DNA of 64,000 nt from Microvirga zambiensis WSM3693 (GTDB lineage Bacteria; Pseudomonadota; Alphaproteobacteria; Rhizobiales; Beijerinckiaceae), in assembly GCF_016735695.1 (NCBI RefSeq), contig NZ_JAERQD010000010.1, positions 1 through 64,000 on the forward strand. Reading direction: 5' to 3'. The notes below the pieces were generated by a model. The model saw nothing but the letters and a program-made list of their open reading frames with translations, was not told where the DNA came from and made no database searches. How positions within the stretch are numbered: position 1 is the first letter of the stretch; each line of letters opens with the position of its first letter. Below are positions 1 through 64,000 of the stretch, one piece after another. The translations under genes were made by a program, and so were the position numbers.

Positions 1-149
1 CTCTCCTCGACGATATCGCTCAGCTTGGCGCCGCCCTCGGCCTCGCGCCCGACGAGCGCCAGCAGACGCAGGGCGCGGTCGACGCTCTGGGATCCTGACA
101 GATCGCCGGTCGATAAGGAGGCTTCATCCATCGTGCGTCGGAGATCCAT
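1..149 (-). CDS. IclR-family regulator, N-terminal fragment
   Basis: This is the first ~50 residues of an IclR-family transcriptional regulator; the rest lies left of the window. The translation contains SQSVDRALRLLALVG then LSDIVEE, the usual entry into the winged helix-turn-helix of IclR proteins. Three in-frame ATGs are possible (170, 149, 131). I chose 149 because TAAGG lies 8 bases upstream, but this is uncertain. It is divergent from the TRAP transporter genes. A 19-base imperfect palindrome occurs over its own start (142-160) and again in the divergent gap (262-280), which fits autoregulation plus control of the transporter. The ligand domain is not visible, so the effector is unknown. 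Confidence 0.75.
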   Translation of the reverse strand, partial: MDLRRTMDEASLSTGDLSGSQSVDRALRLLALVGREAEGGAKLSDIVEE

Positions 150-160
150 ATTGTGGACCT
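142..160. promoter_or_regulatory. candidate IclR operator, copy 1
   Basis: The sequence AGATCCATATTGTGGACCT has 7-base arms AGATCCA and TGGACCT (6 of 7 pairs complementary) around a 5-base centre. It overlaps the start region of the IclR gene. It differs from copy 2 (262-280) only in three central bases, which is hard to explain by chance in a 280-base stretch. Binding by the IclR protein is inferred. Confidence 0.5.
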
Positions 161-261
161 TAGATTCCATGCTCAGACTTCAGTCGCAAGCTAAATTGCT
201 TCGATCCAGGTTGCAATGACTTGTAAGAAGTGTATCTTTTCCGCCATCCGTTAGGAAATAA

Positions 262-280
262 AGATCCATAGAATGGACCT
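262..280. promoter_or_regulatory. candidate IclR operator, copy 2
   Basis: AGATCCATAGAATGGACCT is the second copy of the palindrome at 142-160, with the same arms and a different central triplet. It lies in the gap between the divergent IclR gene and the TRAP permease gene, about 140 bases upstream of the permease start, where a repressor or activator of the transporter would bind. Confidence 0.5.
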
Positions 281-422
281 GTCTGATCGCATTCGTTGCG
301 ATTGCCGCAAGAACGGGAAGGAATCGCGATGGAGGCCCTCCCAGTCACGGCAGCAGGGATATCCGCCGGCCGGTGCGCAATGCTCGAACGCGCCGGCTTG
401 AGCTGAGATAGGGGAGAGCACG

Positions 423-2288
423 ATGGCTGCTGCCGGCGACACGATCGCCCTGCCGAATGCCGACGAAGAGGTGACACACCGCGTCGGCTCATTGCTGGTC
501 CGGCCGCTCGAGGTGGTGTCGGCGGTGCTTCTCTCCGTCATCATCGTCTTGCTGCTGGCGGGCGTCGCCTCGCGCTATGTCTTTTCCTATCCCGTTGTGT
601 GGATCGACGAGGCCGCCTCGATCTCCTTCCTCTGGCTCGCCATGCTGGGCGCCGCCATCGCCATCGACCGAAACGAGCATCTCAAGCTGACGCTGTTCCT
701 CGGGATGTTCCCCGAGAGGATCCGCGGCTTCATCCAGACCCTCGGCCTCGTCCTTACCGCGACGTTCCTGCTCGTCATGCTGCAGCCGGCGATCGAGTAT
801 GTGGAGGAGGAATGGTTCGTCACCTCCGCCGCGCTCAACATCCCGAACAGTTTTCGCGTTGCGGCCATCGCCTTCGGCATCTTCGCCATGCTGGGCTTCA
901 CCGTGGCGCAGGCGGTGAAGACATCGTCCTTACGCGACATCGTCGCCTCCGTGCTGCTCGTCGCCGCCATTGCCGGGGCGTTCTGGCTTCTGTCGCCCGC
1001 GCTCCTGCGGCTCGGCAACATCAACATCCTGATCTTCCTCGTCGGCGTCGTGGCGCTCTGCCTCGTCATGGGCGTTCCCATCGCCTTCTGCTTCGGCATC
1101 GGAACGCTCGCCTTTCTCGCCTTCAGCACGCGCGTGCCCATCTTCGTGATGATCGGCCGCATGGATGAGGGCATGTCGAGCATCATCCTCCTGTCGGTTC
1201 CGATCTTCGTCTTTCTCGGCTGCATCCTCGATGCGACCGGCATGGGCAAGGCCATCGTCGACTTCCTCGCCTCGCTCCTGGGCCACGTGCGGGCCGGCAT
1301 GTCCTACGTGCTGCTCGGCTCGCTCTTCCTGGTCTCGGGCATTTCCGGCTCGAAGGTGTCGGATATGGCGACCGTGGCACCCGCTCTCTTTCCGGAGATG
1401 AAGCGGCGCGGGCACAAGCCGCGCGAGATGATCGCGCTTCTCGCGACGGGTGCGGCGATGGCCGATACGGTTCCGCCGAGCATTGTGCTGATCGTGCTCG
1501 GATCAGTCGCCGGCGTCTCCATCGCCGGGCTGTTCACGTCGGGCTTCGTGGTCGCCATGGTGCTGCTCGCGGTTCTCGCCGTGCTGGCGCGGATCAAGGC
1601 CGCCCGCGAGGAACTCGGCAACGTGCGCCGCGCTCCTCTTGCGGTCATCGGCAAGACGATGCTGATCGCGGCGCCCGCCCTGGTGCTGCCCTTCATCATC
1701 CGCAGCGCCGTCGGCGGCGGCATCGCGACCGCGACCGAGGTGTCGACCATCGCGGTGCTCTACGCGCTCATCATCGGCATCTTCCTCTATGGCGGCATCG
1801 GCCTGCGCAAGTTCTACCAGATGCTCGTCGAGACGGCGGCGCTCTCGGGCGCGATCCTGCTGATCCTCGGCACGGCGCTTGCCATGGCCTGGGCGCTGAC
1901 GCAGACCGGCTTCGCGCAGCAGCTCGCAACCTTCATGGCGAGCCTGCCCGGCGGCTGGATCATCTTCATGGCCGTGACCATCGTGGTGTTCCTGCTGCTC
2001 GGCTGCGTGCTCGAGGGTCTGCCTGCGATCGTGCTGATGGCGCCGCTGATGTTCCCGATCGCGAAGAATCTCGGCATCAACGACATCCATTATTCCATGG
2101 TGGTCGTGACTGCGATGAATATCGGCCTGATGGCGCCGCCCATCGGCATCGGCTTTTACATCGCCTGCAAGATCGGCAACGTCTCGCCGGACGAAGCCAT
2201 GGGCGCGATCTGGCCTTACATCCTGGCGCTGCTCGTCGGCCTCGTGCTGATCGCCGCGATCCCGGGGATTTCCACCGCATTCCTCTGA
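423..2288 (+). CDS. dctQM: TRAP transporter fused small and large permease (DctQ-DctM)
   Basis: This 621-residue inner-membrane protein fuses the two TRAP permease subunits. Residues ~25-165 form a four-helix DctQ domain (VVWIDEAASISFLWLAMLG is typical). After a hydrophobic linker, residues ~195-615 form the DctM ion-transporter domain, with the usual GMSSIILLSVPIFVFLG and MNIGLMAPPIGI segments. Such proteins use the sodium gradient to import carboxylates handed over by a periplasmic DctP protein, which is encoded next at 2342. A strong ribosome site (GGGGAG) lies 7 bases before the ATG. Expression is probably under the divergent IclR regulator. The substrate cannot be read from the sequence; an organic acid is likely. 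Confidence 0.93.
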   Translation: MAAAGDTIALPNADEEVTHRVGSLLVRPLEVVSAVLLSVIIVLLLAGVASRYVFSYPVVWIDEAASISFLWLAMLGAAIAIDRNEHLKLTLFLGMFPERIRGFIQTLGLVLTATFLLVMLQPAIEYVEEEWFVTSAALNIPNSFRVAAIAFGIFAMLGFTVAQAVKTSSLRDIVASVLLVAAIAGAFWLLSPALLRLGNINILIFLVGVVALCLVMGVPIAFCFGIGTLAFLAFSTRVPIFVMIGRMDEGMSSIILLSVPIFVFLGCILDATGMGKAIVDFLASLLGHVRAGMSYVLLGSLFLVSGISGSKVSDMATVAPALFPEMKRRGHKPREMIALLATGAAMADTVPPSIVLIVLGSVAGVSIAGLFTSGFVVAMVLLAVLAVLARIKAAREELGNVRRAPLAVIGKTMLIAAPALVLPFIIRSAVGGGIATATEVSTIAVLYALIIGIFLYGGIGLRKFYQMLVETAALSGAILLILGTALAMAWALTQTGFAQQLATFMASLPGGWIIFMAVTIVVFLLLGCVLEGLPAIVLMAPLMFPIAKNLGINDIHYSMVVVTAMNIGLMAPPIGIGFYIACKIGNVSPDEAMGAIWPYILALLVGLVLIAAIPGISTAFL

Positions 2289-2341
2289 CCGGAGCCAACC
2301 TCCAAAACCGTTCACCAAAACAGCCGAAAGGGAGAGAAGAC

Positions 2342-3352
2342 ATGACGATTTCACGCCGCACCCTGCTGCAGGGCACTGCCTCCGTCGCGATGGTCAGCAC
2401 GTTCGGAGCCCGCGCCCAATCGGCCGAGTTCACCTACAAATACGCCAACAACCTTCCGGTCACGCATCCGATGAACCTGCGTGCGAAGGAAGCGGCCGAC
2501 AAGATCAAGCAGGAAACGAACGGACGCGTCGAGATCCAGATCTTCCCCAACAACCAGCTCGGCTCCGACACCGACATGCTGAGCCAGGTCCGGTCCGGCG
2601 GCGTGGAGTTCTTCACCCTCTCGCCCCTGATCCTGTCGACGCTCGTGCCGAACGCGTCGATCAGCGGCATCGGCTTCGCCTTCCCGAACTACGACACGGT
2701 CTGGAAGGCGATGGACGGCGAGCTCGGCGCCTATGTGCGCGGCCAGATCGCCAAGGCGAACCTCGTCGTGATGGACAAGATCTGGGACAACGGCTTCCGC
2801 CAGATCACGAGCTCCAACAAGCCGATCCAGACGCCTGAGGATCTGAAAGGCTTCAAGATCCGCGTTCCGGTGAGCCCGCTCTGGACCTCGATGTTCAGCG
2901 CCTTCGGCTCGGCACCGGCCAGCATCAACTTCGCGGAGGTCTACACAGCCCTTCAGACCAAGGTGGTCGACGGCCAGGAGAATCCGCTCGCCATCATCTC
3001 GACCGCGAAGCTGTTCGAGGTGCAGAAATACACCTCCATGACCAACCATATGTGGGACGGCTTCTGGTTCCTGGCCAACCGCCGCGCCTGGGAGCGTCTG
3101 CCGGAGGATCTGCGGGCCATTGTGGCGAAGCACCTCAACGCCGCGGCCGTCGAGGAGCGCGCCGATGTGGCGAAGCTCAACGGAAACGTCAAGGACGAGC
3201 TCGTCTCCAAGAGCATGCAGTTCAACGATCCGAATCCGGCTCTCTTCCGCGAAGCCCTGCGCAAGGCCGGCTTCTATGCCGAGTGGAAGAAGAAGTATGG
3301 CGACGAGGCCTGGGCGATTCTCGAGAAGTCCGTCGGCAGCTCGTTGAGCTGA
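2342..3352 (+). CDS. dctP: TRAP periplasmic binding protein (DctP)
   Basis: This 336-residue TRAP solute-binding protein captures the substrate in the periplasm for the fused DctQM permease 53 bases upstream. The N-terminus SRRTLLQGTASVAMVSTFGARAQ is a twin-arginine type signal ending in an AxA-like cleavage site, so export is probably folded via Tat. Family features include HPMNLRAKEAADKIK near residue 40, the NNQLGSDTDML segment near 70, and FKIRVPVSPLW near 170, where the carboxylate-binding arginine sits. GGGAGAG precedes the ATG. Its 3' end is followed by a perfect 11-base-pair hairpin (3374-3398). The ligand is probably a carboxylate, otherwise unknown. Confidence 0.92.
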   Translation: MTISRRTLLQGTASVAMVSTFGARAQSAEFTYKYANNLPVTHPMNLRAKEAADKIKQETNGRVEIQIFPNNQLGSDTDMLSQVRSGGVEFFTLSPLILSTLVPNASISGIGFAFPNYDTVWKAMDGELGAYVRGQIAKANLVVMDKIWDNGFRQITSSNKPIQTPEDLKGFKIRVPVSPLWTSMFSAFGSAPASINFAEVYTALQTKVVDGQENPLAIISTAKLFEVQKYTSMTNHMWDGFWFLANRRAWERLPEDLRAIVAKHLNAAAVEERADVAKLNGNVKDELVSKSMQFNDPNPALFREALRKAGFYAEWKKKYGDEAWAILEKSVGSSLS

Positions 3353-3373
3353 TCGGGTCAGCTCTCTCGCTTG

Positions 3374-3398
3374 GCGACCGGCGGCATCCGCCGGTCGC
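3374..3398 (+). terminator. GC-rich stem-loop after dctP
   Basis: GCGACCGGCGG and its exact reverse complement flank a 3-base loop (CAT). There is no T-run (taaaagg follows), so it is more likely a 3'-end stabilising or partial-termination structure between dctP and the next gene than a full intrinsic terminator. Confidence 0.55.
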
Positions 3399-3437
3399 TA
3401 AAAGGCAAAGCGCCGGATCGTGGCGCAGGAGACATTC

Positions 3438-4241
3438 ATGGTCGACCGTCTGAAGGGAAAGACGGCCATCGTGTTCGGGGCCGGTTCCTCCGGGCCCGGC
3501 TGGGGCAACGGCAAGGCGGCGGCGGTGGCTTATGCCCGCGAAGGCGCAAGGGTTGCCTGCGTCGATCTCGTGCTTGAGACGGCGGAGGAAACCGCCGCCA
3601 TCATCGCGAATGAAGGTGGAGAGGCCATCGCGGTTGCAGCCGATGTGACCGACACCGGTTCCGTTGAATCGGCAGTCATGCAGACGATCACGCGTTTCAG
3701 CGGCATCGACATCCTGCACAACAATGTGGGCGTGACTCATATGGGCGGCCCGGTCGAACTGACCGAGGAGCAGTTCGAGGCCGCGGTGAAGCTCAATCTC
3801 GGGCCGGTCTACCGCACGGCGAAGGCTGTCATCCCGCACATGCTGCGGCGGGGCAGGGGCACCATCGTCAACATCTCGTCGCTCGCTGCGATCCGCTGGA
3901 CCGGCTATCCCTATTTCGCCTATTACGCCACCAAGGCCGCCGTGAACCAGGCGACCGTGGCGCTTGCCATGCAATATGCCCGCCAGGGAATCCGCGCCAA
4001 CTGCATCATGCCCGGCCTCATCGACACGCCGCTGATCTATCGGCAGATCTCCGGGCAATATGCGAGCGTTGAGGAGATGGTGGCGGCCCGTAACGCGGCG
4101 GTCCCGGTCGGTCGCATGGGAACGGCCTGGGATGTCGCCAATGCCGCGGTGTTCCTCGCCTCGGACGAGGCGCAGTTCATCACGGGTGTCTGTCTGCCCG
4201 TGGACGGCGGGCAGAGCTGCGCGGTCTCCGAGTTCCATTGA
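3438..4241 (+). CDS. short-chain dehydrogenase/reductase
   Basis: This 267-residue cytosolic SDR is an NAD(P)-dependent alcohol/ketone oxidoreductase. The cofactor loop is an extended variant, GAGSSGPGWGNG (residues ~11-22). The NNAG motif reads NNVG, and the active site has Ser in ISSLAA and YYATK (Tyr-x-x-x-Lys). The C-terminal FLASDEAQFITG and VDGG are classical for the family. The ATG at 3438 is preferred over the upstream GTG at 3420 because AGGAG lies 7 bases before it. It follows the TRAP transporter on the same strand, so it may oxidise the imported hydroxy acid. That role is inferred; the substrate is unknown. Confidence 0.88.
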   Translation: MVDRLKGKTAIVFGAGSSGPGWGNGKAAAVAYAREGARVACVDLVLETAEETAAIIANEGGEAIAVAADVTDTGSVESAVMQTITRFSGIDILHNNVGVTHMGGPVELTEEQFEAAVKLNLGPVYRTAKAVIPHMLRRGRGTIVNISSLAAIRWTGYPYFAYYATKAAVNQATVALAMQYARQGIRANCIMPGLIDTPLIYRQISGQYASVEEMVAARNAAVPVGRMGTAWDVANAAVFLASDEAQFITGVCLPVDGGQSCAVSEFH

Positions 4242-4247
4242 TTGCAC

Positions 4248-4276
4248 GTTTCGCTGATTGTAAGTTTCGCTGATTG
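4248..4276. repeat. two 13-base direct repeats
   Basis: GTTTCGCTGATTG occurs at 4248-4260 and again at 4264-4276 (period 16), in the short gap between the SDR stop and the next start. It looks like a local slippage duplication; an operator is possible but unsupported. Confidence 0.5.
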
Positions 4277-4288
4277 ATCGAACGCCTC

Positions 4289-5143
4289 ATGAGACACATT
4301 CGACATCCAGGACCTATCGCACCTGAGCGCGTTGCCGCCGTGATGGGTTCAGGCGTTCCATTGCGCTTCGTGCTCGAACCCGGCCGGACGGTGGACGAGG
4401 CGGTTGCCGGTGGCATGAAGGCTGCCGGCTGCATCGGAGGCTTCGTCGCCTTCAAGGGCGGGACATGCGAACCCTTCCGGTATGTGATGCCGGCAGGATC
4501 CACTGATCCGCTCCATGCCGCCTGGTACAGTGAGACCTATGAGCCCGCGGGCCCCGTCGACGTAACCCGCGCTTGCGCCATCGTCGGCATCCGCGATGGA
4601 AAACCTTTTCTGCATTGCCACGGCGTCTGGCGCACGGCCGACGGGCTGAAGGCGGGCCACATGCTTGCTCCTCAGACGATCGTGGCTGAGCCGATCGAGG
4701 TCACGGGCATCGGATTCGCGGATGCCACCTTCGAGGCGATGCCGGATGCGGAGACGAACTTCACCCTCTTCGAGCCTGTTCACAAGGCTCTTGGTGACGG
4801 TGGCGCCGCGCATCCGCGGATGCTGCTCGCCAAAGTGCGCCCCAACGAGGATATCGATTTTGCCATCGAGGAAATCTGCCGTCGACACGGCTTTGCTGCG
4901 GCGAATGTCTACGGCATCGGCAGCCTGAACGAGGTGCGCTTCACCGACGGCAGAGCGATCGATTCCTATGCGACCGAGGTCCTGATCCGGAGCGGCCGCG
5001 TGTCCAGGATCGGCGGCGAGCTGCGATCCCGGCTCGAGATCGATGTCGTCGACATGGACGGTGCGATCCATTCCGGCGAGCTGGTGCGCGGCGACAACCC
5101 GGTCTGCGTCACGTTCGAACTCGTGATCGAAGCAGCGGATTAG
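4289..5143 (+). CDS. tandem PPC/DUF296-domain protein
   Basis: This ~284-residue protein has two PPC (DUF296) folds. The first (about residues 15-150) contains PFLHCHGVW and KAGHML, resembling the histidine cluster that holds a metal in bacterial PPC proteins. The second (about 165-282) begins RPNEDIDFAIEEICRRHG, carries VYGIGSLNEVRF, and ends with VVDMDGAIHSGELV, where the histidine pair is absent. No AT-hook or signal peptide is seen, so it is probably a soluble cytosolic protein. The ATG at 4289 is chosen over an upstream TTG at 4274; neither has a good ribosome site. Its stop lies 2 bases from the convergent arginase stop. The biochemical role is unknown. Confidence 0.75.
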   Translation: MRHIRHPGPIAPERVAAVMGSGVPLRFVLEPGRTVDEAVAGGMKAAGCIGGFVAFKGGTCEPFRYVMPAGSTDPLHAAWYSETYEPAGPVDVTRACAIVGIRDGKPFLHCHGVWRTADGLKAGHMLAPQTIVAEPIEVTGIGFADATFEAMPDAETNFTLFEPVHKALGDGGAAHPRMLLAKVRPNEDIDFAIEEICRRHGFAAANVYGIGSLNEVRFTDGRAIDSYATEVLIRSGRVSRIGGELRSRLEIDVVDMDGAIHSGELVRGDNPVCVTFELVIEAAD

Positions 5144-5145
5144 CT

Positions 5146-6096
5146 TCAACTTGTCTTCGGCGTATGGCTGTAGCTCTGAGTCGGGCGGTCGAGAACGCTT
5201 CGTCCCATGAGGCTGGCGACGAGATCGACCATGAGCAGCGCCGTGCGTCCGCGCTCATCGAGAAACGGATTGAGCTCGACCACATCGAGGCTTCGCACGA
5301 GGCCGCTGTCGTGGAGGATTTCCATGATGAGATGGGCTTCACGGAACGTCGCCCCACCGGGAACGGTGGTGCCGACGCCCGGCGCGATTGCCGGATCGAG
5401 GAAATCGACGTCGAAGCTGACATGTAGAATGCCGTCCGCATCCGCGACGCGCTTCAGGAATGTGTTGAGAAGAGTAACGACGCCGTTTTCGTCGATTGCC
5501 CTCATGTCGTGAACCGTCACGCCGGAGCTCCTCAACGCTGCGCGCTCTGCGGGATCGACGCTGCGGATGCCCATCATGCACACGTTCTGCGGCTTGATCG
5601 CAGCAGCAAGCGGAGGGAAATAGCCTTCGAAGCCGTTCAGACCCGTGGCATAGGCCATGGGCACGCCATGGAGATTGCCGCTCGTCGTCGTTGCGAGGCT
5701 GTGGAAATCCGGATGCGAATCGAGCCATAGAACGAACAGCTCGCGATTGTCCTCCGCCGCGCGACGGGCGAGTCCCGTCATCGAGCCTGCGGAGAGACTG
5801 TGGTCTCCTCCGATGAAGATCGGGATGCCTTTCCCGCTCGCCTCATAGGCTGCTTCCGCGATGGCTTCGGTCCAGGCGACCGTCTCCGGCAGGGCCTTGA
5901 TCGCCGCGTTGGGGTGGTGAATCTCCCGGTGCGGCTTGGGAGCGATGTTGCCCCGGTCCTCCACGTCGTAGCCGAGGCTGCGCAGCTCCGTCTGCAGACC
6001 GGCGGTGCGGAACGCACTCGGGCCCATATCGCAGCCGAGACGGCCCGCGCCTTCCTGAACCGGAGCGCCGAGGACGATACAGGTCTTCGATGTCAT
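5146..6096 (-). CDS. rocF: arginase
   Basis: This 316-residue ureohydrolase converts arginine to ornithine and urea in the cytosol. The two-manganese site is complete: GGDHS (His99), the DSHPDFH segment (Asp126, His128, Asp130) and SFDVDFLDP (Asp229, Asp231). The length and segments such as TTTSGNLHG, GTTVPGGATFREAHL and VELNPFLDERGRTA match alphaproteobacterial (Brucella-like) arginases rather than agmatinases. The ATG at 6096 has GGGAGG just upstream and is preferred over an in-frame start 54 bases earlier. It is the last of three minus-strand genes and is convergent with the PPC protein gene. Confidence 0.93.
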   Translation of the reverse strand: MTSKTCIVLGAPVQEGAGRLGCDMGPSAFRTAGLQTELRSLGYDVEDRGNIAPKPHREIHHPNAAIKALPETVAWTEAIAEAAYEASGKGIPIFIGGDHSLSAGSMTGLARRAAEDNRELFVLWLDSHPDFHSLATTTSGNLHGVPMAYATGLNGFEGYFPPLAAAIKPQNVCMMGIRSVDPAERAALRSSGVTVHDMRAIDENGVVTLLNTFLKRVADADGILHVSFDVDFLDPAIAPGVGTTVPGGATFREAHLIMEILHDSGLVRSLDVVELNPFLDERGRTALLMVDLVASLMGRSVLDRPTQSYSHTPKTS

Positions 6097-6241
6097 TCTA
6101 CCCTCCCTCCCTGGCCGTCCGCCGGAGCCGGCCCACGGCATATGAAGCAAGGTCGTGTAGCAGAAAGAGCGCCCGATGCTCCACCCCCGGCAGGGTTCGC
6201 GGCTGCGTCAGGCATCAGGTGAGCGGCCGGCGCCGACCATT

Positions 6242-6676
6242 CTACGGCTTTGCCGGGCCTTCGATTTTACGGTGCAGGATTCGAACCCGGCCGTGCCCGA
6301 GATCATCGGCGAGATCGTCGGATGGAGCTGAGCGCGCCTCATCCATCGCTTCGCCGGCGACCCATCCTTCCGAACGCCAGGATTCCCGCTGCTCGTCCAG
6401 GTCGAGAACGCCCTCCTGGTCCAGGATGCCGACGACCTGGCCGACCTCGGCCGCGCCGCATTTCACGATGACGACCGATCCGCCGCGAATAACGCCTTCC
6501 GCATACGCATAGGCATCGGCCCGCGACACGCCGAGATCCTCCAGCAGGGGAGCGAGATTATGCGGCGTCGACCAGATGTCGATTTCGTCCTTCGGGATGC
6601 CCGCCTGCTCCAGGTGCTTCGCTGCAGACGCCGCATGCTGATCGGTGTGGAAAAGAGACGTGACTGTCTTGGTCAT
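6242..6676 (-). CDS. small stress-type hypothetical protein
   Basis: This 144-residue soluble protein has no signal peptide. The first ~90 residues (SLFHTDQHAASAAKHLEQAG, then DIWSTPHN, then a YAEGVIRGGSVVIVKC strand) resemble the general-stress 17M/YsnF-type N-terminal domain, in which a sequence-variable helix pair is followed by a glycine-rich turn. The acidic C-terminal tail (residues 95-144) is unlike known domains. AGGAG lies 9 bases upstream of the ATG. It sits between the L,D-transpeptidase and arginase genes on the same strand. The function is unknown; a stress role is only suggested by similarity. Confidence 0.6.
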   Translation of the reverse strand: MTKTVTSLFHTDQHAASAAKHLEQAGIPKDEIDIWSTPHNLAPLLEDLGVSRADAYAYAEGVIRGGSVVIVKCGAAEVGQVVGILDQEGVLDLDEQRESWRSEGWVAGEAMDEARSAPSDDLADDLGHGRVRILHRKIEGPAKP

Positions 6677-6753
6677 AGGGTCGATCTCCTGCGGAGGCGC
6701 GATGCTTCAATTCATCTGCGAAGAGCTGGGCCGGTTCCTATCGCATCAATCTA

Positions 6754-7386
6754 TCATGGCGCGCCTGTGGCAGCCATCGGAGCCTGCGTCGCTGAGGCCG
6801 AAGGTTTCTCGGACGAGCCGGGGCTTTCACTCACTCTGGCTCTCGGCCCGGATCCGCCGGCCATGATCCCCGTCGTCAGCGGATCGAAGCTGGTCAGCCG
6901 GCCGTAGCGTCTCGGCGATCCGGGCTCGCCCCCGAGAGCGATCCCGATGGGCTCGTCGCCCGTGATCTCGATCTTCGTGTTCTCCAGTCCCTCCGCAAGG
7001 ACCAGCCTGAAGAGCGCTTCGGCATTCCTCGGCGCGAGACGGACGCAGCCGTGGGAGGCCGGCTGGCCAAGGCGACCGATCGCGCTGCTGCCGTGGATGG
7101 CGTGTCCCGCATCTGTGAAGAAGATCGAGTGCGGCATGGGCGCGTTGTCCCATTCCCGCGAAAAGTGGTGCCTTGCCAGCCGCGACGGGGTAAAGGCGCC
7201 CGTCGGCGTGACATAATCTTCGAGGCCGGTCGAGACGAGCCACGCGTGGCGTTCGACGCCATCGACCGTCACGGTCATGCGCTGGGTTCTCTTGTCGACC
7301 GTGATGCGCACCTCAGCTGCCGCCGCTGTCGACAGGGCGGCGAGGGACGCAATGACAGCCATCACAGATAAGCTTGCCCTGTACAT
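6754..7386 (-). CDS. periplasmic L,D-transpeptidase (YkuD domain)
   Basis: This 210-residue exported enzyme cross-links or anchors peptidoglycan peptides. A signal peptide (MYRASLSVMAVIASLAALST then AAAAE) is followed by a YkuD domain with the full catalytic signature: His98 in AIHGSS and SHGCVRL with nucleophile Cys114. The C-terminal ~50 residues are low-complexity Pro/Ser/Ala-rich. The ATG at 7386 is chosen because GGGGAG lies ~8 bases upstream; an earlier in-frame ATG at 7407 would put MRWGDRP before the signal. It is a single-domain short family member, of a type common in many copies in Rhizobiales. Confidence 0.88.
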   Translation of the reverse strand: MYRASLSVMAVIASLAALSTAAAAEVRITVDKRTQRMTVTVDGVERHAWLVSTGLEDYVTPTGAFTPSRLARHHFSREWDNAPMPHSIFFTDAGHAIHGSSAIGRLGQPASHGCVRLAPRNAEALFRLVLAEGLENTKIEITGDEPIGIALGGEPGSPRRYGRLTSFDPLTTGIMAGGSGPRARVSESPGSSEKPSASATQAPMAATGAP

Positions 7387-7615
7387 CGGCCGGTCTCCCC
7401 ATCGCATGCTGGGAAGATGACGGCTGATTAAGGCTAAGGTTCCATGTCCGACGAGATTGCGAGCCTCGCTGCTCGGTTTGGCTCCAGTCGGAGACGGACC
7501 GGCGTGAGAGGCTGCAGTTCAGGTAGCTCTCGATACCATCTATCAGGTACGAGGTACCATTTGATCTGCCATCGGCAGGCGGGCGGTATCCGTGCTTTGA
7601 TCGGCCCGGAAAAAC

Positions 7616-8050
7616 CTATCGAATCTTGAAGATCGTTTCGAGCTGGCGGAGGGCGGCGTGGAGATCCTCTGCTTCCGGTCCGAGCCGGTCGAGGATCTGC
7701 TTCTCGAAGGCGAGTGCCTTGGGCACGATGTCTTTGTAGACCTTGCGGCCCTGGGCGGTCAGGGACAGAATCTCCTCGCGCCGATCCTCCTCGCTCTCGC
7801 GACGGGTGAGCCAGCGCCGCTCCTCCAGCGCCCTCACGGCCCGGCTCACCTTGGTTTTATGCATTGAGGAGTGCCGGCCGATCTCCTTGGCGCTGATCCG
7901 CTCGGATTGGCCGAGCGTCGCCAGAACGCGCCATTCCGGGATGGTGAGATCATGATGCGGGCCGTAGACGGAGCGGAAATCCTGGGAAACGGCGGCCGCA
8001 ATCCTGTTCAGGCGGTAGGGCAGAAAGGTTTCGAGCTCGAGATCGGCCAT
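7616..8050 (-). CDS. MarR-family regulator of the homogentisate genes
   Basis: This 144-residue MarR-type winged-helix regulator carries LTIPEWRVLATLGQ, ISAKEIGRHSSMHKTKVSRAVRALEERRWL (recognition region) and the wing RRESEEDRREEILSLTAQGR. It is divergent from hmgA. An inverted repeat, TTGGTTAC/GTGACCAA (8058-8092), lies in the 59-base gap, which fits control of hmgA-fahA-maiA by a pathway ligand such as homogentisate. The start at 8050 is preferred; an in-frame ATG at 8092 would run through that repeat. No strong ribosome site is seen for either. The right name could be hmgR, but this is by context only. Confidence 0.85.
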   Translation of the reverse strand: MADLELETFLPYRLNRIAAAVSQDFRSVYGPHHDLTIPEWRVLATLGQSERISAKEIGRHSSMHKTKVSRAVRALEERRWLTRRESEEDRREEILSLTAQGRKVYKDIVPKALAFEKQILDRLGPEAEDLHAALRQLETIFKIR

Positions 8051-8057
8051 GGTGTTG

Positions 8058-8092
8058 TTGGTTACAAAATCGACAGTTACATTCGTGACCAA
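8058..8092. promoter_or_regulatory. candidate MarR operator between marR and hmgA
   Basis: The arms TTGGTTAC (8058-8065) and GTGACCAA (8085-8092) are complementary at 7 of 8 positions and separated by 19 bases. GTTAC repeats inside at 8076-8080. The element fills the divergent gap, so one bound dimer pair could cover both promoters. Confidence 0.5.
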
Positions 8093-8109
8093 TTATGGAG
8101 GTCATGCCC

Positions 8110-9468
8110 ATGAATGTCCAGAATCCAGCCCTGAAATCCCAGGCCGCCGACCGGGCCGAAAGCGCCATCCAGCCGGGCTACATGTCAGGCTTCGGCAACG
8201 GCTTCGAGACGGAAGCACTGCCCGGCGCGCTGCCGATCGGCCGCAACTCGCCCCAGCAATGCGCCTACGGCCTTTACGCCGAGCAGCTCTCCGGATCGCC
8301 CTTCACCGCGCCGCGCACCACCAACGAGCGCTCCTGGCTCTACCGCATCCGTCCGACGGTGACCCATTGGGGCCAGTTCCAGAAGGCCGATATCGGCCTG
8401 TGGCGCACCGCGCCTGCCGCTGAGGTCGAGGTGCCGCTTGCTCCCATGCGCTGGGATCCGATCCCGCTTCCGGACCGCCCGGTTTCCTTCCTCGAAGGCA
8501 TCCATACCATCACCACGGCGGGCGATGCCGGCTCGCAGGCCGGCATGGGCTCGCACGTCTATCTCGTGACCCGTTCGATGGCGGACGAGTATTTCTACAA
8601 TGCCGACGGCGAGCTGCTTTTCGTGCCGCAGCAGGGAGACCTTCGCCTGTGGACCGAGTTCGGCATCATCGACATCGAGCCGGGCGAGATTGCCGTCATT
8701 CCGCGCGGGGTGAAGATCCGGGTCGAGCTCAAGGACGGGCCGGCGCGCGGCTATCTCTGCGAGAATTACGGCGGCGCCCTCACCCTGCCGGAGCGTGGAC
8801 CGATCGGGGCGAACTGCCTCGCCAACCCGCGCGACTTCCACACCCCAGTGGCGGCCTATGAGGACAGGGACGCGCCGTCGAAGATGTACGTGAAATGGGG
8901 GGGTACGCTCTGGGTGGCGGACATGGACCATTCGCCCCTCGACGTGGTGGCCTGGCACGGCAATTACGCGCCCTACAAGTACGACCTGCGGCGCTACTCG
9001 CCGGTGGGGCCGATCCTCTACGACCATGCCGACCCGTCGATCTTCACCGTGCTGACCTCGCCCTCCGAGACGCCCGGCACGGCCAACATCGATTTCGTGA
9101 TTTTCCCGGACCGCTGGCTGGTCGCGGAGAACACGTTCCGTCCGCCCTGGTACCACATGAACGTGATGAGCGAGTTCATGGGGCTGATCTACGGCGTCTA
9201 CGACGCCAAGACCGGCGGCGGTTTCGTGCCCGGCGGCATGTCCCTGCACAACACCATGCTGCCGCACGGGCCGGACGTCGACGCGTTCGAGAAGGCCAGC
9301 AACGTGGAATTGAAGCCGCATCGGCTGGAAGGCACGCTCGCGTTCATGTTCGAGACACGCTTCCCGCAGAAGGTGAGCGCCTTCGCCGCGCAGACGGACG
9401 CGCTGCAGAAGGACTACGCCTCCTACGGACACAAGCTCAAGAAGCACTTCAACCCGAACAAGAGATAA
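8110..9468 (+). CDS. hmgA: homogentisate 1,2-dioxygenase
   Basis: This ~452-residue cytosolic Fe(II) ring-cleaving enzyme opens homogentisate to maleylacetoacetate. Family signatures are [20 protein letters not shown] at the start, FEGIHT-like [28 protein letters not shown], and the metal-binding segment [18 protein letters not shown] with [10 protein letters not shown] (His, Glu, His ligands). Of three nearby ATGs (8095, 8104, 8110), 8110 is chosen because GGAGG lies 8 bases upstream. It is the first gene of an operon with fahA (9 bases downstream) and maiA, and is divergent from a MarR regulator. Confidence 0.97.
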
Positions 9469-9476
9469 GCGGGACC

Positions 9477-10784
9477 ATGGCTCAACTCGATCGAACCCAT
9501 GATCCGAAGCTCGAAAGCTGGGTGCCTTCGGCCAATGGCCATCCGGACTTTCCGATCCAGAACCTGCCCTTCGGAATCTTTAGTCCTCCTCCCGGCGGCA
9601 AGCGGGGCGGCGTCGCCATCGGCGACCAGGTGCTGGATCTGTCGGCCGCTCTCGCCGCCGGCCTCTTCACCGGCGAGGCGGCGCGGGCTGCCGAGGCCGC
9701 ATCCGGCCCGGCGCTCAATGCCTTTCTGGCCCTCGGAGCCGGGCCGCGACAGGCGCTGCGGCTGCGGCTGTCCGAACTTCTGACGAAAGGCAGTCCCGAT
9801 CGCGAAAAGGCAGAGCGGTGCCTGCACGCGGTGGAAGCTTGTACCCTGCATCTGCCAGCTCATATCGGCGACTATACCGATTTCTATGTCGGCATTCACC
9901 ATGCCACCAATGTCGGCAAGCAGTTCCGCCCCGATAACCCGCTGCTGCCGAACTACAAGCATGTTCCGATCGGCTATCATGGCCGCGCGTCATCCATCAA
10001 CGTGACCGGGACGCCGGTGCGCCGTCCGAAGGGCCAGACGAAACCGCCGGATGCCGAGGGCCCTGGCTTCGGCCCGAGCCGCCGGCTCGACTACGAGCTG
10101 GAGCTCGGCGTCTGGGTCGGAACCGGCAACGCTCAGGGAGAGCCGGTCGGCATCGGGGAAGCGGGAAGTCACGTGGGCGGCTTCTGCCTGCTCAACGATT
10201 GGTCGGCACGCGACATCCAGGCTTGGGAGTACCAGCCGCTCGGCCCCTTCCTTTCGAAGAGCTTTGGGAGCACGATTTCCGCGTGGATCGTGACGCCGGA
10301 GGCGCTTGCGCCCTTCCGCATTCCGCAGCCGCAGCGGCCGGAAGGCGATCCTGCGCCGCTGCCCTACCTGACCGATGCGGGCGATCAGAGGGAAGGCGCT
10401 TTCGATCTCGAACTGGAGGTTCTGCTTCTCACGCCGGCCATGCGAGCGAAGCGGCTGGCGCCGCATCGGCTCGCCCTGTCTCATGCACGGCACATGTACT
10501 GGACGGTGGCCCAGATGATCGCCCATCACACCAGCAACGGCTGCAATCTCCAGCCGGGCGATCTGCTCGGTACGGGAACGATTTCGGGCCCCGATCAGGA
10601 AGGCTGCGGCAGCATCCTGGAGGCGACGCTGGGTGGAAAGAACCCGGTCGTTCTGGCCTCCGGTGAGGTGCGGCGCTTTCTGGAGGACGGGGACGAGATC
10701 ATCCTGAAAGCGCGGGGCAACCGGCAGGGCTATGCTTCCATCGGCTTCGGCGAATGCCGGGCTGCGATCCTACCGGCACCATAG
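9477..10784 (+). CDS. fahA: fumarylacetoacetase
   Basis: This 435-residue enzyme hydrolyses fumarylacetoacetate to fumarate and acetoacetate, the last step of the tyrosine/homogentisate route. The FAH catalytic region reads DYTDFYVGIHHATNVG (Asp/His), then YELELGVWVG (Glu ligands) and NDWSARDIQAWEYQPLGPF. The C-terminal FLEDGDEIILKA is typical. An N-terminal SH3-like domain (PFGIFSPPPGGKRGGVAIGD) is present. The ATG at 9477 follows the hmgA stop by 8 bases. The open frame extends ~194 codons further upstream across hmgA, but that extension is a shadow of hmgA. Confidence 0.97.
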   Translation: MAQLDRTHDPKLESWVPSANGHPDFPIQNLPFGIFSPPPGGKRGGVAIGDQVLDLSAALAAGLFTGEAARAAEAASGPALNAFLALGAGPRQALRLRLSELLTKGSPDREKAERCLHAVEACTLHLPAHIGDYTDFYVGIHHATNVGKQFRPDNPLLPNYKHVPIGYHGRASSINVTGTPVRRPKGQTKPPDAEGPGFGPSRRLDYELELGVWVGTGNAQGEPVGIGEAGSHVGGFCLLNDWSARDIQAWEYQPLGPFLSKSFGSTISAWIVTPEALAPFRIPQPQRPEGDPAPLPYLTDAGDQREGAFDLELEVLLLTPAMRAKRLAPHRLALSHARHMYWTVAQMIAHHTSNGCNLQPGDLLGTGTISGPDQEGCGSILEATLGGKNPVVLASGEVRRFLEDGDEIILKARGNRQGYASIGFGECRAAILPAP

Positions 10785-10794
10785 TGGCAGACGC

Positions 10795-11430
10795 ATGAAG
10801 CTATATACCTATTGGAGATCTACCTCCTCCTACCGTGTGCGCATCGCTCTTGCCTTGAAGAGCATCGAGCCCGAGCAGGCCTTCGTTCATCTGGTCCGCA
10901 ACGGCGGCGAGCAGAATTCCTTGAGCTACCGGGCCATCAACCCGCAGGGGCGCGTGCCTGCGCTCGAACTCGATGACGGCACGGTCATCATTCAGTCGCC
11001 GGCGATTCTGGAATATCTGGAGGAAGCATATCCCACTCCGGCGCTGCTTCCTGCCGATCCTGCTGCCAGGGCCAAGGTCAGGGCCGTGGCGTCGCTCATC
11101 GGCTGCGATATCCATCCCCTGCACAATGTCGGCCCGCTCAACCATCTCAGAAAAACGTTCGACCGATCCGAGCCGGAGGTGGCAGCCTGGATCGCCACAT
11201 GGGTCGGGCAGGGGCTTGCCGCCGTCGAGGCATTGATCGGAGATGAAGGTTTCTGCTTCGGCTCAGAGCCATCGATGGCCGACGTTTACCTTCTGCCACA
11301 GCTTTATGCCGCGCGGCGGTTTGCGGTGCCCCTGGAGGATTATCCGCGCATCCGGCGCGTGGAGGCGCTTGCGGGCGAGCATGCGGCCTTCCTGAAGGCG
11401 CATCCCTCCGCCCAACCGGACGCGGAATAA
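10795..11430 (+). CDS. maiA: maleylacetoacetate isomerase (zeta-class GST)
   Basis: This 211-residue zeta-class glutathione transferase isomerises maleylacetoacetate to fumarylacetoacetate using glutathione. It carries the zeta signature SSYRVRIALALK at residues ~10-20, the glutathione-binding NPQGRVPALELDDG and QSPAILEYLEE, and a C-terminal domain with IHPLHNVGPL. It follows fahA by 10 bases, completing the hmgA-fahA-maiA operon, although the order hmgA-fah-maiA means the middle pathway step is encoded last. A perfect 11-base-pair hairpin (11462-11488) lies just after it. Confidence 0.95.
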   Translation: MKLYTYWRSTSSYRVRIALALKSIEPEQAFVHLVRNGGEQNSLSYRAINPQGRVPALELDDGTVIIQSPAILEYLEEAYPTPALLPADPAARAKVRAVASLIGCDIHPLHNVGPLNHLRKTFDRSEPEVAAWIATWVGQGLAAVEALIGDEGFCFGSEPSMADVYLLPQLYAARRFAVPLEDYPRIRRVEALAGEHAAFLKAHPSAQPDAE

Positions 11431-11461
11431 GCTGAACCCCATCCCAGCCCTGTGAATCCAA

Positions 11462-11488
11462 GCGGCCGCTCATGCCTTGAGCGGCCGC
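11462..11488 (+). terminator. terminator-like hairpin after maiA
   Basis: GCGGCCGCTCA and its exact complement flank a 5-base loop; GTTTG follows. A strong stem with a short T-run, 32 bases after the maiA stop, makes it the likely end of the homogentisate operon. Confidence 0.65.
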
Positions 11489-11564
11489 GTTTGCATGGGG
11501 CCCGCATTCCCGGAAATCGAGGGTTCGGACACCGATTCCACCGGACCGCTACCAAAGTCAGATC

Positions 11565-11589
11565 ATTCGTCTATTGCAAACGCGTTCGC
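11565..11589 (+). promoter_or_regulatory. operator copy 1 of the liv/KstD cluster
   Basis: The core palindrome GCAAACGCGTTCGC (11576-11589; arms match at 6 of 7) is preceded 5 bases earlier by a half-site ATTCGT. The same half-site-plus-core architecture recurs at 17649-17673, and the core recurs at 19255 and 19282. It lies ~260 bases upstream of livK1. Confidence 0.55.
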
Positions 11590-11847
11590 TGTTATGTACG
11601 AATATCGGCAAGCTCTGGCAAAAGAGCGACAGCATGAGAAATGCAGAAGGGAAGGAACTTCCAACGGCCGAGCCCGGCAATGACGGGCGATAGCGCGGCT
11701 GTTGTCGGCGGACGAAGGTCCGCTCCTCATTCCCTCCCTTCGACCTTCGGAAGTGGCAGGCCTTCCTGCCCGAAAGCCCTGGGCGGGGCGTGCGCATCGA
11801 GCGCCGAACCCGCAGCCGAAATCGTACCCTTTGAGGGAAGGAAGATT

Positions 11848-13044
11848 ATGACGCCACAATCCAAAGCTCTGAACGCCGCTCTTCTTTGCAGCGCGCTCGC
11901 CTTTTCCTCGGCGGCCTATGCCCAGGAGATCAAGATCGGTTTCAACGGCGACCTTTCGGCTTCGCCCTCCGCCCAGAGCGGACAGGCCGGCGTGCTCGGC
12001 ATCCAGGCCGCCATCGACGACATCAATGCCGCCGGCGGCGTGCTCGGCCGCAAGCTGACTCTCGTGGTGCGCGACGATCTCTCGCAGCCGCCGAAGTCGA
12101 TCCAGAACATGAGCGACCTCATCGACAACGAGAAGGTCGTGGCCGTGCTCGGCCCGACGAATTCGGGCAATGCGCTCGCCTGGAAGCACATTCCAAACCA
12201 GAAGAAGAACCCATCCATCGGCTGCATCGGATCCGCGACCGACATCACCAAGCCGATGAGCGCCAGTGCCGACAACTACATGTACCGCGTCTCCATGGTG
12301 GACCGGGCGCAGGTCGCCGGCCTCATCGCCTATGCGAAGAGCAATCCCAAGACCAAGAATGTCGGCTTCCTCGTCGAGACCACGGGCTACGGCCAGGGCG
12401 GTCTGAAGGATCTTCAGGAGCTCGCCGAGGCCAAGGGCCTGAAGCCGATTGCAACCGAGAAGTTCGGCGTGAACGACACCGACATGACCTCGCAGCTCAA
12501 CAAGCTGAAGGCTGCCGGCGTCGATACCGTTCTCGTCTGGGCGCAGGGTACGCCGATCGGTCAGCTCGTGCGCAGCATGGAGAAGATCAACTACTTCCCC
12601 GTGACGCTGACCTCCTGGTCCTCCGACAACGCGAGCTTCTACGACACGGCGGGCAAGAATCTGGCCGAGAAGCCGGTCTTCATGCGCACCATCACGGAAG
12701 ACCGCACGCCGAAGCAGCAGCAGCTTTACGATCGGCTCGCTCCCAAGATGACCTCGAAGAGCGCCTTCAGCTTCGCAGCGCATTGTTACGATGCGCTGAT
12801 GATCACCGCTGCCGCGATCAAGCAGGCGGGCGGCACGGAAGGGGCGAAGATGCGCGAGGCGCTCGAGAATCTTCAGGCGCCCGTCGAAGGCATCATGAAG
12901 ACCTACACCAAGCCTTTCTCGGCGACCGAGCACGAGGCTCTGACCGCTTCCGACTATCGCTGGACGGTGTGGAAGGACGGACGTCTGGTCTCCTACACCG
13001 ATGACGTGGTGAAGGCTCTCAAGCCCTCCGACTTCACGCAGTAA
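11848..13044 (+). CDS. branched-chain-type ABC binding protein
   Basis: This 398-residue periplasmic binding protein of the LivK/type 1 fold has a signal peptide (MTPQSKALNAALLCSALAFS ending AYAQ) and the family opening EIKIGFNGDLSASPSAQSGQAG. GGVLGRKLTLVVRDD and AVLGPTNSGNALA are further LivK landmarks. GGAAGGAAG precedes the ATG. It is the first gene of an importer operon (livH, livM-livG, livF). Many proteins of this clade bind aromatic or other organic acids rather than leucine, and the catabolic genes downstream suggest that here. It is followed by a 12-base-pair hairpin before livH. Confidence 0.92.
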   Translation: MTPQSKALNAALLCSALAFSSAAYAQEIKIGFNGDLSASPSAQSGQAGVLGIQAAIDDINAAGGVLGRKLTLVVRDDLSQPPKSIQNMSDLIDNEKVVAVLGPTNSGNALAWKHIPNQKKNPSIGCIGSATDITKPMSASADNYMYRVSMVDRAQVAGLIAYAKSNPKTKNVGFLVETTGYGQGGLKDLQELAEAKGLKPIATEKFGVNDTDMTSQLNKLKAAGVDTVLVWAQGTPIGQLVRSMEKINYFPVTLTSWSSDNASFYDTAGKNLAEKPVFMRTITEDRTPKQQQLYDRLAPKMTSKSAFSFAAHCYDALMITAAAIKQAGGTEGAKMREALENLQAPVEGIMKTYTKPFSATEHEALTASDYRWTVWKDGRLVSYTDDVVKALKPSDFTQ

Positions 13045-13057
13045 AACATAGGCTTGT

Positions 13058-13088
13058 GGGCCTGCCGGCTAGAAGCGCCGGCAGGCCC
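13058..13088 (+). other. intercistronic stem-loop livK1-livH1
   Basis: GGGCCTGCCGGC and its exact complement enclose a 7-base loop, 14 bases after the livK1 stop and 26 before livH. With no T-run, it probably protects the abundant binding-protein mRNA rather than ending transcription. Confidence 0.55.
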
Positions 13089-13114
13089 TGATATCCCGTA
13101 CCGGTGGAGCCCCC

Positions 13115-14038
13115 ATGCTGGACGTATACCTCCAGACACTCCTGAGCGGCCTTGCCGTCGGCGGCGTCTATGCCCTGATCGCGCTCGGCTTCAGCATCAC
13201 CTTCACGACCACGAAGACGCTGAATTTCGCGCAAGGAGAGTTCATCTCGTTCGGCGCCTTCATCGGCGTGACGATGCTCCTGTTGCTGTCGGGCCTGGCG
13301 AGCACGACCACGGCCGTTCCCAGCGAGGCGGCTTCGGCCTGGCGCTATCCTGCAGCCGTTATCGGTGCTGGAGCCGTGGCCGGCTTCATGGGCATTCTCA
13401 TCTTCCTGCTCGCGGTCAAACCCTTTGCCGGCAAGGGCGGCATGAACTGGGTGATGAGCACCCTCGGGTTCGGCGTGATGCTGCAGAGCCTCGGTCTCGC
13501 GATCTGGGGACCGGCTCCCGTCATGGTGCCGTCTCCGCTCGGAGATAACGTGCTGCGCATTGCCGGGGCCGGCGTGCGCCCGCAGGAGCTTCTGGTTCTG
13601 GCCTGTGCCATCCTGATCATGGTGGCGCTCGATCTGGTGATGCGCCGCTCGCGGATCGGCAAGGCCATGATGGCCGTCGCCCATTCTCCCCAGACGGCAA
13701 GCCTCATGGGCATCAATGTCAACCTCGTCATGATCGGCGCCTTTGCTTTGTCGAGCGGGCTTGCCGGCGTCGCAGGCGTTCTGATCGCCCCAATCGCCTC
13801 CGCTTCGCTTTTCATGGGCATGGGATTCGCGCTCAAGGCGTTCTCCGGCGCCATCATCGGCGGGCTCAACAATCCGCGCGGCTGCATTTATGGCGGCTTC
13901 ATCCTGGGCGTTCTGGAATCCGGCATCGGGCTCTGGCAGGCGCAATGGCGTGAGATCGTGGTGTTCGGCTTGATCATTCTGGTTCTGGCGTTTCGCCCGG
14001 CGGGCCTCTTCGGCCAGGCTGCTGTCGACAAGGTGTAG
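13115..14038 (+). CDS. livH: branched-chain-type ABC permease LivH
   Basis: This 307-residue inner-membrane permease is one half of the channel of the importer. It has about eight hydrophobic segments, the family opening LLSGLAVGGVYALIALGFSI, the FAQGEFISFGAF loop, the cytoplasmic ATPase-contact region SPQTASLMGINVNLV, and GAIIGGLNNPRGCIYGGFI near the end. It is followed 5 bases later by the livM-livG fusion. It has a slightly long insertion near residues 60-80 (SGLASTTTAVPSEAASAWRY), probably a periplasmic loop. Confidence 0.93.
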   Translation: MLDVYLQTLLSGLAVGGVYALIALGFSITFTTTKTLNFAQGEFISFGAFIGVTMLLLLSGLASTTTAVPSEAASAWRYPAAVIGAGAVAGFMGILIFLLAVKPFAGKGGMNWVMSTLGFGVMLQSLGLAIWGPAPVMVPSPLGDNVLRIAGAGVRPQELLVLACAILIMVALDLVMRRSRIGKAMMAVAHSPQTASLMGINVNLVMIGAFALSSGLAGVAGVLIAPIASASLFMGMGFALKAFSGAIIGGLNNPRGCIYGGFILGVLESGIGLWQAQWREIVVFGLIILVLAFRPAGLFGQAAVDKV

Positions 14039-14043
14039 CTCGC

Positions 14044-15825
14044 ATGCGCCATCTGATTGGATCCGTCGCTCTCGTTGCCGCAATTGCCGCAGTCGCCTCG
14101 TTCATCGAGAACGAGTTCTATCTGCGCACCATGTTCATGATCTGCATCTACTTCCTGTGTGCTGCAGGGATGAACGTGCTGCTGGGCTTTGCAGGGCAGA
14201 AGTCGCTTGGACAGGCCGGTCTGTTCGCTGCAGGCGCCTATGCGGTCGCGCTGCTGACAACCCGCTACGAGGTGGGGCCCTGGCTGTCTCTTCTGCTCGC
14301 CTGCGGCGTGTCGGCGTTCTTCGGCGTTCTCATCGCCGTACCTTCGCTGCGCGTGAAGGGGCCGAGCCTTGCCATGGTGACCCTCGCCTTCGGTGTCGTC
14401 ATCGAGAAGGTGGTTACCGAAGGATCGGAAGTCTTCGGCGGGGCCATGGGCATCTATTCGATCCAGCCGCTCAATATCGCCGGCGTGCCGTTCACGATGC
14501 TGCAATGGGTCTGGTTCGGCCTGGCGCTCTGCCTCGTCACCCATCTTCTCCTGCGCAACCTTCTGCAGGGCCGGTTCGGCCGCGCCTTCCTCTCGCTCCA
14601 GGCGGACGAGGTTGCAGCCGGCGCGGTGGGCGTCGCAGTCTATCGCTACAAGGTCCTCGCCTTCGTCATCGCCGCCGTCACCTGCGGCCTCGCCGGCGCC
14701 CTCGTGGCGCAGCAGAACCAGTACATCAATTCCGACTTCATCAATTTCCACCTGTCGATCTTCATTCTCCTTCTCGTGCTCTTCGGCGGCAGCGGATCGC
14801 TCTACGGGCCGCTTCTCGGATCGGTGACGCTCGTGATCATCGGCGCGCTCGTCGCGCGCTGGACCTGGATCGAGCATTTCGTCAACGGCGCGCTGCTGCT
14901 GTTCGCCCTGTACGCGATGCCGAAGGGGTTGGCCGGCGTGTTCGGTTCACTGTTCAAGAGGTTCGGGCTCGGCGGCGCGACCACCCGCGCGGACGCTGAA
15001 CTCGGTCGCATCGCGCCCAGGCTGCCGACCCGCTCCGTCGCGCGTAGTGCCAATGCAAGCCTGCTGACGGCCGACAGCCTCAACAAGGCCTTCGGCGGCG
15101 TCGTTCCCGCCAAGGATGTGTCCGTCAATCTGACGGAAGGGCATATCCATGCGCTGATCGGGCCGAACGGTGCCGGCAAGAGCACGTTCATCAACATGCT
15201 CACCGGAATCATTCCGCCGGATCGTGGCACGGTGACGTTCTTAGGACGCGACATCACGCAGCAATCGGTGCACGGCATCTGCGGCGACGGCGTTGCGCGA
15301 ACCTTCCAGAATCTCCGGTTGTTCAAGGATCTGTCGGTGCGCGAGAACGTGCTTCTCGGCCAGCATTCGCGCATGCAGAACGGTTTTCTCTCCTCGCTCC
15401 TCGGCTTGCCCAAGTCACGGCGGGAGGAGGCGAAGGCACTCGAGAAGGTCAACAACATCCTGCATTTCACCGGCCTTTCGCGCTATGCCGATGCTCCGGC
15501 AGGCAGCCTCGCCTACGGTCTTCAGCGCCGCGTCGAGCTGGCACGCGCGCTTGCGTCCGAGCCGATCCTGCTGCTGCTGGACGAGCCCGCGGCAGGGTTG
15601 AACCCGCAGGAAACGGCGGAGCTCGGCCAGCTTCTGGTGCGCATCCGCAACGAAGGCATCACGATCCTCCTGATCGAGCACCATATGGACCTTGTCATGA
15701 CGATTTCCGACCACGTGATCGTTCTCGATTACGGCCAGAAGATCGCCGAAGGCACGCCCGGCAAGATCCAGGCCGATCCGCGCGTGATGGAAGCCTATCT
15801 CGGCACCACCATCGAGGCGGCGTAG
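14044..15825 (+). CDS. livMG: fused LivM permease and LivG ATPase
   Basis: This 593-residue fusion has a LivM permease (about residues 1-310: GMNVLLGFAGQKSLGQAGLFA near 40; FGGSGSLYGPLLGS near 245), a short linker, then a LivG ATPase (about 335-593). The ATPase has Walker A GPNGAGKS near 372, signature LAYGLQRR near 489 and Walker B LLLLDEPAAGL near 508. It also carries the LivG hallmark RTFQNLRLFKDLSVRENVLLG. The fusion guarantees 1:1 pairing of permease and ATPase; the other ATPase, LivF, is encoded next. The same fusion is known from other Rhizobiales. Confidence 0.93.
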   Translation: MRHLIGSVALVAAIAAVASFIENEFYLRTMFMICIYFLCAAGMNVLLGFAGQKSLGQAGLFAAGAYAVALLTTRYEVGPWLSLLLACGVSAFFGVLIAVPSLRVKGPSLAMVTLAFGVVIEKVVTEGSEVFGGAMGIYSIQPLNIAGVPFTMLQWVWFGLALCLVTHLLLRNLLQGRFGRAFLSLQADEVAAGAVGVAVYRYKVLAFVIAAVTCGLAGALVAQQNQYINSDFINFHLSIFILLLVLFGGSGSLYGPLLGSVTLVIIGALVARWTWIEHFVNGALLLFALYAMPKGLAGVFGSLFKRFGLGGATTRADAELGRIAPRLPTRSVARSANASLLTADSLNKAFGGVVPAKDVSVNLTEGHIHALIGPNGAGKSTFINMLTGIIPPDRGTVTFLGRDITQQSVHGICGDGVARTFQNLRLFKDLSVRENVLLGQHSRMQNGFLSSLLGLPKSRREEAKALEKVNNILHFTGLSRYADAPAGSLAYGLQRRVELARALASEPILLLLDEPAAGLNPQETAELGQLLVRIRNEGITILLIEHHMDLVMTISDHVIVLDYGQKIAEGTPGKIQADPRVMEAYLGTTIEAA

Positions 15826-15840
15826 GGGAGGGGGACGAAC

Positions 15841-16563
15841 ATGCTGACATTGAAGGACGTTCACCTCGCCTATGGTCCGATCGCGGCGGTCCGCAGTGCC
15901 TCCATCGACGTGAAGGCGGGAGAGGTCGTCGCCATCGTGGGCGGGAACGGCGCGGGCAAGAGCACCCTGCTCAAGGGCATTGCCGGGCTGATGCCCGTAG
16001 GCTCAGGCCAGATCGTCTTCGAGGGCGAGGACATCTCGCGGCTGGCGCCGCACAAGCGGGTGGCGCGCGGCATTGCCCTTTCGCCCGAGGGGCGGCAGGT
16101 CTTTCCCGACCAGAGCGTCTACGACAATCTGACCCTCGGCGCCTATTTCCGGAAGCTGCCGAACGACGCACTCGACGCGGAGGTCGAGGAGCAGTTCAAG
16201 CTCTTTCCCCGCCTGAGGGAGCGGCGCGATCAGCTCGCCGTCACCCTTTCCGGCGGCGAGCAGCAGATGCTCGCCATCGCGCGGGCACTCATGGGCAAGC
16301 CCCGGCTGCTCCTTCTCGACGAGCCGTCTCTGGGTCTGGCGCCGAAGATCATTCAGGAGATCTTCGACATCATCGTCTCCCTGCGCCGGTCCGGCATCAC
16401 GATCCTGCTCGTGGAGCAGATGGCCAATATGGCGCTGGCCATTGCGGATCGGGCCTATGTGCTCGAAACGGGCAGTGTTACACTGTCGGGAACAGGGCAG
16501 CAGCTCCTTCACGACCCCAAGGTCCGCGCGGCGTATCTCGGGGTGTCCCACAGCGCCGCATGA
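15841..16563 (+). CDS. livF: ABC importer ATPase LivF
   Basis: This 240-residue ATPase carries Walker A GGNGAGKST, signature LSGGEQQMLAIARAL and Walker B LLLLDEPSLGL, with the LivF segment GRQVFPDQSVYDNLTLGAY. It powers the LivH/LivMG importer. GGGGAGGGGG lies just upstream of the ATG. Its stop codon falls inside a small hairpin (16553-16571), and the IclR regulator gene starts 31 bases further on the same strand. Confidence 0.94.
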   Translation: MLTLKDVHLAYGPIAAVRSASIDVKAGEVVAIVGGNGAGKSTLLKGIAGLMPVGSGQIVFEGEDISRLAPHKRVARGIALSPEGRQVFPDQSVYDNLTLGAYFRKLPNDALDAEVEEQFKLFPRLRERRDQLAVTLSGGEQQMLAIARALMGKPRLLLLDEPSLGLAPKIIQEIFDIIVSLRRSGITILLVEQMANMALAIADRAYVLETGSVTLSGTGQQLLHDPKVRAAYLGVSHSAA

Positions 16564-16594
16564 AGCGGCGCGGACCAACGATATTGAGCAGACG

Positions 16595-17455
16595 ATGAGT
16601 ATAGACGGACGCGGCGTACAGTCAGTGGAGGTCGGAGGGCGGATCCTCGCAGCTCTGGTCAGTGCCGGAAAGCCCTTGATGCTGCGCGAACTCGCCACCC
16701 TGGCCGACGTGGCGCCCGCCCAGGCCCATGCCTATCTCGTGAGCTTCCGCAAGCTCGAACTCGTCGAGCAGGAGGCGGCGAGCGGGCGCTATCAGCTCGG
16801 CCCCTTCGCGCTGCAGCTCGGCATCGCACGGCTGCGCAGCTTCGATCCGTTGCGGCTCGCGGGCCAGGCCATCATCGATTTCTCGGAAGAGATCGGCCTC
16901 ATGGTCACGATTGCCGTATGGGGAACGCACGGCCCGACCATCGTGCAGGTGCAGGAGGGCAGCGACCAGGTTCACGTGAACGTGCGCACCGGCACCGTCT
17001 TCACGATCACCGGCACAGCGACCGGAAAGGTTTTTGCGGCCTTCATGCCGCCGAAAGTCATTGAGACGCAGGTGACGGAAGAGCTGCGCAAGGGGGCACG
17101 CATCCAGGGCATCGGCACGGCCACGTCGCGCAAGGAACTCGAGACCGATATCGCCAGCGCCCGGAGCCTCGGCTACGCTCCGACGGAGGGCAAGCCCGTC
17201 ACCGGAATCAATGCCATCGCCGCGCCGGTTTTCGATTACAGCGGGAAGATGCAGATCGTCATTACCGTCATCGGTCCGATGGGCGTTCTCGATGTCGGTG
17301 CCGACAGCGCCTACACCAAGGCGCTTCTGGCCTTCACCCATCGATTGTCGGCGCAGCTCGGCTATACCCCGCACGCGGTCGACGGGGCGAGTCAGGAAGA
17401 AGTCGCGTCTGCCGCGAGCACCGGAACACCGGCGAAGCGTCGCCGTCGCGCTTAA
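16595..17455 (+). CDS. IclR-family regulator of the liv/KstD cluster
   Basis: This 286-residue IclR protein has a winged HTH at residues ~8-70 (QSVEVGGRILAALVSAGKPL, LRELATLADVAPAQAHAYLVS) and an effector domain to ~265, followed by a basic tail AKRRRRA. The effector domain contains GLMVTIAVWG and TGTATGKVFAAFMPP. It lies after livF on the same strand and so is probably cotranscribed with the importer it controls. It is the only regulator inside the cluster marked by four palindromes (11576, 17660, 19255, 19282), hence the best candidate to bind them. The ATG at 16595 puts the HTH close to the N-terminus, as usual; its ribosome site is weak. Confidence 0.88.
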   Translation: MSIDGRGVQSVEVGGRILAALVSAGKPLMLRELATLADVAPAQAHAYLVSFRKLELVEQEAASGRYQLGPFALQLGIARLRSFDPLRLAGQAIIDFSEEIGLMVTIAVWGTHGPTIVQVQEGSDQVHVNVRTGTVFTITGTATGKVFAAFMPPKVIETQVTEELRKGARIQGIGTATSRKELETDIASARSLGYAPTEGKPVTGINAIAAPVFDYSGKMQIVITVIGPMGVLDVGADSAYTKALLAFTHRLSAQLGYTPHAVDGASQEEVASAASTGTPAKRRRRA

Positions 17456-17479
17456 GCTTTTTTGGCTTAACAGACCCTA

Positions 17480-17561
17480 GAGCATCGGACCCAAAAGTGG
17501 ACCCACTTTTGGGATCCAATCCGATGCTCCACTCTTTGAAGAGCGCATCGCACGATGCGCT
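17480..17561. repeat. imperfect cruciform dispersed-repeat element
   Basis: Outer arms GAGCATCGGA and TCCGATGCTC (17480-17489, 17520-17529) enclose an inner perfect stem CCCAAAAGTGG/CCACTTTTGGG with a 2-base loop. A second hairpin follows, AGCGCATCG/CGATGCGCT (17542-17561). The architecture resembles short palindromic elements scattered between genes in Methylobacteriaceae-type genomes. Only one copy is visible here. It may also act as a 3' end for the liv operon. Confidence 0.65.
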
Positions 17562-17648
17562 ATCGAACACTTCCCAGCGCGTGCTTTGCCTTGCGAAGCG
17601 CGCGCTTTTTCACGTCACGGGAATGGCGGAATTTTGCGGTCTACGACT

Positions 17649-17673
17649 ATTCGCTATTTGCGAATGCGTTCGC
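17649..17673 (+). promoter_or_regulatory. operator copy 2 of the liv/KstD cluster
   Basis: The half-site ATTCGC (17649-17654), a 5-base spacer and the core GCGAATGCGTTCGC (17660-17673) match the layout of copy 1. Seventeen bases (17656-17672) are identical to the reverse complement of 19283-19299. It lies ~80 bases upstream of the SDR start. Confidence 0.6.
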
Positions 17674-17751
17674 CATATGCTTATCTAATCTCAGCCTCCA
17701 CCGACATCAGAAGAGGTGGTTTTCTCAATTCAGTTCAGGGAGCCGAAACGG

Positions 17752-18501
17752 ATGTTGCTCGAAGAGCGTATCGCACTTGTCACCGGGGCCGGGCAGGGCA
17801 ATGGCGCAGCCATCGCAAAAGGTCTTGCGAAAGAAGGCGCGCGGATCATCGCGACGGATTTGAATGGCGAGGCTGCCGAACGCACGGCCAGGGAGGTCGT
17901 CGAGAGTGGCGGCGAAGCTTGGGCCTACACGCTCGATGTCGCCGATGCCGAGGCATGCAAGGCGCTGGCACGGGATGTCGAGACATCCATCGGCCAGGTC
18001 TCGATTCTCGTGAACAATGCGGGCATCTGTCCGCGCAACACCATCGACAGCCCCGACGTGATGCGCCTCTGGGACGCCGCGATGCAGGTCAACCTCAACG
18101 GCACGCTGAACGTGACGCTGGCTTTCGTTCCGGCGCTGCGGGCGACGAAGGGAACGGTCATCAACATGGCCTCGATCGCATCCTTCGTGTCGACCTCCAC
18201 ATCGATCAGCTACTCGACCTCGAAGGCTGCCGTGCGCATGCTCACCCAGAACCTGGCGCAGGAACTCGCCAAGGACGGCGTTCGCGTGAACGCCATCGCG
18301 CCGGGGACCCTCAACACGCCGATGACGGAAGCGACGCGCACCAATCCGGAGCGCGCCGAGCGATTCCTGTCGCGCATTCCGCTCGGCCGTTTCGGCGAGC
18401 CCGAGGAGCTTGTCGGTCCGACGGTGTTCCTGGCTTCAAACATGTCGACTTACGTCACCGGAACGACACTCGTCGTCGACGGCGGCTATCTGGCCGTATG
18501 A
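17752..18501 (+). CDS. short-chain dehydrogenase/reductase of the liv/KstD cluster
   Basis: This 249-residue classical SDR has the cofactor loop TGAGQGNG (residues ~12-19), NNAGICPRN, active-site Ser/Tyr/Lys in STSISYSTSKAAV, and the C-terminal YVTGTTLVVDGG. It probably oxidises a ring or chain hydroxyl to a ketone (or the reverse) in the pathway served by the liv importer. The start at 17752 has GGGAG 9 bases upstream; the frame extends 12 codons earlier without support. The EthD-domain gene starts 10 bases after its stop, so the two are cotranscribed from the promoter marked by operator copy 2. Confidence 0.9.
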   Translation: MLLEERIALVTGAGQGNGAAIAKGLAKEGARIIATDLNGEAAERTAREVVESGGEAWAYTLDVADAEACKALARDVETSIGQVSILVNNAGICPRNTIDSPDVMRLWDAAMQVNLNGTLNVTLAFVPALRATKGTVINMASIASFVSTSTSISYSTSKAAVRMLTQNLAQELAKDGVRVNAIAPGTLNTPMTEATRTNPERAERFLSRIPLGRFGEPEELVGPTVFLASNMSTYVTGTTLVVDGGYLAV

Positions 18502-18511
18502 GGAGACGATC

Positions 18512-19231
18512 ATGATCGTACGCATGGGACTTCTCACCCGCCGGCCCGAGATCAGCAGTGCCGAGTTCAGGCACCATTGGCGTGAGGTGCATGGCCCTCT
18601 CGCCGCGCGCCTGCCGGGCCTGCGAGGCTATCATCAGAACCACGTCGTCGACAGTCGCCAGCTCGCCATCGATCACGCGCGCGGTTCCTGGTCCGTCGAC
18701 GGCATTTCCGAACTGTGGTTCGACAGCCTGGACGACATGAACAAGGCCGTGTCGTCGGAGGAATACAAGGCCGTTGCGCAAGACCATCACACCTTTGTCG
18801 GCACTACGGGTCTGATCACGGCCGTGCAGAACGTCGTCGTGCCCGTCGATGTCACGGCCGGGCCGCTGGTGAAGCGGATGTCGATCCTCTCGCGCAAGCG
18901 AGGCCTCACGCCTGATCAGTTCAAGCATGAGTGGTGGGGCTTCCATGCCGAGGCCGTGCGTAAGTTCCCGAACCTGATGGGCTACACGCAGAACCTCGTC
19001 GTCGAACGCAGCGCAGGCTTAGGTCAGCCGGCATCGCACGACGATCTTCCCATCGATGGAATGGTGGAAATGTGGTTCCGCTCCGTCGCCGATATCGAGA
19101 CCGCTTTCCGCTCTCCGGCCGCCGAAGTCTCGCAGACCCATGCGCTCAGCTTCATCGCGGAGATCACGACGTTTCTCGTCGAGACGCATGAGATCGTGAA
19201 GGCGGATCCGCTGCCGGCAGTGGGCGCGTAA
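18512..19231 (+). CDS. tandem EthD-domain protein
   Basis: This 239-residue cytosolic protein has two EthD-type ferredoxin-like folds. Repeat one (residues ~2-110) begins MGLLTRRPEISSAEFRHHW then EVHGPLAARLPGLRGYHQN. Repeat two (~115-225) begins MSILSRKRGLTPDQFKHEWW then FHAEAVRKFPNLMGYTQNLV. Each has the family HxW-like and Y-x-x-N motifs. EthD proteins bind or transform small cyclic and lactone-type compounds and often sit in degradation operons; the catalytic role is not established. GAGGAG lies just before the ATG. A duplicated single chain replaces the usual homodimer. Confidence 0.82.
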   Translation: MIVRMGLLTRRPEISSAEFRHHWREVHGPLAARLPGLRGYHQNHVVDSRQLAIDHARGSWSVDGISELWFDSLDDMNKAVSSEEYKAVAQDHHTFVGTTGLITAVQNVVVPVDVTAGPLVKRMSILSRKRGLTPDQFKHEWWGFHAEAVRKFPNLMGYTQNLVVERSAGLGQPASHDDLPIDGMVEMWFRSVADIETAFRSPAAEVSQTHALSFIAEITTFLVETHEIVKADPLPAVGA

Positions 19232-19249
19232 GAAGCGCAAAACATCTTG

Positions 19250-19299
19250 AATTAACGAATGCGTTCGTCTAAAACAAATTAACGAACGCATTCGCAAAT
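19250..19299. promoter_or_regulatory. operator copies 3 and 4 (opposed pair) before the KstD-like gene
   Basis: Core copy 3 is ACGAATGCGTTCGT (19255-19268). Core copy 4 reads GCGAATGCGTTCGT on the minus strand (19295 to 19282). They sit in two 18-base near-direct repeats starting AATTAACGAA (19250 and 19277; 16 of 18 identical). They lie 60-110 bases upstream of the KstD-like start, where a promoter is expected. Confidence 0.6.
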
Positions 19300-19359
19300 G
19301 CTGAAGCAAATGTCCTCCCGGCGAAGCTGAGCGGCCGGTACGAGATCAAGAGGAACGCC

Positions 19360-21096
19360 ATGAAGCCGACGAAAACTGTTACCTGCGATGTTCTCGTGGT
19401 CGGATCCGGTGCAGGCGGTCTTGCGACCGCGCTCACGGCCCGTCATCACGGGCTCGAGGTGATCGTGGCCGAGAAGGAGCCGGTCTTCGGCGGGACGACG
19501 GCGCGCTCCGGCGGATGGATGTGGATCCCCTGCAACCCCCTGGCGCAGAAAGAGGGCTTCAAGGATTCGAGGGAAGCGGCCCGCACCTATCTCCAGCACG
19601 AGGCCGGCAACCATTTCGATGCCGGGCGCGTCGATGCATTCCTCGACAACGGCCCGAAGATGGTCGATTTCTTCGAGAAGAATACGGAGATGGAATTCAC
19701 CCTCGGTCCCGCCTTCTCGGATTACCATCCCGATGCCCCTGGTGGCATGGCGGGCGGACGCTCCATCGTCGCGACGCCTTATGACGGCCGCAAGCTCGGC
19801 AAGGAAATTTCCCGCCTGAGGCCGCCGCTCAAGGAGATCACCTTCCTCGGCATGATGATCGGCTCCGGCAAGGAGTTGCTGCACTTCTTCAACGTGACCC
19901 GTTCCGTCAAGTCGGCCGCCTATGTCGGCGTGCTGCTGGCGAAATATGGCCGCGATCTCGTCTCGCATGGACGTGCGATGCGCCTGACCAACGGCAATGC
20001 CTTGATCGGCCGGCTCGCGAAATCGGCCATCGATCAGAATATTCCGATCTGGACCTCGGCGCCGGTCAAGGATCTCATCGTTGAGAACAATGCGGTCAAG
20101 GGCGCGCTCGTGCAGACCGAGGACGGCGTGACCGAAGTGCGCACGCGTCGCGGCGTCGTTCTTGCCGCCGGCGGCTTTCCGCAGGACGTGCTGCGCCGCA
20201 AGGAGTTGTTCGCGCATGCGCCTTCGGGCCAGGAGCATTGGTCGCCCGCACCTCCCGGTAACACCGGCGACGGCATTCGGCTGGGCGAAAAGGTCGGCGG
20301 GCGTGCCATCGCGGGCCTGCCGAATGCGGCCGCCTGGGTTCCGGTGTCGCTGGTTCCGCGCCGCGACGGGACGTCGGGACCGTTCCCGCACTTCATCGAT
20401 CGCGGCAAGCCCGGCGTGATCGCCGTGACCAAGAGCGGCAAGCGTTTCACCAACGAGGCCAATTCCTATCATGACTTCGTGCAAGCCATGGTCGGCGCCT
20501 GCGGAGACGATCCGGAAAAGGCGGCCTGGCTCATCGTCGATCACCCGACGATCCGCCGCTACGGCCTCGGCTTCGTGAAGCCCTTCCCGGTTCCGCTCAC
20601 TCCCGTTCTGCAGAACGGATATCTGCTCAAAGGACGCACCCTGCGCGAACTCGCAGCCAAGGCCGGCATCGATCCTTCCGCCTTCGAGCAGACGGTGGAA
20701 ACCTACAATCGTGACGCGCGCAAGGGCGACGATCCGCAGTTCAAGCGCGGCAGCACGGCCTATAACCGCTATCTCGGCGATCCGGATCACAAGCCGAATC
20801 CTTGCGTCGGTCCCATCGAGCGCGGTCCCTTCTATGCCGTCAAAGTCGTGCCGGGCGATCTCGGTACCTTCGCCGGGCTCAGGACCGATCCGAATGCACG
20901 GGTCATCGATGAGGACGGGCAGGTCATCCCGGGCCTCTATGCCGCCGGCAACGACATGGCGAGCATCATGGGCGGCAATTATCCCGGCGGCGGCATCACG
21001 CTCGGCCCCGCCATGACCTTCGGCTACATCGCTGGCCGTCATCTGGCGGGCGTCGCCGAGACGGGCAACGCCGCTGCAGATCGTCCGGCGGCATAG
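19360..21096 (+). CDS. KstD-like FAD-dependent dehydrogenase
   Basis: This 578-residue flavoprotein is of the 3-ketosteroid dehydrogenase/fumarate reductase type. The FAD-binding Rossmann motif GSGAGG is at residues 15-20, followed by an acidic strand end (VAEKE) and GGTTARSGGWMWIP. The C-terminus has LYAAGNDMASIMGGNYPGGG, with Tyr541 at the position of the KstD catalytic tyrosine, then TLGPAMTFGYIAGR. Such enzymes introduce a C=C double bond next to a ketone. No signal peptide is seen, so it is cytosolic. The OYE gene starts 2 bases after its stop. The steroid label is only the nearest family; the real substrate may be another cyclic ketone. Confidence 0.88.
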   Translation: MKPTKTVTCDVLVVGSGAGGLATALTARHHGLEVIVAEKEPVFGGTTARSGGWMWIPCNPLAQKEGFKDSREAARTYLQHEAGNHFDAGRVDAFLDNGPKMVDFFEKNTEMEFTLGPAFSDYHPDAPGGMAGGRSIVATPYDGRKLGKEISRLRPPLKEITFLGMMIGSGKELLHFFNVTRSVKSAAYVGVLLAKYGRDLVSHGRAMRLTNGNALIGRLAKSAIDQNIPIWTSAPVKDLIVENNAVKGALVQTEDGVTEVRTRRGVVLAAGGFPQDVLRRKELFAHAPSGQEHWSPAPPGNTGDGIRLGEKVGGRAIAGLPNAAAWVPVSLVPRRDGTSGPFPHFIDRGKPGVIAVTKSGKRFTNEANSYHDFVQAMVGACGDDPEKAAWLIVDHPTIRRYGLGFVKPFPVPLTPVLQNGYLLKGRTLRELAAKAGIDPSAFEQTVETYNRDARKGDDPQFKRGSTAYNRYLGDPDHKPNPCVGPIERGPFYAVKVVPGDLGTFAGLRTDPNARVIDEDGQVIPGLYAAGNDMASIMGGNYPGGGITLGPAMTFGYIAGRHLAGVAETGNAAADRPAA

Positions 21097-21098
21097 CG

Positions 21099-22286
21099 AT
21101 GTCATCGCCGCACCGGCCGATTCTCTTCCAACCGCTGCAGATCCGCGGGCTCGAACTCAAGAACCGCGTGGTCATCTCGCCCATGTGCCAGCATTCCGCA
21201 CTGGAGCGCGGCTGCGCGGGAGCGTGGCATCTGGTCCATCTGGGAAAGTTCGCGCTTGGCGGGGCGGGACTGATCTTCGTCGAGAGCACGGCGGTGGAGC
21301 AGGGGGCGCGGATCGGCGTTCGCGACCTCGGTCTCTGGTCTGACGAGCAGGTGGCGCCCTTCAAGGCCATCGTCGATTTCGTGCATCAGAACGGCGGCGC
21401 CATCGGCGTTCAGCTTGCCCATGCCGGCCGCAAGGCGGGATCGCAGGCACTGTGGGAAGGCGGCCGAGCCCTGACCATGGAACAGCTGCAGGCGACCGGT
21501 GAGCCGTGGCGGCGGATCGGCCCGAGCGCTGTCGCGGCAGGGCCGGAATGGTCCGAGCCGGAAGCATTGAGCCTCGACGGCATTGCCGACATCCGACAGA
21601 TGTTCGTCGCTGCGGCGGAGAGAGCCGAACGCGCGGGCTTCGATGTTCTGGAGCTGCATTTCGGCCACGGCTATCTCGTCGCATCGTTCTTGTCCCCGCA
21701 TTCGAATCGTCGCGAGGACGATTACGGCGGTTCGCGAGACAATCGGATGCGGCTCGCCCTCGAGATTGCGCGCGACGTCCGCGCGGCCTGGCCTAAGGAA
21801 AAGCCGCTCTTCGTGCGGATTTCCGCCGTCGATGGCACGGAGAACGGGTGGGGGCTTGACGATTCCGTCGTGCTTGCGCGCGCGCTCAAAGAGGTCGGCG
21901 TCGACGTGATCGACTGCTCGTCGGGCGGGCTGTCCGAGGAGACGCGCAACGCGAACGTGCCGCGCGGGCTCGGCTTCCAGGTCCCGTTCTCGGAGCGCAT
22001 CCGCCGCGAGGCGGATGTGATGACCCAATCCGTCGGCGTCATCCTCGACGGTCATCAGGCTGAAGCCATTCTGCAGGAGGGTCGTGCCGATCTGGTCGCC
22101 GTCGGACGACAGGCTCTGTACGATCCCTATTGGGCGCACCATGCCGCCCACGCCTTGGGCTATGATCTTCGCTTCGGAGGCTGGCCGATCCAGCATGGTC
22201 CATGGCTCGCAAAGCGCGCACCGCTCATGGAGCAACTCCAATTCACGGATAACAACACCAGGAGCCTGAACGGCTCGGGTCGCTAA
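21099..22286 (+). CDS. Old Yellow Enzyme, YqjM-like ene-reductase
   Basis: This 395-residue FMN-dependent TIM-barrel oxidoreductase reduces (or, in some members, oxidises) the C=C bond of alpha,beta-unsaturated carbonyls. It has the thermophilic-like/YqjM signature Cys30 in SPMCQHS, QLAHAGRKAG near residue 110, substrate-binding His187 and His190 in LHFGHGYL, and FLSPHSNRREDDYGG. VAVGRQALYDPYW holds the FMN phosphate. It starts 2 bases after the KstD-like gene, so the two flavoenzymes act on the same ring system in all likelihood. The MBL-fold gene follows after 15 bases. Confidence 0.92.
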   Translation: MSSPHRPILFQPLQIRGLELKNRVVISPMCQHSALERGCAGAWHLVHLGKFALGGAGLIFVESTAVEQGARIGVRDLGLWSDEQVAPFKAIVDFVHQNGGAIGVQLAHAGRKAGSQALWEGGRALTMEQLQATGEPWRRIGPSAVAAGPEWSEPEALSLDGIADIRQMFVAAAERAERAGFDVLELHFGHGYLVASFLSPHSNRREDDYGGSRDNRMRLALEIARDVRAAWPKEKPLFVRISAVDGTENGWGLDDSVVLARALKEVGVDVIDCSSGGLSEETRNANVPRGLGFQVPFSERIRREADVMTQSVGVILDGHQAEAILQEGRADLVAVGRQALYDPYWAHHAAHALGYDLRFGGWPIQHGPWLAKRAPLMEQLQFTDNNTRSLNGSGR

Positions 22287-22301
22287 AACGGGAGAACAGA
22301 C

Positions 22302-23258
22302 ATGACCGCCAAATCCTTCGCTTCGACAGGTGATCTCTCGGAGAAGAACGTATCGTTTACCGAGATTGGGCCGGATCTGTATGCCTACACGGCGGAAGGT
22401 GATCCCAATTCCGGCATCATCGTCGGCGACGACGGCTGCATGGTGATCGATGCGCAGGCAACACCCGCCATGGCCGAAGACGTGATCGCCCGCGTACGCA
22501 CGATCACCGACAAGCCGATCAAGTATGTGGTCCTCTCCCACTATCACGCTGTCCGCGTGCTCGGCGCCTCGGCCTATAACGCGCAAGGCATCATCGCCTC
22601 GAACGCCACCTACGATCTCATCGTCGAGCGCGGCGAGCAGGACAAGGCTTCCGAGATCGGGCGCTTCCCGCGCCTGTTCCGCGGCGAGAGCAGCATCCCG
22701 GAAGGCTTGACCTGGCCGACGCTCACCTTCGAGAGCGGCATGTCGGTGTTTCTCGGCAAGCGCGAAGTCAAGCTGTTCCATCTCGGTGCAGGCCATACGG
22801 CAGGCGATATCGTCGCATGGGTGCCCGATGCGGAGGTGATGTTCTCCGGCGACCTCGTGGAATACCACTCCGCCTGCTATTGCGGCGACGCTCACCTGCG
22901 TGAATGGCCGCAGACGCTCGATGCGATCATGGACTTCCAGCCCAAGGCGATTGCTCCCGGCCGCGGCGATGCCCTGCAGGGCGAGCGCCAAGTTCGCGAG
23001 GCCATTGCCATGACGCGCGATTTCGTGACGAGCCTTTATGGCGCGGCGGAGATATCGGTGGCGAAGGGGCGGTCGCTGAAGGAAACCTTTGCGGCGACGC
23101 GCGAGGTGATGGATCCCAAATTCGGCTCCTTCGCGATCTACGAGCATTGCCTGCCGTTCAACGTCTCGCGTGCCTTCGACGAGGCGTCCGGCATCGATCA
23201 TCCGGTGATCTGGACCGCCGAGCGTGACCGCGAAATGTGGGCCGCGCTGCAGGGTTAA
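22302..23258 (+). CDS. MBL-fold protein with altered metal motif
   Basis: This 318-residue protein has a metallo-beta-lactamase fold: NSGIIVGDDGCMVIDAQATP, KYVVLSHYHAVRVLGASAY, HLGAGHTAGDIVAWVPDAEVMFSGDLV. The canonical HxHxDH reads His80-Tyr-His82-Ala-Val-Arg, so the Asp-His pair that holds the second metal is lost, while the later His (GAGHT) and Asp (SGDLV) remain. It may use one metal ion or none, perhaps as a lactone or thioester hydrolase. It is third in the KstD/OYE unit. A 12-base-pair stem (23279-23320) follows. Confidence 0.82.
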   Translation: MTAKSFASTGDLSEKNVSFTEIGPDLYAYTAEGDPNSGIIVGDDGCMVIDAQATPAMAEDVIARVRTITDKPIKYVVLSHYHAVRVLGASAYNAQGIIASNATYDLIVERGEQDKASEIGRFPRLFRGESSIPEGLTWPTLTFESGMSVFLGKREVKLFHLGAGHTAGDIVAWVPDAEVMFSGDLVEYHSACYCGDAHLREWPQTLDAIMDFQPKAIAPGRGDALQGERQVREAIAMTRDFVTSLYGAAEISVAKGRSLKETFAATREVMDPKFGSFAIYEHCLPFNVSRAFDEASGIDHPVIWTAERDREMWAALQG

Positions 23259-23278
23259 AGAGATCCTTTCAAACGATC

Positions 23279-23320
23279 CTGAGCGAGCGATGGTCGATAA
23301 CGGGATCCTCGCTCGCTCAG
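23279..23320 (+). terminator. stem-loop after the MBL-fold gene
   Basis: CTGAGCGAGCGA and its exact complement TCGCTCGCTCAG flank an 18-base loop, 20 bases after the stop. No T-run follows. It probably marks the end of the KstD/OYE/MBL unit. Confidence 0.5.
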
Positions 23321-23376
23321 TGGCAACGTGCGTTCATACTCTCCGGACGCTGAAGGCTTGCGCGAAGGTTGCATCG

Positions 23377-24315
23377 ATGTCTCTTGCCGGAACGAGCGGT
23401 CTTCAAGCAGGCAAGCGGAAGGCCGTTGCGGTCGGCATTCTCTGGGGGCTCGTCGCGGCTTTGGCCTGGTCCGGCTACAATGTCGGCTCACGCCTCGGGC
23501 GGCTCGATGGTCTTTCGCCGACCGACATGTCCATGCTTCGCTTCGGGGTTGCGGCCCTGCTGCTGGTACCCTTCGTCGCGTCGCGCCGCAATGGGCATCC
23601 GCTCGGCTGGCTGCGTCTCTTGTGCCTCGTCGCTCTCGCAGGGCCGCTCTTCGGCCTGCTGATCAACACCGCCTTCGGGCTGGCACCGTTGTCGCATGCG
23701 GTGGTGCTGACGGCGGGGGGCACGATGGTGAGTGCCACCGCTCTTTCCTGGGGGCTCGATCGCAAGAGCCCGCCGCTGTTCAGAAGCGTCGGAATGGCGA
23801 TCCTCATCGCAGGTCTCCTGGTGATTGCGTCCGATCAGGAGGCACAGGAGGCACGAGCCTCAGGACATGTATGGCTGGGCGATCTGTGCTTCGCCGCCGG
23901 GGGGGCGCTTTGGGGGACCTTCACCTATCTTCTCGGGCGCTGGAAGGTGGATCCTCTCGCGGGCATCGGCCATGTTTCCGTTCTGTCGGCGCTCGCTTTC
24001 CTGCCCTTCTTTCTGGTCTGGCACACCGGTGATGCCATACCCGCAGGCATCTGGCTCAGCCAGGCGTTCTACCAGGGCGTTCTCGGCGGCTGTCTGGCAC
24101 CCGTTGCCTTCGCCAAGGCCGTATCGCATATCGGTGCGTCGGAAGCCGCATTGTTTCCCGCCCTCGTGCCGTCTGGCGCACTCCTGCTGGCTATCCCGTT
24201 GCTCGGCGAATGGCCGAGCGCATCGGAAAACGCCGGCGTCTTCATCTGCACCGCAGGCTTGCTCACGGCATTCAATATCCTGCGCTTCCTTCGGAAGGAC
24301 CGCTCCGTTCTTTAA
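23377..24315 (+). CDS. DMT-superfamily (EamA) permease
   Basis: This 312-residue inner-membrane protein has ten predicted helices in two EamA repeats (from VAVGILWGLVAALAWSGYNV to about 150, and from HVWLGDLCFAAGGALWGTFTYLL onward). EamA proteins export or import small metabolites such as amino acids. The ATG at 23377 is chosen because GAAGG lies 8 bases upstream and the helix starts ~20 residues in; the frame stays open further 5' without protein-like content. Its stop shares 4 bases (TTAA) with the stop of the convergent LysR gene. The substrate is unknown. Confidence 0.88.
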   Translation: MSLAGTSGLQAGKRKAVAVGILWGLVAALAWSGYNVGSRLGRLDGLSPTDMSMLRFGVAALLLVPFVASRRNGHPLGWLRLLCLVALAGPLFGLLINTAFGLAPLSHAVVLTAGGTMVSATALSWGLDRKSPPLFRSVGMAILIAGLLVIASDQEAQEARASGHVWLGDLCFAAGGALWGTFTYLLGRWKVDPLAGIGHVSVLSALAFLPFFLVWHTGDAIPAGIWLSQAFYQGVLGGCLAPVAFAKAVSHIGASEAALFPALVPSGALLLAIPLLGEWPSASENAGVFICTAGLLTAFNILRFLRKDRSVL

Positions 24316-25217
24316 GGCATCGACGCCTGCTCGAGGCCCGTGCCTACGAATGTGCGGAACTCGGCGATGAAAGCTTCCGCCAGCAGGGACGACGGCCGCT
24401 GTTCCGACCGGATCGCTTCGAGCATGATCGGCGTCTCGGGAACGAAGGGCTTCACGACGACATTCGGGAACATGCTGAACAATGCGGAATACGGATCGAC
24501 GATGGCGATGCCGGCACCTGTGTTCACCATGGCCCAGGCATTGATGATGAGGCCAACCTCCACGGCGGGCTGAAAGTTGATGCGCGCTTCGGCGAAGATC
24601 CCATTGATGATCGGCGCCAGGCCTTGACTGCTGGTATAGCTGACGAGGGGATAGGGCGCGATATCCGCGACAGACACCGAGTCCAATGCTGTCAGAGGAT
24701 GTCCCTTCGGGATGATGCAGATCAGGTTCTTCTCGACGATGTCTTCGACCTTGATCGTCGGAAGCTCGGGGGTCAGGAAGCCGAATCCGAGATCGGCAGC
24801 ACCTGTCGACACCAACTCCATGACTTCCCGTCGCGAATGCATCTGAAACCGGATACTCACGTCGCTCCGGTTCGCGAGGAACGCACCGACGGCTGAGGGC
24901 AGCAGGGTCGTGCCGATCGCCGGGATAGCCACGATATTGAGCGTGCCGCTTTTCGCCTCGCGCAACCCTTGGATGGTCCGCTTGACCACATCGACCCGGT
25001 CGAAGACATGCTCGATCTGGTTGAAGAGGATCCGCGCTTCCGGCGTCGGCTCGAGCCTGCCCTTGACGCGCTGGAACAGGCTGAAGCGCAGGCGATCTTC
25101 CGTGTAGCGCAAGACCCCGGTGACCGAAGGTTGGGAGATGTTGAGCATCTTGGCCGCACCGGTCACCGTACCCGATACCATGATCGCGTAGAAAACCTCC
25201 ATCTGACGCAAATTCAT
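24312..25217 (-). CDS. LysR-family regulator
   Basis: This ~301-residue LysR regulator has an N-terminal HTH (MNLRQMEVFYAIMVSGTVTGAA, LNISQPSVTGVLRYTEDRL) and a substrate-binding-like effector domain from ~92 (SGTLNIVAIPAIGTTLLPSAV). The start at 25217 gives the canonical LysR N-terminus; an in-frame ATG at 25292 would add 25 residues and neither has a clear ribosome site. It is divergent from the M20 amidohydrolase gene. An ATAG-N7-CTAT box lies at 25385-25399 in the gap, so it probably controls the amidohydrolase/aldolase/peptide-importer genes. Confidence 0.9.
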   Translation of the reverse strand: MNLRQMEVFYAIMVSGTVTGAAKMLNISQPSVTGVLRYTEDRLRFSLFQRVKGRLEPTPEARILFNQIEHVFDRVDVVKRTIQGLREAKSGTLNIVAIPAIGTTLLPSAVGAFLANRSDVSIRFQMHSRREVMELVSTGAADLGFGFLTPELPTIKVEDIVEKNLICIIPKGHPLTALDSVSVADIAPYPLVSYTSSQGLAPIINGIFAEARINFQPAVEVGLIINAWAMVNTGAGIAIVDPYSALFSMFPNVVVKPFVPETPIMLEAIRSEQRPSSLLAEAFIAEFRTFVGTGLEQASMP

Positions 25218-25384
25218 GGTGCGGCGTGTCCCCAGGCCCCGGCTGAGATTATGGCCCAGATTGGCGAAGTCGCCCTTCGATGGGAAGGCCATAATTGAGC
25301 CAACTCTGCCTAAACCGCACCTGAGAGGCCGATTTCGCCGCCATTCTCAAGAACAAAAATCGAACATTCCCTGCGCATGGTCCC

Positions 25385-25399
25385 ATAGCTTCGCACTAT
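25385..25399. promoter_or_regulatory. candidate LysR box
   Basis: ATAG-N7-CTAT is a 15-base inverted repeat of the T-N11-A class, 86 bases upstream of the M20 gene start and in the divergent LysR gap. Short half-sites make this tentative. Confidence 0.35.
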
Positions 25400-25484
25400 C
25401 GATCTGCGACATTTTCCAATTTGCCCCATCGGAAGCGGCAACCGATGATCCTGGGCATCGATATTCCGATTGGGAGAAGCGCTG

Positions 25485-26654
25485 TTGACGAGCATTGCCT
25501 CCACCCGCCTCACAGCCGAGATGCAGGCCTGGCGGCATCACCTTCATGCCATCCCCGAGACCGCCTTCGAGGAGTTCAAGACCTCCGATTATGTAGCGGG
25601 TCTGCTGACGGAGTTCGGGCTCGATGTTGCTCGGGGAATCGGCGGAACCGGTGTCGTCGGGAGCCTCACGCGCGGCAGAGGGCGAACGATCGGTCTGCGG
25701 GCAGAGCTCGATGCCCTCGACATCGAAGAGGTTCGAGATCTTCCTTACCGCTCGCGCCATCACGGCAAGATGCATGCCTGCGGCCATGATGGCCATATGG
25801 CGATGCTGCTCGGCGCGGCACGTTATCTTTCGGCTTCCGATACGTTTCGCGGGACAGTCCGTTTCATCTTTCAACCGGCGGAAGAGAACGAGGGCGGCGG
25901 GCTGCGCATGATCGAGGACGGTCTTTTCGACCGGTTTCCGGTCGATGCGGTCTTCGGCATGCACAATTGGCCCGGTATCGAAATGGGCCACATGGCCGTC
26001 CGGTCCGGGCCGATCATGGCAGCCTCGGACATGTTCGAGATCACCGTCACGGGGCAGGGCACCCATGCGGGCATGCCGCATATGGGCTCGGATGCCATCG
26101 TGGCCGCCTCCGCCCTCGTGGCCGCGCTTCAGACCATCACCAGCCGGCGCGTTCACCCGGCGGAGCCGAGCGTGGTCAGCGTCACGCAGATCCACGGCGG
26201 GAACACCTGGAACGGCGTGCCGGCAGAAGTCGTCTTACGCGGAACCGTGCGCTCCTTCGATCCGGGCGTCCGCCACGGCATCGAAGCCGCCATGGGCACG
26301 ATCGCTGCCGGAATCGGCCGGACGCACGGCGTCACGGTCAAGGTGGACTACGATCGGCGCTATCCCGCCACGGTCAATCACCCCGAGGCCGTGGAAACGG
26401 TGGCAAGAATTGCCGCCTCCCTGTTCGGAGCGGCCAATGTCGTCAGGGATGCCTTGCCATCCATGGGAGCCGAGGATTTCTCCTACATGCTTCAGAAACG
26501 ACCGGGATGCTTCGTCTGGCTCGGGGCCGGACCGACCGCCGACGGCCATGTGCTCCATAACGAGCACTACGACTTCAACGACCGGCTGCTTCCGCTCGGC
26601 GCCGAGTTCTGGATCCGGCTCGTGCAATCCGAACTCCCTGTCGAAGGACCATAG
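25485..26654 (+). CDS. M20 amidohydrolase (hippurate hydrolase-like)
   Basis: This ~389-residue M20D metallo-amidohydrolase cleaves N-acyl amino acids (hippurate, N-acetyl or indole-acyl types). The di-metal site is intact: MHACGHDGHMAMLLGAA, QPAEENEGGG with the catalytic Glu pair, GMHNWPG, and the C-terminal SMGAEDFSYML and HNEHYDF. The dimerisation domain includes GQGTHAGMPHMGSDA. TTG at 25485 is the likely start, because GGAG lies 8 bases upstream; no ATG fits. It heads a run of peptide-related genes and is divergent from a LysR regulator. Confidence 0.9.
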   Translation: MTSIASTRLTAEMQAWRHHLHAIPETAFEEFKTSDYVAGLLTEFGLDVARGIGGTGVVGSLTRGRGRTIGLRAELDALDIEEVRDLPYRSRHHGKMHACGHDGHMAMLLGAARYLSASDTFRGTVRFIFQPAEENEGGGLRMIEDGLFDRFPVDAVFGMHNWPGIEMGHMAVRSGPIMAASDMFEITVTGQGTHAGMPHMGSDAIVAASALVAALQTITSRRVHPAEPSVVSVTQIHGGNTWNGVPAEVVLRGTVRSFDPGVRHGIEAAMGTIAAGIGRTHGVTVKVDYDRRYPATVNHPEAVETVARIAASLFGAANVVRDALPSMGAEDFSYMLQKRPGCFVWLGAGPTADGHVLHNEHYDFNDRLLPLGAEFWIRLVQSELPVEGP

Positions 26655-26762
26655 GCTCACCTTATCGAAGATTCCAAAATCAGTATTGGCCCGACACCGA
26701 GCTGCAATCTCAAATTTCCCTACGGTCAAAGGCATCAGCCGAAGCAACGGAGACATCGGCCC

Positions 26763-27557
26763 ATGTATAGAAAGAACACCCTCAAGGAGCGCCTGCGGAA
26801 CGCGGAGAATGTCTTCGGCTGCTGGACCATGCTGGGCAATCCGCACGTGACGGAGATCCTTGCGCTGGCGGGCTTCGATTATCTCATCCTGGACCAGGAG
26901 CACGGCCTCGGCGACCCGACATCCCTGTCGCTGCAATTGCAGGCTGTATCTGCCACGAACACCACGCCGATCGTGCGCGTGCCCTGGAACGATCACGTCT
27001 ATCTCAAGCGCGTGCTCGATGTCGGCGTCGAAGGCGTCATGATTCCGAGCGTCGAGACGGCGGAGGAGGCCCGTGCCGCGGTGGCGGCCTGCCGCTATCC
27101 GCCCCTCGGCCGCCGCGGCACCGCCGCCAGCACGGTCCGCGCCTCGAGCTACGGCATGGCGCCGGATTACGTGTCCACCTGCGCGGACAATCTGCTGATC
27201 GTTCTTCAGATCGAGTCGGCCAAGGGCGTGGAGAACATCGACGAGATCCTCGAGGTCGAGGGCATCGACGTCATGTTCATCGGGCCCTACGATCTCTCGG
27301 GAACGATGGGGCATCTGGGCAACATCAAGCATCCCGAGGTGGCGCGGGCGATCGAGCATGCGGAGAGCCGGATCAAGGCGAAGGGATTGCCGATGGGAAC
27401 CGTCCCGCATCCCGGCTGCACGTGGAAGGATATGTTCGCGCGCGGGTATCAATTCGTGAACGCCGGCAGCGACGTGGCTCGCCTGCGCGACGGCTCGCTC
27501 GTCGACGTCAAGGCATTCCGGGAGATCTACCGGGATCCAAAGCTTTCGGCGGCATAA
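26763..27557 (+). CDS. HpcH/HpaI-type aldolase
   Basis: This 264-residue class II pyruvate aldolase is of the HpaI/RhmA type. It splits 2-keto-4-hydroxy acids into pyruvate and an aldehyde with a divalent metal. Motifs are LILDQEHGLGD (catalytic His), RVPWND (Arg), VLQIESAKGVENIDEIL with the metal-binding Glu, and FIGPYDLSGTMG (Asp). GGAG lies ~10 bases upstream of the ATG. It is on the same strand, 108 bases after the amidohydrolase. Why an aldolase sits among peptide genes is unclear; it may process a keto acid formed by deamination of an imported amino acid. Confidence 0.88.
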   Translation: MYRKNTLKERLRNAENVFGCWTMLGNPHVTEILALAGFDYLILDQEHGLGDPTSLSLQLQAVSATNTTPIVRVPWNDHVYLKRVLDVGVEGVMIPSVETAEEARAAVAACRYPPLGRRGTAASTVRASSYGMAPDYVSTCADNLLIVLQIESAKGVENIDEILEVEGIDVMFIGPYDLSGTMGHLGNIKHPEVARAIEHAESRIKAKGLPMGTVPHPGCTWKDMFARGYQFVNAGSDVARLRDGSLVDVKAFREIYRDPKLSAA

Positions 27558-27698
27558 GAGCAGGGCGAATGCGCGGGAGCTCGTTCTCCCGCGCATAATG
27601 GAGCATGAGGCCAAAGAGCGAAGAAGATGCCGGCACAGGCGCGAACGCTCAGCAGAGGAACTCGGACGGCTGTCCTTGAGCGAAAGTGGAGAGAGCGA

Positions 27699-29222
27699 AT
27701 GGCAAGCAACCCAGATTTCACCCGCCGGCACTTTCTCGGCGGTCTTAGTGCCCTGACGGCGGCAGCAACATTCGGAGGGTCCGGCATCGCCTTTGCCCAG
27801 GCCGTCGGCGATACGCTGGTCGTCGGTCAGACCGGGGACATCATGTCGCTCGATCCAGCCTACCGCCTGGATACGCTGACCGGCATCGTGCAGAAGCATC
27901 TCTACTCCTCCGTCCTGAGTCGAATGCCCGACATGAGCGTCGGGCCGGGCGTTGCCAAGACGGCAGAGCGCGTGTCGCCGACGAAATGGCGTCTCGTGCT
28001 GCGCGAAGGGATGAGGTTCTCCAATGGCGAGCCCGTGGATGCGGAGGCTGTGAAATATACGATCGCGCGTCTCAATGCCGAGGAAACGAAATCTCCGATC
28101 AAGAGCTTCTTCGTCAACCTGAAGTCCGTCGAGATCGAGTCGCCTTATGTGGTGACGATCGAAACCGAAGCGCCCGACGCCCTGTTCCAGGCGCGCATGA
28201 CGAACCTGCAGCTCGTGCCGCCGAAATACACAGCGGGCGTCGGTCTGAAGTTCAACGAGGCGCCGATCGGCTCCGGCCCGTACACGCTCGACCGCTGGCG
28301 CCGTAACGAGGAGGTTGTCCTCCTTGCGAACCCGACCTACGGCGGCGAGGTGAAGCCGAAATACAAGCGCATCGTGTTCCGTCCGGTGCCGGAGGAAATC
28401 GCACGCATCTCGGCCGTCAAGACCGGTGCCGCGCATCTCGTAACGTCGCTGTCGCCCAATCAGGCCGCGAGCCTGTCGAGCAACGAGGACGTCCAGGTGC
28501 TCAAGGTCGAGAGCAACCGCGTCATGGTGGTTCAGTTCAACCCCTTTGCGGAGCCGGCGACGAACCCGCTGTTCCGCCGCGCCGTGGGGCTGGCGATCAA
28601 CCGCGACGAGCTGATCAAGGGCCTGATGAAGGGCTATGCGAGCCCGGTCAAGACGATCTACGCATCGTCGATCCAGGGCGTGCCGGCCGATGCGCAGGGC
28701 GATTTCCCGTACAATCCCAACGAGGCCAAGAAGATCATCGAGGATCTCGGTCTCAAGGGGAAGGAGATCGAGCTGGCAGGTGCTGCGGGGCGCTACCCCC
28801 TCGACAGAGAGACGGCGCTCGCCGTCGGCGCTCAGTTGCGGCGGGTTGGGCTCGATGTCAAAGTGCGGACGGAGGAGTACGGATCCTTTGCCACCAAGAT
28901 CAAGTCGAATACGGTCGCGCCGATCTTCATCCAGCCGCACGGCAATGTCTGGCTCGATCCGCTGCCGCAGATCATCGCCTTCTTCTACAGCAAGGGCCAT
29001 TGGTCGGGCTGGAAGGAGCCGGCTCTCGACGCCATGATCGACAAGGCAAACCAGGCGGACGGGCCCGAGCGCGTCGCCCTCGTCGGGCAGCTGATCAAGA
29101 AGCTCAGGGACGATGCCTCCGCCGTTCCCCTGTTCGCGCATGAGGTCGTCTACGCCGCCGCGCCCTCGCTGAAATGGCGCCCGCGTGCCGATGACCTCAT
29201 CGTCGCCGAGGAAATCGGATGA
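27699..29222 (+). CDS. peptide-type ABC binding protein (SBP family 5), Tat-exported
   Basis: This 507-residue extracytoplasmic binding protein is of the DppA/OppA family. The N-terminus carries the twin-arginine motif TRRHFLGG followed by a hydrophobic stretch ending in AFAQA. Family landmarks are GDIMSLDPAYRLDT, the WRLVLREGMRFSNGEPVDAEAVKYTI segment near residue 90-115, and APIGSGPYTLDRW near 190. GGAGAGAG lies before the ATG at 27699. Its stop overlaps the start of the M20-like gene by 4 bases (ATGA), so it belongs to one operon with that gene and dppBCDF. Confidence 0.93.
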   Translation: MASNPDFTRRHFLGGLSALTAAATFGGSGIAFAQAVGDTLVVGQTGDIMSLDPAYRLDTLTGIVQKHLYSSVLSRMPDMSVGPGVAKTAERVSPTKWRLVLREGMRFSNGEPVDAEAVKYTIARLNAEETKSPIKSFFVNLKSVEIESPYVVTIETEAPDALFQARMTNLQLVPPKYTAGVGLKFNEAPIGSGPYTLDRWRRNEEVVLLANPTYGGEVKPKYKRIVFRPVPEEIARISAVKTGAAHLVTSLSPNQAASLSSNEDVQVLKVESNRVMVVQFNPFAEPATNPLFRRAVGLAINRDELIKGLMKGYASPVKTIYASSIQGVPADAQGDFPYNPNEAKKIIEDLGLKGKEIELAGAAGRYPLDRETALAVGAQLRRVGLDVKVRTEEYGSFATKIKSNTVAPIFIQPHGNVWLDPLPQIIAFFYSKGHWSGWKEPALDAMIDKANQADGPERVALVGQLIKKLRDDASAVPLFAHEVVYAAAPSLKWRPRADDLIVAEEIG

Positions 29223-30649
29223 CCCTTGAGGCGTCTGACGAGGCGAGGCTGATCGCCTGGATCGAGCGGAGGGCGGATCTCTCACTCGAAGAGATCCGGC
29301 GCTCGATCCGGCAGCCGAGCGTCAGCCAGACGGGGGAGGGGATCGCGGAGATGGCCCAATGGACGCGGGCCTATCTGCAGGAACTCGGAGCGCAGGCCCG
29401 GCTGGTGCCGGGCCGCCACGCTCCGATCGTGGAAGGCGAACTCATCGCCGATCCGCAGGCTCCGACCTTGCTGCTCTACGACCTCTATGACGTGCAGCCG
29501 GCCGCAGGCCAGGCGGGATGGAACGTGGAGCCCTTCGCCGCCGAGATCGTTCCCGAGGCGAACGGGCGGCAGCGCCTTGTCGGCAGAGGCACCTTCAACT
29601 CCAAGGGGCCTCTGTTCGGGACGCTCGCCGTTCTCAAAGCTTTTCGCGAAGCCGGGATCCAACCTCCGGTGAATGTCCGCTTCCTGATCGAAGGTGAAGA
29701 GGAAATCGGTAGCCCATCCCTGCCGGGATATATCGACGAGAACCGGGATACGCTTACGCGGTGCGATGCCGCCTTCATTCCCTATTTCGGCACGACGGGT
29801 GCCGGCCATACGATTCTGCGTCTGGGATTCAAAGGTCTTGTCCTCCTGGAGTTCAAGGTTACGGGAGGCGCCTGGGGCGGTCCGGTCGCGGGCGATCTTC
29901 ATGCCCTGCATGGCGCCCTCGTCGCGAGCCCCTCGTGGCAGCTTGTGCAGGCGCTCGCAACGCTCGTCGACCGTCAGGAGAGGATCGTTGTCGACGGCCT
30001 CGACGCTGTGACGCCGCATCCGACCGAGCTTGAGCAACGGCTCATCGACACCGTGGCGAAGGTCCATGATTTCGAAGCCTATCGCGCGGAAATCCGCGGC
30101 GCGCGCCTGAAATCCGATGCACCGCCGCGGGACCTCCTGACCGAACTCATGTTCTCCTGCACGCTCAACATCGACGCGCTCAAGGCGGGAAAGGTCGAGG
30201 AGGGGCACGACCCGGCGACCATCATTCCCCGCACTGCCAGCGCATATGCCGATCTGCGCGTCCTGCCCCGCATGGATCCGAACGTGGTGGTGAGCCTGAT
30301 CCGGCAGCATCTCGACAGGCGCGGATTCGAGCATGTGGAGATTATCGTTCGATCCGCATATCCGGCATCGAGCAGCGCGGCGGACGAGCCGGTGGTGAGA
30401 GCCCTGGCCGAGGCATGCCGCGACCACGGCGCCGATCTGCGGATCTATCCGCTCCATGCGGGTGCTGCGCCCATGTACCTGTTCTCGCAGGTGCTGGGCC
30501 TGCCTTACGCATTCGGTGGAATCGGTCACGGCGCCGGATCGCATGGGCCGAACGAGTACATCATGGTCGATGACATCGTGTCGTTCATGAAATCGGTGGC
30601 GACGTTCTTTTACCGCTTCTCCCGCTATCAGCGAGACAAACGATGTTGA
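29219..30649 (+). CDS. M20-family peptidase homologue with substituted metal ligands
   Basis: This 476-residue protein has the full M20 dipeptidase architecture, but the first zinc ligand in the usual GHYDVQP motif is Leu89 (YDLYDVQPA) and the bridging Asp of GRGxxDxKG is Asn127 (GRGTFNSKG). The Glu pair (EGEEEIGS) and C-terminal His (GAGSHGPNEY) remain. It may be a non-hydrolytic binder or use a different metal site. It overlaps the upstream binding-protein gene by 4 bases and the downstream dppB by 7, an unusually tight coupling to the importer. No signal peptide is seen, so it is cytosolic. Confidence 0.85.
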   Translation: MTLEASDEARLIAWIERRADLSLEEIRRSIRQPSVSQTGEGIAEMAQWTRAYLQELGAQARLVPGRHAPIVEGELIADPQAPTLLLYDLYDVQPAAGQAGWNVEPFAAEIVPEANGRQRLVGRGTFNSKGPLFGTLAVLKAFREAGIQPPVNVRFLIEGEEEIGSPSLPGYIDENRDTLTRCDAAFIPYFGTTGAGHTILRLGFKGLVLLEFKVTGGAWGGPVAGDLHALHGALVASPSWQLVQALATLVDRQERIVVDGLDAVTPHPTELEQRLIDTVAKVHDFEAYRAEIRGARLKSDAPPRDLLTELMFSCTLNIDALKAGKVEEGHDPATIIPRTASAYADLRVLPRMDPNVVVSLIRQHLDRRGFEHVEIIVRSAYPASSSAADEPVVRALAEACRDHGADLRIYPLHAGAAPMYLFSQVLGLPYAFGGIGHGAGSHGPNEYIMVDDIVSFMKSVATFFYRFSRYQRDKRC

Positions 30650-31560
30650 CCTATCTTGCCAGACGGAGCCTCCTCGTCATCGTCACGATCACCGGCGTCA
30701 TGACGATCCTCTTCGGTCTGCAGAAACTCGCCGGCGATCCCACCATCTTTCTCCTTCCGCCCGAGGCGACGGAAACCGAGCGTCTGAACCTCCTGCGGCA
30801 GCTCGGCCTCGATCGGCCTCTCATCATCCAATACATTTCATTCCTGACCAATGCCGCGACCGGGAATATCGGCCTGTCGTGGAAGTACAATCAGCCAGCG
30901 CTGCCCATCGTGCTCGAGGCCTTTCCCGCCACGATCCTTCTTGCCACGTCGGCCCTTGCATTCAGCATTCTTACGGCCGTTCCGCTCGGTATTCTGGCAG
31001 CGCTCAGGCGCGACACCTGGGTCGACACCTTCGCGAGCGGCATTGCCGTGATAGGTCAGGCGATGCCCGTATACTGGTCGGGGCTGCTGTTCATCCTGCT
31101 GTTCAGCACCACGCTGCGATGGCTTCCATCCATGGGCAGCGAGGGATGGCTGGCCTTGATCCTCCCCGCTATCACTCTGGGCCTGAACACCATGGCCCGC
31201 ATCATGCGCATCACGCGCTCGTCGATGCTCGATGTGCTCGGTCAGGATTACGTGAGAACCGTCCGAGCCAAAGGCATTCCCGAATATACCATCCTGTTCA
31301 AGCATGGCCTGCGCAATGCTGCGGTCCCGATCGTTGCGCTGATCGGGCTGCAGCTCGGCGGCCTTCTCGGCGGCGCCGTCCTCATCGAAACCGTCTTCTC
31401 CTGGCCGGGCGTCGGGAGACTGGCCGTCAATGCCGTCTACTCCCGCGATTTCCCGCTCGTGCAGTCGGTGGCGCTCATGGTCACGATTACGTTCTCACTC
31501 GTGAACATGTTCGTCGATGTACTCTGCGCGATGCTCAACCCTCAAATCCGATTGAATTGA
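30643..31560 (+). CDS. dppB: peptide ABC permease DppB-type
   Basis: This 305-residue inner-membrane permease has about six helices, the DppB opening MLTYLARRSLLVIVTITGVM, and the cytoplasmic EAA-type loop with LGQDYVRTVRAKGIPEYTILFKHGLRN that docks the ATPases. The periplasmic loop includes LGLDRPLIIQYISF and GLSWKY. It overlaps the M20-like gene by 7 bases and is followed by dppC after 12 bases. It is the channel half of the peptide importer whose binding protein is at 27699. Confidence 0.93.
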   Translation: MLTYLARRSLLVIVTITGVMTILFGLQKLAGDPTIFLLPPEATETERLNLLRQLGLDRPLIIQYISFLTNAATGNIGLSWKYNQPALPIVLEAFPATILLATSALAFSILTAVPLGILAALRRDTWVDTFASGIAVIGQAMPVYWSGLLFILLFSTTLRWLPSMGSEGWLALILPAITLGLNTMARIMRITRSSMLDVLGQDYVRTVRAKGIPEYTILFKHGLRNAAVPIVALIGLQLGGLLGGAVLIETVFSWPGVGRLAVNAVYSRDFPLVQSVALMVTITFSLVNMFVDVLCAMLNPQIRLN

Positions 31561-31572
31561 ACGGGGATCGAC

Positions 31573-32403
31573 ATGTCGAAGAAAGGTCTCGTCGGATTTG
31601 GCATCCTTTTCCTGGTGATCGTTGCGGCGATCACGGCCCCGTGGATTTCCCCGTTCGATCCCAATGCCCAAGACATCATCAATAGCCTTGCCGCGCCGCT
31701 CGCCGAGGGGAGCGAAGGTGGCATTCATCTCCTTGGCACGGACCGGCTGGGGCAGGATGTCATGAGCCGCATCATCTACGGCACGAGGGTGTCGCTGACG
31801 GTCGCGTTCGGCGCCGTAGGGGTGTCGGCCCTGATCGGCATTCCACTCGGGCTCGCGGCAGGGTTCATGAATCGCTCCATCGAGTCGCTGGTCCTCGTCG
31901 CCACCGATATCGTCCTCTCGATCCCGTTCATCCTCCTTGCTCTCGTTCTCATGAGCGTGCTCGGCGCCAGCCTGACCAACCTCATCATCGCCTTTGCCGT
32001 CGTGCGCTGGGCGCAGTTCGCCCGGGTGACCTATTCGTTGTCCCTCGAGCTGCGGGAAAAGGAATATGTCCTGTCCTGCAAGGCAGCGGGCATTTCGTTG
32101 CCGCGGACGCTTGCCGTTCACGTCCTGCCCAACATGGTCGGACCCCTGATGGTGGTGGCGACCCTTGAGCTCGCTTATGCGATCCTGATGGAATCCGGTC
32201 TCTCTTTCCTAGGCCTGGGCGCTCCACCGGAGACGCCGTCCTGGGGTGGAATGCTGCAAGAGGGACGCAACGAGCTCGACACGGCCTGGTGGCTCACGGC
32301 GGCTCCGGGGATCGCCATCATGGCGACCGCCATCGGGTACAACTTCGTCGGAGATTGGATCCGCGATCGTCTCGATCCGCGCCTGCAGGGAGTGCTGCGA
32401 TGA
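31573..32403 (+). CDS. dppC: peptide ABC permease DppC-type
   Basis: This 276-residue second permease is of the DppC/OppC type. It has HLLGTDRLGQDVMSRIIYGTRVSL near residues 55-80, the EAA loop LELREKEYVLSCKAAGISL, and the C-terminal PPETPSWGGMLQEGRNEL segment. The signature LSFLGLG is present. The stop overlaps the dppD ATG by 4 bases. It forms the heterodimeric channel with DppB. Confidence 0.93.
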   Translation: MSKKGLVGFGILFLVIVAAITAPWISPFDPNAQDIINSLAAPLAEGSEGGIHLLGTDRLGQDVMSRIIYGTRVSLTVAFGAVGVSALIGIPLGLAAGFMNRSIESLVLVATDIVLSIPFILLALVLMSVLGASLTNLIIAFAVVRWAQFARVTYSLSLELREKEYVLSCKAAGISLPRTLAVHVLPNMVGPLMVVATLELAYAILMESGLSFLGLGAPPETPSWGGMLQEGRNELDTAWWLTAAPGIAIMATAIGYNFVGDWIRDRLDPRLQGVLR

Positions 32404-33407
32404 ACGCGCCGGTCTTTCAGATGCGCAATGTCAGCATCGACCTCGACAGCCCGAAGACTCCGGCACGCCGGATCGCCAACGGGATCGATCTCGAACTGCA
32501 TCGCGGCAAGACGCTGGCCCTCGTGGGTGAAAGCGGTTGCGGAAAATCCGTGACAGCTCTGTCGGCGATGAATCTCCTCTCGGCCCCTCTCAGGATCAGC
32601 GAGGGTTCCATCCTCCTGGAAACCGAAGCGGGTCGGGAAGACATCGCGAGGTTGAACCCTTCGGGATCGCAGATGCGGGCCATTCGCGGGCGCCGCATCG
32701 CGATGATCTTCCAGGATCCGATGACGGCGCTCGATCCTGTCTATACCGTCGGCGATCAGATCACCGAAAGCCTGTGCCAGCATCTCGGCCTGTCCCGCAA
32801 GGATGCTTGGAAAAGGGCAGTCGAGCTTTTAAGGCTAGTCGGCATCCCGGCGCCCGAGCAGCGCGCCAGGAACTATCCCTTCCAGCTCTCGGGCGGAATG
32901 CGCCAGCGCGTGATGATCGCCATCGCGATCGCCTGTTCTCCAAGTGTCCTGATCGCAGACGAGCCGACCACGGCACTCGATGTCACTGTCCAGGCTCAGA
33001 TCCTGGAACTTCTGCGCGGGCTTGGCGAAGACCTTGGAATGGCGACCCTTCTCATCACCCACGATCTGGGAGTCGTTGCCGAGAATGCGGACGAGGTCAT
33101 CGTCATGTATCGCGGTTACGTGGTCGAGAAGGCCGGTGTCGATGCTTTGTTCGACAATCCGGCTCATCCCTATACCCAGGGTCTCATGGCGTCCCTGCCG
33201 CCAGCGGATGGAGAGCGGATCGAGCTGACGCCCATCCCCGGCCAGGTTCCAGCGATCACCGAGGATATCGTCGGCTGTCCCTTCGCCAGCCGGTGCCCTC
33301 ATGTCATGCCGAAATGCGGTGAGACGATGCCTGCCCTTGGCGCAATCTCCTCCGAGCAGTCGGTGGCCTGCTGGCTGTATCCTGCTGCCGCGGAGGCTCG
33401 CCCATGA
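32400..33407 (+). CDS. dppD: peptide ABC ATPase DppD-type
   Basis: This 335-residue ATPase has Walker A GESGCGKS, the family segment [20 protein letters not shown], signature [15 protein letters not shown], Walker [21 protein letters not shown], and the C-terminal oligopeptide-family extension with the Cys-rich [15 protein letters not shown] that may hold an iron-sulphur cluster. The ATG at 32400 overlaps the dppC stop (ATGA). The stop overlaps dppF by 4 bases. Confidence 0.95.
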
Positions 33408-34462
33408 CCGACCGGCTTCGCATCAGCGATCTCAAGGTCCATTATCCGGTTCGTAAAGGCTTGCTGCGGCGGGTCGTCGGCGCGGTCCGGGCGGTGGATG
33501 GTGTGAGCCTGTCGATTCCGACCGGCGCAACCTTCGGCCTCGTCGGAGAGAGCGGCTGCGGCAAGAGCTCCCTCGCGAGAGCCATTCTTCAGCTGCAAAA
33601 GCCGAGCGGAGGCAGAATCCTTTTCCGGGCGGAGGGGCAGGACGATGCGGCGACGGACCTGACAGCGCTGAGCCCGCGCAGGCTGCGTGCCTTGCGGCGG
33701 GAGATGCAGATCGTCTTTCAGGATCCCTATTCGGCACTCAACCCGCGTTTGCGCGTGAAGACGATTCTCGATGAGCCCCTGCGGGCAATGGAAACTTTAA
33801 GCCGTGCGGAGCGCCGCGCGCGGATCGTGCGAAGTCTCGAGGCTGTCGGCTTGACGGAGGCTGCTCTGGAGAGATTCCCGCACCAGTTCTCGGGCGGTCA
33901 GCGCCAGCGTATCGCGATCGCCCGCGCGCTCCTCTCGAACCCGAACTTCATCGTCCTCGACGAGCCGGTCTCGGCGCTCGACGTGTCCGTTCGCGCACAG
34001 ATTCTCAATCTTCTCATTCAACTGCAGCGCCAGCTCGGACTGACCTATCTCTTCGTCTCTCACGATCTGTCAGTGGTCAAATATCTCTGCGATCAAGTTG
34101 CCATCATGTATCTCGGGCGCATCGTCGAGAGCGGGCCGACTGCGGAGATTTTTGCCAATCCCCTTCACCCCTATACCAAGCTTCTTCTCGCCGCCGTACC
34201 GGTGCCGAAGCCCCGGCGCGGCAGGAAAGCCGTGAAGCTGCAGGGCGATCCACCGAGCCCCATGAACATTCCCGACGGTTGCCCGTTTCACACCCGCTGC
34301 CCATCGGCGACGGAGGAATGCCGGAAGAGCGTGCCGTACCTCCGCGAACTTGGGTCCGCCCATGTGGTGGCATGCCATCATGCGGAGCGCTTGACCGCAC
34401 AGGAGAGTGTGGCCGCTGCCGGTAATCCGAAGAGCATGATCCCGGTTCGCGCGTCGGCTTGA
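33404..34462 (+). CDS. dppF: peptide ABC ATPase DppF-type
   Basis: This 352-residue second ATPase begins RLRISDLKVHYPVRKGLLRRVVG, typical of DppF. It has Walker [27 protein letters not shown], signature FSGGQRQRIAIARAL, Walker B IVLDEPVSALDVSVRAQIL, and the C-terminal Cys-containing GCPFHTRCPSATEEC. It completes SBP-M20-dppBCDF as one operon. The following 299-base gap suggests the transcript ends here. Confidence 0.95.
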   Translation: MTDRLRISDLKVHYPVRKGLLRRVVGAVRAVDGVSLSIPTGATFGLVGESGCGKSSLARAILQLQKPSGGRILFRAEGQDDAATDLTALSPRRLRALRREMQIVFQDPYSALNPRLRVKTILDEPLRAMETLSRAERRARIVRSLEAVGLTEAALERFPHQFSGGQRQRIAIARALLSNPNFIVLDEPVSALDVSVRAQILNLLIQLQRQLGLTYLFVSHDLSVVKYLCDQVAIMYLGRIVESGPTAEIFANPLHPYTKLLLAAVPVPKPRRGRKAVKLQGDPPSPMNIPDGCPFHTRCPSATEECRKSVPYLRELGSAHVVACHHAERLTAQESVAAAGNPKSMIPVRASA

Positions 34463-34761
34463 TCTTAGAGACGACCGAAGACGGAAGCCTCGGCATCGAA
34501 ATTATGCCCGACAACTCTATGAGCGGGACCGAGGGTCCGAGCTTGGCCGCGAGAGCATATAGCCCTGACCTATACTTCATCCAAATGTTTGAATTTTTCG
34601 CAGTTTTTCTCCTGCGTAAGATGACCTGAAGACGCCGGCACTGACCAAGTTCAGGACGGTTTCGGGCGATCGTGCCTGGAGCGGCCATCCTACTGATCTT
34701 GGCTGAGAGACAGATCAAACGCATCCGGCGTCTCAATGAGGATCACCTTCGGGAGAGGCAG
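34463..34761. other. gap before the amino-acid importer genes
   Basis: This 299-base gap has no gene. It holds a short hairpin GGACC/GGTCC near 34525 and an AT-rich stretch (about 34570-34615, TTTGAATTTTTCGCAGTTTT) that is the likeliest promoter for the next unit. No clear operator or repeat is seen. Confidence 0.35.
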
Positions 34762-35616
34762 ATGAGACATTCAAAGTCGTTCCGGCATTGGCTCGGTGCC
34801 TGTGCACTTACGCTGAGCGCGGCGTTCGCTGGATCCGCCGCCGCGCAGAATGCCGCGGTCGAGACCGTCGTTCCGGGTCAGTTGACGGTGCTCTTCAATC
34901 CGGCCTCGCCGCCGACATCCTTCATCAAGGACGGCAAGGCGACGGGCATGGCCGTGGAGATCGTGGAAGAAATTGCGAGGCGCCACAATCTCAAGGTGGA
35001 ATTCAAGGCGCATGCCGATCTCGCGGGGGCCCTGCCGGCTGTATCGAACCGGCAATATGACCTTGCCGCCATGGGTCTCATGAGAACGCCGGAGCGCGAG
35101 GCCGTCGTCGACTTCTCGGGCTCCTGGTACTATGGCTGGTTTCCGCTGATCGTCGACAAGAGCGCCGGCCTGAACGGCTACAAGGACCTGTCGGGCAAGA
35201 CCGTCGGCATCAACAAGGGCAGCATCCAGGAACGCTATATGTTGGATAACCATCCCAACATTCAGCTGATGGCGTTTCCGAACGACACTGCGGCCGTCGC
35301 GGCGCTCAATGCCGGAAAGGTCGATGGCGTTCTGACGGGCAGTGCGCTGCTCGGAGAGACCCTGAAGCGCTTTCCGCATCTGACGGTGGCGGCACGCACG
35401 CCGACGCCCTACCCGAATGCATTCCCGGTGCGCAAGGGCAACGATTCCCTCCGCAAGGCTCTCGACGACGGGCTGCGCGAGCTCGTCAAGGACGGCACCT
35501 ACGTCAAGATCTTCGACAAGTGGCACGCAGGCGATGCTTTGCCTGAGCCCATGTACAAGGATTATCCCGGCCTGGAGGTCCAGCGCGCTCCCGGCGTAGC
35601 CTCTCCGCGCTCTTAA
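34762..35616 (+). CDS. polar amino-acid-type ABC binding protein (SBP family 3)
   Basis: This 284-residue periplasmic binding protein has a signal peptide ending SAAAQ. Family 3 landmarks are LTVLFNPASPPTSFIKDGKATGMAVEIV near residues 40-65, YDLAAMGLMRTPEREAVVDFS near 100, and the KDLSGKTVGINKGSIQE hinge near 145. GGGAGAGG precedes the ATG at 34762. It is the binding protein for the permease at 38440 and ATPase at 39207, from which it is separated by a gamma-glutamyltransferase-like and a Pht5-like gene. The ligand is probably an amino acid or small peptide. Confidence 0.9.
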   Translation: MRHSKSFRHWLGACALTLSAAFAGSAAAQNAAVETVVPGQLTVLFNPASPPTSFIKDGKATGMAVEIVEEIARRHNLKVEFKAHADLAGALPAVSNRQYDLAAMGLMRTPEREAVVDFSGSWYYGWFPLIVDKSAGLNGYKDLSGKTVGINKGSIQERYMLDNHPNIQLMAFPNDTAAVAALNAGKVDGVLTGSALLGETLKRFPHLTVAARTPTPYPNAFPVRKGNDSLRKALDDGLRELVKDGTYVKIFDKWHAGDALPEPMYKDYPGLEVQRAPGVASPRS

Positions 35617-35645
35617 GCGTCCGAAGGAAGGGCAGGATCGCAATT

Positions 35646-35672
35646 GATGCCGCTGCCGCATGCAGCGGCATC
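35646..35672 (+). other. stem-loop after the binding protein gene, over the GGT start
   Basis: GATGCCGCTGC and its exact complement surround a 5-base loop, 30 bases after the binding-protein stop. The most upstream GGT ATG (35647) lies in the 5' arm, so the stem would hide it, or that ATG is not used. Confidence 0.5.
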
Positions 35673-37410
35673 CGATCCCCCATCTCCATCCCCGGCGGCA
35701 TTTCAGCGCCGCTTCCCGTCACCGGAAAACTGTTTCGAGGGGTCCATGGGCTCGATGGTGGTCTGTCCTGAGCCGCCCGCGGCTGCGGTCGGCGCGGAAA
35801 TCCTGCATCGCGGCGGCAATGCGGCCGATGCGGCCGTTGCTGCGGCATTCGCCCAGGGCGTGACGAATCCGTTTCTCTGCGGACTTGGAGGCACGGCGAT
35901 CCTTCTCGCCATGGATCGGCATGGCGAGACGACCGTGATCGATGGCGAGGCCGAAACCGGGTCAGGCCCCGTTCCCGCCGACTGGATCGAAAACCTCCAG
36001 GGACGCTCCGAGGCGATCGGCCGGTTCATCGTCGACGGGGAGGACAATCAGATCGGCGCCAAGTCGGTGATGGTCCCAGGATTCGTCGCTGCCTGCGCCG
36101 AACTCCACCGCCGGCATGGCAGCGGCAGGCTGTCCTGGGCCGAGCTGATCGCACCATCGATCCGCCTCGCCGCCGGCTTCGAGGTCTATCCCTACATTGC
36201 CGAGATCTGGGCCCGGGAATTCGAGGGGCGTGGGCCCGCGGCTCCAGGATATCCGTCCATCATGGCGAAGTTCGAGCGCGACGATCAGGCACGACGGATC
36301 TATCTCAAGGACGGATCGAAGCCTTATCGGACGGGCGATACGCTGCGCCAGCCGCTCCTGGCGCGGACGCTGGACCGGATCGCGCATGCGGGGCCGGAGG
36401 ACTTCTATCGCGGTGCCGTGGGGCAGAGTCTCGGTGCCGATCTGGAGCGGAAGGGCAGCCTGATCCGAAAGGGCGATATCGCGTCCTACAGAGTGCACGG
36501 GCAGAAGGCGCTGCACAGCCGGTATCGCGGCCACGACATCTATACCTCGCCGCCGCCCAGCCCGGGTGTCCAGCTTGTCGAGATGCTGGGTGTTATCGAG
36601 AAGCTGGATCTCCTGTCACATCCACGCGACAGCCTTGAAGCCGTCGATCTCATCGCGCAGGTCATGCGCGCCGGTTTCGTCGACAACCGCGACGTGAAGG
36701 CGGTTCTGCTCCCGGAGGCCGATGCCTGGACGCGTCGCGTGACGGCGGGCGACCGAATCCGCGATTGGGCGGACCGCATCGCGCGAGGCGAGCGCATCGC
36801 CGGCGAGGTCGAGCGGCAGAGCACCGGGACCACCCACGTGGTGGTGGTCGACGACGATGGCCTCGCGATCAGCTTCACCCATTCGATCGGCTCCGTCGCG
36901 GGATCCGGAACGATCTCGCCGGAGCTAGGCTTCCTGCACAACAACTTCCTCGGCCATTTCGATCCTCGCCCGGGACGGCAGATGTCGATTCTCTCCGGGC
37001 GTCGCATCGGCAGCGGCATGCCGACCATCGTGCGCAAGGATGGCCGCACGAAGCTGGTGATCGGCGCTCCCGGAGGAAGCCGCATCATCACCTCGATATT
37101 CCAGGTTCTGCTGAATGTCGTGGACCGGGACATTGCGGCGGATGTGGCCGTCGGCCTGCCGCGCTTTCACAGCGAGGAGGATCTCCTCGTCCATCTCGAG
37201 CCGGGATGGCCAGACGCCATCCGCTTAGGCCTCGAGGCGAGAGGCTGCAGCGTGCGCTGGAACATCTATCAGGCGCGCGTGCAGGCCATCCAGATCGCAG
37301 ATGATGGCCATCTCATCCCCGGAGCCGATCCCCGCGGCGGCGTCGTCGGACGCGGACCGGGTAGCGCTGCGCTGTCGTCTTCTTATTCCAACTCACCCAT
37401 CGGAGAATGA
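35647..37410 (+). CDS. gamma-glutamyltransferase-like protein
   Basis: This Ntn-hydrolase is related to gamma-glutamyltranspeptidase, which removes the gamma-glutamyl group from glutathione and similar peptides after self-cleavage into two chains. The processing/catalytic threonine lies in STGTTHVVVVD (about residue 395). GGNAADAAVAAAFAQG, CGLGGTAILLAMD, GRRIGSGMPTIV and GAPGGSRIITSIFQ are family blocks. No signal peptide is visible. The start is unclear: ATG 35647 sits in a hairpin; ATG 35746 has GAGGGG just upstream and would remove a Pro/Ala-rich leader of 33 residues. It lies inside an amino-acid importer operon, pointing to use of gamma-glutamyl compounds. Confidence 0.85.
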   Translation: MPLPHAAASDPPSPSPAAFQRRFPSPENCFEGSMGSMVVCPEPPAAAVGAEILHRGGNAADAAVAAAFAQGVTNPFLCGLGGTAILLAMDRHGETTVIDGEAETGSGPVPADWIENLQGRSEAIGRFIVDGEDNQIGAKSVMVPGFVAACAELHRRHGSGRLSWAELIAPSIRLAAGFEVYPYIAEIWAREFEGRGPAAPGYPSIMAKFERDDQARRIYLKDGSKPYRTGDTLRQPLLARTLDRIAHAGPEDFYRGAVGQSLGADLERKGSLIRKGDIASYRVHGQKALHSRYRGHDIYTSPPPSPGVQLVEMLGVIEKLDLLSHPRDSLEAVDLIAQVMRAGFVDNRDVKAVLLPEADAWTRRVTAGDRIRDWADRIARGERIAGEVERQSTGTTHVVVVDDDGLAISFTHSIGSVAGSGTISPELGFLHNNFLGHFDPRPGRQMSILSGRRIGSGMPTIVRKDGRTKLVIGAPGGSRIITSIFQVLLNVVDRDIAADVAVGLPRFHSEEDLLVHLEPGWPDAIRLGLEARGCSVRWNIYQARVQAIQIADDGHLIPGADPRGGVVGRGPGSAALSSSYSNSPIGE

Positions 37411-37415
37411 AACCT

Positions 37416-38399
37416 ATGTCCGACCTGCAATTGAACATGACTCTTCGCGCCTACGATCACCTGACTCCGCTTTTCCTGGGCGATGTGCCAACACCGGGAA
37501 TTAAGCTCAATCTGGATCACCGGGCGCCGCTGACGAGCGCCTTCCCTGAAGGGCTGGCGGCCGCCGAGGTTTCGTTCAATCGCTATGTCCTCGCCGCCGC
37601 GAAAGGTGACGACAGCATCATCGGCCTGCCCGCCTTCATTCTCCGCGGCTTCCGTCACCGGAACTACATCGTGCGCCGTGACAGTCCGCTGGAAACGCTG
37701 GCGGATCTGCGCGGACGCAAGGTCGGGACGAATTCCTGGAGCGATACCGGCACCATGTGGGCGCGCGCCGCGATGCGCGATGCCGGGGTCGAGGTTTCGG
37801 AGGTGCATTGGGTGATCGGCGATCTCGACGAGGCCACCCCTTTGAAGCCTCCGACGGCGCTTGACGTCGATCCGCCGAAAGGGACGCATTTTCTGCGTTC
37901 CGGAGAGGCGCTCATGGGCAAGCTTCGCGAGGGAGGCATCGATGCCGTGACCACAGCCTTCATGCCGGAACCCGTCTTCCAGCCCAATGGCGAGTTCCGT
38001 CGCCTGGTGCGCAACTACCGTGACGTGGAACGTGAATTCCATCATCGCACGGGCGTCTATCCGGGCTTTCATATCGTTGCCGTGCGCCGCGAGTTCGCGG
38101 AGGCGCATCCGGAAGCCGTGATGACCCTCTACCATGCCTTGCGGAAGTCCTGGGACATCTGGTGGTCCAAGGCCAAGAAGTTCGCTGAGGGTTCGCCTTG
38201 GGCCATGGAGGAGATCGAGACCATGGTTCGCGACTTCTCCGGCGATACGCCGCCTTTCGGAACCGAGACGGCCGCACACAGGCGCATGCTCGCCATGATC
38301 TGCCATGAGCAGTTCGCGCAGGGGCTGATTTCCCGCGCCGCCCGGCCGGAAGACCTGTTCAGCGGGTTCGAGAATCTTGGAGCGCGCATCGCCGCCTGA
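37416..38399 (+). CDS. Pht5-like protein (4,5-dihydroxyphthalate decarboxylase family)
   Basis: This ~327-residue protein has a periplasmic-binding-protein-like fold but no signal peptide, as in 4,5-dihydroxyphthalate decarboxylase (Pht5). Similar blocks are FILRGFRHRNYIVRRDSPLE, DLRGRKVGTNSWSDTGTMWAR, and VYPGFHIVAVRREF. The ATG at 37416 is preferred over 37407, because GGAG is then ~10 bases away; the latter is too close. It is set within an amino-acid ABC operon, so a role as cytosolic enzyme or as unusual binding protein is open. The substrate is unknown; aromatic acids are only suggested by the family. Confidence 0.65.
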   Translation: MSDLQLNMTLRAYDHLTPLFLGDVPTPGIKLNLDHRAPLTSAFPEGLAAAEVSFNRYVLAAAKGDDSIIGLPAFILRGFRHRNYIVRRDSPLETLADLRGRKVGTNSWSDTGTMWARAAMRDAGVEVSEVHWVIGDLDEATPLKPPTALDVDPPKGTHFLRSGEALMGKLREGGIDAVTTAFMPEPVFQPNGEFRRLVRNYRDVEREFHHRTGVYPGFHIVAVRREFAEAHPEAVMTLYHALRKSWDIWWSKAKKFAEGSPWAMEEIETMVRDFSGDTPPFGTETAAHRRMLAMICHEQFAQGLISRAARPEDLFSGFENLGARIAA

Positions 38400-38439
38400 G
38401 CGCGGGTGAGAGCGCCGGAAGCATGGTGAGGGGAGCGAA

Positions 38440-39189
38440 ATGCCTGAGGGATTGCAACGACTCTGGCGCACATTCTTCGATGTCGACCAGATCATGGCCA
38501 TACTTCCCGAGATGCTGGCGGTCGGTGTGCCGAACACCATCATCCTGGCTCTGGTGGCGGTGGTCATCGGCACCGTCATCGGGCTGGTCGTCTCCATGAT
38601 GCTGATCAGCCGCAACGCTATCGTGCGGATGCCGGCACGCACGTTCGTGGATGTGTTCCGCGGATTGCCCGTGATTCTGACGATCTACCTTGTCGGTCAG
38701 GGGCTGCCGATCGCAGGCATCCGCATTTTCGGCGGGAACAGCTATGCCTATGCCGCGCTCGCTCTCGGCCTGATCGAGGGCGCCTATATCAGCGAGATCT
38801 TTCGCAGCGGCATACAAAGCGTCGAGCGCGGTCAGATGGAGGCATCGCGTTCCCTCGGGCTTTCCTATTTCGAAACGATGCGCTGGGTCATCGTTCCACA
38901 AGGCATCCGGCGAGTTCTACCGGCCCTGACCGGACAGTTCATCCACATCATCAAAGGATCGTCGCTCGTCTACCTTCTCGGATTGCTGCCGGACCAGCGC
39001 GAGATTTTCAGCATCGCCTCGGACGCGTCGCATATCTCGGGGACATTATCGCCGATGGTGGCGGCTGGAATCGTCTACCTCTGCCTCACCATTCCTCTGA
39101 CTTATGCGGTCAATGCCTTCGACAGGCGACTCCGTGACGGCGCGCGGCCCACACCGGAGCCGGTATTGACGCCGGCGCATCAATCCTAG
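38440..39189 (+). CDS. polar amino-acid ABC permease
   Basis: This 249-residue HisMQ-type permease has five or so helices, the opening MLAVGVPNTIILALVAVVIGT, FVDVFRGLPVILTIYLVGQG, and the EAA loop EASRSLGLSYFETMRWVIVPQGIRR. GAGGGGAG lies before the ATG. One permease gene is present rather than the usual two, so it is probably a homodimeric channel. It works with the ATPase at 39207 (17 bases downstream) and probably the binding protein at 34762. Confidence 0.92.
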   Translation: MPEGLQRLWRTFFDVDQIMAILPEMLAVGVPNTIILALVAVVIGTVIGLVVSMMLISRNAIVRMPARTFVDVFRGLPVILTIYLVGQGLPIAGIRIFGGNSYAYAALALGLIEGAYISEIFRSGIQSVERGQMEASRSLGLSYFETMRWVIVPQGIRRVLPALTGQFIHIIKGSSLVYLLGLLPDQREIFSIASDASHISGTLSPMVAAGIVYLCLTIPLTYAVNAFDRRLRDGARPTPEPVLTPAHQS

Positions 39190-39206
39190 CATCGAGGTCG
39201 GCTGCC

Positions 39207-39953
39207 ATGTCTTCATCCCGCCATCCCGTCGGCGTGCACGCCGAGAACATTACCAAGGTGTTCGACCGCCATCCCGTTCTCCAGGACGTCAGCCTGAAGG
39301 TCGAGCCGGGGACAACCACCTGCATCATCGGTCCATCGGGATCCGGTAAGTCGACCTTCCTGAGATGCATCAACCGGCTGGAGGAGCCGACGGCGGGCCG
39401 CATCGTGATCGGGGGAGAAGACATAACGAGCGATGATGCGGACATCGATGCCATCCGCTCGCGTGTCGGCATGGTGTTCCAGAGCTTCAATCTCTTCCCT
39501 CACATGACCGTTCTCCGCAACATCACGCTGGCCTTGATGCGCGTGCGGAAAATGCCGCGGGATCAAGCGGTTGCCGTTGCAGAGGCTCAGCTCGAAGAGG
39601 TCGGCCTCCTGGCTTTGAAGGATCGGCGCCCATCCCAGCTCTCTGGCGGCCAGCAGCAGCGCGTCGCCATTGCCCGGGCTCTTGCGATGCAGCCGGACGT
39701 CATGCTCTTCGACGAAGCGACATCCGCACTCGACCCGGAGCTGGTCAAGGGCATTCTCGAGATCATGAAGCGTTTGGCCGCGTCCGGCATGACGATGATG
39801 GTGGTCACCCACGAGCTGCGTTTCGCCCGCGAGGCTGCCAATCAGGTCGTCTTCCTCGACAGAGGGCACATTGTCGAAAGCGGGCCGCCGGACAAAGTCT
39901 TCAACACGCCATCGTCGGACAGATTAAGGGAGTTCTTGTCGCAGATGTTATAG
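39207..39953 (+). CDS. polar amino-acid ABC ATPase (GlnQ-type)
   Basis: This 248-residue ATPase has Walker A GPSGSGKST, FQSFNLFPHMTVLRNI typical of GlnQ/HisP, signature LSGGQQQRVAIARAL, Walker B VMLFDEATSALDPELV, and the switch His in VVTHELRFAREAA. It powers the permease encoded just before it. GAGG lies ~9 bases before the ATG. It is followed by 377 bases containing a tandem glycine riboswitch that serves the next gene. Confidence 0.94.
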   Translation: MSSSRHPVGVHAENITKVFDRHPVLQDVSLKVEPGTTTCIIGPSGSGKSTFLRCINRLEEPTAGRIVIGGEDITSDDADIDAIRSRVGMVFQSFNLFPHMTVLRNITLALMRVRKMPRDQAVAVAEAQLEEVGLLALKDRRPSQLSGGQQQRVAIARALAMQPDVMLFDEATSALDPELVKGILEIMKRLAASGMTMMVVTHELRFAREAANQVVFLDRGHIVESGPPDKVFNTPSSDRLREFLSQML

Positions 39954-40088
39954 GGTACTAGTTGCCTGTCGAGGCAGAAGCATGCCACTCGGTGGGTGCG
40001 CTGCATCTATCGTGCCGTGCCAAGGCGCGGCTCGGCTTCTGCGTGATCTTCAGAGGAAATGCGGAAGAAATTGTTTTGTCTGGAAAGG

Positions 40089-40196
40089 CGATGCGGGAGA
40101 GTCCGATCTGGAATAATCCAGGCCGGCGCCGACGGAGCAACACCCCGGAATCTCTCAGGCTCAAGGACCGTATCGCTGGACAATCTGGAGAGAGGC
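40089..40196 (+). ncRNA. glycine riboswitch, aptamer 1
   Basis: The sequence matches the glycine aptamer core closely: GGGAGAGTCC at 40094, GCGCCGACGGAGCAA at 40126-40140, TCTCTCAGGCTCAAGGACCG at 40151-40170, and CTGGAGAGA near 40185. These are the conserved internal-loop elements of the glycine riboswitch. A second aptamer follows directly, giving the cooperative tandem form. It sits 130-240 bases upstream of the DadA-like gene. In most known cases glycine binding turns expression on for glycine cleavage or transport. Confidence 0.9.
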
Positions 40197-40282
40197 GGTG
40201 CTCCGCCCACCGAAGGGGATACCGAGCGTCGATGAGGCGGTCAGGTTAAGCTCTCAGGTACCCGAGACAGATGGGGATCGTC
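40197..40282 (+). ncRNA. glycine riboswitch, aptamer 2
   Basis: CCCACCGAAGGGG (about 40205), AGCTCTCAGGTACCCGAGACAG (split near 40250-40270) and GATGGGGA match the conserved elements of the second aptamer, GCTCTCAGGT being the clearest. The junction to aptamer 1 is short, as in natural tandem glycine riboswitches. Confidence 0.85.
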
Positions 40283-40284
40283 GG

Positions 40285-40300
40285 ACCGCCGCAGGGCGGT
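40285..40300 (+). promoter_or_regulatory. hairpin between riboswitch and dadA-like start
   Basis: ACCGCC-GCAG-GGCGGT forms a 6-base-pair stem 3 bases after aptamer 2 and about 20 bases before the ribosome site (GGGAG, 40319-40323). There is no T-run, so if it is the expression platform it more likely affects translation or anti-stem formation than intrinsic termination. Confidence 0.45.
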
Positions 40301-40330
40301 TCAGAGACCTTGCTGCTTGGGAGAACGTAT

Positions 40331-41587
40331 ATGCCTCATATCGTCGTTATCGGAGCCGGAATTACCGGTGTGACTACAGCCTACGCGCTTCTCAAACGCG
40401 GTTTCGACGTAACCGTCATCGAGCGGCATCGCTATGCCGGGATGGAAACTTCCTTCGCCAACGGAGGCCAATTGTCCGCGAGCAACGCGGAGGTGTGGAA
40501 CAGTACCTCGACCATCCTCAAGGGGCTGTCCTGGATGATGCGCAAGGACGCACCGCTTCTGTTCAATCCGCTTCCCAGCTGGCACAAGCTCTCCTGGATA
40601 TCGGAGTTCGTCGCGCAGATCCCGCATTACCGCCGGAATACGGTCGAGACGACACGGCTGGCCATTCAAGCCCGCCGTTATCTTTTCGAGATAGCGGAGG
40701 ACGAGAAGATCGATTTCAATCATGAGCGCCGCGGCATTCTTCATATCTATCGCGACCGGAAAAGCTTCGAGCATGCGGCGTCGGTCAATGGCCTTCTGCG
40801 TGAGGGCGGGCTCGACCGGTATGCCGTCACCTCCGAGGAGATCCATGCGATCGAACCGGAGCTGCATGGAACCTACTACGGCGGCTTCTTCACGCCCTCC
40901 GATTCAACAGGGGACATCCACAAGTTCACGCGCGGCCTGGCGAGCGCCTGCGAGCGTTTGGGTGGGAGGTTCATCTATGACGCGGCTTTCGAGCGGATCG
41001 CGCATCTGAAATCCGGAGTGGAGATTACGTGGAGGTCTACCAAGGCAGTCGATGACTCGGCCCGTTCTGCTGCATCGAATCGCATTGCGGCTCATGGCGT
41101 CGTCGTGTGCGCAGGAACCGCCAGCAGGGCCATCGCCAACCATCTCGGTGACCGGGTCAATGTCTACCCCGTCAAAGGCTATTCCATCACGGTCCATCTC
41201 GATTCCGAACAGAGTCGGAACAGTGCCCCATGGGTCAGCCTCCTTGACGATAAGGCAAAGATCGTCACGAGCCGGCTCGGTATCGATCGGTTCCGCGTCG
41301 CCGGCACGGCCGAGTTCAACGGATTCAACAAGGATATCAGAGCCAATCGGATCAGACCCCTGGCCGATTGGACCCGCGACCTCTTCCCCGGCATCGAGAT
41401 GACGAAGGTCGTTCCGTGGAGCGGCTTGAGACCGATGATGCCGAGTATGCTGCCCTATACGAAGGCAAGCCGGCGGCCGAACGTGTTCTATAACACCGGC
41501 CATGGGCATCTCGGCTGGACCTTGTCTGCGGCCACATCGGAAATCGTAGCCGAGAAAGTCAGACAGGCCGTGGCCGGGGCGGGTTGA
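40331..41587 (+). CDS. DadA-like FAD amino-acid dehydrogenase under glycine riboswitch
   Basis: This 418-residue flavoprotein of the DadA/glycine-oxidase superfamily oxidatively deaminates small amino acids. The FAD motif GAGITG is at residues ~8-13, followed by VIERHRYAGMETSFANGGQLSASNAEVW, very like D-amino-acid dehydrogenase. C-terminal landmarks are PWSGLRPMMPSMLP and NTGHGHLGWTLSAATSEIVAE. GGGAG lies 7 bases before the ATG. The upstream tandem glycine riboswitch argues that glycine (or sarcosine/D-Ala-like amino acids) is the physiological signal and perhaps substrate; exact specificity is not readable. Confidence 0.88.
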   Translation: MPHIVVIGAGITGVTTAYALLKRGFDVTVIERHRYAGMETSFANGGQLSASNAEVWNSTSTILKGLSWMMRKDAPLLFNPLPSWHKLSWISEFVAQIPHYRRNTVETTRLAIQARRYLFEIAEDEKIDFNHERRGILHIYRDRKSFEHAASVNGLLREGGLDRYAVTSEEIHAIEPELHGTYYGGFFTPSDSTGDIHKFTRGLASACERLGGRFIYDAAFERIAHLKSGVEITWRSTKAVDDSARSAASNRIAAHGVVVCAGTASRAIANHLGDRVNVYPVKGYSITVHLDSEQSRNSAPWVSLLDDKAKIVTSRLGIDRFRVAGTAEFNGFNKDIRANRIRPLADWTRDLFPGIEMTKVVPWSGLRPMMPSMLPYTKASRRPNVFYNTGHGHLGWTLSAATSEIVAEKVRQAVAGAG

Positions 41588-41638
41588 CGGCGCAAGCTAG
41601 CCCTTGGCACCTGCTGGCAGAGCGCATTCGGAAGTCTC

Positions 41639-42436
41639 TCATGACGCTTCGGACAGCCTGTCCTCCCGCACGTGAAGGGTAACACCGCTTATCCGCAGCG
41701 CATCGGCCATAGGCCCTGTGGGCAAGGCCTCGGTCACGATGTCCGAGAGGTCTCTCAAGCGACAGACAAGCTCGAGATGACGGCGATTGAACTTGCTGGA
41801 GGCAACGAGCAGAGCCCGCCTCTCTGCCCGCTCCAGCATCTTGCGCTTGACCCAGCAGGCACCTGATTCCACATCGTTGGGGCCGTCCGGTGTCAGGCCA
41901 CTGGCGCCGATGAATGCGATGTCGGCGTTGAAGCGATCCAAAAACGCGCAGGTCTCAGGTCCGTAGACGCCGCCTTCGTGAGCGGAGAACTCTCCCGGAC
42001 AAAGGACGACACGGGTCTTCTTTTGCGGTGCGAGCGCCTGCGCGACGGCAAGGCAGTTGGTGATCACCGTCAGGCCGTCGATGGAATAGGCCAGGGCTCG
42101 TGCGAAATGGGCCGTCGTCGAGCCCGAATCGATCATCAGCACGTCGCCCGGCTTGACCATCCGGACAGCCATGCGGGCAATGGTGTCGCGCTCTTGGACT
42201 GCCGTTGCGTCACGATCCTGAAATCCTGGCTGCAGGCCGAGCTGGAGACCGGTCGCGCCGCCATAGGTGCGGCTGACGAGACCGCGCCGCGTCATCTCTT
42301 CGATATCGCGCCGGACCGTTTCCGCGGAGACACCAAGACGGGTGGCGAGCTCGGAGGTCCTGACGCTGGGGCTGAGGGCAAGCTCGGTCATGATGACCCG
42401 CTGGCGGGTGGCCTTTTTCCCTTCCGAGAATGACAT
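41639..42436 (-). CDS. DeoR-family regulator
   Basis: This 265-residue DeoR/GlpR-type repressor has an N-terminal HTH (ATRQRVIMTELALSPSVRTSEL, LGVSAETVRRDIEEMTRRGLVSRTYGGA) and a C-terminal sugar-phosphate isomerase-like sensor domain with VMIDSGSTTAHFARAL, the family signature VITNCLAVAQAL, and IAFIGASGL. The ATG at 42436 has AGGA 8 bases upstream; a longer open frame to 42499 lacks support. It is divergent from the HAD/Ugp-type importer operon (144-base gap), so it likely represses it, with a phosphorylated sugar or polyol as the inducer. Confidence 0.9.
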   Translation of the reverse strand: MSFSEGKKATRQRVIMTELALSPSVRTSELATRLGVSAETVRRDIEEMTRRGLVSRTYGGATGLQLGLQPGFQDRDATAVQERDTIARMAVRMVKPGDVLMIDSGSTTAHFARALAYSIDGLTVITNCLAVAQALAPQKKTRVVLCPGEFSAHEGGVYGPETCAFLDRFNADIAFIGASGLTPDGPNDVESGACWVKRKMLERAERRALLVASSKFNRRHLELVCRLRDLSDIVTEALPTGPMADALRISGVTLHVREDRLSEAS

Positions 42437-42580
42437 CGACAAAATCCTGAAACAGTCGAGCGGCCATATTGTGTGGTCTTCCTCAAAAATTTTGGACATT
42501 CCACATTAGTATGATTGATCTTCCAAATTTCTATTCCTAAGGTCCACAGAAAATACGGTGAGCCGGCTAAAGGGAGTGAG

Positions 42581-43438
42581 ATGTACTCAGATGCAGCCCA
42601 TGGCGCGGACGCCGCTCGAGAGGTTGAGAAAATGAAGCCCCTGTCCGCGCTGTCTCTGAAGGCGGCTCGCTCCATCCGTGTGGTGCTGACGGACATCGAC
42701 GACACGATAACCACCGACGGGCAGCTCACCGCTGATGCCTATGCCGCTCTCGAGCGCCTGCATCAGGCGGGTTTCCTCGTGATCCCGGTCACCGGCCGCC
42801 CCGCTGGATGGTGCGATCACATCGCCCGCATGTGGCCGGTGGATGCGGTGGTGGGCGAGAACGGGGCCTTCTATTTCCGCTACGACCGGGCCACCAAGAC
42901 CATGCGCCAGCGCTTCTGGGCCAAGCCGGAGGAGTTCGAGCGCAATCGAGCCAAGCTCGATGCCATCGAGAAAGAAGTGCTGGCGAATGTGCCGGGGGCG
43001 GCGCTCGCCAGCGACCAGCCTTACCGTTTGGCCGATCTCGCCATCGATTTCTGCGAGGACGTGCCGCCGCTGCCGGAGGCGGAGGTGGACCGGATCGTCG
43101 CGATTTTCGAGCGTCATGGTGCGCAGGCCAAGGTCAGCTCGATCCACGTCAACGGCTGGTTCGGCGATTACGACAAGCTGAGCATGGCGAAGGTCGTGCT
43201 CGCCGACGAGTTCGGGATCGGCTGGGACGAGGCCAGGGCCTGCGTCGTCTATGCCGGCGACTCGCCCAATGACGAGCCGATGTTCGCGGCGTTTCCGCTG
43301 AGTGTCGGCGTCGCCAACATCCAGGCCTTCGCGCATCGGCTCAGGCACAAGCCGGCCTTCATCGCGCAGGGCCATTCGGGGGAAGGCTTCATCCAGCTTG
43401 CGGAAGTGCTGCTCGGGGCACGAGAGAAGACTGCCTGA
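42581..43438 (+). CDS. HAD-superfamily IIB phosphatase (sucrose-phosphatase-like)
   Basis: This 285-residue HAD phosphatase has motif I LTDIDDTIT (Asp nucleophile and Asp acid), motif II PVTGRP, motif III Lys in KLSMAKVVLAD, and motif IV AGDSPNDEPMF. The C2-type cap is that of the Cof/SPP subfamily, which removes phosphate from sugar phosphates. GGGAGTGAG precedes the ATG; it is the first gene of the operon HAD-ugpC-ugpB-ugpA-ugpE-EEP. A phosphatase at the head and a phosphodiesterase-fold enzyme at the tail of an importer suggest that the imported solute, or its product, is phosphorylated. Specific substrate unknown. Confidence 0.88.
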   Translation: MYSDAAHGADAAREVEKMKPLSALSLKAARSIRVVLTDIDDTITTDGQLTADAYAALERLHQAGFLVIPVTGRPAGWCDHIARMWPVDAVVGENGAFYFRYDRATKTMRQRFWAKPEEFERNRAKLDAIEKEVLANVPGAALASDQPYRLADLAIDFCEDVPPLPEAEVDRIVAIFERHGAQAKVSSIHVNGWFGDYDKLSMAKVVLADEFGIGWDEARACVVYAGDSPNDEPMFAAFPLSVGVANIQAFAHRLRHKPAFIAQGHSGEGFIQLAEVLLGAREKTA

Positions 43439-43465
43439 TATCAGAAAGCCATAGGTTCGACGCTC

Positions 43466-44467
43466 ATGTCCGAAATCGTTGTCAATGCCGTGTCGAAATC
43501 CTGGGGAGGCGTGGGAGGCGTCGACCGGATCAGCTTCAAGGCCGAGGCGGGGACGCTTCTCGTCCTGCTCGGTCCCTCCGGATGCGGCAAGTCCACGACC
43601 CTGCGGCTCATCGCCGGGCTCGAGGAGGTCGATTCCGGCACGATCACCATCGGAGGCAGAGATGTCACTCATCTCTCACCGGCCGAACGGCGCATCTCAA
43701 TGGTGTTCCAGTCCTACGCCCTCTTTCCCCATCTGAACGTCGCCGAAAACATCATCTTCGGCCTGAAGGTTCGTCGTGTCGGGCGTGCCGAGCGGGAGGC
43801 GCGGCTGAAGAAGGTCGCCGATATTGTCGGCCTATCGCATCTGCTCGAGCGCAAGCCGTCCCAATTGTCCGGTGGTCAGCGCCAGCGTGTCGCTCTCGGG
43901 CGCGCGATCATAGCGGAGGCGCCGGTCTGCCTGATGGACGAGCCTCTGTCCAACCTCGATGCCAAGCTGCGCCACGAGATGCGCACGGAAATCCGCAGCC
44001 TGCAGCAAAGGCTCGGGATGACGATGGTCTATGTCACACATGACCAGACCGAAGCGATGACCATGGCCGACCGGGTGATCCTGATGCGCGACGGTCACAT
44101 CGAGCAGAACGGGGCTCCGCACGAACTCTATAACGAGCCGGCGAGCGATTTCACCGCGCGTTTCATCGGCACTCCGCCCATGAACATCATTGGGTGGCGC
44201 GACGGATCGCTTCTGGGCGTCCGCCCCGAGCACATTTCCCTGGTGGAGCGCGACGGAGTATCGGCGAGGGTCAAGGCGGTCGAGTATCTCGGCGCCGACA
44301 GCATCATTCTCTGCGACACGGACGGAGGAACGGTCTGCGTCCGCCAGACAGGATACTGCTCGCTGCCAGCCGGTGCGCAAGTCGAGCTGGGGTGGCAAAA
44401 CTGTCATATACATCTGTTTGACAAGGACAGCGGAAAGCGTCGCACCGGCGGTGTCTCGCCGCACTGA
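43466..44467 (+). CDS. carbohydrate-type ABC ATPase (UgpC/MalK-like)
   Basis: This 333-residue ATPase has Walker A GPSGCGKST, FQSYALFPHLNVAENIIFGL, signature LSGGQRQRVALGRAI, Walker B VCLMDEPLSNLDAKLR, and a C-terminal OB-fold domain (TOBE) with LLGVRPEHISLV. It is shorter than typical UgpC (~355) in the last domain. It lies second in the operon, before its binding protein, and has a weak ribosome site. It works with the ugpA/ugpE permeases and the binding protein at 44546. Confidence 0.92.
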   Translation: MSEIVVNAVSKSWGGVGGVDRISFKAEAGTLLVLLGPSGCGKSTTLRLIAGLEEVDSGTITIGGRDVTHLSPAERRISMVFQSYALFPHLNVAENIIFGLKVRRVGRAEREARLKKVADIVGLSHLLERKPSQLSGGQRQRVALGRAIIAEAPVCLMDEPLSNLDAKLRHEMRTEIRSLQQRLGMTMVYVTHDQTEAMTMADRVILMRDGHIEQNGAPHELYNEPASDFTARFIGTPPMNIIGWRDGSLLGVRPEHISLVERDGVSARVKAVEYLGADSIILCDTDGGTVCVRQTGYCSLPAGAQVELGWQNCHIHLFDKDSGKRRTGGVSPH

Positions 44468-44545
44468 TCGCTTTCTTCTGAAGAAACGCAGGCGGCAACA
44501 GCCGCAGGCGCGAAGCTTCAAAGAAGCTCGAAACGGGAGGGTAAA

Positions 44546-45829
44546 ATGAAGTTCAAGTCGAAGGCCCTGCTCACCGCAGGTTTCATGACGCTGGCGAGCC
44601 TGGGCGCAACCACCGCTCAAGCGGTCGATCTCACTATGTATTATCCGGTCGCGGTCGGCGGTCCGGTCACGAAGATCATCGACGAGATGGTGCAGGGTTT
44701 CCAGAAGGAAAACCCGGATATCAAGATCGAGGCGGTCTACGCCGGCAACTATACCGACACCATGACCAAAGCCATGACGGCCATGAAGGGTGGGCAGCCG
44801 CCGCAGCTGTCGGTCCTGTTCTCCACCGACCTGTTCACGCTGATGGACGAGCAGGCCATCGTGCCGATCGATGAGCTCGCCGGGTCCGACGGCAAGGAAT
44901 GGCTCAACAGCTTCTATCCCGCGTTCATGGAGAACGGTCAGGTCGGCGGCAAGACCTGGAGCGTTCCGTTCCAGCGCTCCACCATCGTGCTTTACTACAA
45001 CAAGGACGCCTTCAAGGAAGCCGGCCTCGATCCGGAGAAGCCGCCGGCGACCTGGGCCGAGATGGCTGAGGTGTCGAAGAAGCTCGTGAAGAAGGACGCA
45101 TCCGGCAACGTGACCCGCTGGGGTGTCGAGATTCCCTCCACGGGATACGGCTACTGGATGCTGCAGGCGCTCGCCATCGAGAATGGGCAGAAGCTCATGA
45201 ACGAGGCCGGCAACAAGACCTTCTTCAACGAGAAGAAGACGGTCGAGGCCCTGCAGTACTGGGTCGATCTGGCCGCCAAGGACGGCGTGATGCCGAAGGG
45301 TGCCGTGGAGTGGGGAACCCTGCGCACGGACTTCCTCGAAGGCAAGACCGCCATGATGTGGCACACGACCGGTAATCTCACGGCCGTGAAGGAAGGCGCC
45401 AAGTTCAATTTCGGCGTCGCCATGCTGCCTGCCAAGGAGCAGCGCGGATCGCCGACGGGCGGCGGCAACTTCTATGTCTTCAAGAGCGCCACTCCCGAGC
45501 AGCAGAAGGCGGCGGTGAAGTTCATCCGGTGGATGACCGCTCCCGAGCGGGCCGCCGACTGGAGCATCAAGACCGGTTATGTGGCTGTCACCCCGGCCGC
45601 CTACGAGACGGAAACGATGAAGACCTATGTGAAGGGCTTCCCGCAGGCGATCGTGGCGCGCGATCAGCTCAAGCACGCGGTTGCCGAGCTGTCGGTGCAT
45701 GACAACGGACGCATCTACAAGATCGTCAACGATGCCGTGCAAGCCGCCGTCACGGGCTCTCAGAGCCCGCAGGAAGCCCTGGAGAGCGCTCAGAAGCAGT
45801 CCGAGCGGGTTCTCAGCCGCTACAAGTAG
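44546..45829 (+). CDS. ABC binding protein UgpB-like (SBP family 1)
   Basis: This 427-residue extracytoplasmic binding protein has a signal peptide (LLTAGFMTLASLGATTAQA) and begins VDLTMYYPVAVGGPVTKIIDEMVQGF, close to UgpB-type proteins that bind glycerol 3-phosphate or glycerophosphodiesters. WSVPFQRSTIVLYYNKDAF and TGNLTAVKEGAKFNFGVAML match the hinge strands of the family. CGGGAGGG precedes the ATG. The ligand is inferred from the neighbouring phosphatases only. A perfect hairpin (45842-45868) follows before the permease genes. Confidence 0.92.
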   Translation: MKFKSKALLTAGFMTLASLGATTAQAVDLTMYYPVAVGGPVTKIIDEMVQGFQKENPDIKIEAVYAGNYTDTMTKAMTAMKGGQPPQLSVLFSTDLFTLMDEQAIVPIDELAGSDGKEWLNSFYPAFMENGQVGGKTWSVPFQRSTIVLYYNKDAFKEAGLDPEKPPATWAEMAEVSKKLVKKDASGNVTRWGVEIPSTGYGYWMLQALAIENGQKLMNEAGNKTFFNEKKTVEALQYWVDLAAKDGVMPKGAVEWGTLRTDFLEGKTAMMWHTTGNLTAVKEGAKFNFGVAMLPAKEQRGSPTGGGNFYVFKSATPEQQKAAVKFIRWMTAPERAADWSIKTGYVAVTPAAYETETMKTYVKGFPQAIVARDQLKHAVAELSVHDNGRIYKIVNDAVQAAVTGSQSPQEALESAQKQSERVLSRYK

Positions 45830-45841
45830 TCAGCAATCCAT

Positions 45842-45868
45842 GCGTCGCGGCGATGCCCGCCGCGACGC
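45842..45868 (+). other. intercistronic stem-loop ugpB-ugpA
   Basis: GCGTCGCGGCG and its exact complement enclose a 5-base loop, 12 bases after the binding-protein stop. Without a T-run, it fits a 3' stabiliser that raises binding-protein levels over permease levels. Confidence 0.55.
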
Positions 45869-45893
45869 GATCGTCCTGCATCAGGAGAGATCG

Positions 45894-46811
45894 ATGGTCG
45901 CCGCCGTGATGAGCGATGCCGCGCCGAGTGCTGCCAAGCGCAGAACCTGGACGACGAGCATCAATGCCTGGCTCCTGCTGCTGCCGGCCATCGTTCTTCT
46001 TGCGACCTTTACGCACTATCCGATCCTCGCCACGCTCTATCACAGCTTCTTCTCCCTCGGCCGGAGCGGCCCTGCCGAGTTCATCGGCCTGGACAATTAC
46101 CGCTACATGCTAGACGACGACGTCTTCCGGCAGGTGCTGCGCAACAATTTCATCTTCGCCATCGCGACCGTTCCGACGAGCATTGCGCTTGCGCTCCTGA
46201 TGGCCGTCTGGGTCGACAAGAAGATCGTCGGCCGTTCCTTCCTGCGCCTCGCATTCTTCACGCCGACGGTGCTTCCGATGATCGCGGTGGCCAATATCTG
46301 GCTGTTCTTCTACACGCCGGATTACGGCCTCCTCGACCAGTTCCTGAGGTTTCTCGGGTTCGCCGGCCACAATTGGCTCGGCGATCCAGCCACCGTCATG
46401 AGTTGCCTCGCGGTCATGGTAGTCTGGAAGGAGGCCGGCTTCTTCATGATCTTCTATCTGGCCGCCCTGCAGACCATCCCGCCAGAACTGAAGGAGGCGG
46501 CATCCGTCGAAGGGGCGAGCCGCTGGTATTTCTTCCGTCGCGTGACGCTTCCGTTGCTCATGCCGACGACTTTGTTCATTTCCATCAATGCGCTGATCAA
46601 CTCGTTCAAGCTGGTCGATCAGCTCGTCATCATGACCAAGGGAGGGCCGAACAACGCCAGCTCCCTGCTGCTCTACTACATCTATGAGGTGGCCTTTAAC
46701 TTCTGGGATACCACCTATGCCGCGACGCTGACGGTGACTCTCATCACCATCCTGGCAGCAGTGGCTCTTACCAAATTCGTCTATCTCGATCGCAGGATCC
46801 ACTACCAATGA
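45894..46811 (+). CDS. carbohydrate-type ABC permease UgpA-like
   Basis: This ~305-residue inner-membrane permease (CUT1 type) has six helices, NAWLLLLPAIVLLATFTHYPI near the start, and the EAA loop PPELKEAASVEGASRWYFFRRVTLPLL. GPNNASSLLLYYIYE and the C-terminal TKFVYLDRRIHYQ match UgpA. The ATG at 45894 has AGGAGAG just upstream; open frame before it is not protein-like and includes the hairpin. Its stop overlaps ugpE by 4 bases. Confidence 0.92.
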   Translation: MVAAVMSDAAPSAAKRRTWTTSINAWLLLLPAIVLLATFTHYPILATLYHSFFSLGRSGPAEFIGLDNYRYMLDDDVFRQVLRNNFIFAIATVPTSIALALLMAVWVDKKIVGRSFLRLAFFTPTVLPMIAVANIWLFFYTPDYGLLDQFLRFLGFAGHNWLGDPATVMSCLAVMVVWKEAGFFMIFYLAALQTIPPELKEAASVEGASRWYFFRRVTLPLLMPTTLFISINALINSFKLVDQLVIMTKGGPNNASSLLLYYIYEVAFNFWDTTYAATLTVTLITILAAVALTKFVYLDRRIHYQ

Positions 46812-47617
46812 GAAGAGACAGCTACTCGATCGAGACTCTCGCCGCCTGGACCCTTGCTCTTCTCTGGCTTCTGCCGTTGGCCTATAGCCTCTGGAGCGCG
46901 TTCCATCCGTCGGAATACGCGACACGCTTCGACCTCACTGCGCCCCTTACATTCAACAACTTCGTCAAGGCCTGGAACCAGGCGCCTTTTGCCCGGTACT
47001 ATCTCAATACGCTCATGCTCGTGAGTCTGGTGCTGGCCGGTCAGCTCGTCATCGCGACACTGGCCGCCTATGCCTTTGCCCGATTCAAGTTCGTTGGTAG
47101 GGACGTTCTTTTCGCCTTGGTCCTCGTGCAGCTCATGATCATGCCGGACGTGCTGATCGTCGAGAATTATCGGGTCATCAGTGCGCTCAACCTCCTCGAC
47201 ACGATACCGGCCATCGCACTGCCTTACATGGCATCGGCTTTCGGAATCTTCCTGCTGCGCCAGACTTTTAAGGGTGTACCGACCGAACTGGTCGAGGCGG
47301 CACGTGTCGAGGGTGCCTCGTCCTTCGGCGTGCTGTGGCGTGTCTTCGTGCCTCTCGGCAAGACCACCTATATTGCCTTCGGTCTCGTCTCGGTGAGCTA
47401 TCACTGGAACAATTTTCTTTGGCCGCTCATCGTGACGAACTCCGTGGAGAGCCGCCCGCTGACCGTCGGCCTGGCTGTCTTCGGGGCCCCTGAAACGGGA
47501 GTCGACTGGTCGGTCATCACGGCAGCCACCGTCATGACGATGGCGCCTCTGCTTCTTGCCTTCCTGCTGTTCCAGCGCCAATTCGTTCAATCCTTCATGC
47601 GCGCAGGGATCCGCTGA
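46808..47617 (+). CDS. carbohydrate-type ABC permease UgpE-like
   Basis: This 269-residue second permease has six helices, LPLAYSLWSAFHPSEYATRF near residue 25, the EAA loop PTELVEAARVEGASSFGVLWRVFVPLG, and SYHWNNFLWPLIVTNS. It pairs with the UgpA-like protein. Its stop and the next ATG share one base (TGATG), coupling it to the phosphodiesterase-fold gene. Confidence 0.92.
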   Translation: MRRDSYSIETLAAWTLALLWLLPLAYSLWSAFHPSEYATRFDLTAPLTFNNFVKAWNQAPFARYYLNTLMLVSLVLAGQLVIATLAAYAFARFKFVGRDVLFALVLVQLMIMPDVLIVENYRVISALNLLDTIPAIALPYMASAFGIFLLRQTFKGVPTELVEAARVEGASSFGVLWRVFVPLGKTTYIAFGLVSVSYHWNNFLWPLIVTNSVESRPLTVGLAVFGAPETGVDWSVITAATVMTMAPLLLAFLLFQRQFVQSFMRAGIR

Positions 47618-48456
47618 TGAAGATCGTCACGTGGAACATTCAATGGGGGCTCGGCTGCGACGGCCGGATCGATCTCGCCCGCATCGTTCGGACCGCGAAG
47701 GAGTTGGGCGATGCGGATGTCTTCTGCTTTCAGGAGATCTCCAGTGGCTTTGCCGCCCATGACGGTGGCGAGGATCAGCCAGCGATCATTGCCTCGCTGC
47801 TGCCGGGTTACCGGCCGATTTTCCGTCCCGCTGTCGAGAAGCTCGACGAGAACGGCAGGCTTCAGGTCTTCGGCAACATGATTCTGTCACGTCTGCCAGT
47901 GCTGCAGATCATCAGCCATATGCTGCCTTGGCCGGCGACACCCTGCAAAAGCATGCAGCGCCAGGCGCTGGAGATTCTCGTGGAGAGTTCGTTCGGTGCC
48001 TTGCGCGTAATCACCACTCATCTGGAATACCACTCCGAAATCCATCGGGAGGCGCAGATCGGCTATCTGCGTACGATTCACGAGGAGGGTGAGAAGCGAA
48101 GCCAGATCGGATTCGAGGATCGCTCCGAAGGGTCATACCGCACCATGCCGCGACCAGTAGGAACCGTCATCTGCGGCGACTTCAATCTCGGGCCGGACGA
48201 GAAGCTCCATCGCGACATTCAGGAGCCATACGCGCGGGGCGTGCCTCGACTTCTCGATGCCTGGACCGTTGCTCACGGTCGGACGCCGCACGCCCCGACC
48301 ACGGGCGTGGCGGATTTCAAGCAATGGCCGCAAGGACCCCATTGCCGGGATTATTTCTTCGTGACGGAGAACCTGACCGAACGTGTCGCGCAGGTGCAGG
48401 TGGATGTCGAGACGACGGCATCCGATCATCAACCGCTGATGCTTGAGTTGAAGTAG
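47617..48456 (+). CDS. endonuclease/exonuclease/phosphatase-fold hydrolase
   Basis: This 279-residue EEP-fold protein has the metal and catalytic set of phosphodiesterases: TWNIQW (Asn), FCFQEI (Glu), ITTHLEYHS (His), VICGDFNLGP (Asp-Asn), RDYFFV (Asp) and TTASDHQPL (Asp-His). No signal peptide is present. As the last gene of a Ugp-type importer operon it may split an imported glycerophosphodiester or similar compound to a phosphomonoester, which the HAD enzyme could then use. This is inferred from context; a DNA-repair role is less likely because of the operon. A short hairpin (48457-48471) follows. Confidence 0.88.
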   Translation: MKIVTWNIQWGLGCDGRIDLARIVRTAKELGDADVFCFQEISSGFAAHDGGEDQPAIIASLLPGYRPIFRPAVEKLDENGRLQVFGNMILSRLPVLQIISHMLPWPATPCKSMQRQALEILVESSFGALRVITTHLEYHSEIHREAQIGYLRTIHEEGEKRSQIGFEDRSEGSYRTMPRPVGTVICGDFNLGPDEKLHRDIQEPYARGVPRLLDAWTVAHGRTPHAPTTGVADFKQWPQGPHCRDYFFVTENLTERVAQVQVDVETTASDHQPLMLELK

Positions 48457-48471
48457 TTCGGCGTCGCCGAA
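48457..48471 (+). terminator. short hairpin at the end of the Ugp-type operon
   Basis: TTCGGC-GTC-GCCGAA directly follows the stop codon; a pyrimidine-rich stretch (TCGATCTTCTTCC) comes after. It is a modest terminator candidate. Confidence 0.4.
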
Positions 48472-48561
48472 TCGATCTTCTTCCTCTGGACCGACGCGCA
48501 GGATGTTTGAGGCCTCGCAGAAGCCGAAGCGGTTCTCGGAAGCTAAATTCTCGGCGGAGGC

Positions 48562-49197
48562 CTATGGTATGGATCTGACTGGGCTTCCAAGGCGCGACAT
48601 GAAAAGGTAGTAGCTCACGGGTGTCGCTTCAGGATTGGAGAAGCTATAGGTCGATGTCACGTCGAAGCGCAGCGCATCGCCTGGCTCCATGCCATACCTC
48701 TCGCCGCCGATCTCGACGATGAGCGGGCCGCTCGGCGAGAAGATGAGCTTGCGGGTTGGGATGGGGTATGGCGGAAGTGGACCTGTCGATTGAAAGCCAG
48801 GCAGGACATGCCGGACCAGCTCGATGTCGTCACCCTCGGCAGGAGAGAATACCGATTCCCGCTCGAGGCCCGTCGCGGGATCGCGGAAGCGGTTGCGGCG
48901 ATCGGCGCGCTGCAGCTGGATGGCGGCGGGTGGCACCTGCTCGCCAAGCAGCGCGGACAGGGAGACGTTGAGGCCCGTGGCGATGCGAACGAGAATGCCC
49001 ACCGTCGGCATCTTTTCTCCCCGCTCGATCTTCGAGATCATGGCCCGGCTGACCTGAGCACGCTGAGCCAGCATCTCAAGTGTCAGATTCAATCTCCGCC
49101 GCAGATCGCGAAGACGGGCCCCGAGACTGGAGAGCAATTCGCTCGCGGACTCGTTTGCATCTTCGGCATCCTTGATCACCGGAGGGCGTGTTTGCAT
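48562..49197 (-). CDS. XRE-family regulator with cupin sensor domain
   Basis: This 211-residue regulator has an HTH_3/XRE domain (about residues 25-80: LGARLRDLRRRLNLTLEMLA, VSRAMISKIERGEKMPTVGIL) and a cupin-2 domain (about 120-200: KLIFSPSGPLIVEIGGERYGMEPGDALRFD). XRE-cupin proteins often control catabolic or transport genes using a small-molecule ligand. ATG 49197 is chosen over an upstream TTG; its ribosome site is weak. It lies next to the CaiB/lyase/liv operon on the same strand and is the only regulator in that region. Confidence 0.88.
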   Translation of the reverse strand: MQTRPPVIKDAEDANESASELLSSLGARLRDLRRRLNLTLEMLAQRAQVSRAMISKIERGEKMPTVGILVRIATGLNVSLSALLGEQVPPAAIQLQRADRRNRFRDPATGLERESVFSPAEGDDIELVRHVLPGFQSTGPLPPYPIPTRKLIFSPSGPLIVEIGGERYGMEPGDALRFDVTSTYSFSNPEATPVSYYLFMSRLGSPVRSIP

Positions 49198-49337
49198 CGG
49201 ACTAGGCCTGGATCGGAACAAAAGGGCTGATGAATGGAAGGAGCTCGAGAATTTGCACGACCTTCACCTCATCGCAAGGAAGTGCCACAGGTCGCTCTGC
49301 CGGGTGAAGAGTATCCGCGGGAGATGAGAATACATTA

Positions 49338-50264
49338 TTACTCCCCACCGCTGTCACTCCGATTGAGGCGCGGGCCTGCCTTCATCACCTGCCCATCGAG
49401 CTTGTGACCGACCAGATTCTCGGCCAAGCGTGCGGCCTCCAGCAAGCGGTTGAGATCCAGCCCGGTCTCTATGCCCATTTCATGCAGCATATGGACCATG
49501 TCCTCCGTGCAGACATTGCCGGCGGCATTCGGCGCGAACGGGCATCCGCCCAATCCTCCGACACTGCTTTCGAAGCGTTCAATCCCTTCCTGCAGCGCGA
49601 CCAGCACACCAACCAGCCCGAGCCCCCGCGTGTTGTGAAAGTGGAACGTCGGTTCGATCGCTGGCAGCTCGCTCTTCAAGGCCCGAGCGACCGCCTGAAC
49701 CCGGCGCGGCGTGGCCATGCCCGTGGTGTCGCAGAATGTCGTTCTCGTAATGCCTATCTTTTGGAACTCGCGCGCAAGACCGACGACTCTCTCGACCGGG
49801 ACATCGCCCTCGAAGGGGCATCCGAAGGCCACAGAGAGCGAAACTTCGGCCCGAATGCCGGCATCTGCGGCCATCCCGACAATCTCGCGCAACTCGGCCA
49901 GTGAATCGCGAGGTGTCCGGTTCAGGTTACGCTTTCCATGAGTGTCGCTGGCCGAAAGGACGAACACCAGCACATCCGCTTTCGCCGCAATGGCGCGCGC
50001 GCCGCCGCGAAGGTTCGGGACCAGCGCCCTGAACTCGACTTCCCGCACATGACGCAGCGCCGCGAGGAATTCGGATGCATCCGCCAGCTGAGGAACGCGG
50101 GCAGGAGAGACGAAGGATGTCAGTTCCAGGCTGGTGTGTCCTGCGTCGATCAACGCATGTGCCAAGTCCAGCTTCTCGTGCGTGGACAGGATGCGAGGCT
50201 CGATCTGCAGTCCGTCTCGAAGGCCGACTTCCGTAATCGAAACGCGATTGGGCCAGCGTGTCAC
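49338..50264 (-). CDS. HMG-CoA-lyase-type enzyme
   Basis: This 308-residue DRE-TIM lyase of the HMG-CoA lyase family cleaves 3-hydroxy-3-methylglutaryl-CoA or a related 3-hydroxyacyl-CoA to acetyl-CoA and a keto acid. It has TEVGLRDGLQ near the start (catalytic Arg/Asp), ATFCDTTG-type TTFCDTTGMATP, HFHNTRGLG (metal His) and GGLGGCPFAPNAAGN with the conserved loop Cys. GTG at 50264 begins 3 bases after the CaiB gene stop, so the two are translationally coupled. This pairing suggests the CoA-transferase makes its substrate. Confidence 0.92.
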   Translation of the reverse strand: MTRWPNRVSITEVGLRDGLQIEPRILSTHEKLDLAHALIDAGHTSLELTSFVSPARVPQLADASEFLAALRHVREVEFRALVPNLRGGARAIAAKADVLVFVLSASDTHGKRNLNRTPRDSLAELREIVGMAADAGIRAEVSLSVAFGCPFEGDVPVERVVGLAREFQKIGITRTTFCDTTGMATPRRVQAVARALKSELPAIEPTFHFHNTRGLGLVGVLVALQEGIERFESSVGGLGGCPFAPNAAGNVCTEDMVHMLHEMGIETGLDLNRLLEAARLAENLVGHKLDGQVMKAGPRLNRSDSGGE

Positions 50265-50267
50265 GGC

Positions 50268-51491
50268 TCAGAGGGTCCCATCGCGAGAAAGCCGCTCCAG
50301 CCGTGCCTCGTCCACGCCTATGAGACCGCAATAGATCTCGCGATTATGCGCGCCGATGTCAGGGCCGGTCCAGCGAACCTGGCGCGAGGACCCACCGAAC
50401 ATCGGCACGGTTCCTGGGTGCAGGACTTTGCCGAGCCGCGGATCATCCACCCACTGCACCATTTGTCGGGCGTTGTACTGCGTATCCTCTGCGATATCGG
50501 CAGCTGTATAGACACGACTGGAGGGGATATCTGCTTCCGCCAGCCGACGCTCGAGTTCCCGTGCGTCGTGCTGACGGGTCCATGCGGAGATCTCGGCTTC
50601 GAGCACATCGACGTTTCTGCAACGGGCCGGATTATCACTGTAGCGCGGGTCGTCTGCGAGATCCGGACGCTGCATCAGTTTGCACAGGGTGCGGAACAGA
50701 GCATCAGAATTCGCTGCGATCAGCACCCAGCTCCCGTCTGCCGCAGGGAAGGCGTTGGTCGGCGCGGCGGTGCTGATGCGGCCGCCGGAGGGCTCGCGCA
50801 CCATGCCCGTGGCACCGTATTCCGGCAGCACGCCTTCCGTCACGCTCAAGACCGCCTCGGTCAACGCCACATCCGCAACCCTGCCGGCCGGCGCCTTGGA
50901 CAGAAGTCCGGCGAGCACGGCGATTGCGGCGTAAAGGCCGGCGAGGGAATCGCCGATGCTGACGCCCACCCGCACTGGCGGAAGGTCGGACGTGCCGGGC
51001 GTGTGGTTCGACAGGTAGCGTAGCCCACCCAAGGCTTCGCCGATGGCGCCGAAGCAGGCACGATCGGCCAATGGCCCCGTAAGGCCGTAACCGGAGATAT
51101 GGCAGATGACCAGATCCTGGCGAATAGCCTGCAGCCGCGCGTCGTCGAAGCCGAGCTTTGCCAGCTGTCCGGGGCGAAGATTTTCGACCAGCGCATCGGA
51201 TCGAGCCACCAACTCGTGCAGCAGGGCGCGGCCTTCCTCGGATTTGAGGTTGAGCGTGATGCACTTCTTGTTCCGGCCGTGAACCGACCACCAATAGCTG
51301 CGGCCATCGCGCGCCTTTCCCCAATTTCGCACGGGATCGCCCGAGACAGGCGGCTCGACCTTGATCACCTCGGCACCCAGATCGGCCAGCACACGTGTGG
51401 CGAAGGGCGCGGCGATGTAGTGGCCGATCTCGAGGATCCGCAAGCCTTCCAGTGGCAGGCCCTCGGGGGTGATGGGCTTTGCGGCCGTCAT
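50268..51491 (-). CDS. CaiB/BaiF-type (family III) CoA-transferase
   Basis: This 407-residue family III CoA-transferase moves CoA between organic acids. It has the opening LEGLRILEIGHYIAAPFATRVLADLGAEVIKVE, RNWGKARDGRSYWWSVHGRNKKCITLNLKSEEG, and VRVGVSIGDSLAGLYAA with the catalytic Asp. It overlaps the livM stop by 4 bases and is coupled to the lyase gene downstream, so it is probably the acid-activation step for whatever the liv importer brings in. The acid is likely a C5-C6 branched hydroxydiacid, by inference from the lyase. Confidence 0.92.
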   Translation of the reverse strand: MTAAKPITPEGLPLEGLRILEIGHYIAAPFATRVLADLGAEVIKVEPPVSGDPVRNWGKARDGRSYWWSVHGRNKKCITLNLKSEEGRALLHELVARSDALVENLRPGQLAKLGFDDARLQAIRQDLVICHISGYGLTGPLADRACFGAIGEALGGLRYLSNHTPGTSDLPPVRVGVSIGDSLAGLYAAIAVLAGLLSKAPAGRVADVALTEAVLSVTEGVLPEYGATGMVREPSGGRISTAAPTNAFPAADGSWVLIAANSDALFRTLCKLMQRPDLADDPRYSDNPARCRNVDVLEAEISAWTRQHDARELERRLAEADIPSSRVYTAADIAEDTQYNARQMVQWVDDPRLGKVLHPGTVPMFGGSSRQVRWTGPDIGAHNREIYCGLIGVDEARLERLSRDGTL

Positions 51492-52492
51492 TGCAGCTCC
51501 ACCTTCTTGCGGATCGAGTCAGCAGCCCACTCGCGGCGCATGAAGGCGTCGATCTCGCCAACAATCCCTTTGCGGAAAAGCATGACGCAGATGATGAAGG
51601 CCGCTCCGATGAAGATCGTGACCGGCACGGAGGTGGAGGCCATATAGTTTTGAATGGTCAGAACGAGTGCTGCACCAATAACCGGGCCAAGGAAGGTTCC
51701 GACGCCACCGAGAAGCGTCATGAGGATCACCTCGCCCGACATCTGCCAAGCGACATCGGTGAGTGTCGCAATCTGAAAGACGAGCACCTTGAGCGAGCCT
51801 GCGAGCCCCGAGAGCCCTGCCGATATGACGAAGACAGTCAGCTTGTAGCGATTGACACGATAGCCGAGCGACAAGGTGCGCATCTCGTTCTCGCGGATCG
51901 CCGTCATCGAGGCGCCGAAGGGCGAATGGATCACCCGCCAGATCACCGCCATGCCGATCAGGAACACGGCCACGACGAAGTAATAGAGCGCCAGATTGTC
52001 GGCGAGCGGCACGAAGCCGAGGAAATTCGGGCGCGGCACGCGCTGGATGCCGTCCTCGGCATTGGTGAACGGTGCCTGGAAGAAGGCGAAATAGGCCATC
52101 TGCGACAGTGCAAGCGTCGTCATGGCGAAATAGAAACCCTGCCGGCGGATGGCGATGATCCCCATCAGAAATCCCGCCACCAGGGCGAAGGCGACGCCGA
52201 TCATAAGGCCGGAGCCGGCGCCGAAGCCCCATTCCTTGATTGCGTGGGCGGTGACGTAGGCTGCCCCGCCAAAGAATGTGGCATGGCCGAAGGCAACCAT
52301 GCCGCCATAGCCGAGGACGAGATTCAGTGCCGCGGCGAAGAGACCGAAGCACAGAAGCTTCATCAGGAAGACCGGATAGAGAAACATTGGCGCTGCGGCC
52401 AGCAGCGCTAGTCCCGCAGCCAGCAGCGCGAGCTTGGCATACATGCGCCGGTGCAGGGGACATACTTGAGTTTTGGCGAGCATGGCAGTCAT
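51488..52492 (-). CDS. livM: branched-chain-type ABC permease LivM
   Basis: This ~334-residue inner-membrane permease has FAAALNLVLGYGGMVAFGHATFFGGAAYVTAH, the LivM signature region, GIIAIRRQGFYFAMTTLALSQMAYF, and the ATPase-contact IRENEMRTLSLGYRVNRYK. ATG 52492 overlaps the livH stop (ATGA); ATG 52483 has a better-spaced GGGGA. It is the second half of the liv channel of this operon. Confidence 0.92.
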   Translation of the reverse strand: MTAMLAKTQVCPLHRRMYAKLALLAAGLALLAAAPMFLYPVFLMKLLCFGLFAAALNLVLGYGGMVAFGHATFFGGAAYVTAHAIKEWGFGAGSGLMIGVAFALVAGFLMGIIAIRRQGFYFAMTTLALSQMAYFAFFQAPFTNAEDGIQRVPRPNFLGFVPLADNLALYYFVVAVFLIGMAVIWRVIHSPFGASMTAIRENEMRTLSLGYRVNRYKLTVFVISAGLSGLAGSLKVLVFQIATLTDVAWQMSGEVILMTLLGGVGTFLGPVIGAALVLTIQNYMASTSVPVTIFIGAAFIICVMLFRKGIVGEIDAFMRREWAADSIRKKVELQ

Positions 52493-53376
52493 TCCCCTTT
52501 TCCGAAGAGGCCGCGCGGACGCAGGAAAAGCACTACGGCCATGATGAGGAAAGGCACGAGATTGGCGGAAGGCGGCCAGTAGACCTTCGCCAGAGCTTCC
52601 AGCACGCCCAGCATGAGCCCGCTGACGATCGCACCGGTGATCGAGCCGAGACCGCCGATGATGACAACCGCAAAGACAACGATGATGAGATTGGATCCCA
52701 TCAGCGGACTGACCTGGAAGACCGGAGCGGCAACGACGCCCGCGAAACCCGCCAGCGCTCCGCCGAATGCATAGGTGCATGTCAGGAGGAGCGGAACGTT
52801 GACGCCGAACACTTCGAGCAGGGAACTGTTCTCGGTCGCGGCACGAAGCTTCGCACCGAGGGACGTGTATTCGATGATCAGCCAGGTCAGCAGGCAGAGG
52901 AGCAGCGATATCCCGATCGCGAAGGCCCGATAATGCGGAAGAAACATGAAGCCGAGATTGCTGGTGCCGCTGAGGACGGCTGGCACCTGATAGGGCTGGC
53001 CGGCCACGCCGAAGAACATCTGAAGCATTCCCTCGATGAGCAGCGCGATGCCGAAGGTCAGCAGCAAGCCGTAGAGGGCGTCGAGGCCGTAGAGCTTCCG
53101 CAAGAGGCTCCGCTCAAGCACTGCGGCGAGCACGGCAACGATCAACGGAGCGATGAGAAGGCTGGCCCAGAAGCTTAAGCCTGCCTGATTGGTGAGGAGA
53201 AAAGCCGTGAAGGCTCCTACGGTGTAGAAGGCGCCGTGGGTGAAGTTGACAACCCGCAGCAGGCCGAAAATTACACCGAGACCAAGGCTGAGCAGAGCGT
53301 AGAAGGCACCGTTGAACAGGCCGAGGACGAGCTGAGAGGCCAGAGCAACGAGAGGGACGCCGAAGATCATTGTCAC
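52489..53376 (-). CDS. livH: branched-chain-type ABC permease LivH
   Basis: This 295-residue permease has QLVLGLFNGAFYALLSLGLGVIFGLLRVVNFTHG, the LivH hallmark, and GGLGSITGAIVSGLMLGVLE near the end. GTG at 53376 has GGAG 8 bases upstream and starts 3 bases after the livF stop. An ATG 6 bases in is the alternative. Confidence 0.92.
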   Translation of the reverse strand: MTMIFGVPLVALASQLVLGLFNGAFYALLSLGLGVIFGLLRVVNFTHGAFYTVGAFTAFLLTNQAGLSFWASLLIAPLIVAVLAAVLERSLLRKLYGLDALYGLLLTFGIALLIEGMLQMFFGVAGQPYQVPAVLSGTSNLGFMFLPHYRAFAIGISLLLCLLTWLIIEYTSLGAKLRAATENSSLLEVFGVNVPLLLTCTYAFGGALAGFAGVVAAPVFQVSPLMGSNLIIVVFAVVIIGGLGSITGAIVSGLMLGVLEALAKVYWPPSANLVPFLIMAVVLFLRPRGLFGKGE

Positions 53377-53379
53377 GGC

Positions 53380-54087
53380 CTATACTCCGATCAGGCTGGA
53401 GACGGTCTCAAGATTCGCGTCGAGTTCGCCAGCGGGGAAGTCATCCACGACCCGGCCTTCTTCCATCAGGTAGAAATGGTCCGCCAGGTGACGTGCGAAA
53501 TGGAAGTTCTGTTCGACCAGGAGCATGGTCAGCCCATCCTGCTTCAGAGCGCTCAAAACGCGGCCGATATGCTGAACGATGACGGGGGATAGCCCCTCGG
53601 TCGGCTCATCGAGCACAAGCAGTTCGGGACCCGCCCGCAGCACGCGTGCGATGGAAAGCATCTGCTGCTCGCCCCCGGAAAGAGTTCCTCCGGCAGCATG
53701 CCGACGCTCCCTCAGGTTCGGGAAAAGATCGAAAATCCGCTCCAGACTCATGCCACGGTCGCCGATCCTGGGCAGCAGGTCGAGGTTCTCCTGCACGGAC
53801 AGAGACGCATAGATGCCGCGCTCTTCGGGAACATAGCCTATGCCGTTAGAGGCAATGCGATGGCGTGGCATGCCGATCAGTTCGGTGCCGTTCATGCGGA
53901 TGGAGCCGGTGGCACGTGTCAGGAGACCTACGACCCCGCGCAGCGTGGAGGTTTTTCCGACTCCGTTCCGCCCCAGTATGGCGATCGTGCGGCCGTGCGG
54001 CACAGAGAGATTCACGCCGTGGAGGATATGACTCTCGCCGTACCAACCTTCGAGGTTCTCGATCCAAAGCAGGGGCTCATACCTCAA
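53380..54087 (-). CDS. livF: ABC importer ATPase LivF
   Basis: This 235-residue ATPase has Walker A GRNGVGKTS, EERGIYASLSVQENL, signature LSGGEQQMLSIARVL and Walker B LLVLDEPTEGLSP. It overlaps the livG 3' end by about 11 bases (livG stop at 54077) and precedes livH in the minus-strand operon. Confidence 0.93.
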   Translation of the reverse strand: MRYEPLLWIENLEGWYGESHILHGVNLSVPHGRTIAILGRNGVGKTSTLRGVVGLLTRATGSIRMNGTELIGMPRHRIASNGIGYVPEERGIYASLSVQENLDLLPRIGDRGMSLERIFDLFPNLRERRHAAGGTLSGGEQQMLSIARVLRAGPELLVLDEPTEGLSPVIVQHIGRVLSALKQDGLTMLLVEQNFHFARHLADHFYLMEEGRVVDDFPAGELDANLETVSSLIGV

Positions 54088-54829
54088 AGCCAGCTCCTAT
54101 ATAGGCCTGCCGCACGGCAGCATTGTCGCGGATCTCGCGATAGGTGCCTTCCGCCATCACCTCTCCGCGCACCAGCACTGTAACCCTGTCGCAGAGACGC
54201 TCGACGACCGAGAGGTTGTGTTCGACCATCACTACCGTGCAGTCCTTGGCAACGCTGCGGATCAGCTCGACGATCATCGGGATATCTCCCGCCGCCATGC
54301 CGGCGATCGGTTCGTCGAGAAGCAGAACTTTCGGCTGCATGGCGAGCGTCGTAGCGATCTCGAGCGCGCGCTTGCGACCGTAGGAGACCTCCGAACAAAG
54401 CCTGTCGGCCAGCGGCGCCAGCCCAACGCGATCCAGAAGCTGATCAGCCTCGTCATCGAACCGGGAAAGCGTGCGCGACGGCAGCCAGAATTGATGGCTC
54501 AGCCCGTGACGATGCTGGAGAGCGACACGTACGTTGTCCCGCAGCGTCAGGCCCGGAAATATGGACGAGATCTGGAACGAGCGGCAAAGGCCACGCAAGG
54601 CGACGTCCGCCGGGCCCTCTCCGGTGATGTTCTCGCTGTCGAGAAAGATATTGCCGGAGCTCGCGGCGTGGAACCGGGTCAGAAGGCCGAAGAGCGTGGT
54701 CTTGCCAGCACCGTTCGGGCCGATCAGTGCGTGGACGCTTCCTTTTTCCACCTTGAGATCGACATTCTTGACGGCATAAAAGCCGCCAAAGTTCTTGCTG
54801 ACCTTCCGTGCTTCGAGAACGATGCTCAT
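54077..54829 (-). CDS. livG: ABC importer ATPase LivG
   Basis: This 250-residue ATPase has Walker A GPNGAGKTT, RSFQISSIFPGLTLRDNVRVALQ, signature VSYGRKRALEIA and Walker B VLLLDEPIAGM. The ATG at 54829 overlaps the GST-like gene stop by 4 bases; the upstream open frame is shadow. Together with LivF it energises the liv importer. Confidence 0.93.
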   Translation of the reverse strand: MSIVLEARKVSKNFGGFYAVKNVDLKVEKGSVHALIGPNGAGKTTLFGLLTRFHAASSGNIFLDSENITGEGPADVALRGLCRSFQISSIFPGLTLRDNVRVALQHRHGLSHQFWLPSRTLSRFDDEADQLLDRVGLAPLADRLCSEVSYGRKRALEIATTLAMQPKVLLLDEPIAGMAAGDIPMIVELIRSVAKDCTVVMVEHNLSVVERLCDRVTVLVRGEVMAEGTYREIRDNAAVRQAYIGAGFEV

Positions 54830-55488
54830 TCGGTCCCCGCATGGTCGAATGGAACGAATTTGGTGAAGAGCGGCCGGGTTCTGGCGAGGGCAGGGCGATC
54901 CCGAAGCACGGACACCAGATCGGCGAGATGCCATCGATCAGCAGAGTCGAATGTACTTCCAAAGCGCATCTGCAGATACTCGACCACGATCACAGGAAGA
55001 AAGGCTGCGATGCCCGGTTTCTCGATCAGCGTCTTGCTCCCATCGGACAGCAATCGTTCCAGACGATCCAGGCTGCGCCCAATGGCAGCCTGCCGGCGGC
55101 GGGCGACCGGCGACGAATCGAATGCGGTCTCATTGACCGAGCCTGATGTGACCATGCGGCCGGCCATGATCGCAGCCGCGGCATCGATGATCCCGAAGCA
55201 AACACCGCCGAGCTGCTGCTCGGCATCATTCCGGAACCAGAGACGCTCCGCTTCGCCGGCGCGACGCACCGCGAAATCCGCGATCAAAAGCGATTCCGTT
55301 ATAGTTCGCGGCTGATCCCCGCCCATAACCAGGGCCGGAACCCGCCCGGCAGGATTATGCTCCAGCAGCTCGGGCGGGTTCTGCCAGGGGTCGAGGATCA
55401 CGATCTCCAGACCCTTGAGGCGAGCCTCGAGGCACATCACGCATGCCAAGCGTGCGTAGGGAGATGTCGGACTGACATAGAGTCTCAT
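54826..55488 (-). CDS. glutathione S-transferase-like protein
   Basis: This 220-residue GST-fold protein begins MRLYVSPTSPYARLACVM, a thioredoxin-like N-domain with Ser/Pro at the active position. NPAGRVPALVMGG and ITESLLIADF bind glutathione in relatives. The C-terminal domain is all helical. GGAG lies 7 bases before the ATG. It sits between livK and livG, overlapping the latter by 4 bases, which is an unusual place for a GST. It may isomerise or conjugate the pathway substrate. Confidence 0.88.
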   Translation of the reverse strand: MRLYVSPTSPYARLACVMCLEARLKGLEIVILDPWQNPPELLEHNPAGRVPALVMGGDQPRTITESLLIADFAVRRAGEAERLWFRNDAEQQLGGVCFGIIDAAAAIMAGRMVTSGSVNETAFDSSPVARRRQAAIGRSLDRLERLLSDGSKTLIEKPGIAAFLPVIVVEYLQMRFGSTFDSADRWHLADLVSVLRDRPALARTRPLFTKFVPFDHAGTE

Positions 55489-55508
55489 GATAAATCTCCG
55501 CTCACGGG

Positions 55509-55534
55509 GGACCTGCTCGCGCGAGAGCAGGTCC
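55509..55534 (-). other. intercistronic stem-loop livK2-gst
   Basis: GGACCTGCTC and its exact complement enclose a 6-base loop between the livK stop and the GST-like start. It is the same arrangement as after the other binding-protein genes in the window. Confidence 0.5.
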
Positions 55535-55577
55535 AAGCGCTTCTGGAGGCAGAGGCGGGGGAGCCCGCCGAGTGGGA

Positions 55578-56777
55578 TCACTTCACGAAGGGGCAGCCGC
55601 TGTCCTTGGCTGCGCGGAACAGGCCTTCGGCCGGGATCTTGGCGATGATCTTGTAGAGATCGTTCGGACCCTTCGACTCTGATGGATCCTTCACCTCGAC
55701 CAGCAGCATGTCGTAAGTCACGCGGCCATTGGCCTGGATGCGCGGGTTCTCCCAGATTCCGGTAGTGATGGGGAGTTCCCGCATCTTGGCCGCTACCTTA
55801 TCAGGATCGTCAGTGCCGGCGGCCTTAACAGCTTCGAGATAATGCGTGACCGCGCCATAGGCGCCCATATGGCCCATGGTCGGAGTCTTGCCGCCGTTCT
55901 TCGCCATCATCCGCTTGGCGAGCTCACGTGTCTTGTCGTTCAGATCCCAGTAGGTCGAGACCGACATGCGCATTCCTTTGGAGGCGGCGAGAGACAGCGC
56001 CTCGATGTTGTTCTCGTAAACCATCATCGCCGCGAGCTTGCCGCCGAGCCCGAACTGGGCGGCCTGCTTCACCGTCGTCTCGAGGTCCGTGCCGGCATTG
56101 GCGAGGCCGATCACATCGGCGCCCGATCCTTGAGCCGTCAGCAATGCCGAGGCCATGTCGTTCGAGTTCAGTGGGTGCAGAGTCTGCCCGAGCACCTTGC
56201 CGCCGGCGGCCGTAATCGATTTGGTCGCGTCATCCCTCAGCGAGTGACCGAACACGTAATCGGCGACGATCATGTGCCAGGTTTTCTTGCCCTCGCCGAC
56301 GATGCGCGAGGTCACGGCACGCGACAGTTCCTGGGTGGAGGGTGCGAACTGGAAGCCGTAGGGCGAGCATTGAGCTTCGGAGAAGTTGGGGGCATAGGCG
56401 CCGCTGGCGAGCGTGAACACCTTCGCCTCGGCTGCCCGCGCCTGTGCGGCAAGGCCGACGGCGCTCGATCCGCCGAGGGTTATGGCGCGAACGCCTTGTT
56501 CCTGAATGTAGCGCTGGGCTTGGGCCGAGCCCACATCGGGCTTGTTCTGATGGTCCGCTTGCAGGATTTCGATGGAACGGCCCAGCACCTTGCCGCCCGC
56601 ATCCTCCACGGCCATCTGCACTGCCATCAGCGTTCCGGGGCCGCCGTTCGCTGCGAAGATGCCGGACATGTCGTCGAGCACCAGGATCTTCAGCGGACCG
56701 CCCTGTGCGAGTGCGGTCAGGGGCATGACCGATGATAGAAGTGCGGCACTCAGCAGTGTCTTCCAATTGTTATTCAT
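55578..56777 (-). CDS. branched-chain-type ABC binding protein
   Basis: This 399-residue periplasmic LivK-like binding protein has a signal peptide (TLLSAALLSSVMPLTALAQ) and PLKILVLDDMSGIFAANGGPGT, a variant opening also seen in proteins for organic acids. GKVLGRSIEILQADHQNKPDVG and TLGGSSAVGLAAQ are family positions. GGGAGGAC precedes the ATG at 56777. It heads the operon livK-gst-livG-livF-livH-livM-caiB-lyase, and the frameshifted aldehyde dehydrogenase lies 134 bases upstream of it. The ligand is unknown, probably the acid activated by the CaiB protein. Confidence 0.9.
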   Translation of the reverse strand: MNNNWKTLLSAALLSSVMPLTALAQGGPLKILVLDDMSGIFAANGGPGTLMAVQMAVEDAGGKVLGRSIEILQADHQNKPDVGSAQAQRYIQEQGVRAITLGGSSAVGLAAQARAAEAKVFTLASGAYAPNFSEAQCSPYGFQFAPSTQELSRAVTSRIVGEGKKTWHMIVADYVFGHSLRDDATKSITAAGGKVLGQTLHPLNSNDMASALLTAQGSGADVIGLANAGTDLETTVKQAAQFGLGGKLAAMMVYENNIEALSLAASKGMRMSVSTYWDLNDKTRELAKRMMAKNGGKTPTMGHMGAYGAVTHYLEAVKAAGTDDPDKVAAKMRELPITTGIWENPRIQANGRVTYDMLLVEVKDPSESKGPNDLYKIIAKIPAEGLFRAAKDSGCPFVK

Positions 56778-56911
56778 GTCGTCCTCCCTCATTTTTTCGG
56801 CAAGCTCGGCGGATTGTTTCCTCCGCTCACCACCGGGATCGCCTGCCTTGTCCCGGATCGATTTTCTGTTCAGGTCCTCCGAACCCGCTGCCTTCGAGGC
56901 GTTGGGCTCCT

Positions 56912-58419
56912 TCACTGCAGGGTGAACGGGTTGGAGATTCTCGATTTCGGATTGATGAAGACGCTCTTTGCTTCGAGGTATTCGTAGATCGCGGCCTTGC
57001 CGTTCTCGCGCCCGATTCCCGAAGACTTGAAGCCGCCGAACGGTGCCATGTAGCTCACGACGCGATAGGCATTGACCCAGACCGTACCGGCTCGCAGCCT
57101 GCGCGGCAGCGTGATCGCGCGCTCGAGACTCTGGCTCCACAATCCGGCGGCAAGCCCATAGGGTGTGTCGTTGGCAAGCGCCACCGCTTCGTCATCGGTG
57201 CGGAACTTGAGAACCGAGAGAACAGGGCCAAAAACCTCTTCCCGTGCAATGCGCATCGAATTGTCGACGCCGGTGAAGATCGTCGGTTCGACAAACCAGC
57301 CTTGCTTCAAGGCCTCCGCATCCGGGCGCCTGCCGCCCAGCGCGCAAACCGCTCCCTCCGACCGGGCGATGTCGATGAACTCGAGCGTCTTCGCCAGCTG
57401 GGGCTCGGTGGCGATCGGGCCGACATCGGTGGTCTCGCTGCGCGGATCGCCGAGGCGCGCCTGCCGCATGCGCTCGACCAGCTTCTCGACGAAGCTGTCA
57501 TGGATGCTGTCTTGGACGATGAGGCGTGAGCGGCCATGCAGGTCTGCCCCGCCGCGGCGAAGATGCCGGAAATGACCCCCTTCACCGCCGCATCGATATC
57601 GGCGTCATCGAAGATGATATGAGGCGACTTGCCGCCGAGTTCCAGCGAAACGCGCTTGAAGCTCTCTGCCGCCGCGCGGGAGACCATCCGCCCTCCGGCA
57701 TCCGATCCCGTGAACGCGATCCGGTCGACGAGCGGATGCTCCGCCAGGGCTGCGCCGGCCTCGTGGCCGAAGCCCGTCACGACATTGACGACGCCTGGAG
57801 GAAAGCCCGCTTCCTCGAAGAGCTCGAGGAATGCCAGCATCGAGACGGAGGCATGCTCGGAAGGTTTGATCACCACTGTGTTGCCGGCCGCAAGGGCGGG
57901 TGCAAGCTTCCAGACGGTCAGGAGAAGCGGTGAGTTCCATGGGGTGATCGCGCCTACGACGCCCACCGGCTCGTAGCGGATGTAATGCAGCATATCGCCC
58001 TTATCGATCGGCGTCACCGCTCCTTCGATCTTGTCCGCAAGGCCGCCATAATATTGAAACCAGCGCGGGATGTAGCGCATCTGCCCCAGCATCTCGACCT
58101 TGAGCTTGCCGTTGTCGCGCACCTCCAGATCGGCCAGACGCTCCGCATTCCGCTCGATGAGATCGGCAAGGCGATACAGAAGCCTCCCGCGGTCGCTGGC
58201 GATCATCGTGGACCAGGGGCCCGCGGTGAAAGCGGCATGGGCGGCGCGCACAGCGCGGTCGACATCATGCGTATTGCCACGCGGAAGCCGCGCCCAAGGC
58301 TTACCGCTGTACGGGTCTTTGGTTTCGAACCAGTCACCGGACGACGATCCACACCGCTCACCTCCGATCAGCATCCGGAAGTCCTGGAGCGGCGCTGCTC
58401 CGACGCTTGTGGATCCCAC
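56912..58419 (-). pseudogene. aldehyde dehydrogenase gene with a 1-base frameshift
   Basis: Two overlapping frames together spell one ALDH of ~502 residues. The first (58419 to the break) has GEV-type opening RMLIGGERCGSSSGDW, FTGSDAGG, SLELGGKSPH (catalytic Glu) and GQTCM (nucleophile Cys294). The second (through 56912) continues SRLIVQDSIHDSFVEKLVER, EEVFGPVLSVLKF and PFGGFKSSGIGRENG. The frames meet near 57531, where GCCGCTCA stands in place of the expected GCCGGCTCA; restoring one G makes 1,509 bases, an exact codon multiple. Either a recent inactivation or a sequencing error. It would have oxidised an aldehyde of the neighbouring pathway. Confidence 0.85.
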
Positions 58420-58845
58420 GCGAAAGCCTCCCCCTTGGTCAGCACATGCTCGGCTGAAGGCTTTGCGTCCTGCTCGCCAAGTGCTGTATCGTTATTATGT
58501 TTATATCATCTACCATAGTAGAACCGCGCCAGGCAATGGGAAAAATCTTCTATAGTGGATTCCCGTGGCTGCCTCGCGCCGTGAGCGCGCTTCCATAAAT
58601 CATAGGTTGAGTGACCCGCTCCCGCATTAGCCGGCATCTGAAGCACGCCCGGAAGGCTATCGTGTTCGTCGTTCCAGCATGGTGGGCGGGCAGCGTCGTC
58701 GTTGAGTGGGCACGTAACCGATTGCGGCAAGCGTGGCCGATCGTCGATCCGACCGCGTGCAGTTTCGCGACGTCACATCTGTTCGACTTGATCTGCTCTT
58801 CAACGTCTGCAACGCTGCGTGCATCAACAAGAGTATGCGGGACAG
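58420..58845. other. gap between divergent ALDH and fumarase genes
   Basis: This 426-base gap has no gene I can support; short frames are unconvincing. About 58490-58560 is AT-rich and contains the palindrome TCTACCATAGTAGA (58509-58522) and TCTATAG (58549-58555), the likely promoter/operator zone for both divergent genes. Confidence 0.45.
58509..58522. promoter_or_regulatory. candidate operator palindrome upstream of ALDH and fumarase
   Basis: TCTAC-CATA-GTAGA is a perfect 5-base-arm palindrome in an AT-rich island of the divergent gap. It is short, and the binding protein is unknown. Confidence 0.35.
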
Positions 58846-60345
58846 ATGGCCGTGACGAATTGGATTGCTGAAAAGGATATCGTCGACAGTGTCACTGACG
58901 CTCTCCAGTTCATCTCCTACTTCCATCCGCAGGACTTCGTACAATACCTCTCTCGTGCCTATTCCGTCGAAACGAGCCCAAGTGCGCGCAGTGCCATCGG
59001 GCAGATACTCGTCAATTCCAGAATGGCCGCGATGGGCAAGCGGCCTCTCTGCCAAGACACCGGCGTCGTCAATGTGTTTGCGAGGGTGGGCATAGAGGCT
59101 CGTATCGCAAGCAAAAAGCCTCTCCAGGAGCTTATCGACGAAGCGGCCAGGCGAGCGTATCTCTCCGATGAGAACCCGCTGCGCGCCTCCGTCGTCGCCG
59201 ACCCGCTCTTCGCAAGAAGGAATAGCGGCGACAACACGCCCGCCATGGTGAACGTCGAACTCGTGGCGGGAGATAAGCTGGAATTCGATGTTTCGGCCAA
59301 AGGCGGCGGCTCCGAGAACAAAACGAAGTTTGCCGTTCTGGAGCCCTCCGATTCCGTCAGCGACTGGGTGGTGAAGACGGTAGAAAAACTCGGTGCGGGA
59401 TGGTGCCCTCCCGGAATCCTTGGAATAGGCGTCGGGGGAAGCGTCGAGAAGACGATGCTGATGGCAAAGCAGGTTCTCAATGAACCGCTGGATATGTGGG
59501 ATATTCTCCGTCGCGGACCGTCATCAAAGCTCGAGGAGGTGCGGGTCGAGATCTATGAACGGGTGAATGCGCTCGGCATCGGTGCGCAGGGCTTGGGAGG
59601 CATGACGACCGTTCTCGATGTCAAGATCCGGTCGTTCCCAACTCACGCGGCATCGCTGCCCGTTGCGCTCATTCCAAACTGCGCTGCGACCAGGCATGTG
59701 CATTTTTCCTTGGATGGATTCGGCCCAGCGCAGTTCGAGCCGCCGGATATCCATGACTGGCCGCAGGTCATTATCGACCACACCGCCTCTTCAGGAAGGC
59801 GGGTCGATCTTGATCACCTGACGGATGACGAGATTGCAGGCTGGAAGCCGGGCGAAACGCTGCTTCTGTCCGGTACGCTTTTTACCGGCCGCGATGCCGC
59901 TCACAAACGAATGCTCGAAGCGTTGAGAGCTGGGCAACCCCTTCCGGTGGATCTGCGCAATAAGGCCATTTACTATGTAGGCCCCGTGGATCCTGTCGGC
60001 GACGAGGTCATCGGGCCGGCAGGTCCGACCACGTCCACGCGCATGGACCGGTTTCTCGATGAGCTTCTGCCGGCGACCGGGCTCAAGGTCATGATCGGAA
60101 AGGCCGAACGCGGCGATAGCGCCATCCGAGCGATCGCGAAGAACAAGGCTGCCTATCTCATCGCCGTCGGCGGTGCAGCGTACCTGGTCTCCAAGGCCGT
60201 TCGTTCGGCGCAGCCGGTTGCCTACCAGGATCTCGGCATGGAGGCGATCTATCGCATGGTTGTCGAAGATATGCCTGTCATGGTGGCGGTCGATTGTCGG
60301 GGCACATCGATTCACACGGTCGGACCAGCGCTCTATCGCCGTTAG
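58846..60345 (+). CDS. class I fumarate hydratase-type enzyme
   Basis: This 499-residue iron-sulphur hydro-lyase of the FumA/FumB (or mesaconase/tartrate dehydratase) type has fused alpha and beta domains. The three cluster cysteines are visible: RPLCQDTG (Cys69), WCPPGILGIG (Cys187) and IPNCAATRH (Cys279). The C-terminal half has RDAAHKRMLEALRAG and YYVGPVDPVGDEVIGPAGPTTSTRMD, typical of the beta domain. It could be a fumarase, but members of this class also hydrate mesaconate, and the neighbouring CoA-transferase and lyase make that plausible. The ribosome site is weak. Confidence 0.88.
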   Translation: MAVTNWIAEKDIVDSVTDALQFISYFHPQDFVQYLSRAYSVETSPSARSAIGQILVNSRMAAMGKRPLCQDTGVVNVFARVGIEARIASKKPLQELIDEAARRAYLSDENPLRASVVADPLFARRNSGDNTPAMVNVELVAGDKLEFDVSAKGGGSENKTKFAVLEPSDSVSDWVVKTVEKLGAGWCPPGILGIGVGGSVEKTMLMAKQVLNEPLDMWDILRRGPSSKLEEVRVEIYERVNALGIGAQGLGGMTTVLDVKIRSFPTHAASLPVALIPNCAATRHVHFSLDGFGPAQFEPPDIHDWPQVIIDHTASSGRRVDLDHLTDDEIAGWKPGETLLLSGTLFTGRDAAHKRMLEALRAGQPLPVDLRNKAIYYVGPVDPVGDEVIGPAGPTTSTRMDRFLDELLPATGLKVMIGKAERGDSAIRAIAKNKAAYLIAVGGAAYLVSKAVRSAQPVAYQDLGMEAIYRMVVEDMPVMVAVDCRGTSIHTVGPALYRR

Positions 60346-60362
60346 GTCCAACCCGTATCACC

Positions 60363-61145
60363 TTATCGTCCGACGAAGCGTGCAGGCCTCTTTTCACGAA
60401 ATGCCTTCACACCCTCGATGAAATCCTCGGAGTTTCCCGCCTCACATTGATATTTCCGCTCGAGGGCGAGCGAAGCAGCGTACTCGCTTTCGATAGCGGC
60501 CCAGGCGGATTTGCGCGTTAGAGCGAGGGAATATGTCGGCCCGGAGGCGAGTTTCGCTGCTATCGATTCCACCTCCGCGTCAAACTTGCCCTCGTCCACA
60601 CATCGGTTGATCAGGCCCCATTCGAGTGCAGTGGCAGCAGGCACCTTATCGCCCAGCAGCATCATTTCCATCGCACGGACGCGCCCCGCGCCGCGCGAGA
60701 GCACGAACGCCGATCCTCCGTCAGGGATGAGGCCGATCCTCCGGAACGCCTGCAGGAAGTATGCTGATCGGCTTGCGACGATCAGGTCGGCGGAAAGGGC
60801 AATCGAGCAGCCGACACCTGCAGCAGCCCCCCGGACGGCGGATATCCAGGGAATGGAGAGGTTCCGGAGATCCGTCATCAACGGGTTGAAGTGAGTCTCA
60901 AGCCGCAGCCCTGCGTCAACACCTTTCTGCCCGACTGGACGATCGGGAGAGAGATCCGCGCCGGAGGAGAAGTTGCCGTTCGCGCCCGTGATGACAAGCA
61001 CGCGCGCAGATTTCTCCGCTTCTGAAATCATGCTGCGAAGGGTCTCCACCACGAGTGGAGAGATCGAATTCATGGTCGAGGCATGATCGAGAACAAGCCG
61101 CGCGACCGGCCCCTCGCGCTCCAAGCGAACCCTATCCGATGTCAT
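60363..61145 (-). CDS. enoyl-CoA hydratase/isomerase (PaaG-like)
   Basis: This 260-residue crotonase-fold enzyme has oxyanion-hole segments ANGNFSSGADLS and RGAAAGVGCSIALSADL, and PDGGSAFVLSRGAG with an Asp as in PaaG-type isomerases rather than the second Glu of classical hydratases. ATG 61145 has GGAG 6 bases upstream; the frame before it is noncoding. It is convergent with the fumarase (17-base gap) and downstream of a second hydratase on the same strand. Confidence 0.9.
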   Translation of the reverse strand: MTSDRVRLEREGPVARLVLDHASTMNSISPLVVETLRSMISEAEKSARVLVITGANGNFSSGADLSPDRPVGQKGVDAGLRLETHFNPLMTDLRNLSIPWISAVRGAAAGVGCSIALSADLIVASRSAYFLQAFRRIGLIPDGGSAFVLSRGAGRVRAMEMMLLGDKVPAATALEWGLINRCVDEGKFDAEVESIAAKLASGPTYSLALTRKSAWAAIESEYAASLALERKYQCEAGNSEDFIEGVKAFREKRPARFVGR

Positions 61146-61281
61146 GCGCGGCTCCGATACTCTAGGTGTTCTCTCTCCAAGTCCGGAGAGGATAGCAATG
61201 TAGCCGCGTGCCCCGCCAATAGGCTTCGGATATACCGGGTTCGGAGAATGGCAGGGGCCGCGATCCGATACAGGTGCGTCG

Positions 61282-62058
61282 CTATCTGTTTTTCCATTCG
61301 GGCTCCCGCTTTTCGACGAAAGCGGCGATCCCCTCCTTGAAGTCCTCAGTGTTGCGCAGTTCATCCATCTGCATCTTGCTGTAACGCAGGCTCGCGCCGA
61401 GATTGTCCAGATCGTCCATGAAATTCAAGACACGCTTCGTCGCTCTCACGGACGACGGAGATGCGGAAGCGATTTCGCGAGCCTTCTCCATCGCACGGTC
61501 CATCAACCCGTCCTGAGGCGCGATCTCGTTGACAAAGCCCAGACGCCATCCCTCCTCGGCCGGCACTCTGCGACCCGTCAGCATGATCTCGACCGCGGGC
61601 TTCCGACCGATCTGCCGGCTCAGACGCTGTACGCCCAGTGCAGCCGCGAACAGGCCGACTTTCACCTCCGGCAACCCGAAATTTGAGGATCTTGTCGCGA
61701 TGATGAGGTCGCAGCTCAGCGCAGTTTCGAAGCCTCCCCCCATCGCGTAGCCGTCCACCGCGGCGATAATCGGCTTCTCGAGATTGAAACGCGACGTCAA
61801 TCCAGCGAACCCGGATGAGGGCATAGCGCCCCTGTTCCCCTGCGCGGTGTACTTCAGGTCGTTTCCGACGGAAAACGCCCGCCCCCCCGCGCCTGTGAGG
61901 ACAGCGACCCTGAGTGCGGGATCGGCTGCATACACATCCCAAACCGCTGACAGCTCCTGATGCATGGGCGGATGCATGGCATTCAAAACTTCGGGGCGAT
62001 TCAGCGTGACGACCAGGATGGAACCGAAAGACTCTGCTTTGATGAACGCGTTCGCCAT
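61282..62058 (-). CDS. enoyl-CoA hydratase (CaiD-like)
   Basis: This ~258-residue crotonase-fold enzyme has AGGRAFSVGNDLKYTA, DGYAMGGGFETALSCDLIIA, and GLPEVKVGLFAAALGVQRLSRQIG, resembling crotonobetainyl/carnitinyl-CoA hydratases. The C-terminal EDFKEGIAAFVEKREPEW is the usual family end. ATG 62058 has AGAGG 5 bases upstream; the earlier ATGs add residues unlike the family. It may act on a CoA ester made by a CaiB-type transferase, as CaiD does with CaiB. Confidence 0.9.
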   Translation of the reverse strand: MANAFIKAESFGSILVVTLNRPEVLNAMHPPMHQELSAVWDVYAADPALRVAVLTGAGGRAFSVGNDLKYTAQGNRGAMPSSGFAGLTSRFNLEKPIIAAVDGYAMGGGFETALSCDLIIATRSSNFGLPEVKVGLFAAALGVQRLSRQIGRKPAVEIMLTGRRVPAEEGWRLGFVNEIAPQDGLMDRAMEKAREIASASPSSVRATKRVLNFMDDLDNLGASLRYSKMQMDELRNTEDFKEGIAAFVEKREPEWKNR

Positions 62059-62466
62059 GAAGGCCTCTGCTCTTCCGGTCTGCCGTTCCATCACGCTTCG
62101 ATCCGTGACGACCATGCGCGCATTGTCCCGCCGCGCCGAAGGCACGCGAAGCCCGGCAGCTCTCACCCTTATCGATGAAAGCCGATCAGCAGGTCAGCGT
62201 GACTTTAGATGCTATCGCGCGCGGATCTAATCCGCTTTTGAATCTTGGGGTATAGGAGGCGTCTATAGCTCGCCTGCAGGCCTTATAACGCCGATCTATA
62301 GCGCCCAACGAGTCCGCTATTGGACGGGCTCCGGCTCAACTGTCACCTTCGCCTTAATCGTTCAAGAACCAAAAGATCTGCCGCGAGGAAAAAGCCAGCT
62401 TTCGAGATTCAGGTCAGTCGAGGGGCTAGGCCGATGGCAGTGCAACTACACGTTAGGGAGGAAATG
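62059..62466. other. gap before the last binding-protein gene
   Basis: This 408-base gap has no gene. It contains the hairpin GCGGAT-CTA-ATCCGC followed by TTTT (62221-62239), which looks like an intrinsic terminator on the plus strand although no plus-strand gene ends nearby. Two TCTATAGC copies (62262-62269, 62295-62302) follow. The second half presumably holds the promoter of the SBP gene. Confidence 0.4.
62221..62239 (+). terminator. hairpin with T-tail, no clear parent gene
   Basis: GCGGAT and its exact complement ATCCGC surround a 3-base loop and are followed by TTTT. This is the textbook layout in plus orientation, but the nearest upstream plus-strand stop is 60345. It may serve read-through antisense transcription or an unannotated small RNA. 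Confidence 0.35.
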
Positions 62467-64000
62467 ATGCCCGCTCGAATGATGGAAACGATCCCCAAGG
62501 GTGCCAAGACTCCGGCAAAACTCGCCCGGGTGCTGGTGCTGTCGGCTGCTGCCTCGGTCTTCGCCCTGTCGGGAGCCTCCGCTCAGCAGAAGAACACGCT
62601 TACCGTCGCTCTCGCGACGGAAGCGCTGACAATGAACCCGTTCAAATATGCGGGCGCCGCCGACCTTTATTACATCAGCCAGATGTTCGAGATGCTGGTG
62701 CGGCCCGACCGTAACGGCAAGATGGTGAACTGGCTGGCGGAAAGCTGGAAGATCGAAGGAACGCCCGAAAAGCCGATCATCGACGTCCAGATCCGCAAGG
62801 ATGTCGTCTTCCACAATGGTCAGCCACTGACGACCGAGGATCTTGAGTTCTCGTTCCGCATGCAGAGCGATCCTAAGGTCAGCCGCCTTGCCCAACGCCT
62901 GAGCAATGTCGAGCGCTTCGAGATCATCGACGATCATCACTTCAAGCTGCATTTGAAGGAGCCGGACGGAAACCTGATCTCGGCTTATCTGCAGATTTTC
63001 GCCGTGCCGAAGAAATATTTTCAAGAGGTCGGCGAGGAGGCATTCGCACAGAAGCCGGTTGGAACAGGCCCCTGGAAGTTCGTCTCGCGCAAGATCCGTT
63101 CTGACTTGCAGCTTCAGAAGCACGACGCCTACTGGAACAAGGAACATCGGCCCACGGCGGACAACCTTGTGGTGAAGATCATCCCGGAGGACATCACGCG
63201 CGTCGCGGCCTTCGAATCGGGTGAGATCGACTGGATCGACAACGTCCCGGTCTCTCTGGTCGAGAAGTTCAAGAAGATGAAAGGGGTTCAGACTGTCAGC
63301 CTGCCCGGCGGCAATCATCTGTTCATCGACTTCCCGGCTCACAAAAAGAACTCGCCCTTCGCGAAGCTCGAAGTTCGCCAGGCTATTGCGCATGGCTTCG
63401 ACATGGAAGCGATCATCAAGTCGGTTCTGAACGGGCAGGGCGAGCGGTATACCGGGATCGGGACCGACAGCCTGGCCTATGATCCTGCGGTCAAGCCTTA
63501 CCAATACGACCCTCAGAAGGCGAAGGAGCTCTTGGCGAAAGCCGGGTATCCGAACGGCTTCGATACTCCGTGCTACAACCTGACGACACAGCGTGAAGCC
63601 AATGTCAAAGAGGTGGGCGAGGCAATCTTCACCTATCTTCAGACGATCGGCGTCCGCTGCCAGATCGTCGGCCTCGAATATGGTGCCTGGGTCGACAAGC
63701 TCCGCCGCGCCTCCGGCGACATCGACGGCATTCTCTCGACCATGTCCACGCAAGGAATGCCTGCCGATCCTGGCAACGCATGGGTGCTTTCGCTCCACAG
63801 CTACACTCCCGGCACCGGTTATGGCGTCTATTCGCAGACAAGCGATGCCAAAGCCGATGAAATGGTCGAACGGCTGCAGAAAGTCATGGATGTCGACAAG
63901 CGGGTCGCGCTCATTCGCGAGATCGGGAAATACAAGTACGATAACCTGTTGGCCGGCATCCCGACCTATCAACCTATCCTAACCTTCGCCTGGCGTGACA
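62467..64000 (+). CDS. peptide/nickel-type ABC binding protein (SBP family 5), 3' truncated by window
   Basis: The visible 511 residues are most of a DppA/OppA-family binding protein; the end lies beyond the window. A signal peptide (LARVLVLSAAASVFALSGASAQ) is followed by TLTVALATEALTMNPFKY, the family block VVFHNGQPLTTEDLEFSFRM near residue 115, PVGTGPWKFVSRK near 200 and VRQAIAHGFDMEAIIKSVLNGQG near 305. AGGGAGG sits just before two ATGs (62464 and 62467); the second has the better spacing. Its permeases and ATPases would be expected to the right of the window. Ligand unknown. Confidence 0.92.
   Translation, partial: MPARMMETIPKGAKTPAKLARVLVLSAAASVFALSGASAQQKNTLTVALATEALTMNPFKYAGAADLYYISQMFEMLVRPDRNGKMVNWLAESWKIEGTPEKPIIDVQIRKDVVFHNGQPLTTEDLEFSFRMQSDPKVSRLAQRLSNVERFEIIDDHHFKLHLKEPDGNLISAYLQIFAVPKKYFQEVGEEAFAQKPVGTGPWKFVSRKIRSDLQLQKHDAYWNKEHRPTADNLVVKIIPEDITRVAAFESGEIDWIDNVPVSLVEKFKKMKGVQTVSLPGGNHLFIDFPAHKKNSPFAKLEVRQAIAHGFDMEAIIKSVLNGQGERYTGIGTDSLAYDPAVKPYQYDPQKAKELLAKAGYPNGFDTPCYNLTTQREANVKEVGEAIFTYLQTIGVRCQIVGLEYGAWVDKLRRASGDIDGILSTMSTQGMPADPGNAWVLSLHSYTPGTGYGVYSQTSDAKADEMVERLQKVMDVDKRVALIREIGKYKYDNLLAGIPTYQPILTFAWRD

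Follow-up and report, generated by a model that had tools for sequence, protein, structure and literature searches.

Glycine switches on gcv operons, and the same is reportedly true, going by the title of a 2014 study by Tezuka and Ohnishi, for the gcv operon of Streptomyces griseus. Glyoxylate is both the product of glycine oxidation and the substrate of malate synthase. A glycine riboswitch has been described upstream of the malate synthase gene glcB in Pelagibacter (Kazanov, 2007, PMC2211319; PMC2704228). The pertinent sections of Crum (2019, PMC6944388) treat only gcv and transport contexts of glycine riboswitches, and those of Sun (2013, PMC3766115) give glycine cleavage, transport and serine metabolism as targets. 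A survey from 2025 (PMC12452182) mentions COG0665 a single time in the pertinent passages of its main text, under TPP. The pairing of a glycine riboswitch with a dadA-like gene was not found in the literature searched; supplements (e.g. with the twelve glycine-metabolism targets of Sun, 2013) and subscription papers lay outside its scope and the pairing may be known. The riboswitch class as such is known, and the target family and the implied pathway may be new.

Such a pairing is present in the window, i.e. in the whole stretch of 64,000 nucleotides from Microvirga zambiensis WSM3693 that was analysed (Table 1). The preliminary description had proposed a tandem glycine riboswitch at this place, and the conserved elements it quoted are indeed found in the sequence. 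The Rfam model RF00504 (gathering score 32) recovers aptamer 1 with cmscan (E-value of 1.4e-10 for the whole window) as well as in a search of the whole genome. In the latter both aptamers exceed the gathering score, and the cmscan output contains aptamer 1 only, with aptamer 2 absent at either threshold. Models R1 and R2, which were trained on relatives including the window's own leader, place the two aptamers at 40088-40177 and 40178-40277, respectively. The core positions that correspond to invariant columns in 40 aligned leaders, the window's own among them, are present in both aptamers. A chance match was considered and is rejected by the scores and by the recurrence in relatives. As far as can be judged from sequence, it is confirmed that the region 40084-40280 is a two-aptamer glycine riboswitch, and the riboswitch class supports the earlier proposal of glycine as the predicted signal for the locus. 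In the organism's own genome (7.36 Mb in 257 contigs), the only other RF00504 matches found form a tandem on contig C188 that precedes a gcvT-like gene, named by resemblance only.

Table 1. Features of the riboswitch-dadA locus, with positions in the window.
Feature	Position	Strand	Evidence
Glycine riboswitch aptamer 1 (RF00504)	40084..40180	+	62.6 bits; R1 80.3 bits
Glycine riboswitch aptamer 2 (RF00504)	40175..40280	+	48.3 bits; R2 86.3 bits
P1 helix of aptamer 2, 5' strand (AUCUG)	40183..40187	+	sequence; pairing enforced in fold model
Predicted anti-SD segment (CCCGAG), aptamer-2 junction	40261..40266	+	free-fold pairing with 40316-40321
P1 helix of aptamer 2, 3' strand (CAGAU)	40268..40272	+	sequence; pairing enforced in fold model
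Shine-Dalgarno (SD) region (CUUGGGAG)	40316..40323	+	sequence; fold model
DadA-like FAD-dependent dehydrogenase, 418 aa, NF009074 (PRK12409)	40331..41587	+	706.5 bits, cut-off 494

The tandem riboswitch ends 50 nt upstream of ATG 40331, the likely start codon of dadA. This start position is common to many homologues and a GGGAG stretch is located ahead of it at 40319-40323. The gene is intact and monocistronic. The gene that follows (DeoR type, 41639-42499) has the opposite orientation, which leaves dadA as the sole gene in reach of the riboswitch, as had been stated previously.

The assignment of the encoded protein to the DadA/glycine oxidase superfamily of flavoproteins likewise stands. It passes the NF009074 equivalog cut-off over its full length (residues 1-414) and matches Pfam DAO with 234 bits. 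NF009074 is named 'D-amino acid dehydrogenase' by NCBI, a name that is an annotation. The second-best NCBIfam match is classical DadA (PRK00711, NF001933) with 324.5 bits, below the cut-off of 383, and the score for glycine oxidase ThiO (TIGR02352), an enzyme serving thiamine synthesis, is 134.5 bits, below its cut-off of 250.8. The closest sequences in the PDB are glycine oxidases (best E 3.5e-13) and glycine oxidases are also the top Foldseek matches of an AlphaFold2 model of the protein (pLDDT 88.4), with a TM-score of 0.83 by target length for 4ysh. Heterotetrameric sarcosine oxidase is the fifth Foldseek match, and dimethylglycine enzymes also occur among the fold neighbours. In a phmmer alignment to 3if9, His393 of the window protein takes the place of the arginine in the GHFRNG motif of glycine oxidases, which we take to be the substrate-binding residue of the Bacillus enzyme; this arginine is not present in the window protein. 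When the NF009074 family (130 proteins) is compared with PRK00711 (12 proteins), 24 alignment positions turn out to be conserved differently. Among them, His393 is found in all of the 129 family rows filled at that column and threonine in 12 of 12 PRK00711 proteins. Judged by family and active-site motif, the protein is closer to DadA than to ThiO.

The leader may well contain an expression platform acting on translation. In the minimum-energy fold of 40176-40345, the CCCGAG segment of the aptamer-2 junction pairs with CUUGGG (40316-40321) and thereby covers the GGG of the SD sequence. The probability that this GGG is unpaired rises from 0.00-0.01 in the free fold to 0.52-0.72 once P1 of aptamer 2 is enforced. 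According to the model, the fold with enforced P1 is less stable by about 14 kcal/mol (-70.9 vs. -57.1), part of which would have to be paid by the ligand and by tertiary contacts, both of which lie outside the fold model. The AUG start codon is mostly paired in both modelled states. On the basis of these folds, the leader fits a translational ON switch. In the absence of glycine, the junction would pair with the SD region and the gene would be shut; in its presence, P1 of aptamer 2 would form and the ribosome site would be freed.

Similar complementarity is found in part of the other leaders. In a set of 102 leaders, from which copies (L002, L003, L033, L035, L036), leaders identical downstream and homologues without an aptamer motif had been dropped, pairing of the aptamer-2 junction with its own SD region yields -5.9 kcal/mol versus -4.49 (sd 0.16) for swapped partners, a difference reached in none of 5000 permutations, which correct only partly for kinship among the leaders and in which the junction boundary of L116 was off (corrected for the junction-type subsets). 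Complementarity is strong (-6 kcal/mol or below in the 25 nt before the start) in 43 of the 102 leaders and weaker than that in the other 59. On average, the fit is best some 20 nt ahead of the start codon, and a second, lower maximum occurs about 12 nt into the gene. When the leaders are divided by junction type, own partners beat swapped ones for the TA/CA type (33 leaders, 15 sequences) and for the other T types (55 leaders, 20 sequences), both with 0/5000, and are not clearly better for the CC type (14 leaders, 2 sequences; 364/5000). The CC-type leaders (L117, L101, L103, L135, L137 and similar) may rely on a different pairing in the vicinity of the ribosome site. A weaker tendency (43/5000) is exhibited by 25 other glycine-riboswitch leaders of the family, judged by eye to belong mostly to gcvT, with four that look like gcvP, some doubtful starts and L033 dropped.

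A riboswitch acting mainly on transcription, via intrinsic or Rho-dependent termination and with all other steps unchanged, would be in line with the GC-rich hairpin (ACCGCC-GGCGGU) that follows aptamer 2. This hairpin lacks a T run behind it. An intrinsic terminator was searched for, and no terminator-like site was detected in 39900-41700 compared with 1.3 expected in shuffled sequences. With own SD complementarity exceeding swapped complementarity in two of the three leader sets, we regard control mainly at the level of transcription, for which a Rho-dependent action is conceivable, as improbable and favour control of translation.

The pairing of riboswitch and dadA is not peculiar to this locus; nearly the entire enzyme subfamily has it, in alpha- and betaproteobacteria as well as in some of the gammaproteobacteria. 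Named homologues were found by peptide patterns, and among the best 80 of 94, R1 and R2 detect the two aptamers immediately ahead of the gene in 75, with no further aptamer match within the up to 9 kb examined. The remaining five (L037, L040, L088, L095, L104) are without riboswitch. Of these 80 loci, 21 had served to train the two models; 54 of the other 59 are matched, two of them being copies of L034. When 18 loci are searched with Rfam RF00504 itself, one or both aptamers are recovered in 16 and the complete tandem in 11. Both aptamers are likewise detected by R1 and R2 in 32 of 32 loci from the same genus and family, 16 of which trained the models (the set comprises 3/3 from one search and the best 29 of 39 other genomes matched). 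They are also present in all 15 plasmid loci, which represent 15 of 65 matched records and include L187, identical in place to L115. The order was sampled irrespective of closeness to the window by searching 199 genomes with NF009074. Outside the organism's own genome, RF00504 precedes 17 of the 20 genes over the cut-off, and the three without it are distant and all stem from one small-genome genus. Neither R1 nor R2 matches upstream of 12 true DadA (PRK00711) genes, one of which is from the organism's own genome. A FastTree phylogeny built from 145 proteins accommodates the riboswitch label with 6 changes as compared with 19.0 for shuffled labels, and 4 changes are already required by the well-supported branches alone. 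This distribution is readable as a single gain after the small-genome branch had split off and five separate losses thereafter, with branches that are long and a root order that is not firm.

Some of these organisms feature particular arrangements. Bradyrhizobium sacchari carries three riboswitch-dadA copies (L034, L035, L036) with identical proteins on three contigs, and Polynucleobacter JS-Safj-400b-B2 has two separate riboswitch-dadA loci (L078, L111). The dadA gene without riboswitch in Polynucleobacter parvulilacunae (L104:2625-5215) overlaps an upstream gene for an APC-family amino acid permease in an apparent operon. In Paraburkholderia phenoliruptrix, a match to a SAM-I/IV riboswitch (L192:5429-5534) lies a short way upstream of the glycine riboswitch and has the opposite orientation.

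As regards the substrate, gene neighbourhoods are the most telling evidence, and they are informative at a minority of the loci. In Microvirga VF16, the nearest relative, a kbl-riboswitch-dadA-malate synthase G arrangement resides on one strand. Malate synthase G follows dadA in four of the 15 plasmid loci, the others being Aminobacter pAA03 and pAM01 and Mesorhizobium loti NZP2037, in which its same-strand gene begins 17-36 bases downstream of dadA. The kbl gene (glycine C-acetyltransferase) is near dadA in 3/15 plasmid loci; Paraburkholderia phenoliruptrix has kbl and tdh downstream of dadA and M. japonicum has kbl on the other strand. RidA is also near dadA in 3/15. In loci L194-L201, the neighbouring genes are taken solely from annotation, and that of L195 is sparse (three features). 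A different set of genes is found among the best 80 of the 94 named loci, where dadA has gcvP within some 4 kb upstream in 11 loci and is immediately followed by sdaA in 15 loci, all of them Burkholderiales according to record titles. The order in Hydrogenophaga taeniospiralis, for example, is gcvH, gcvP, riboswitch, dadA, sdaA. Malate synthase G, kbl and tdh as well as the probed RidA and heme-binding proteins are found in none of these best 80 loci within a flank of up to 4 kb. The neighbours in some relatives are consistent with an oxidation of glycine to glyoxylate.

In the genome of strain WSM3693 itself, malate synthase G is encoded elsewhere than at the window locus. It is represented by two partial matches to different parts of the profile (L203 on C22 and L204 on C13), both of which start at contig base 79, and which are possibly one gene split by the assembly. 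Upstream of the riboswitch, family searches identify same-strand genes for a dipeptide-type ABC ATPase, a family-3 binding protein, a gamma-glutamyltransferase and an amino-acid-type permease with ATPase. Farther upstream, the translations resemble an M20-like amidohydrolase, other parts of a dipeptide transporter and an M20 peptidase, gene names upstream of 33404 being given by resemblance only. Altogether, 25470-39953 harbours a long set of same-strand genes that looks like uptake and cleavage of peptides or gamma-glutamyl compounds, and these genes could release glycine. Hydrolysis of hippurate as a glycine source would be a guess; the two neighbouring amidohydrolases tested score above the cut-off only for the broad TIGR01891. 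The idea of a transporter/gamma-glutamyltransferase cluster forming a fixed unit with dadA was not borne out in six relatives (L181-L186), since the only window neighbours recurring near dadA (E 1e-20) are ABC ATPases, with 31-50% identity, in two of the six (L181, L183). On the other side of dadA, in 41639-47617, the gene for a DeoR-type regulator is oriented divergently to those for a HAD-IIB hydrolase and a sugar-type ABC transporter, and a plasmid of Bradyrhizobium sp. 195 carries DNA that is 77% identical over about 44621-47736.

With the neighbourhoods in hand, two further readings can be weighed. The riboswitch could be real and of the ON type with an enzyme for the oxidation of D-alanine, D-serine or further D-amino acids. 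Glycine would then serve as a cue, for instance because its excess disturbs the use of D-alanine in the cell wall or because it arrives together with D-amino acids. The telling neighbours (malate synthase G, kbl/tdh, gcvP, sdaA) argue against this, as they concern glyoxylate, glycine, threonine and serine, and so do the separate true DadA in the organism's own genome, the lack of the riboswitch before all 12 true DadA genes and the 24 positions, including His393 versus threonine, that separate the two families. The NCBI family name, PRK00711 as the second-best match and the locus of B. vietnamiensis G4 (one of the 15 plasmid loci), in which dadA has an alanine racemase and a further D-amino-acid dehydrogenase as neighbours, speak for it, and overall we consider D-amino acids rather unlikely as the substrates. 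A highly improbable reading is that of an enzyme making glycine, e.g. from sarcosine or another N-substituted glycine, under feedback repression by an OFF riboswitch. The similarity in fold to sarcosine oxidases and dimethylglycine enzymes would suit it, but the predicted platform sequesters the SD sequence in the ligand-free state, and part of the relatives' neighbours use glyoxylate (malate synthase G) or degrade glycine and serine.

We return to glycine as the substrate and consider it probable that the tandem riboswitch turns on the translation of a DadA-like flavoenzyme, which most likely oxidises glycine to glyoxylate. Computation establishes the RNA, its family-wide pairing with the gene, the gene context and, for some of the leaders, the complementarity to the SD region. 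Glycine would be oxidised to iminoacetate, which would yield glyoxylate and ammonia. FAD would take up the electrons and, if the analogy with DadA holds, hand them on to the respiratory chain, and malate synthase could turn the glyoxylate into malate. We infer the binding of glycine, control of the ON type, the substrate and the electron acceptor. The disposal of glycine by oxidative deamination, as put forward in the preliminary description, is in part supported by the context in relatives (malate synthase G, kbl/tdh, gcvP, sdaA, RidA) and by the anti-SD platform predicting ON control. Its characterization as an 'alternative' route holds only in a relative sense, because the genome also carries a riboswitch-linked gcvT-like gene. 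Owing to the latter and to the location of malate synthase G elsewhere in the genome, the glyoxylate route is possible and not exclusive.

A riboswitch reports the metabolite to which a gene answers. In the present case, it speaks for glycine as the metabolite to which a family with the annotation 'D-amino acid dehydrogenase' really responds, which makes for a concrete and cheaply testable reassignment. The riboswitch-dadA pair points to a little-noticed second breakdown of glycine via glyoxylate, beside the glycine cleavage system, and suggests a proteobacterial route from glycine or threonine-derived glycine through glyoxylate to malate. More tentatively, and with a likelihood that in our estimation falls just short of even, the whole NF009074 family could consist of misnamed glycine dehydrogenases, i.e. 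flavoenzymes of the respiratory chain that have been under glycine-riboswitch control since early in the history of the Proteobacteria and that supply central metabolism with glycine, and via tdh/kbl also threonine, by way of glyoxylate and malate synthase in a second inducible route beside the glycine cleavage system.

Among known systems, the tandem glycine riboswitch of gcv operons is comparable to the RNA in the window in having two aptamers with the same core and one expression platform, and the organism's own genome contains one before the gcvT-like gene. The other glycine leaders of the family, mostly gcvT by eye, exhibit an SD complementarity that is similar to that of the dadA leaders but weaker. 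The target differs, as it is a single gene for a DadA-like flavoenzyme and not a gcv gene or a transporter. DadA (PRK00711) shares the GHGxLGWT motif with the window protein, which does not reach the DadA cut-off, and it has threonine where the NF009074 family has His393; its genes, in 12 of 12 cases tested, lack the riboswitch. ThiO has the same fold and provides the nearest PDB sequences and structures, but its cut-off is not reached either and its GHFRNG motif contrasts with GHGHLGW in the window protein. In Pelagibacter, the riboswitch before glcB ties the sensing of glycine to the use of glyoxylate, as would malate synthase G behind dadA in some relatives studied here, and a route from glycine via glyoxylate to malate would make sense of this known malate synthase riboswitch. 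The genome of strain WSM3693 differs from that of Pelagibacter in that malate synthase G resides elsewhere and the gene linked to the riboswitch is that of the enzyme presumed to make glyoxylate.
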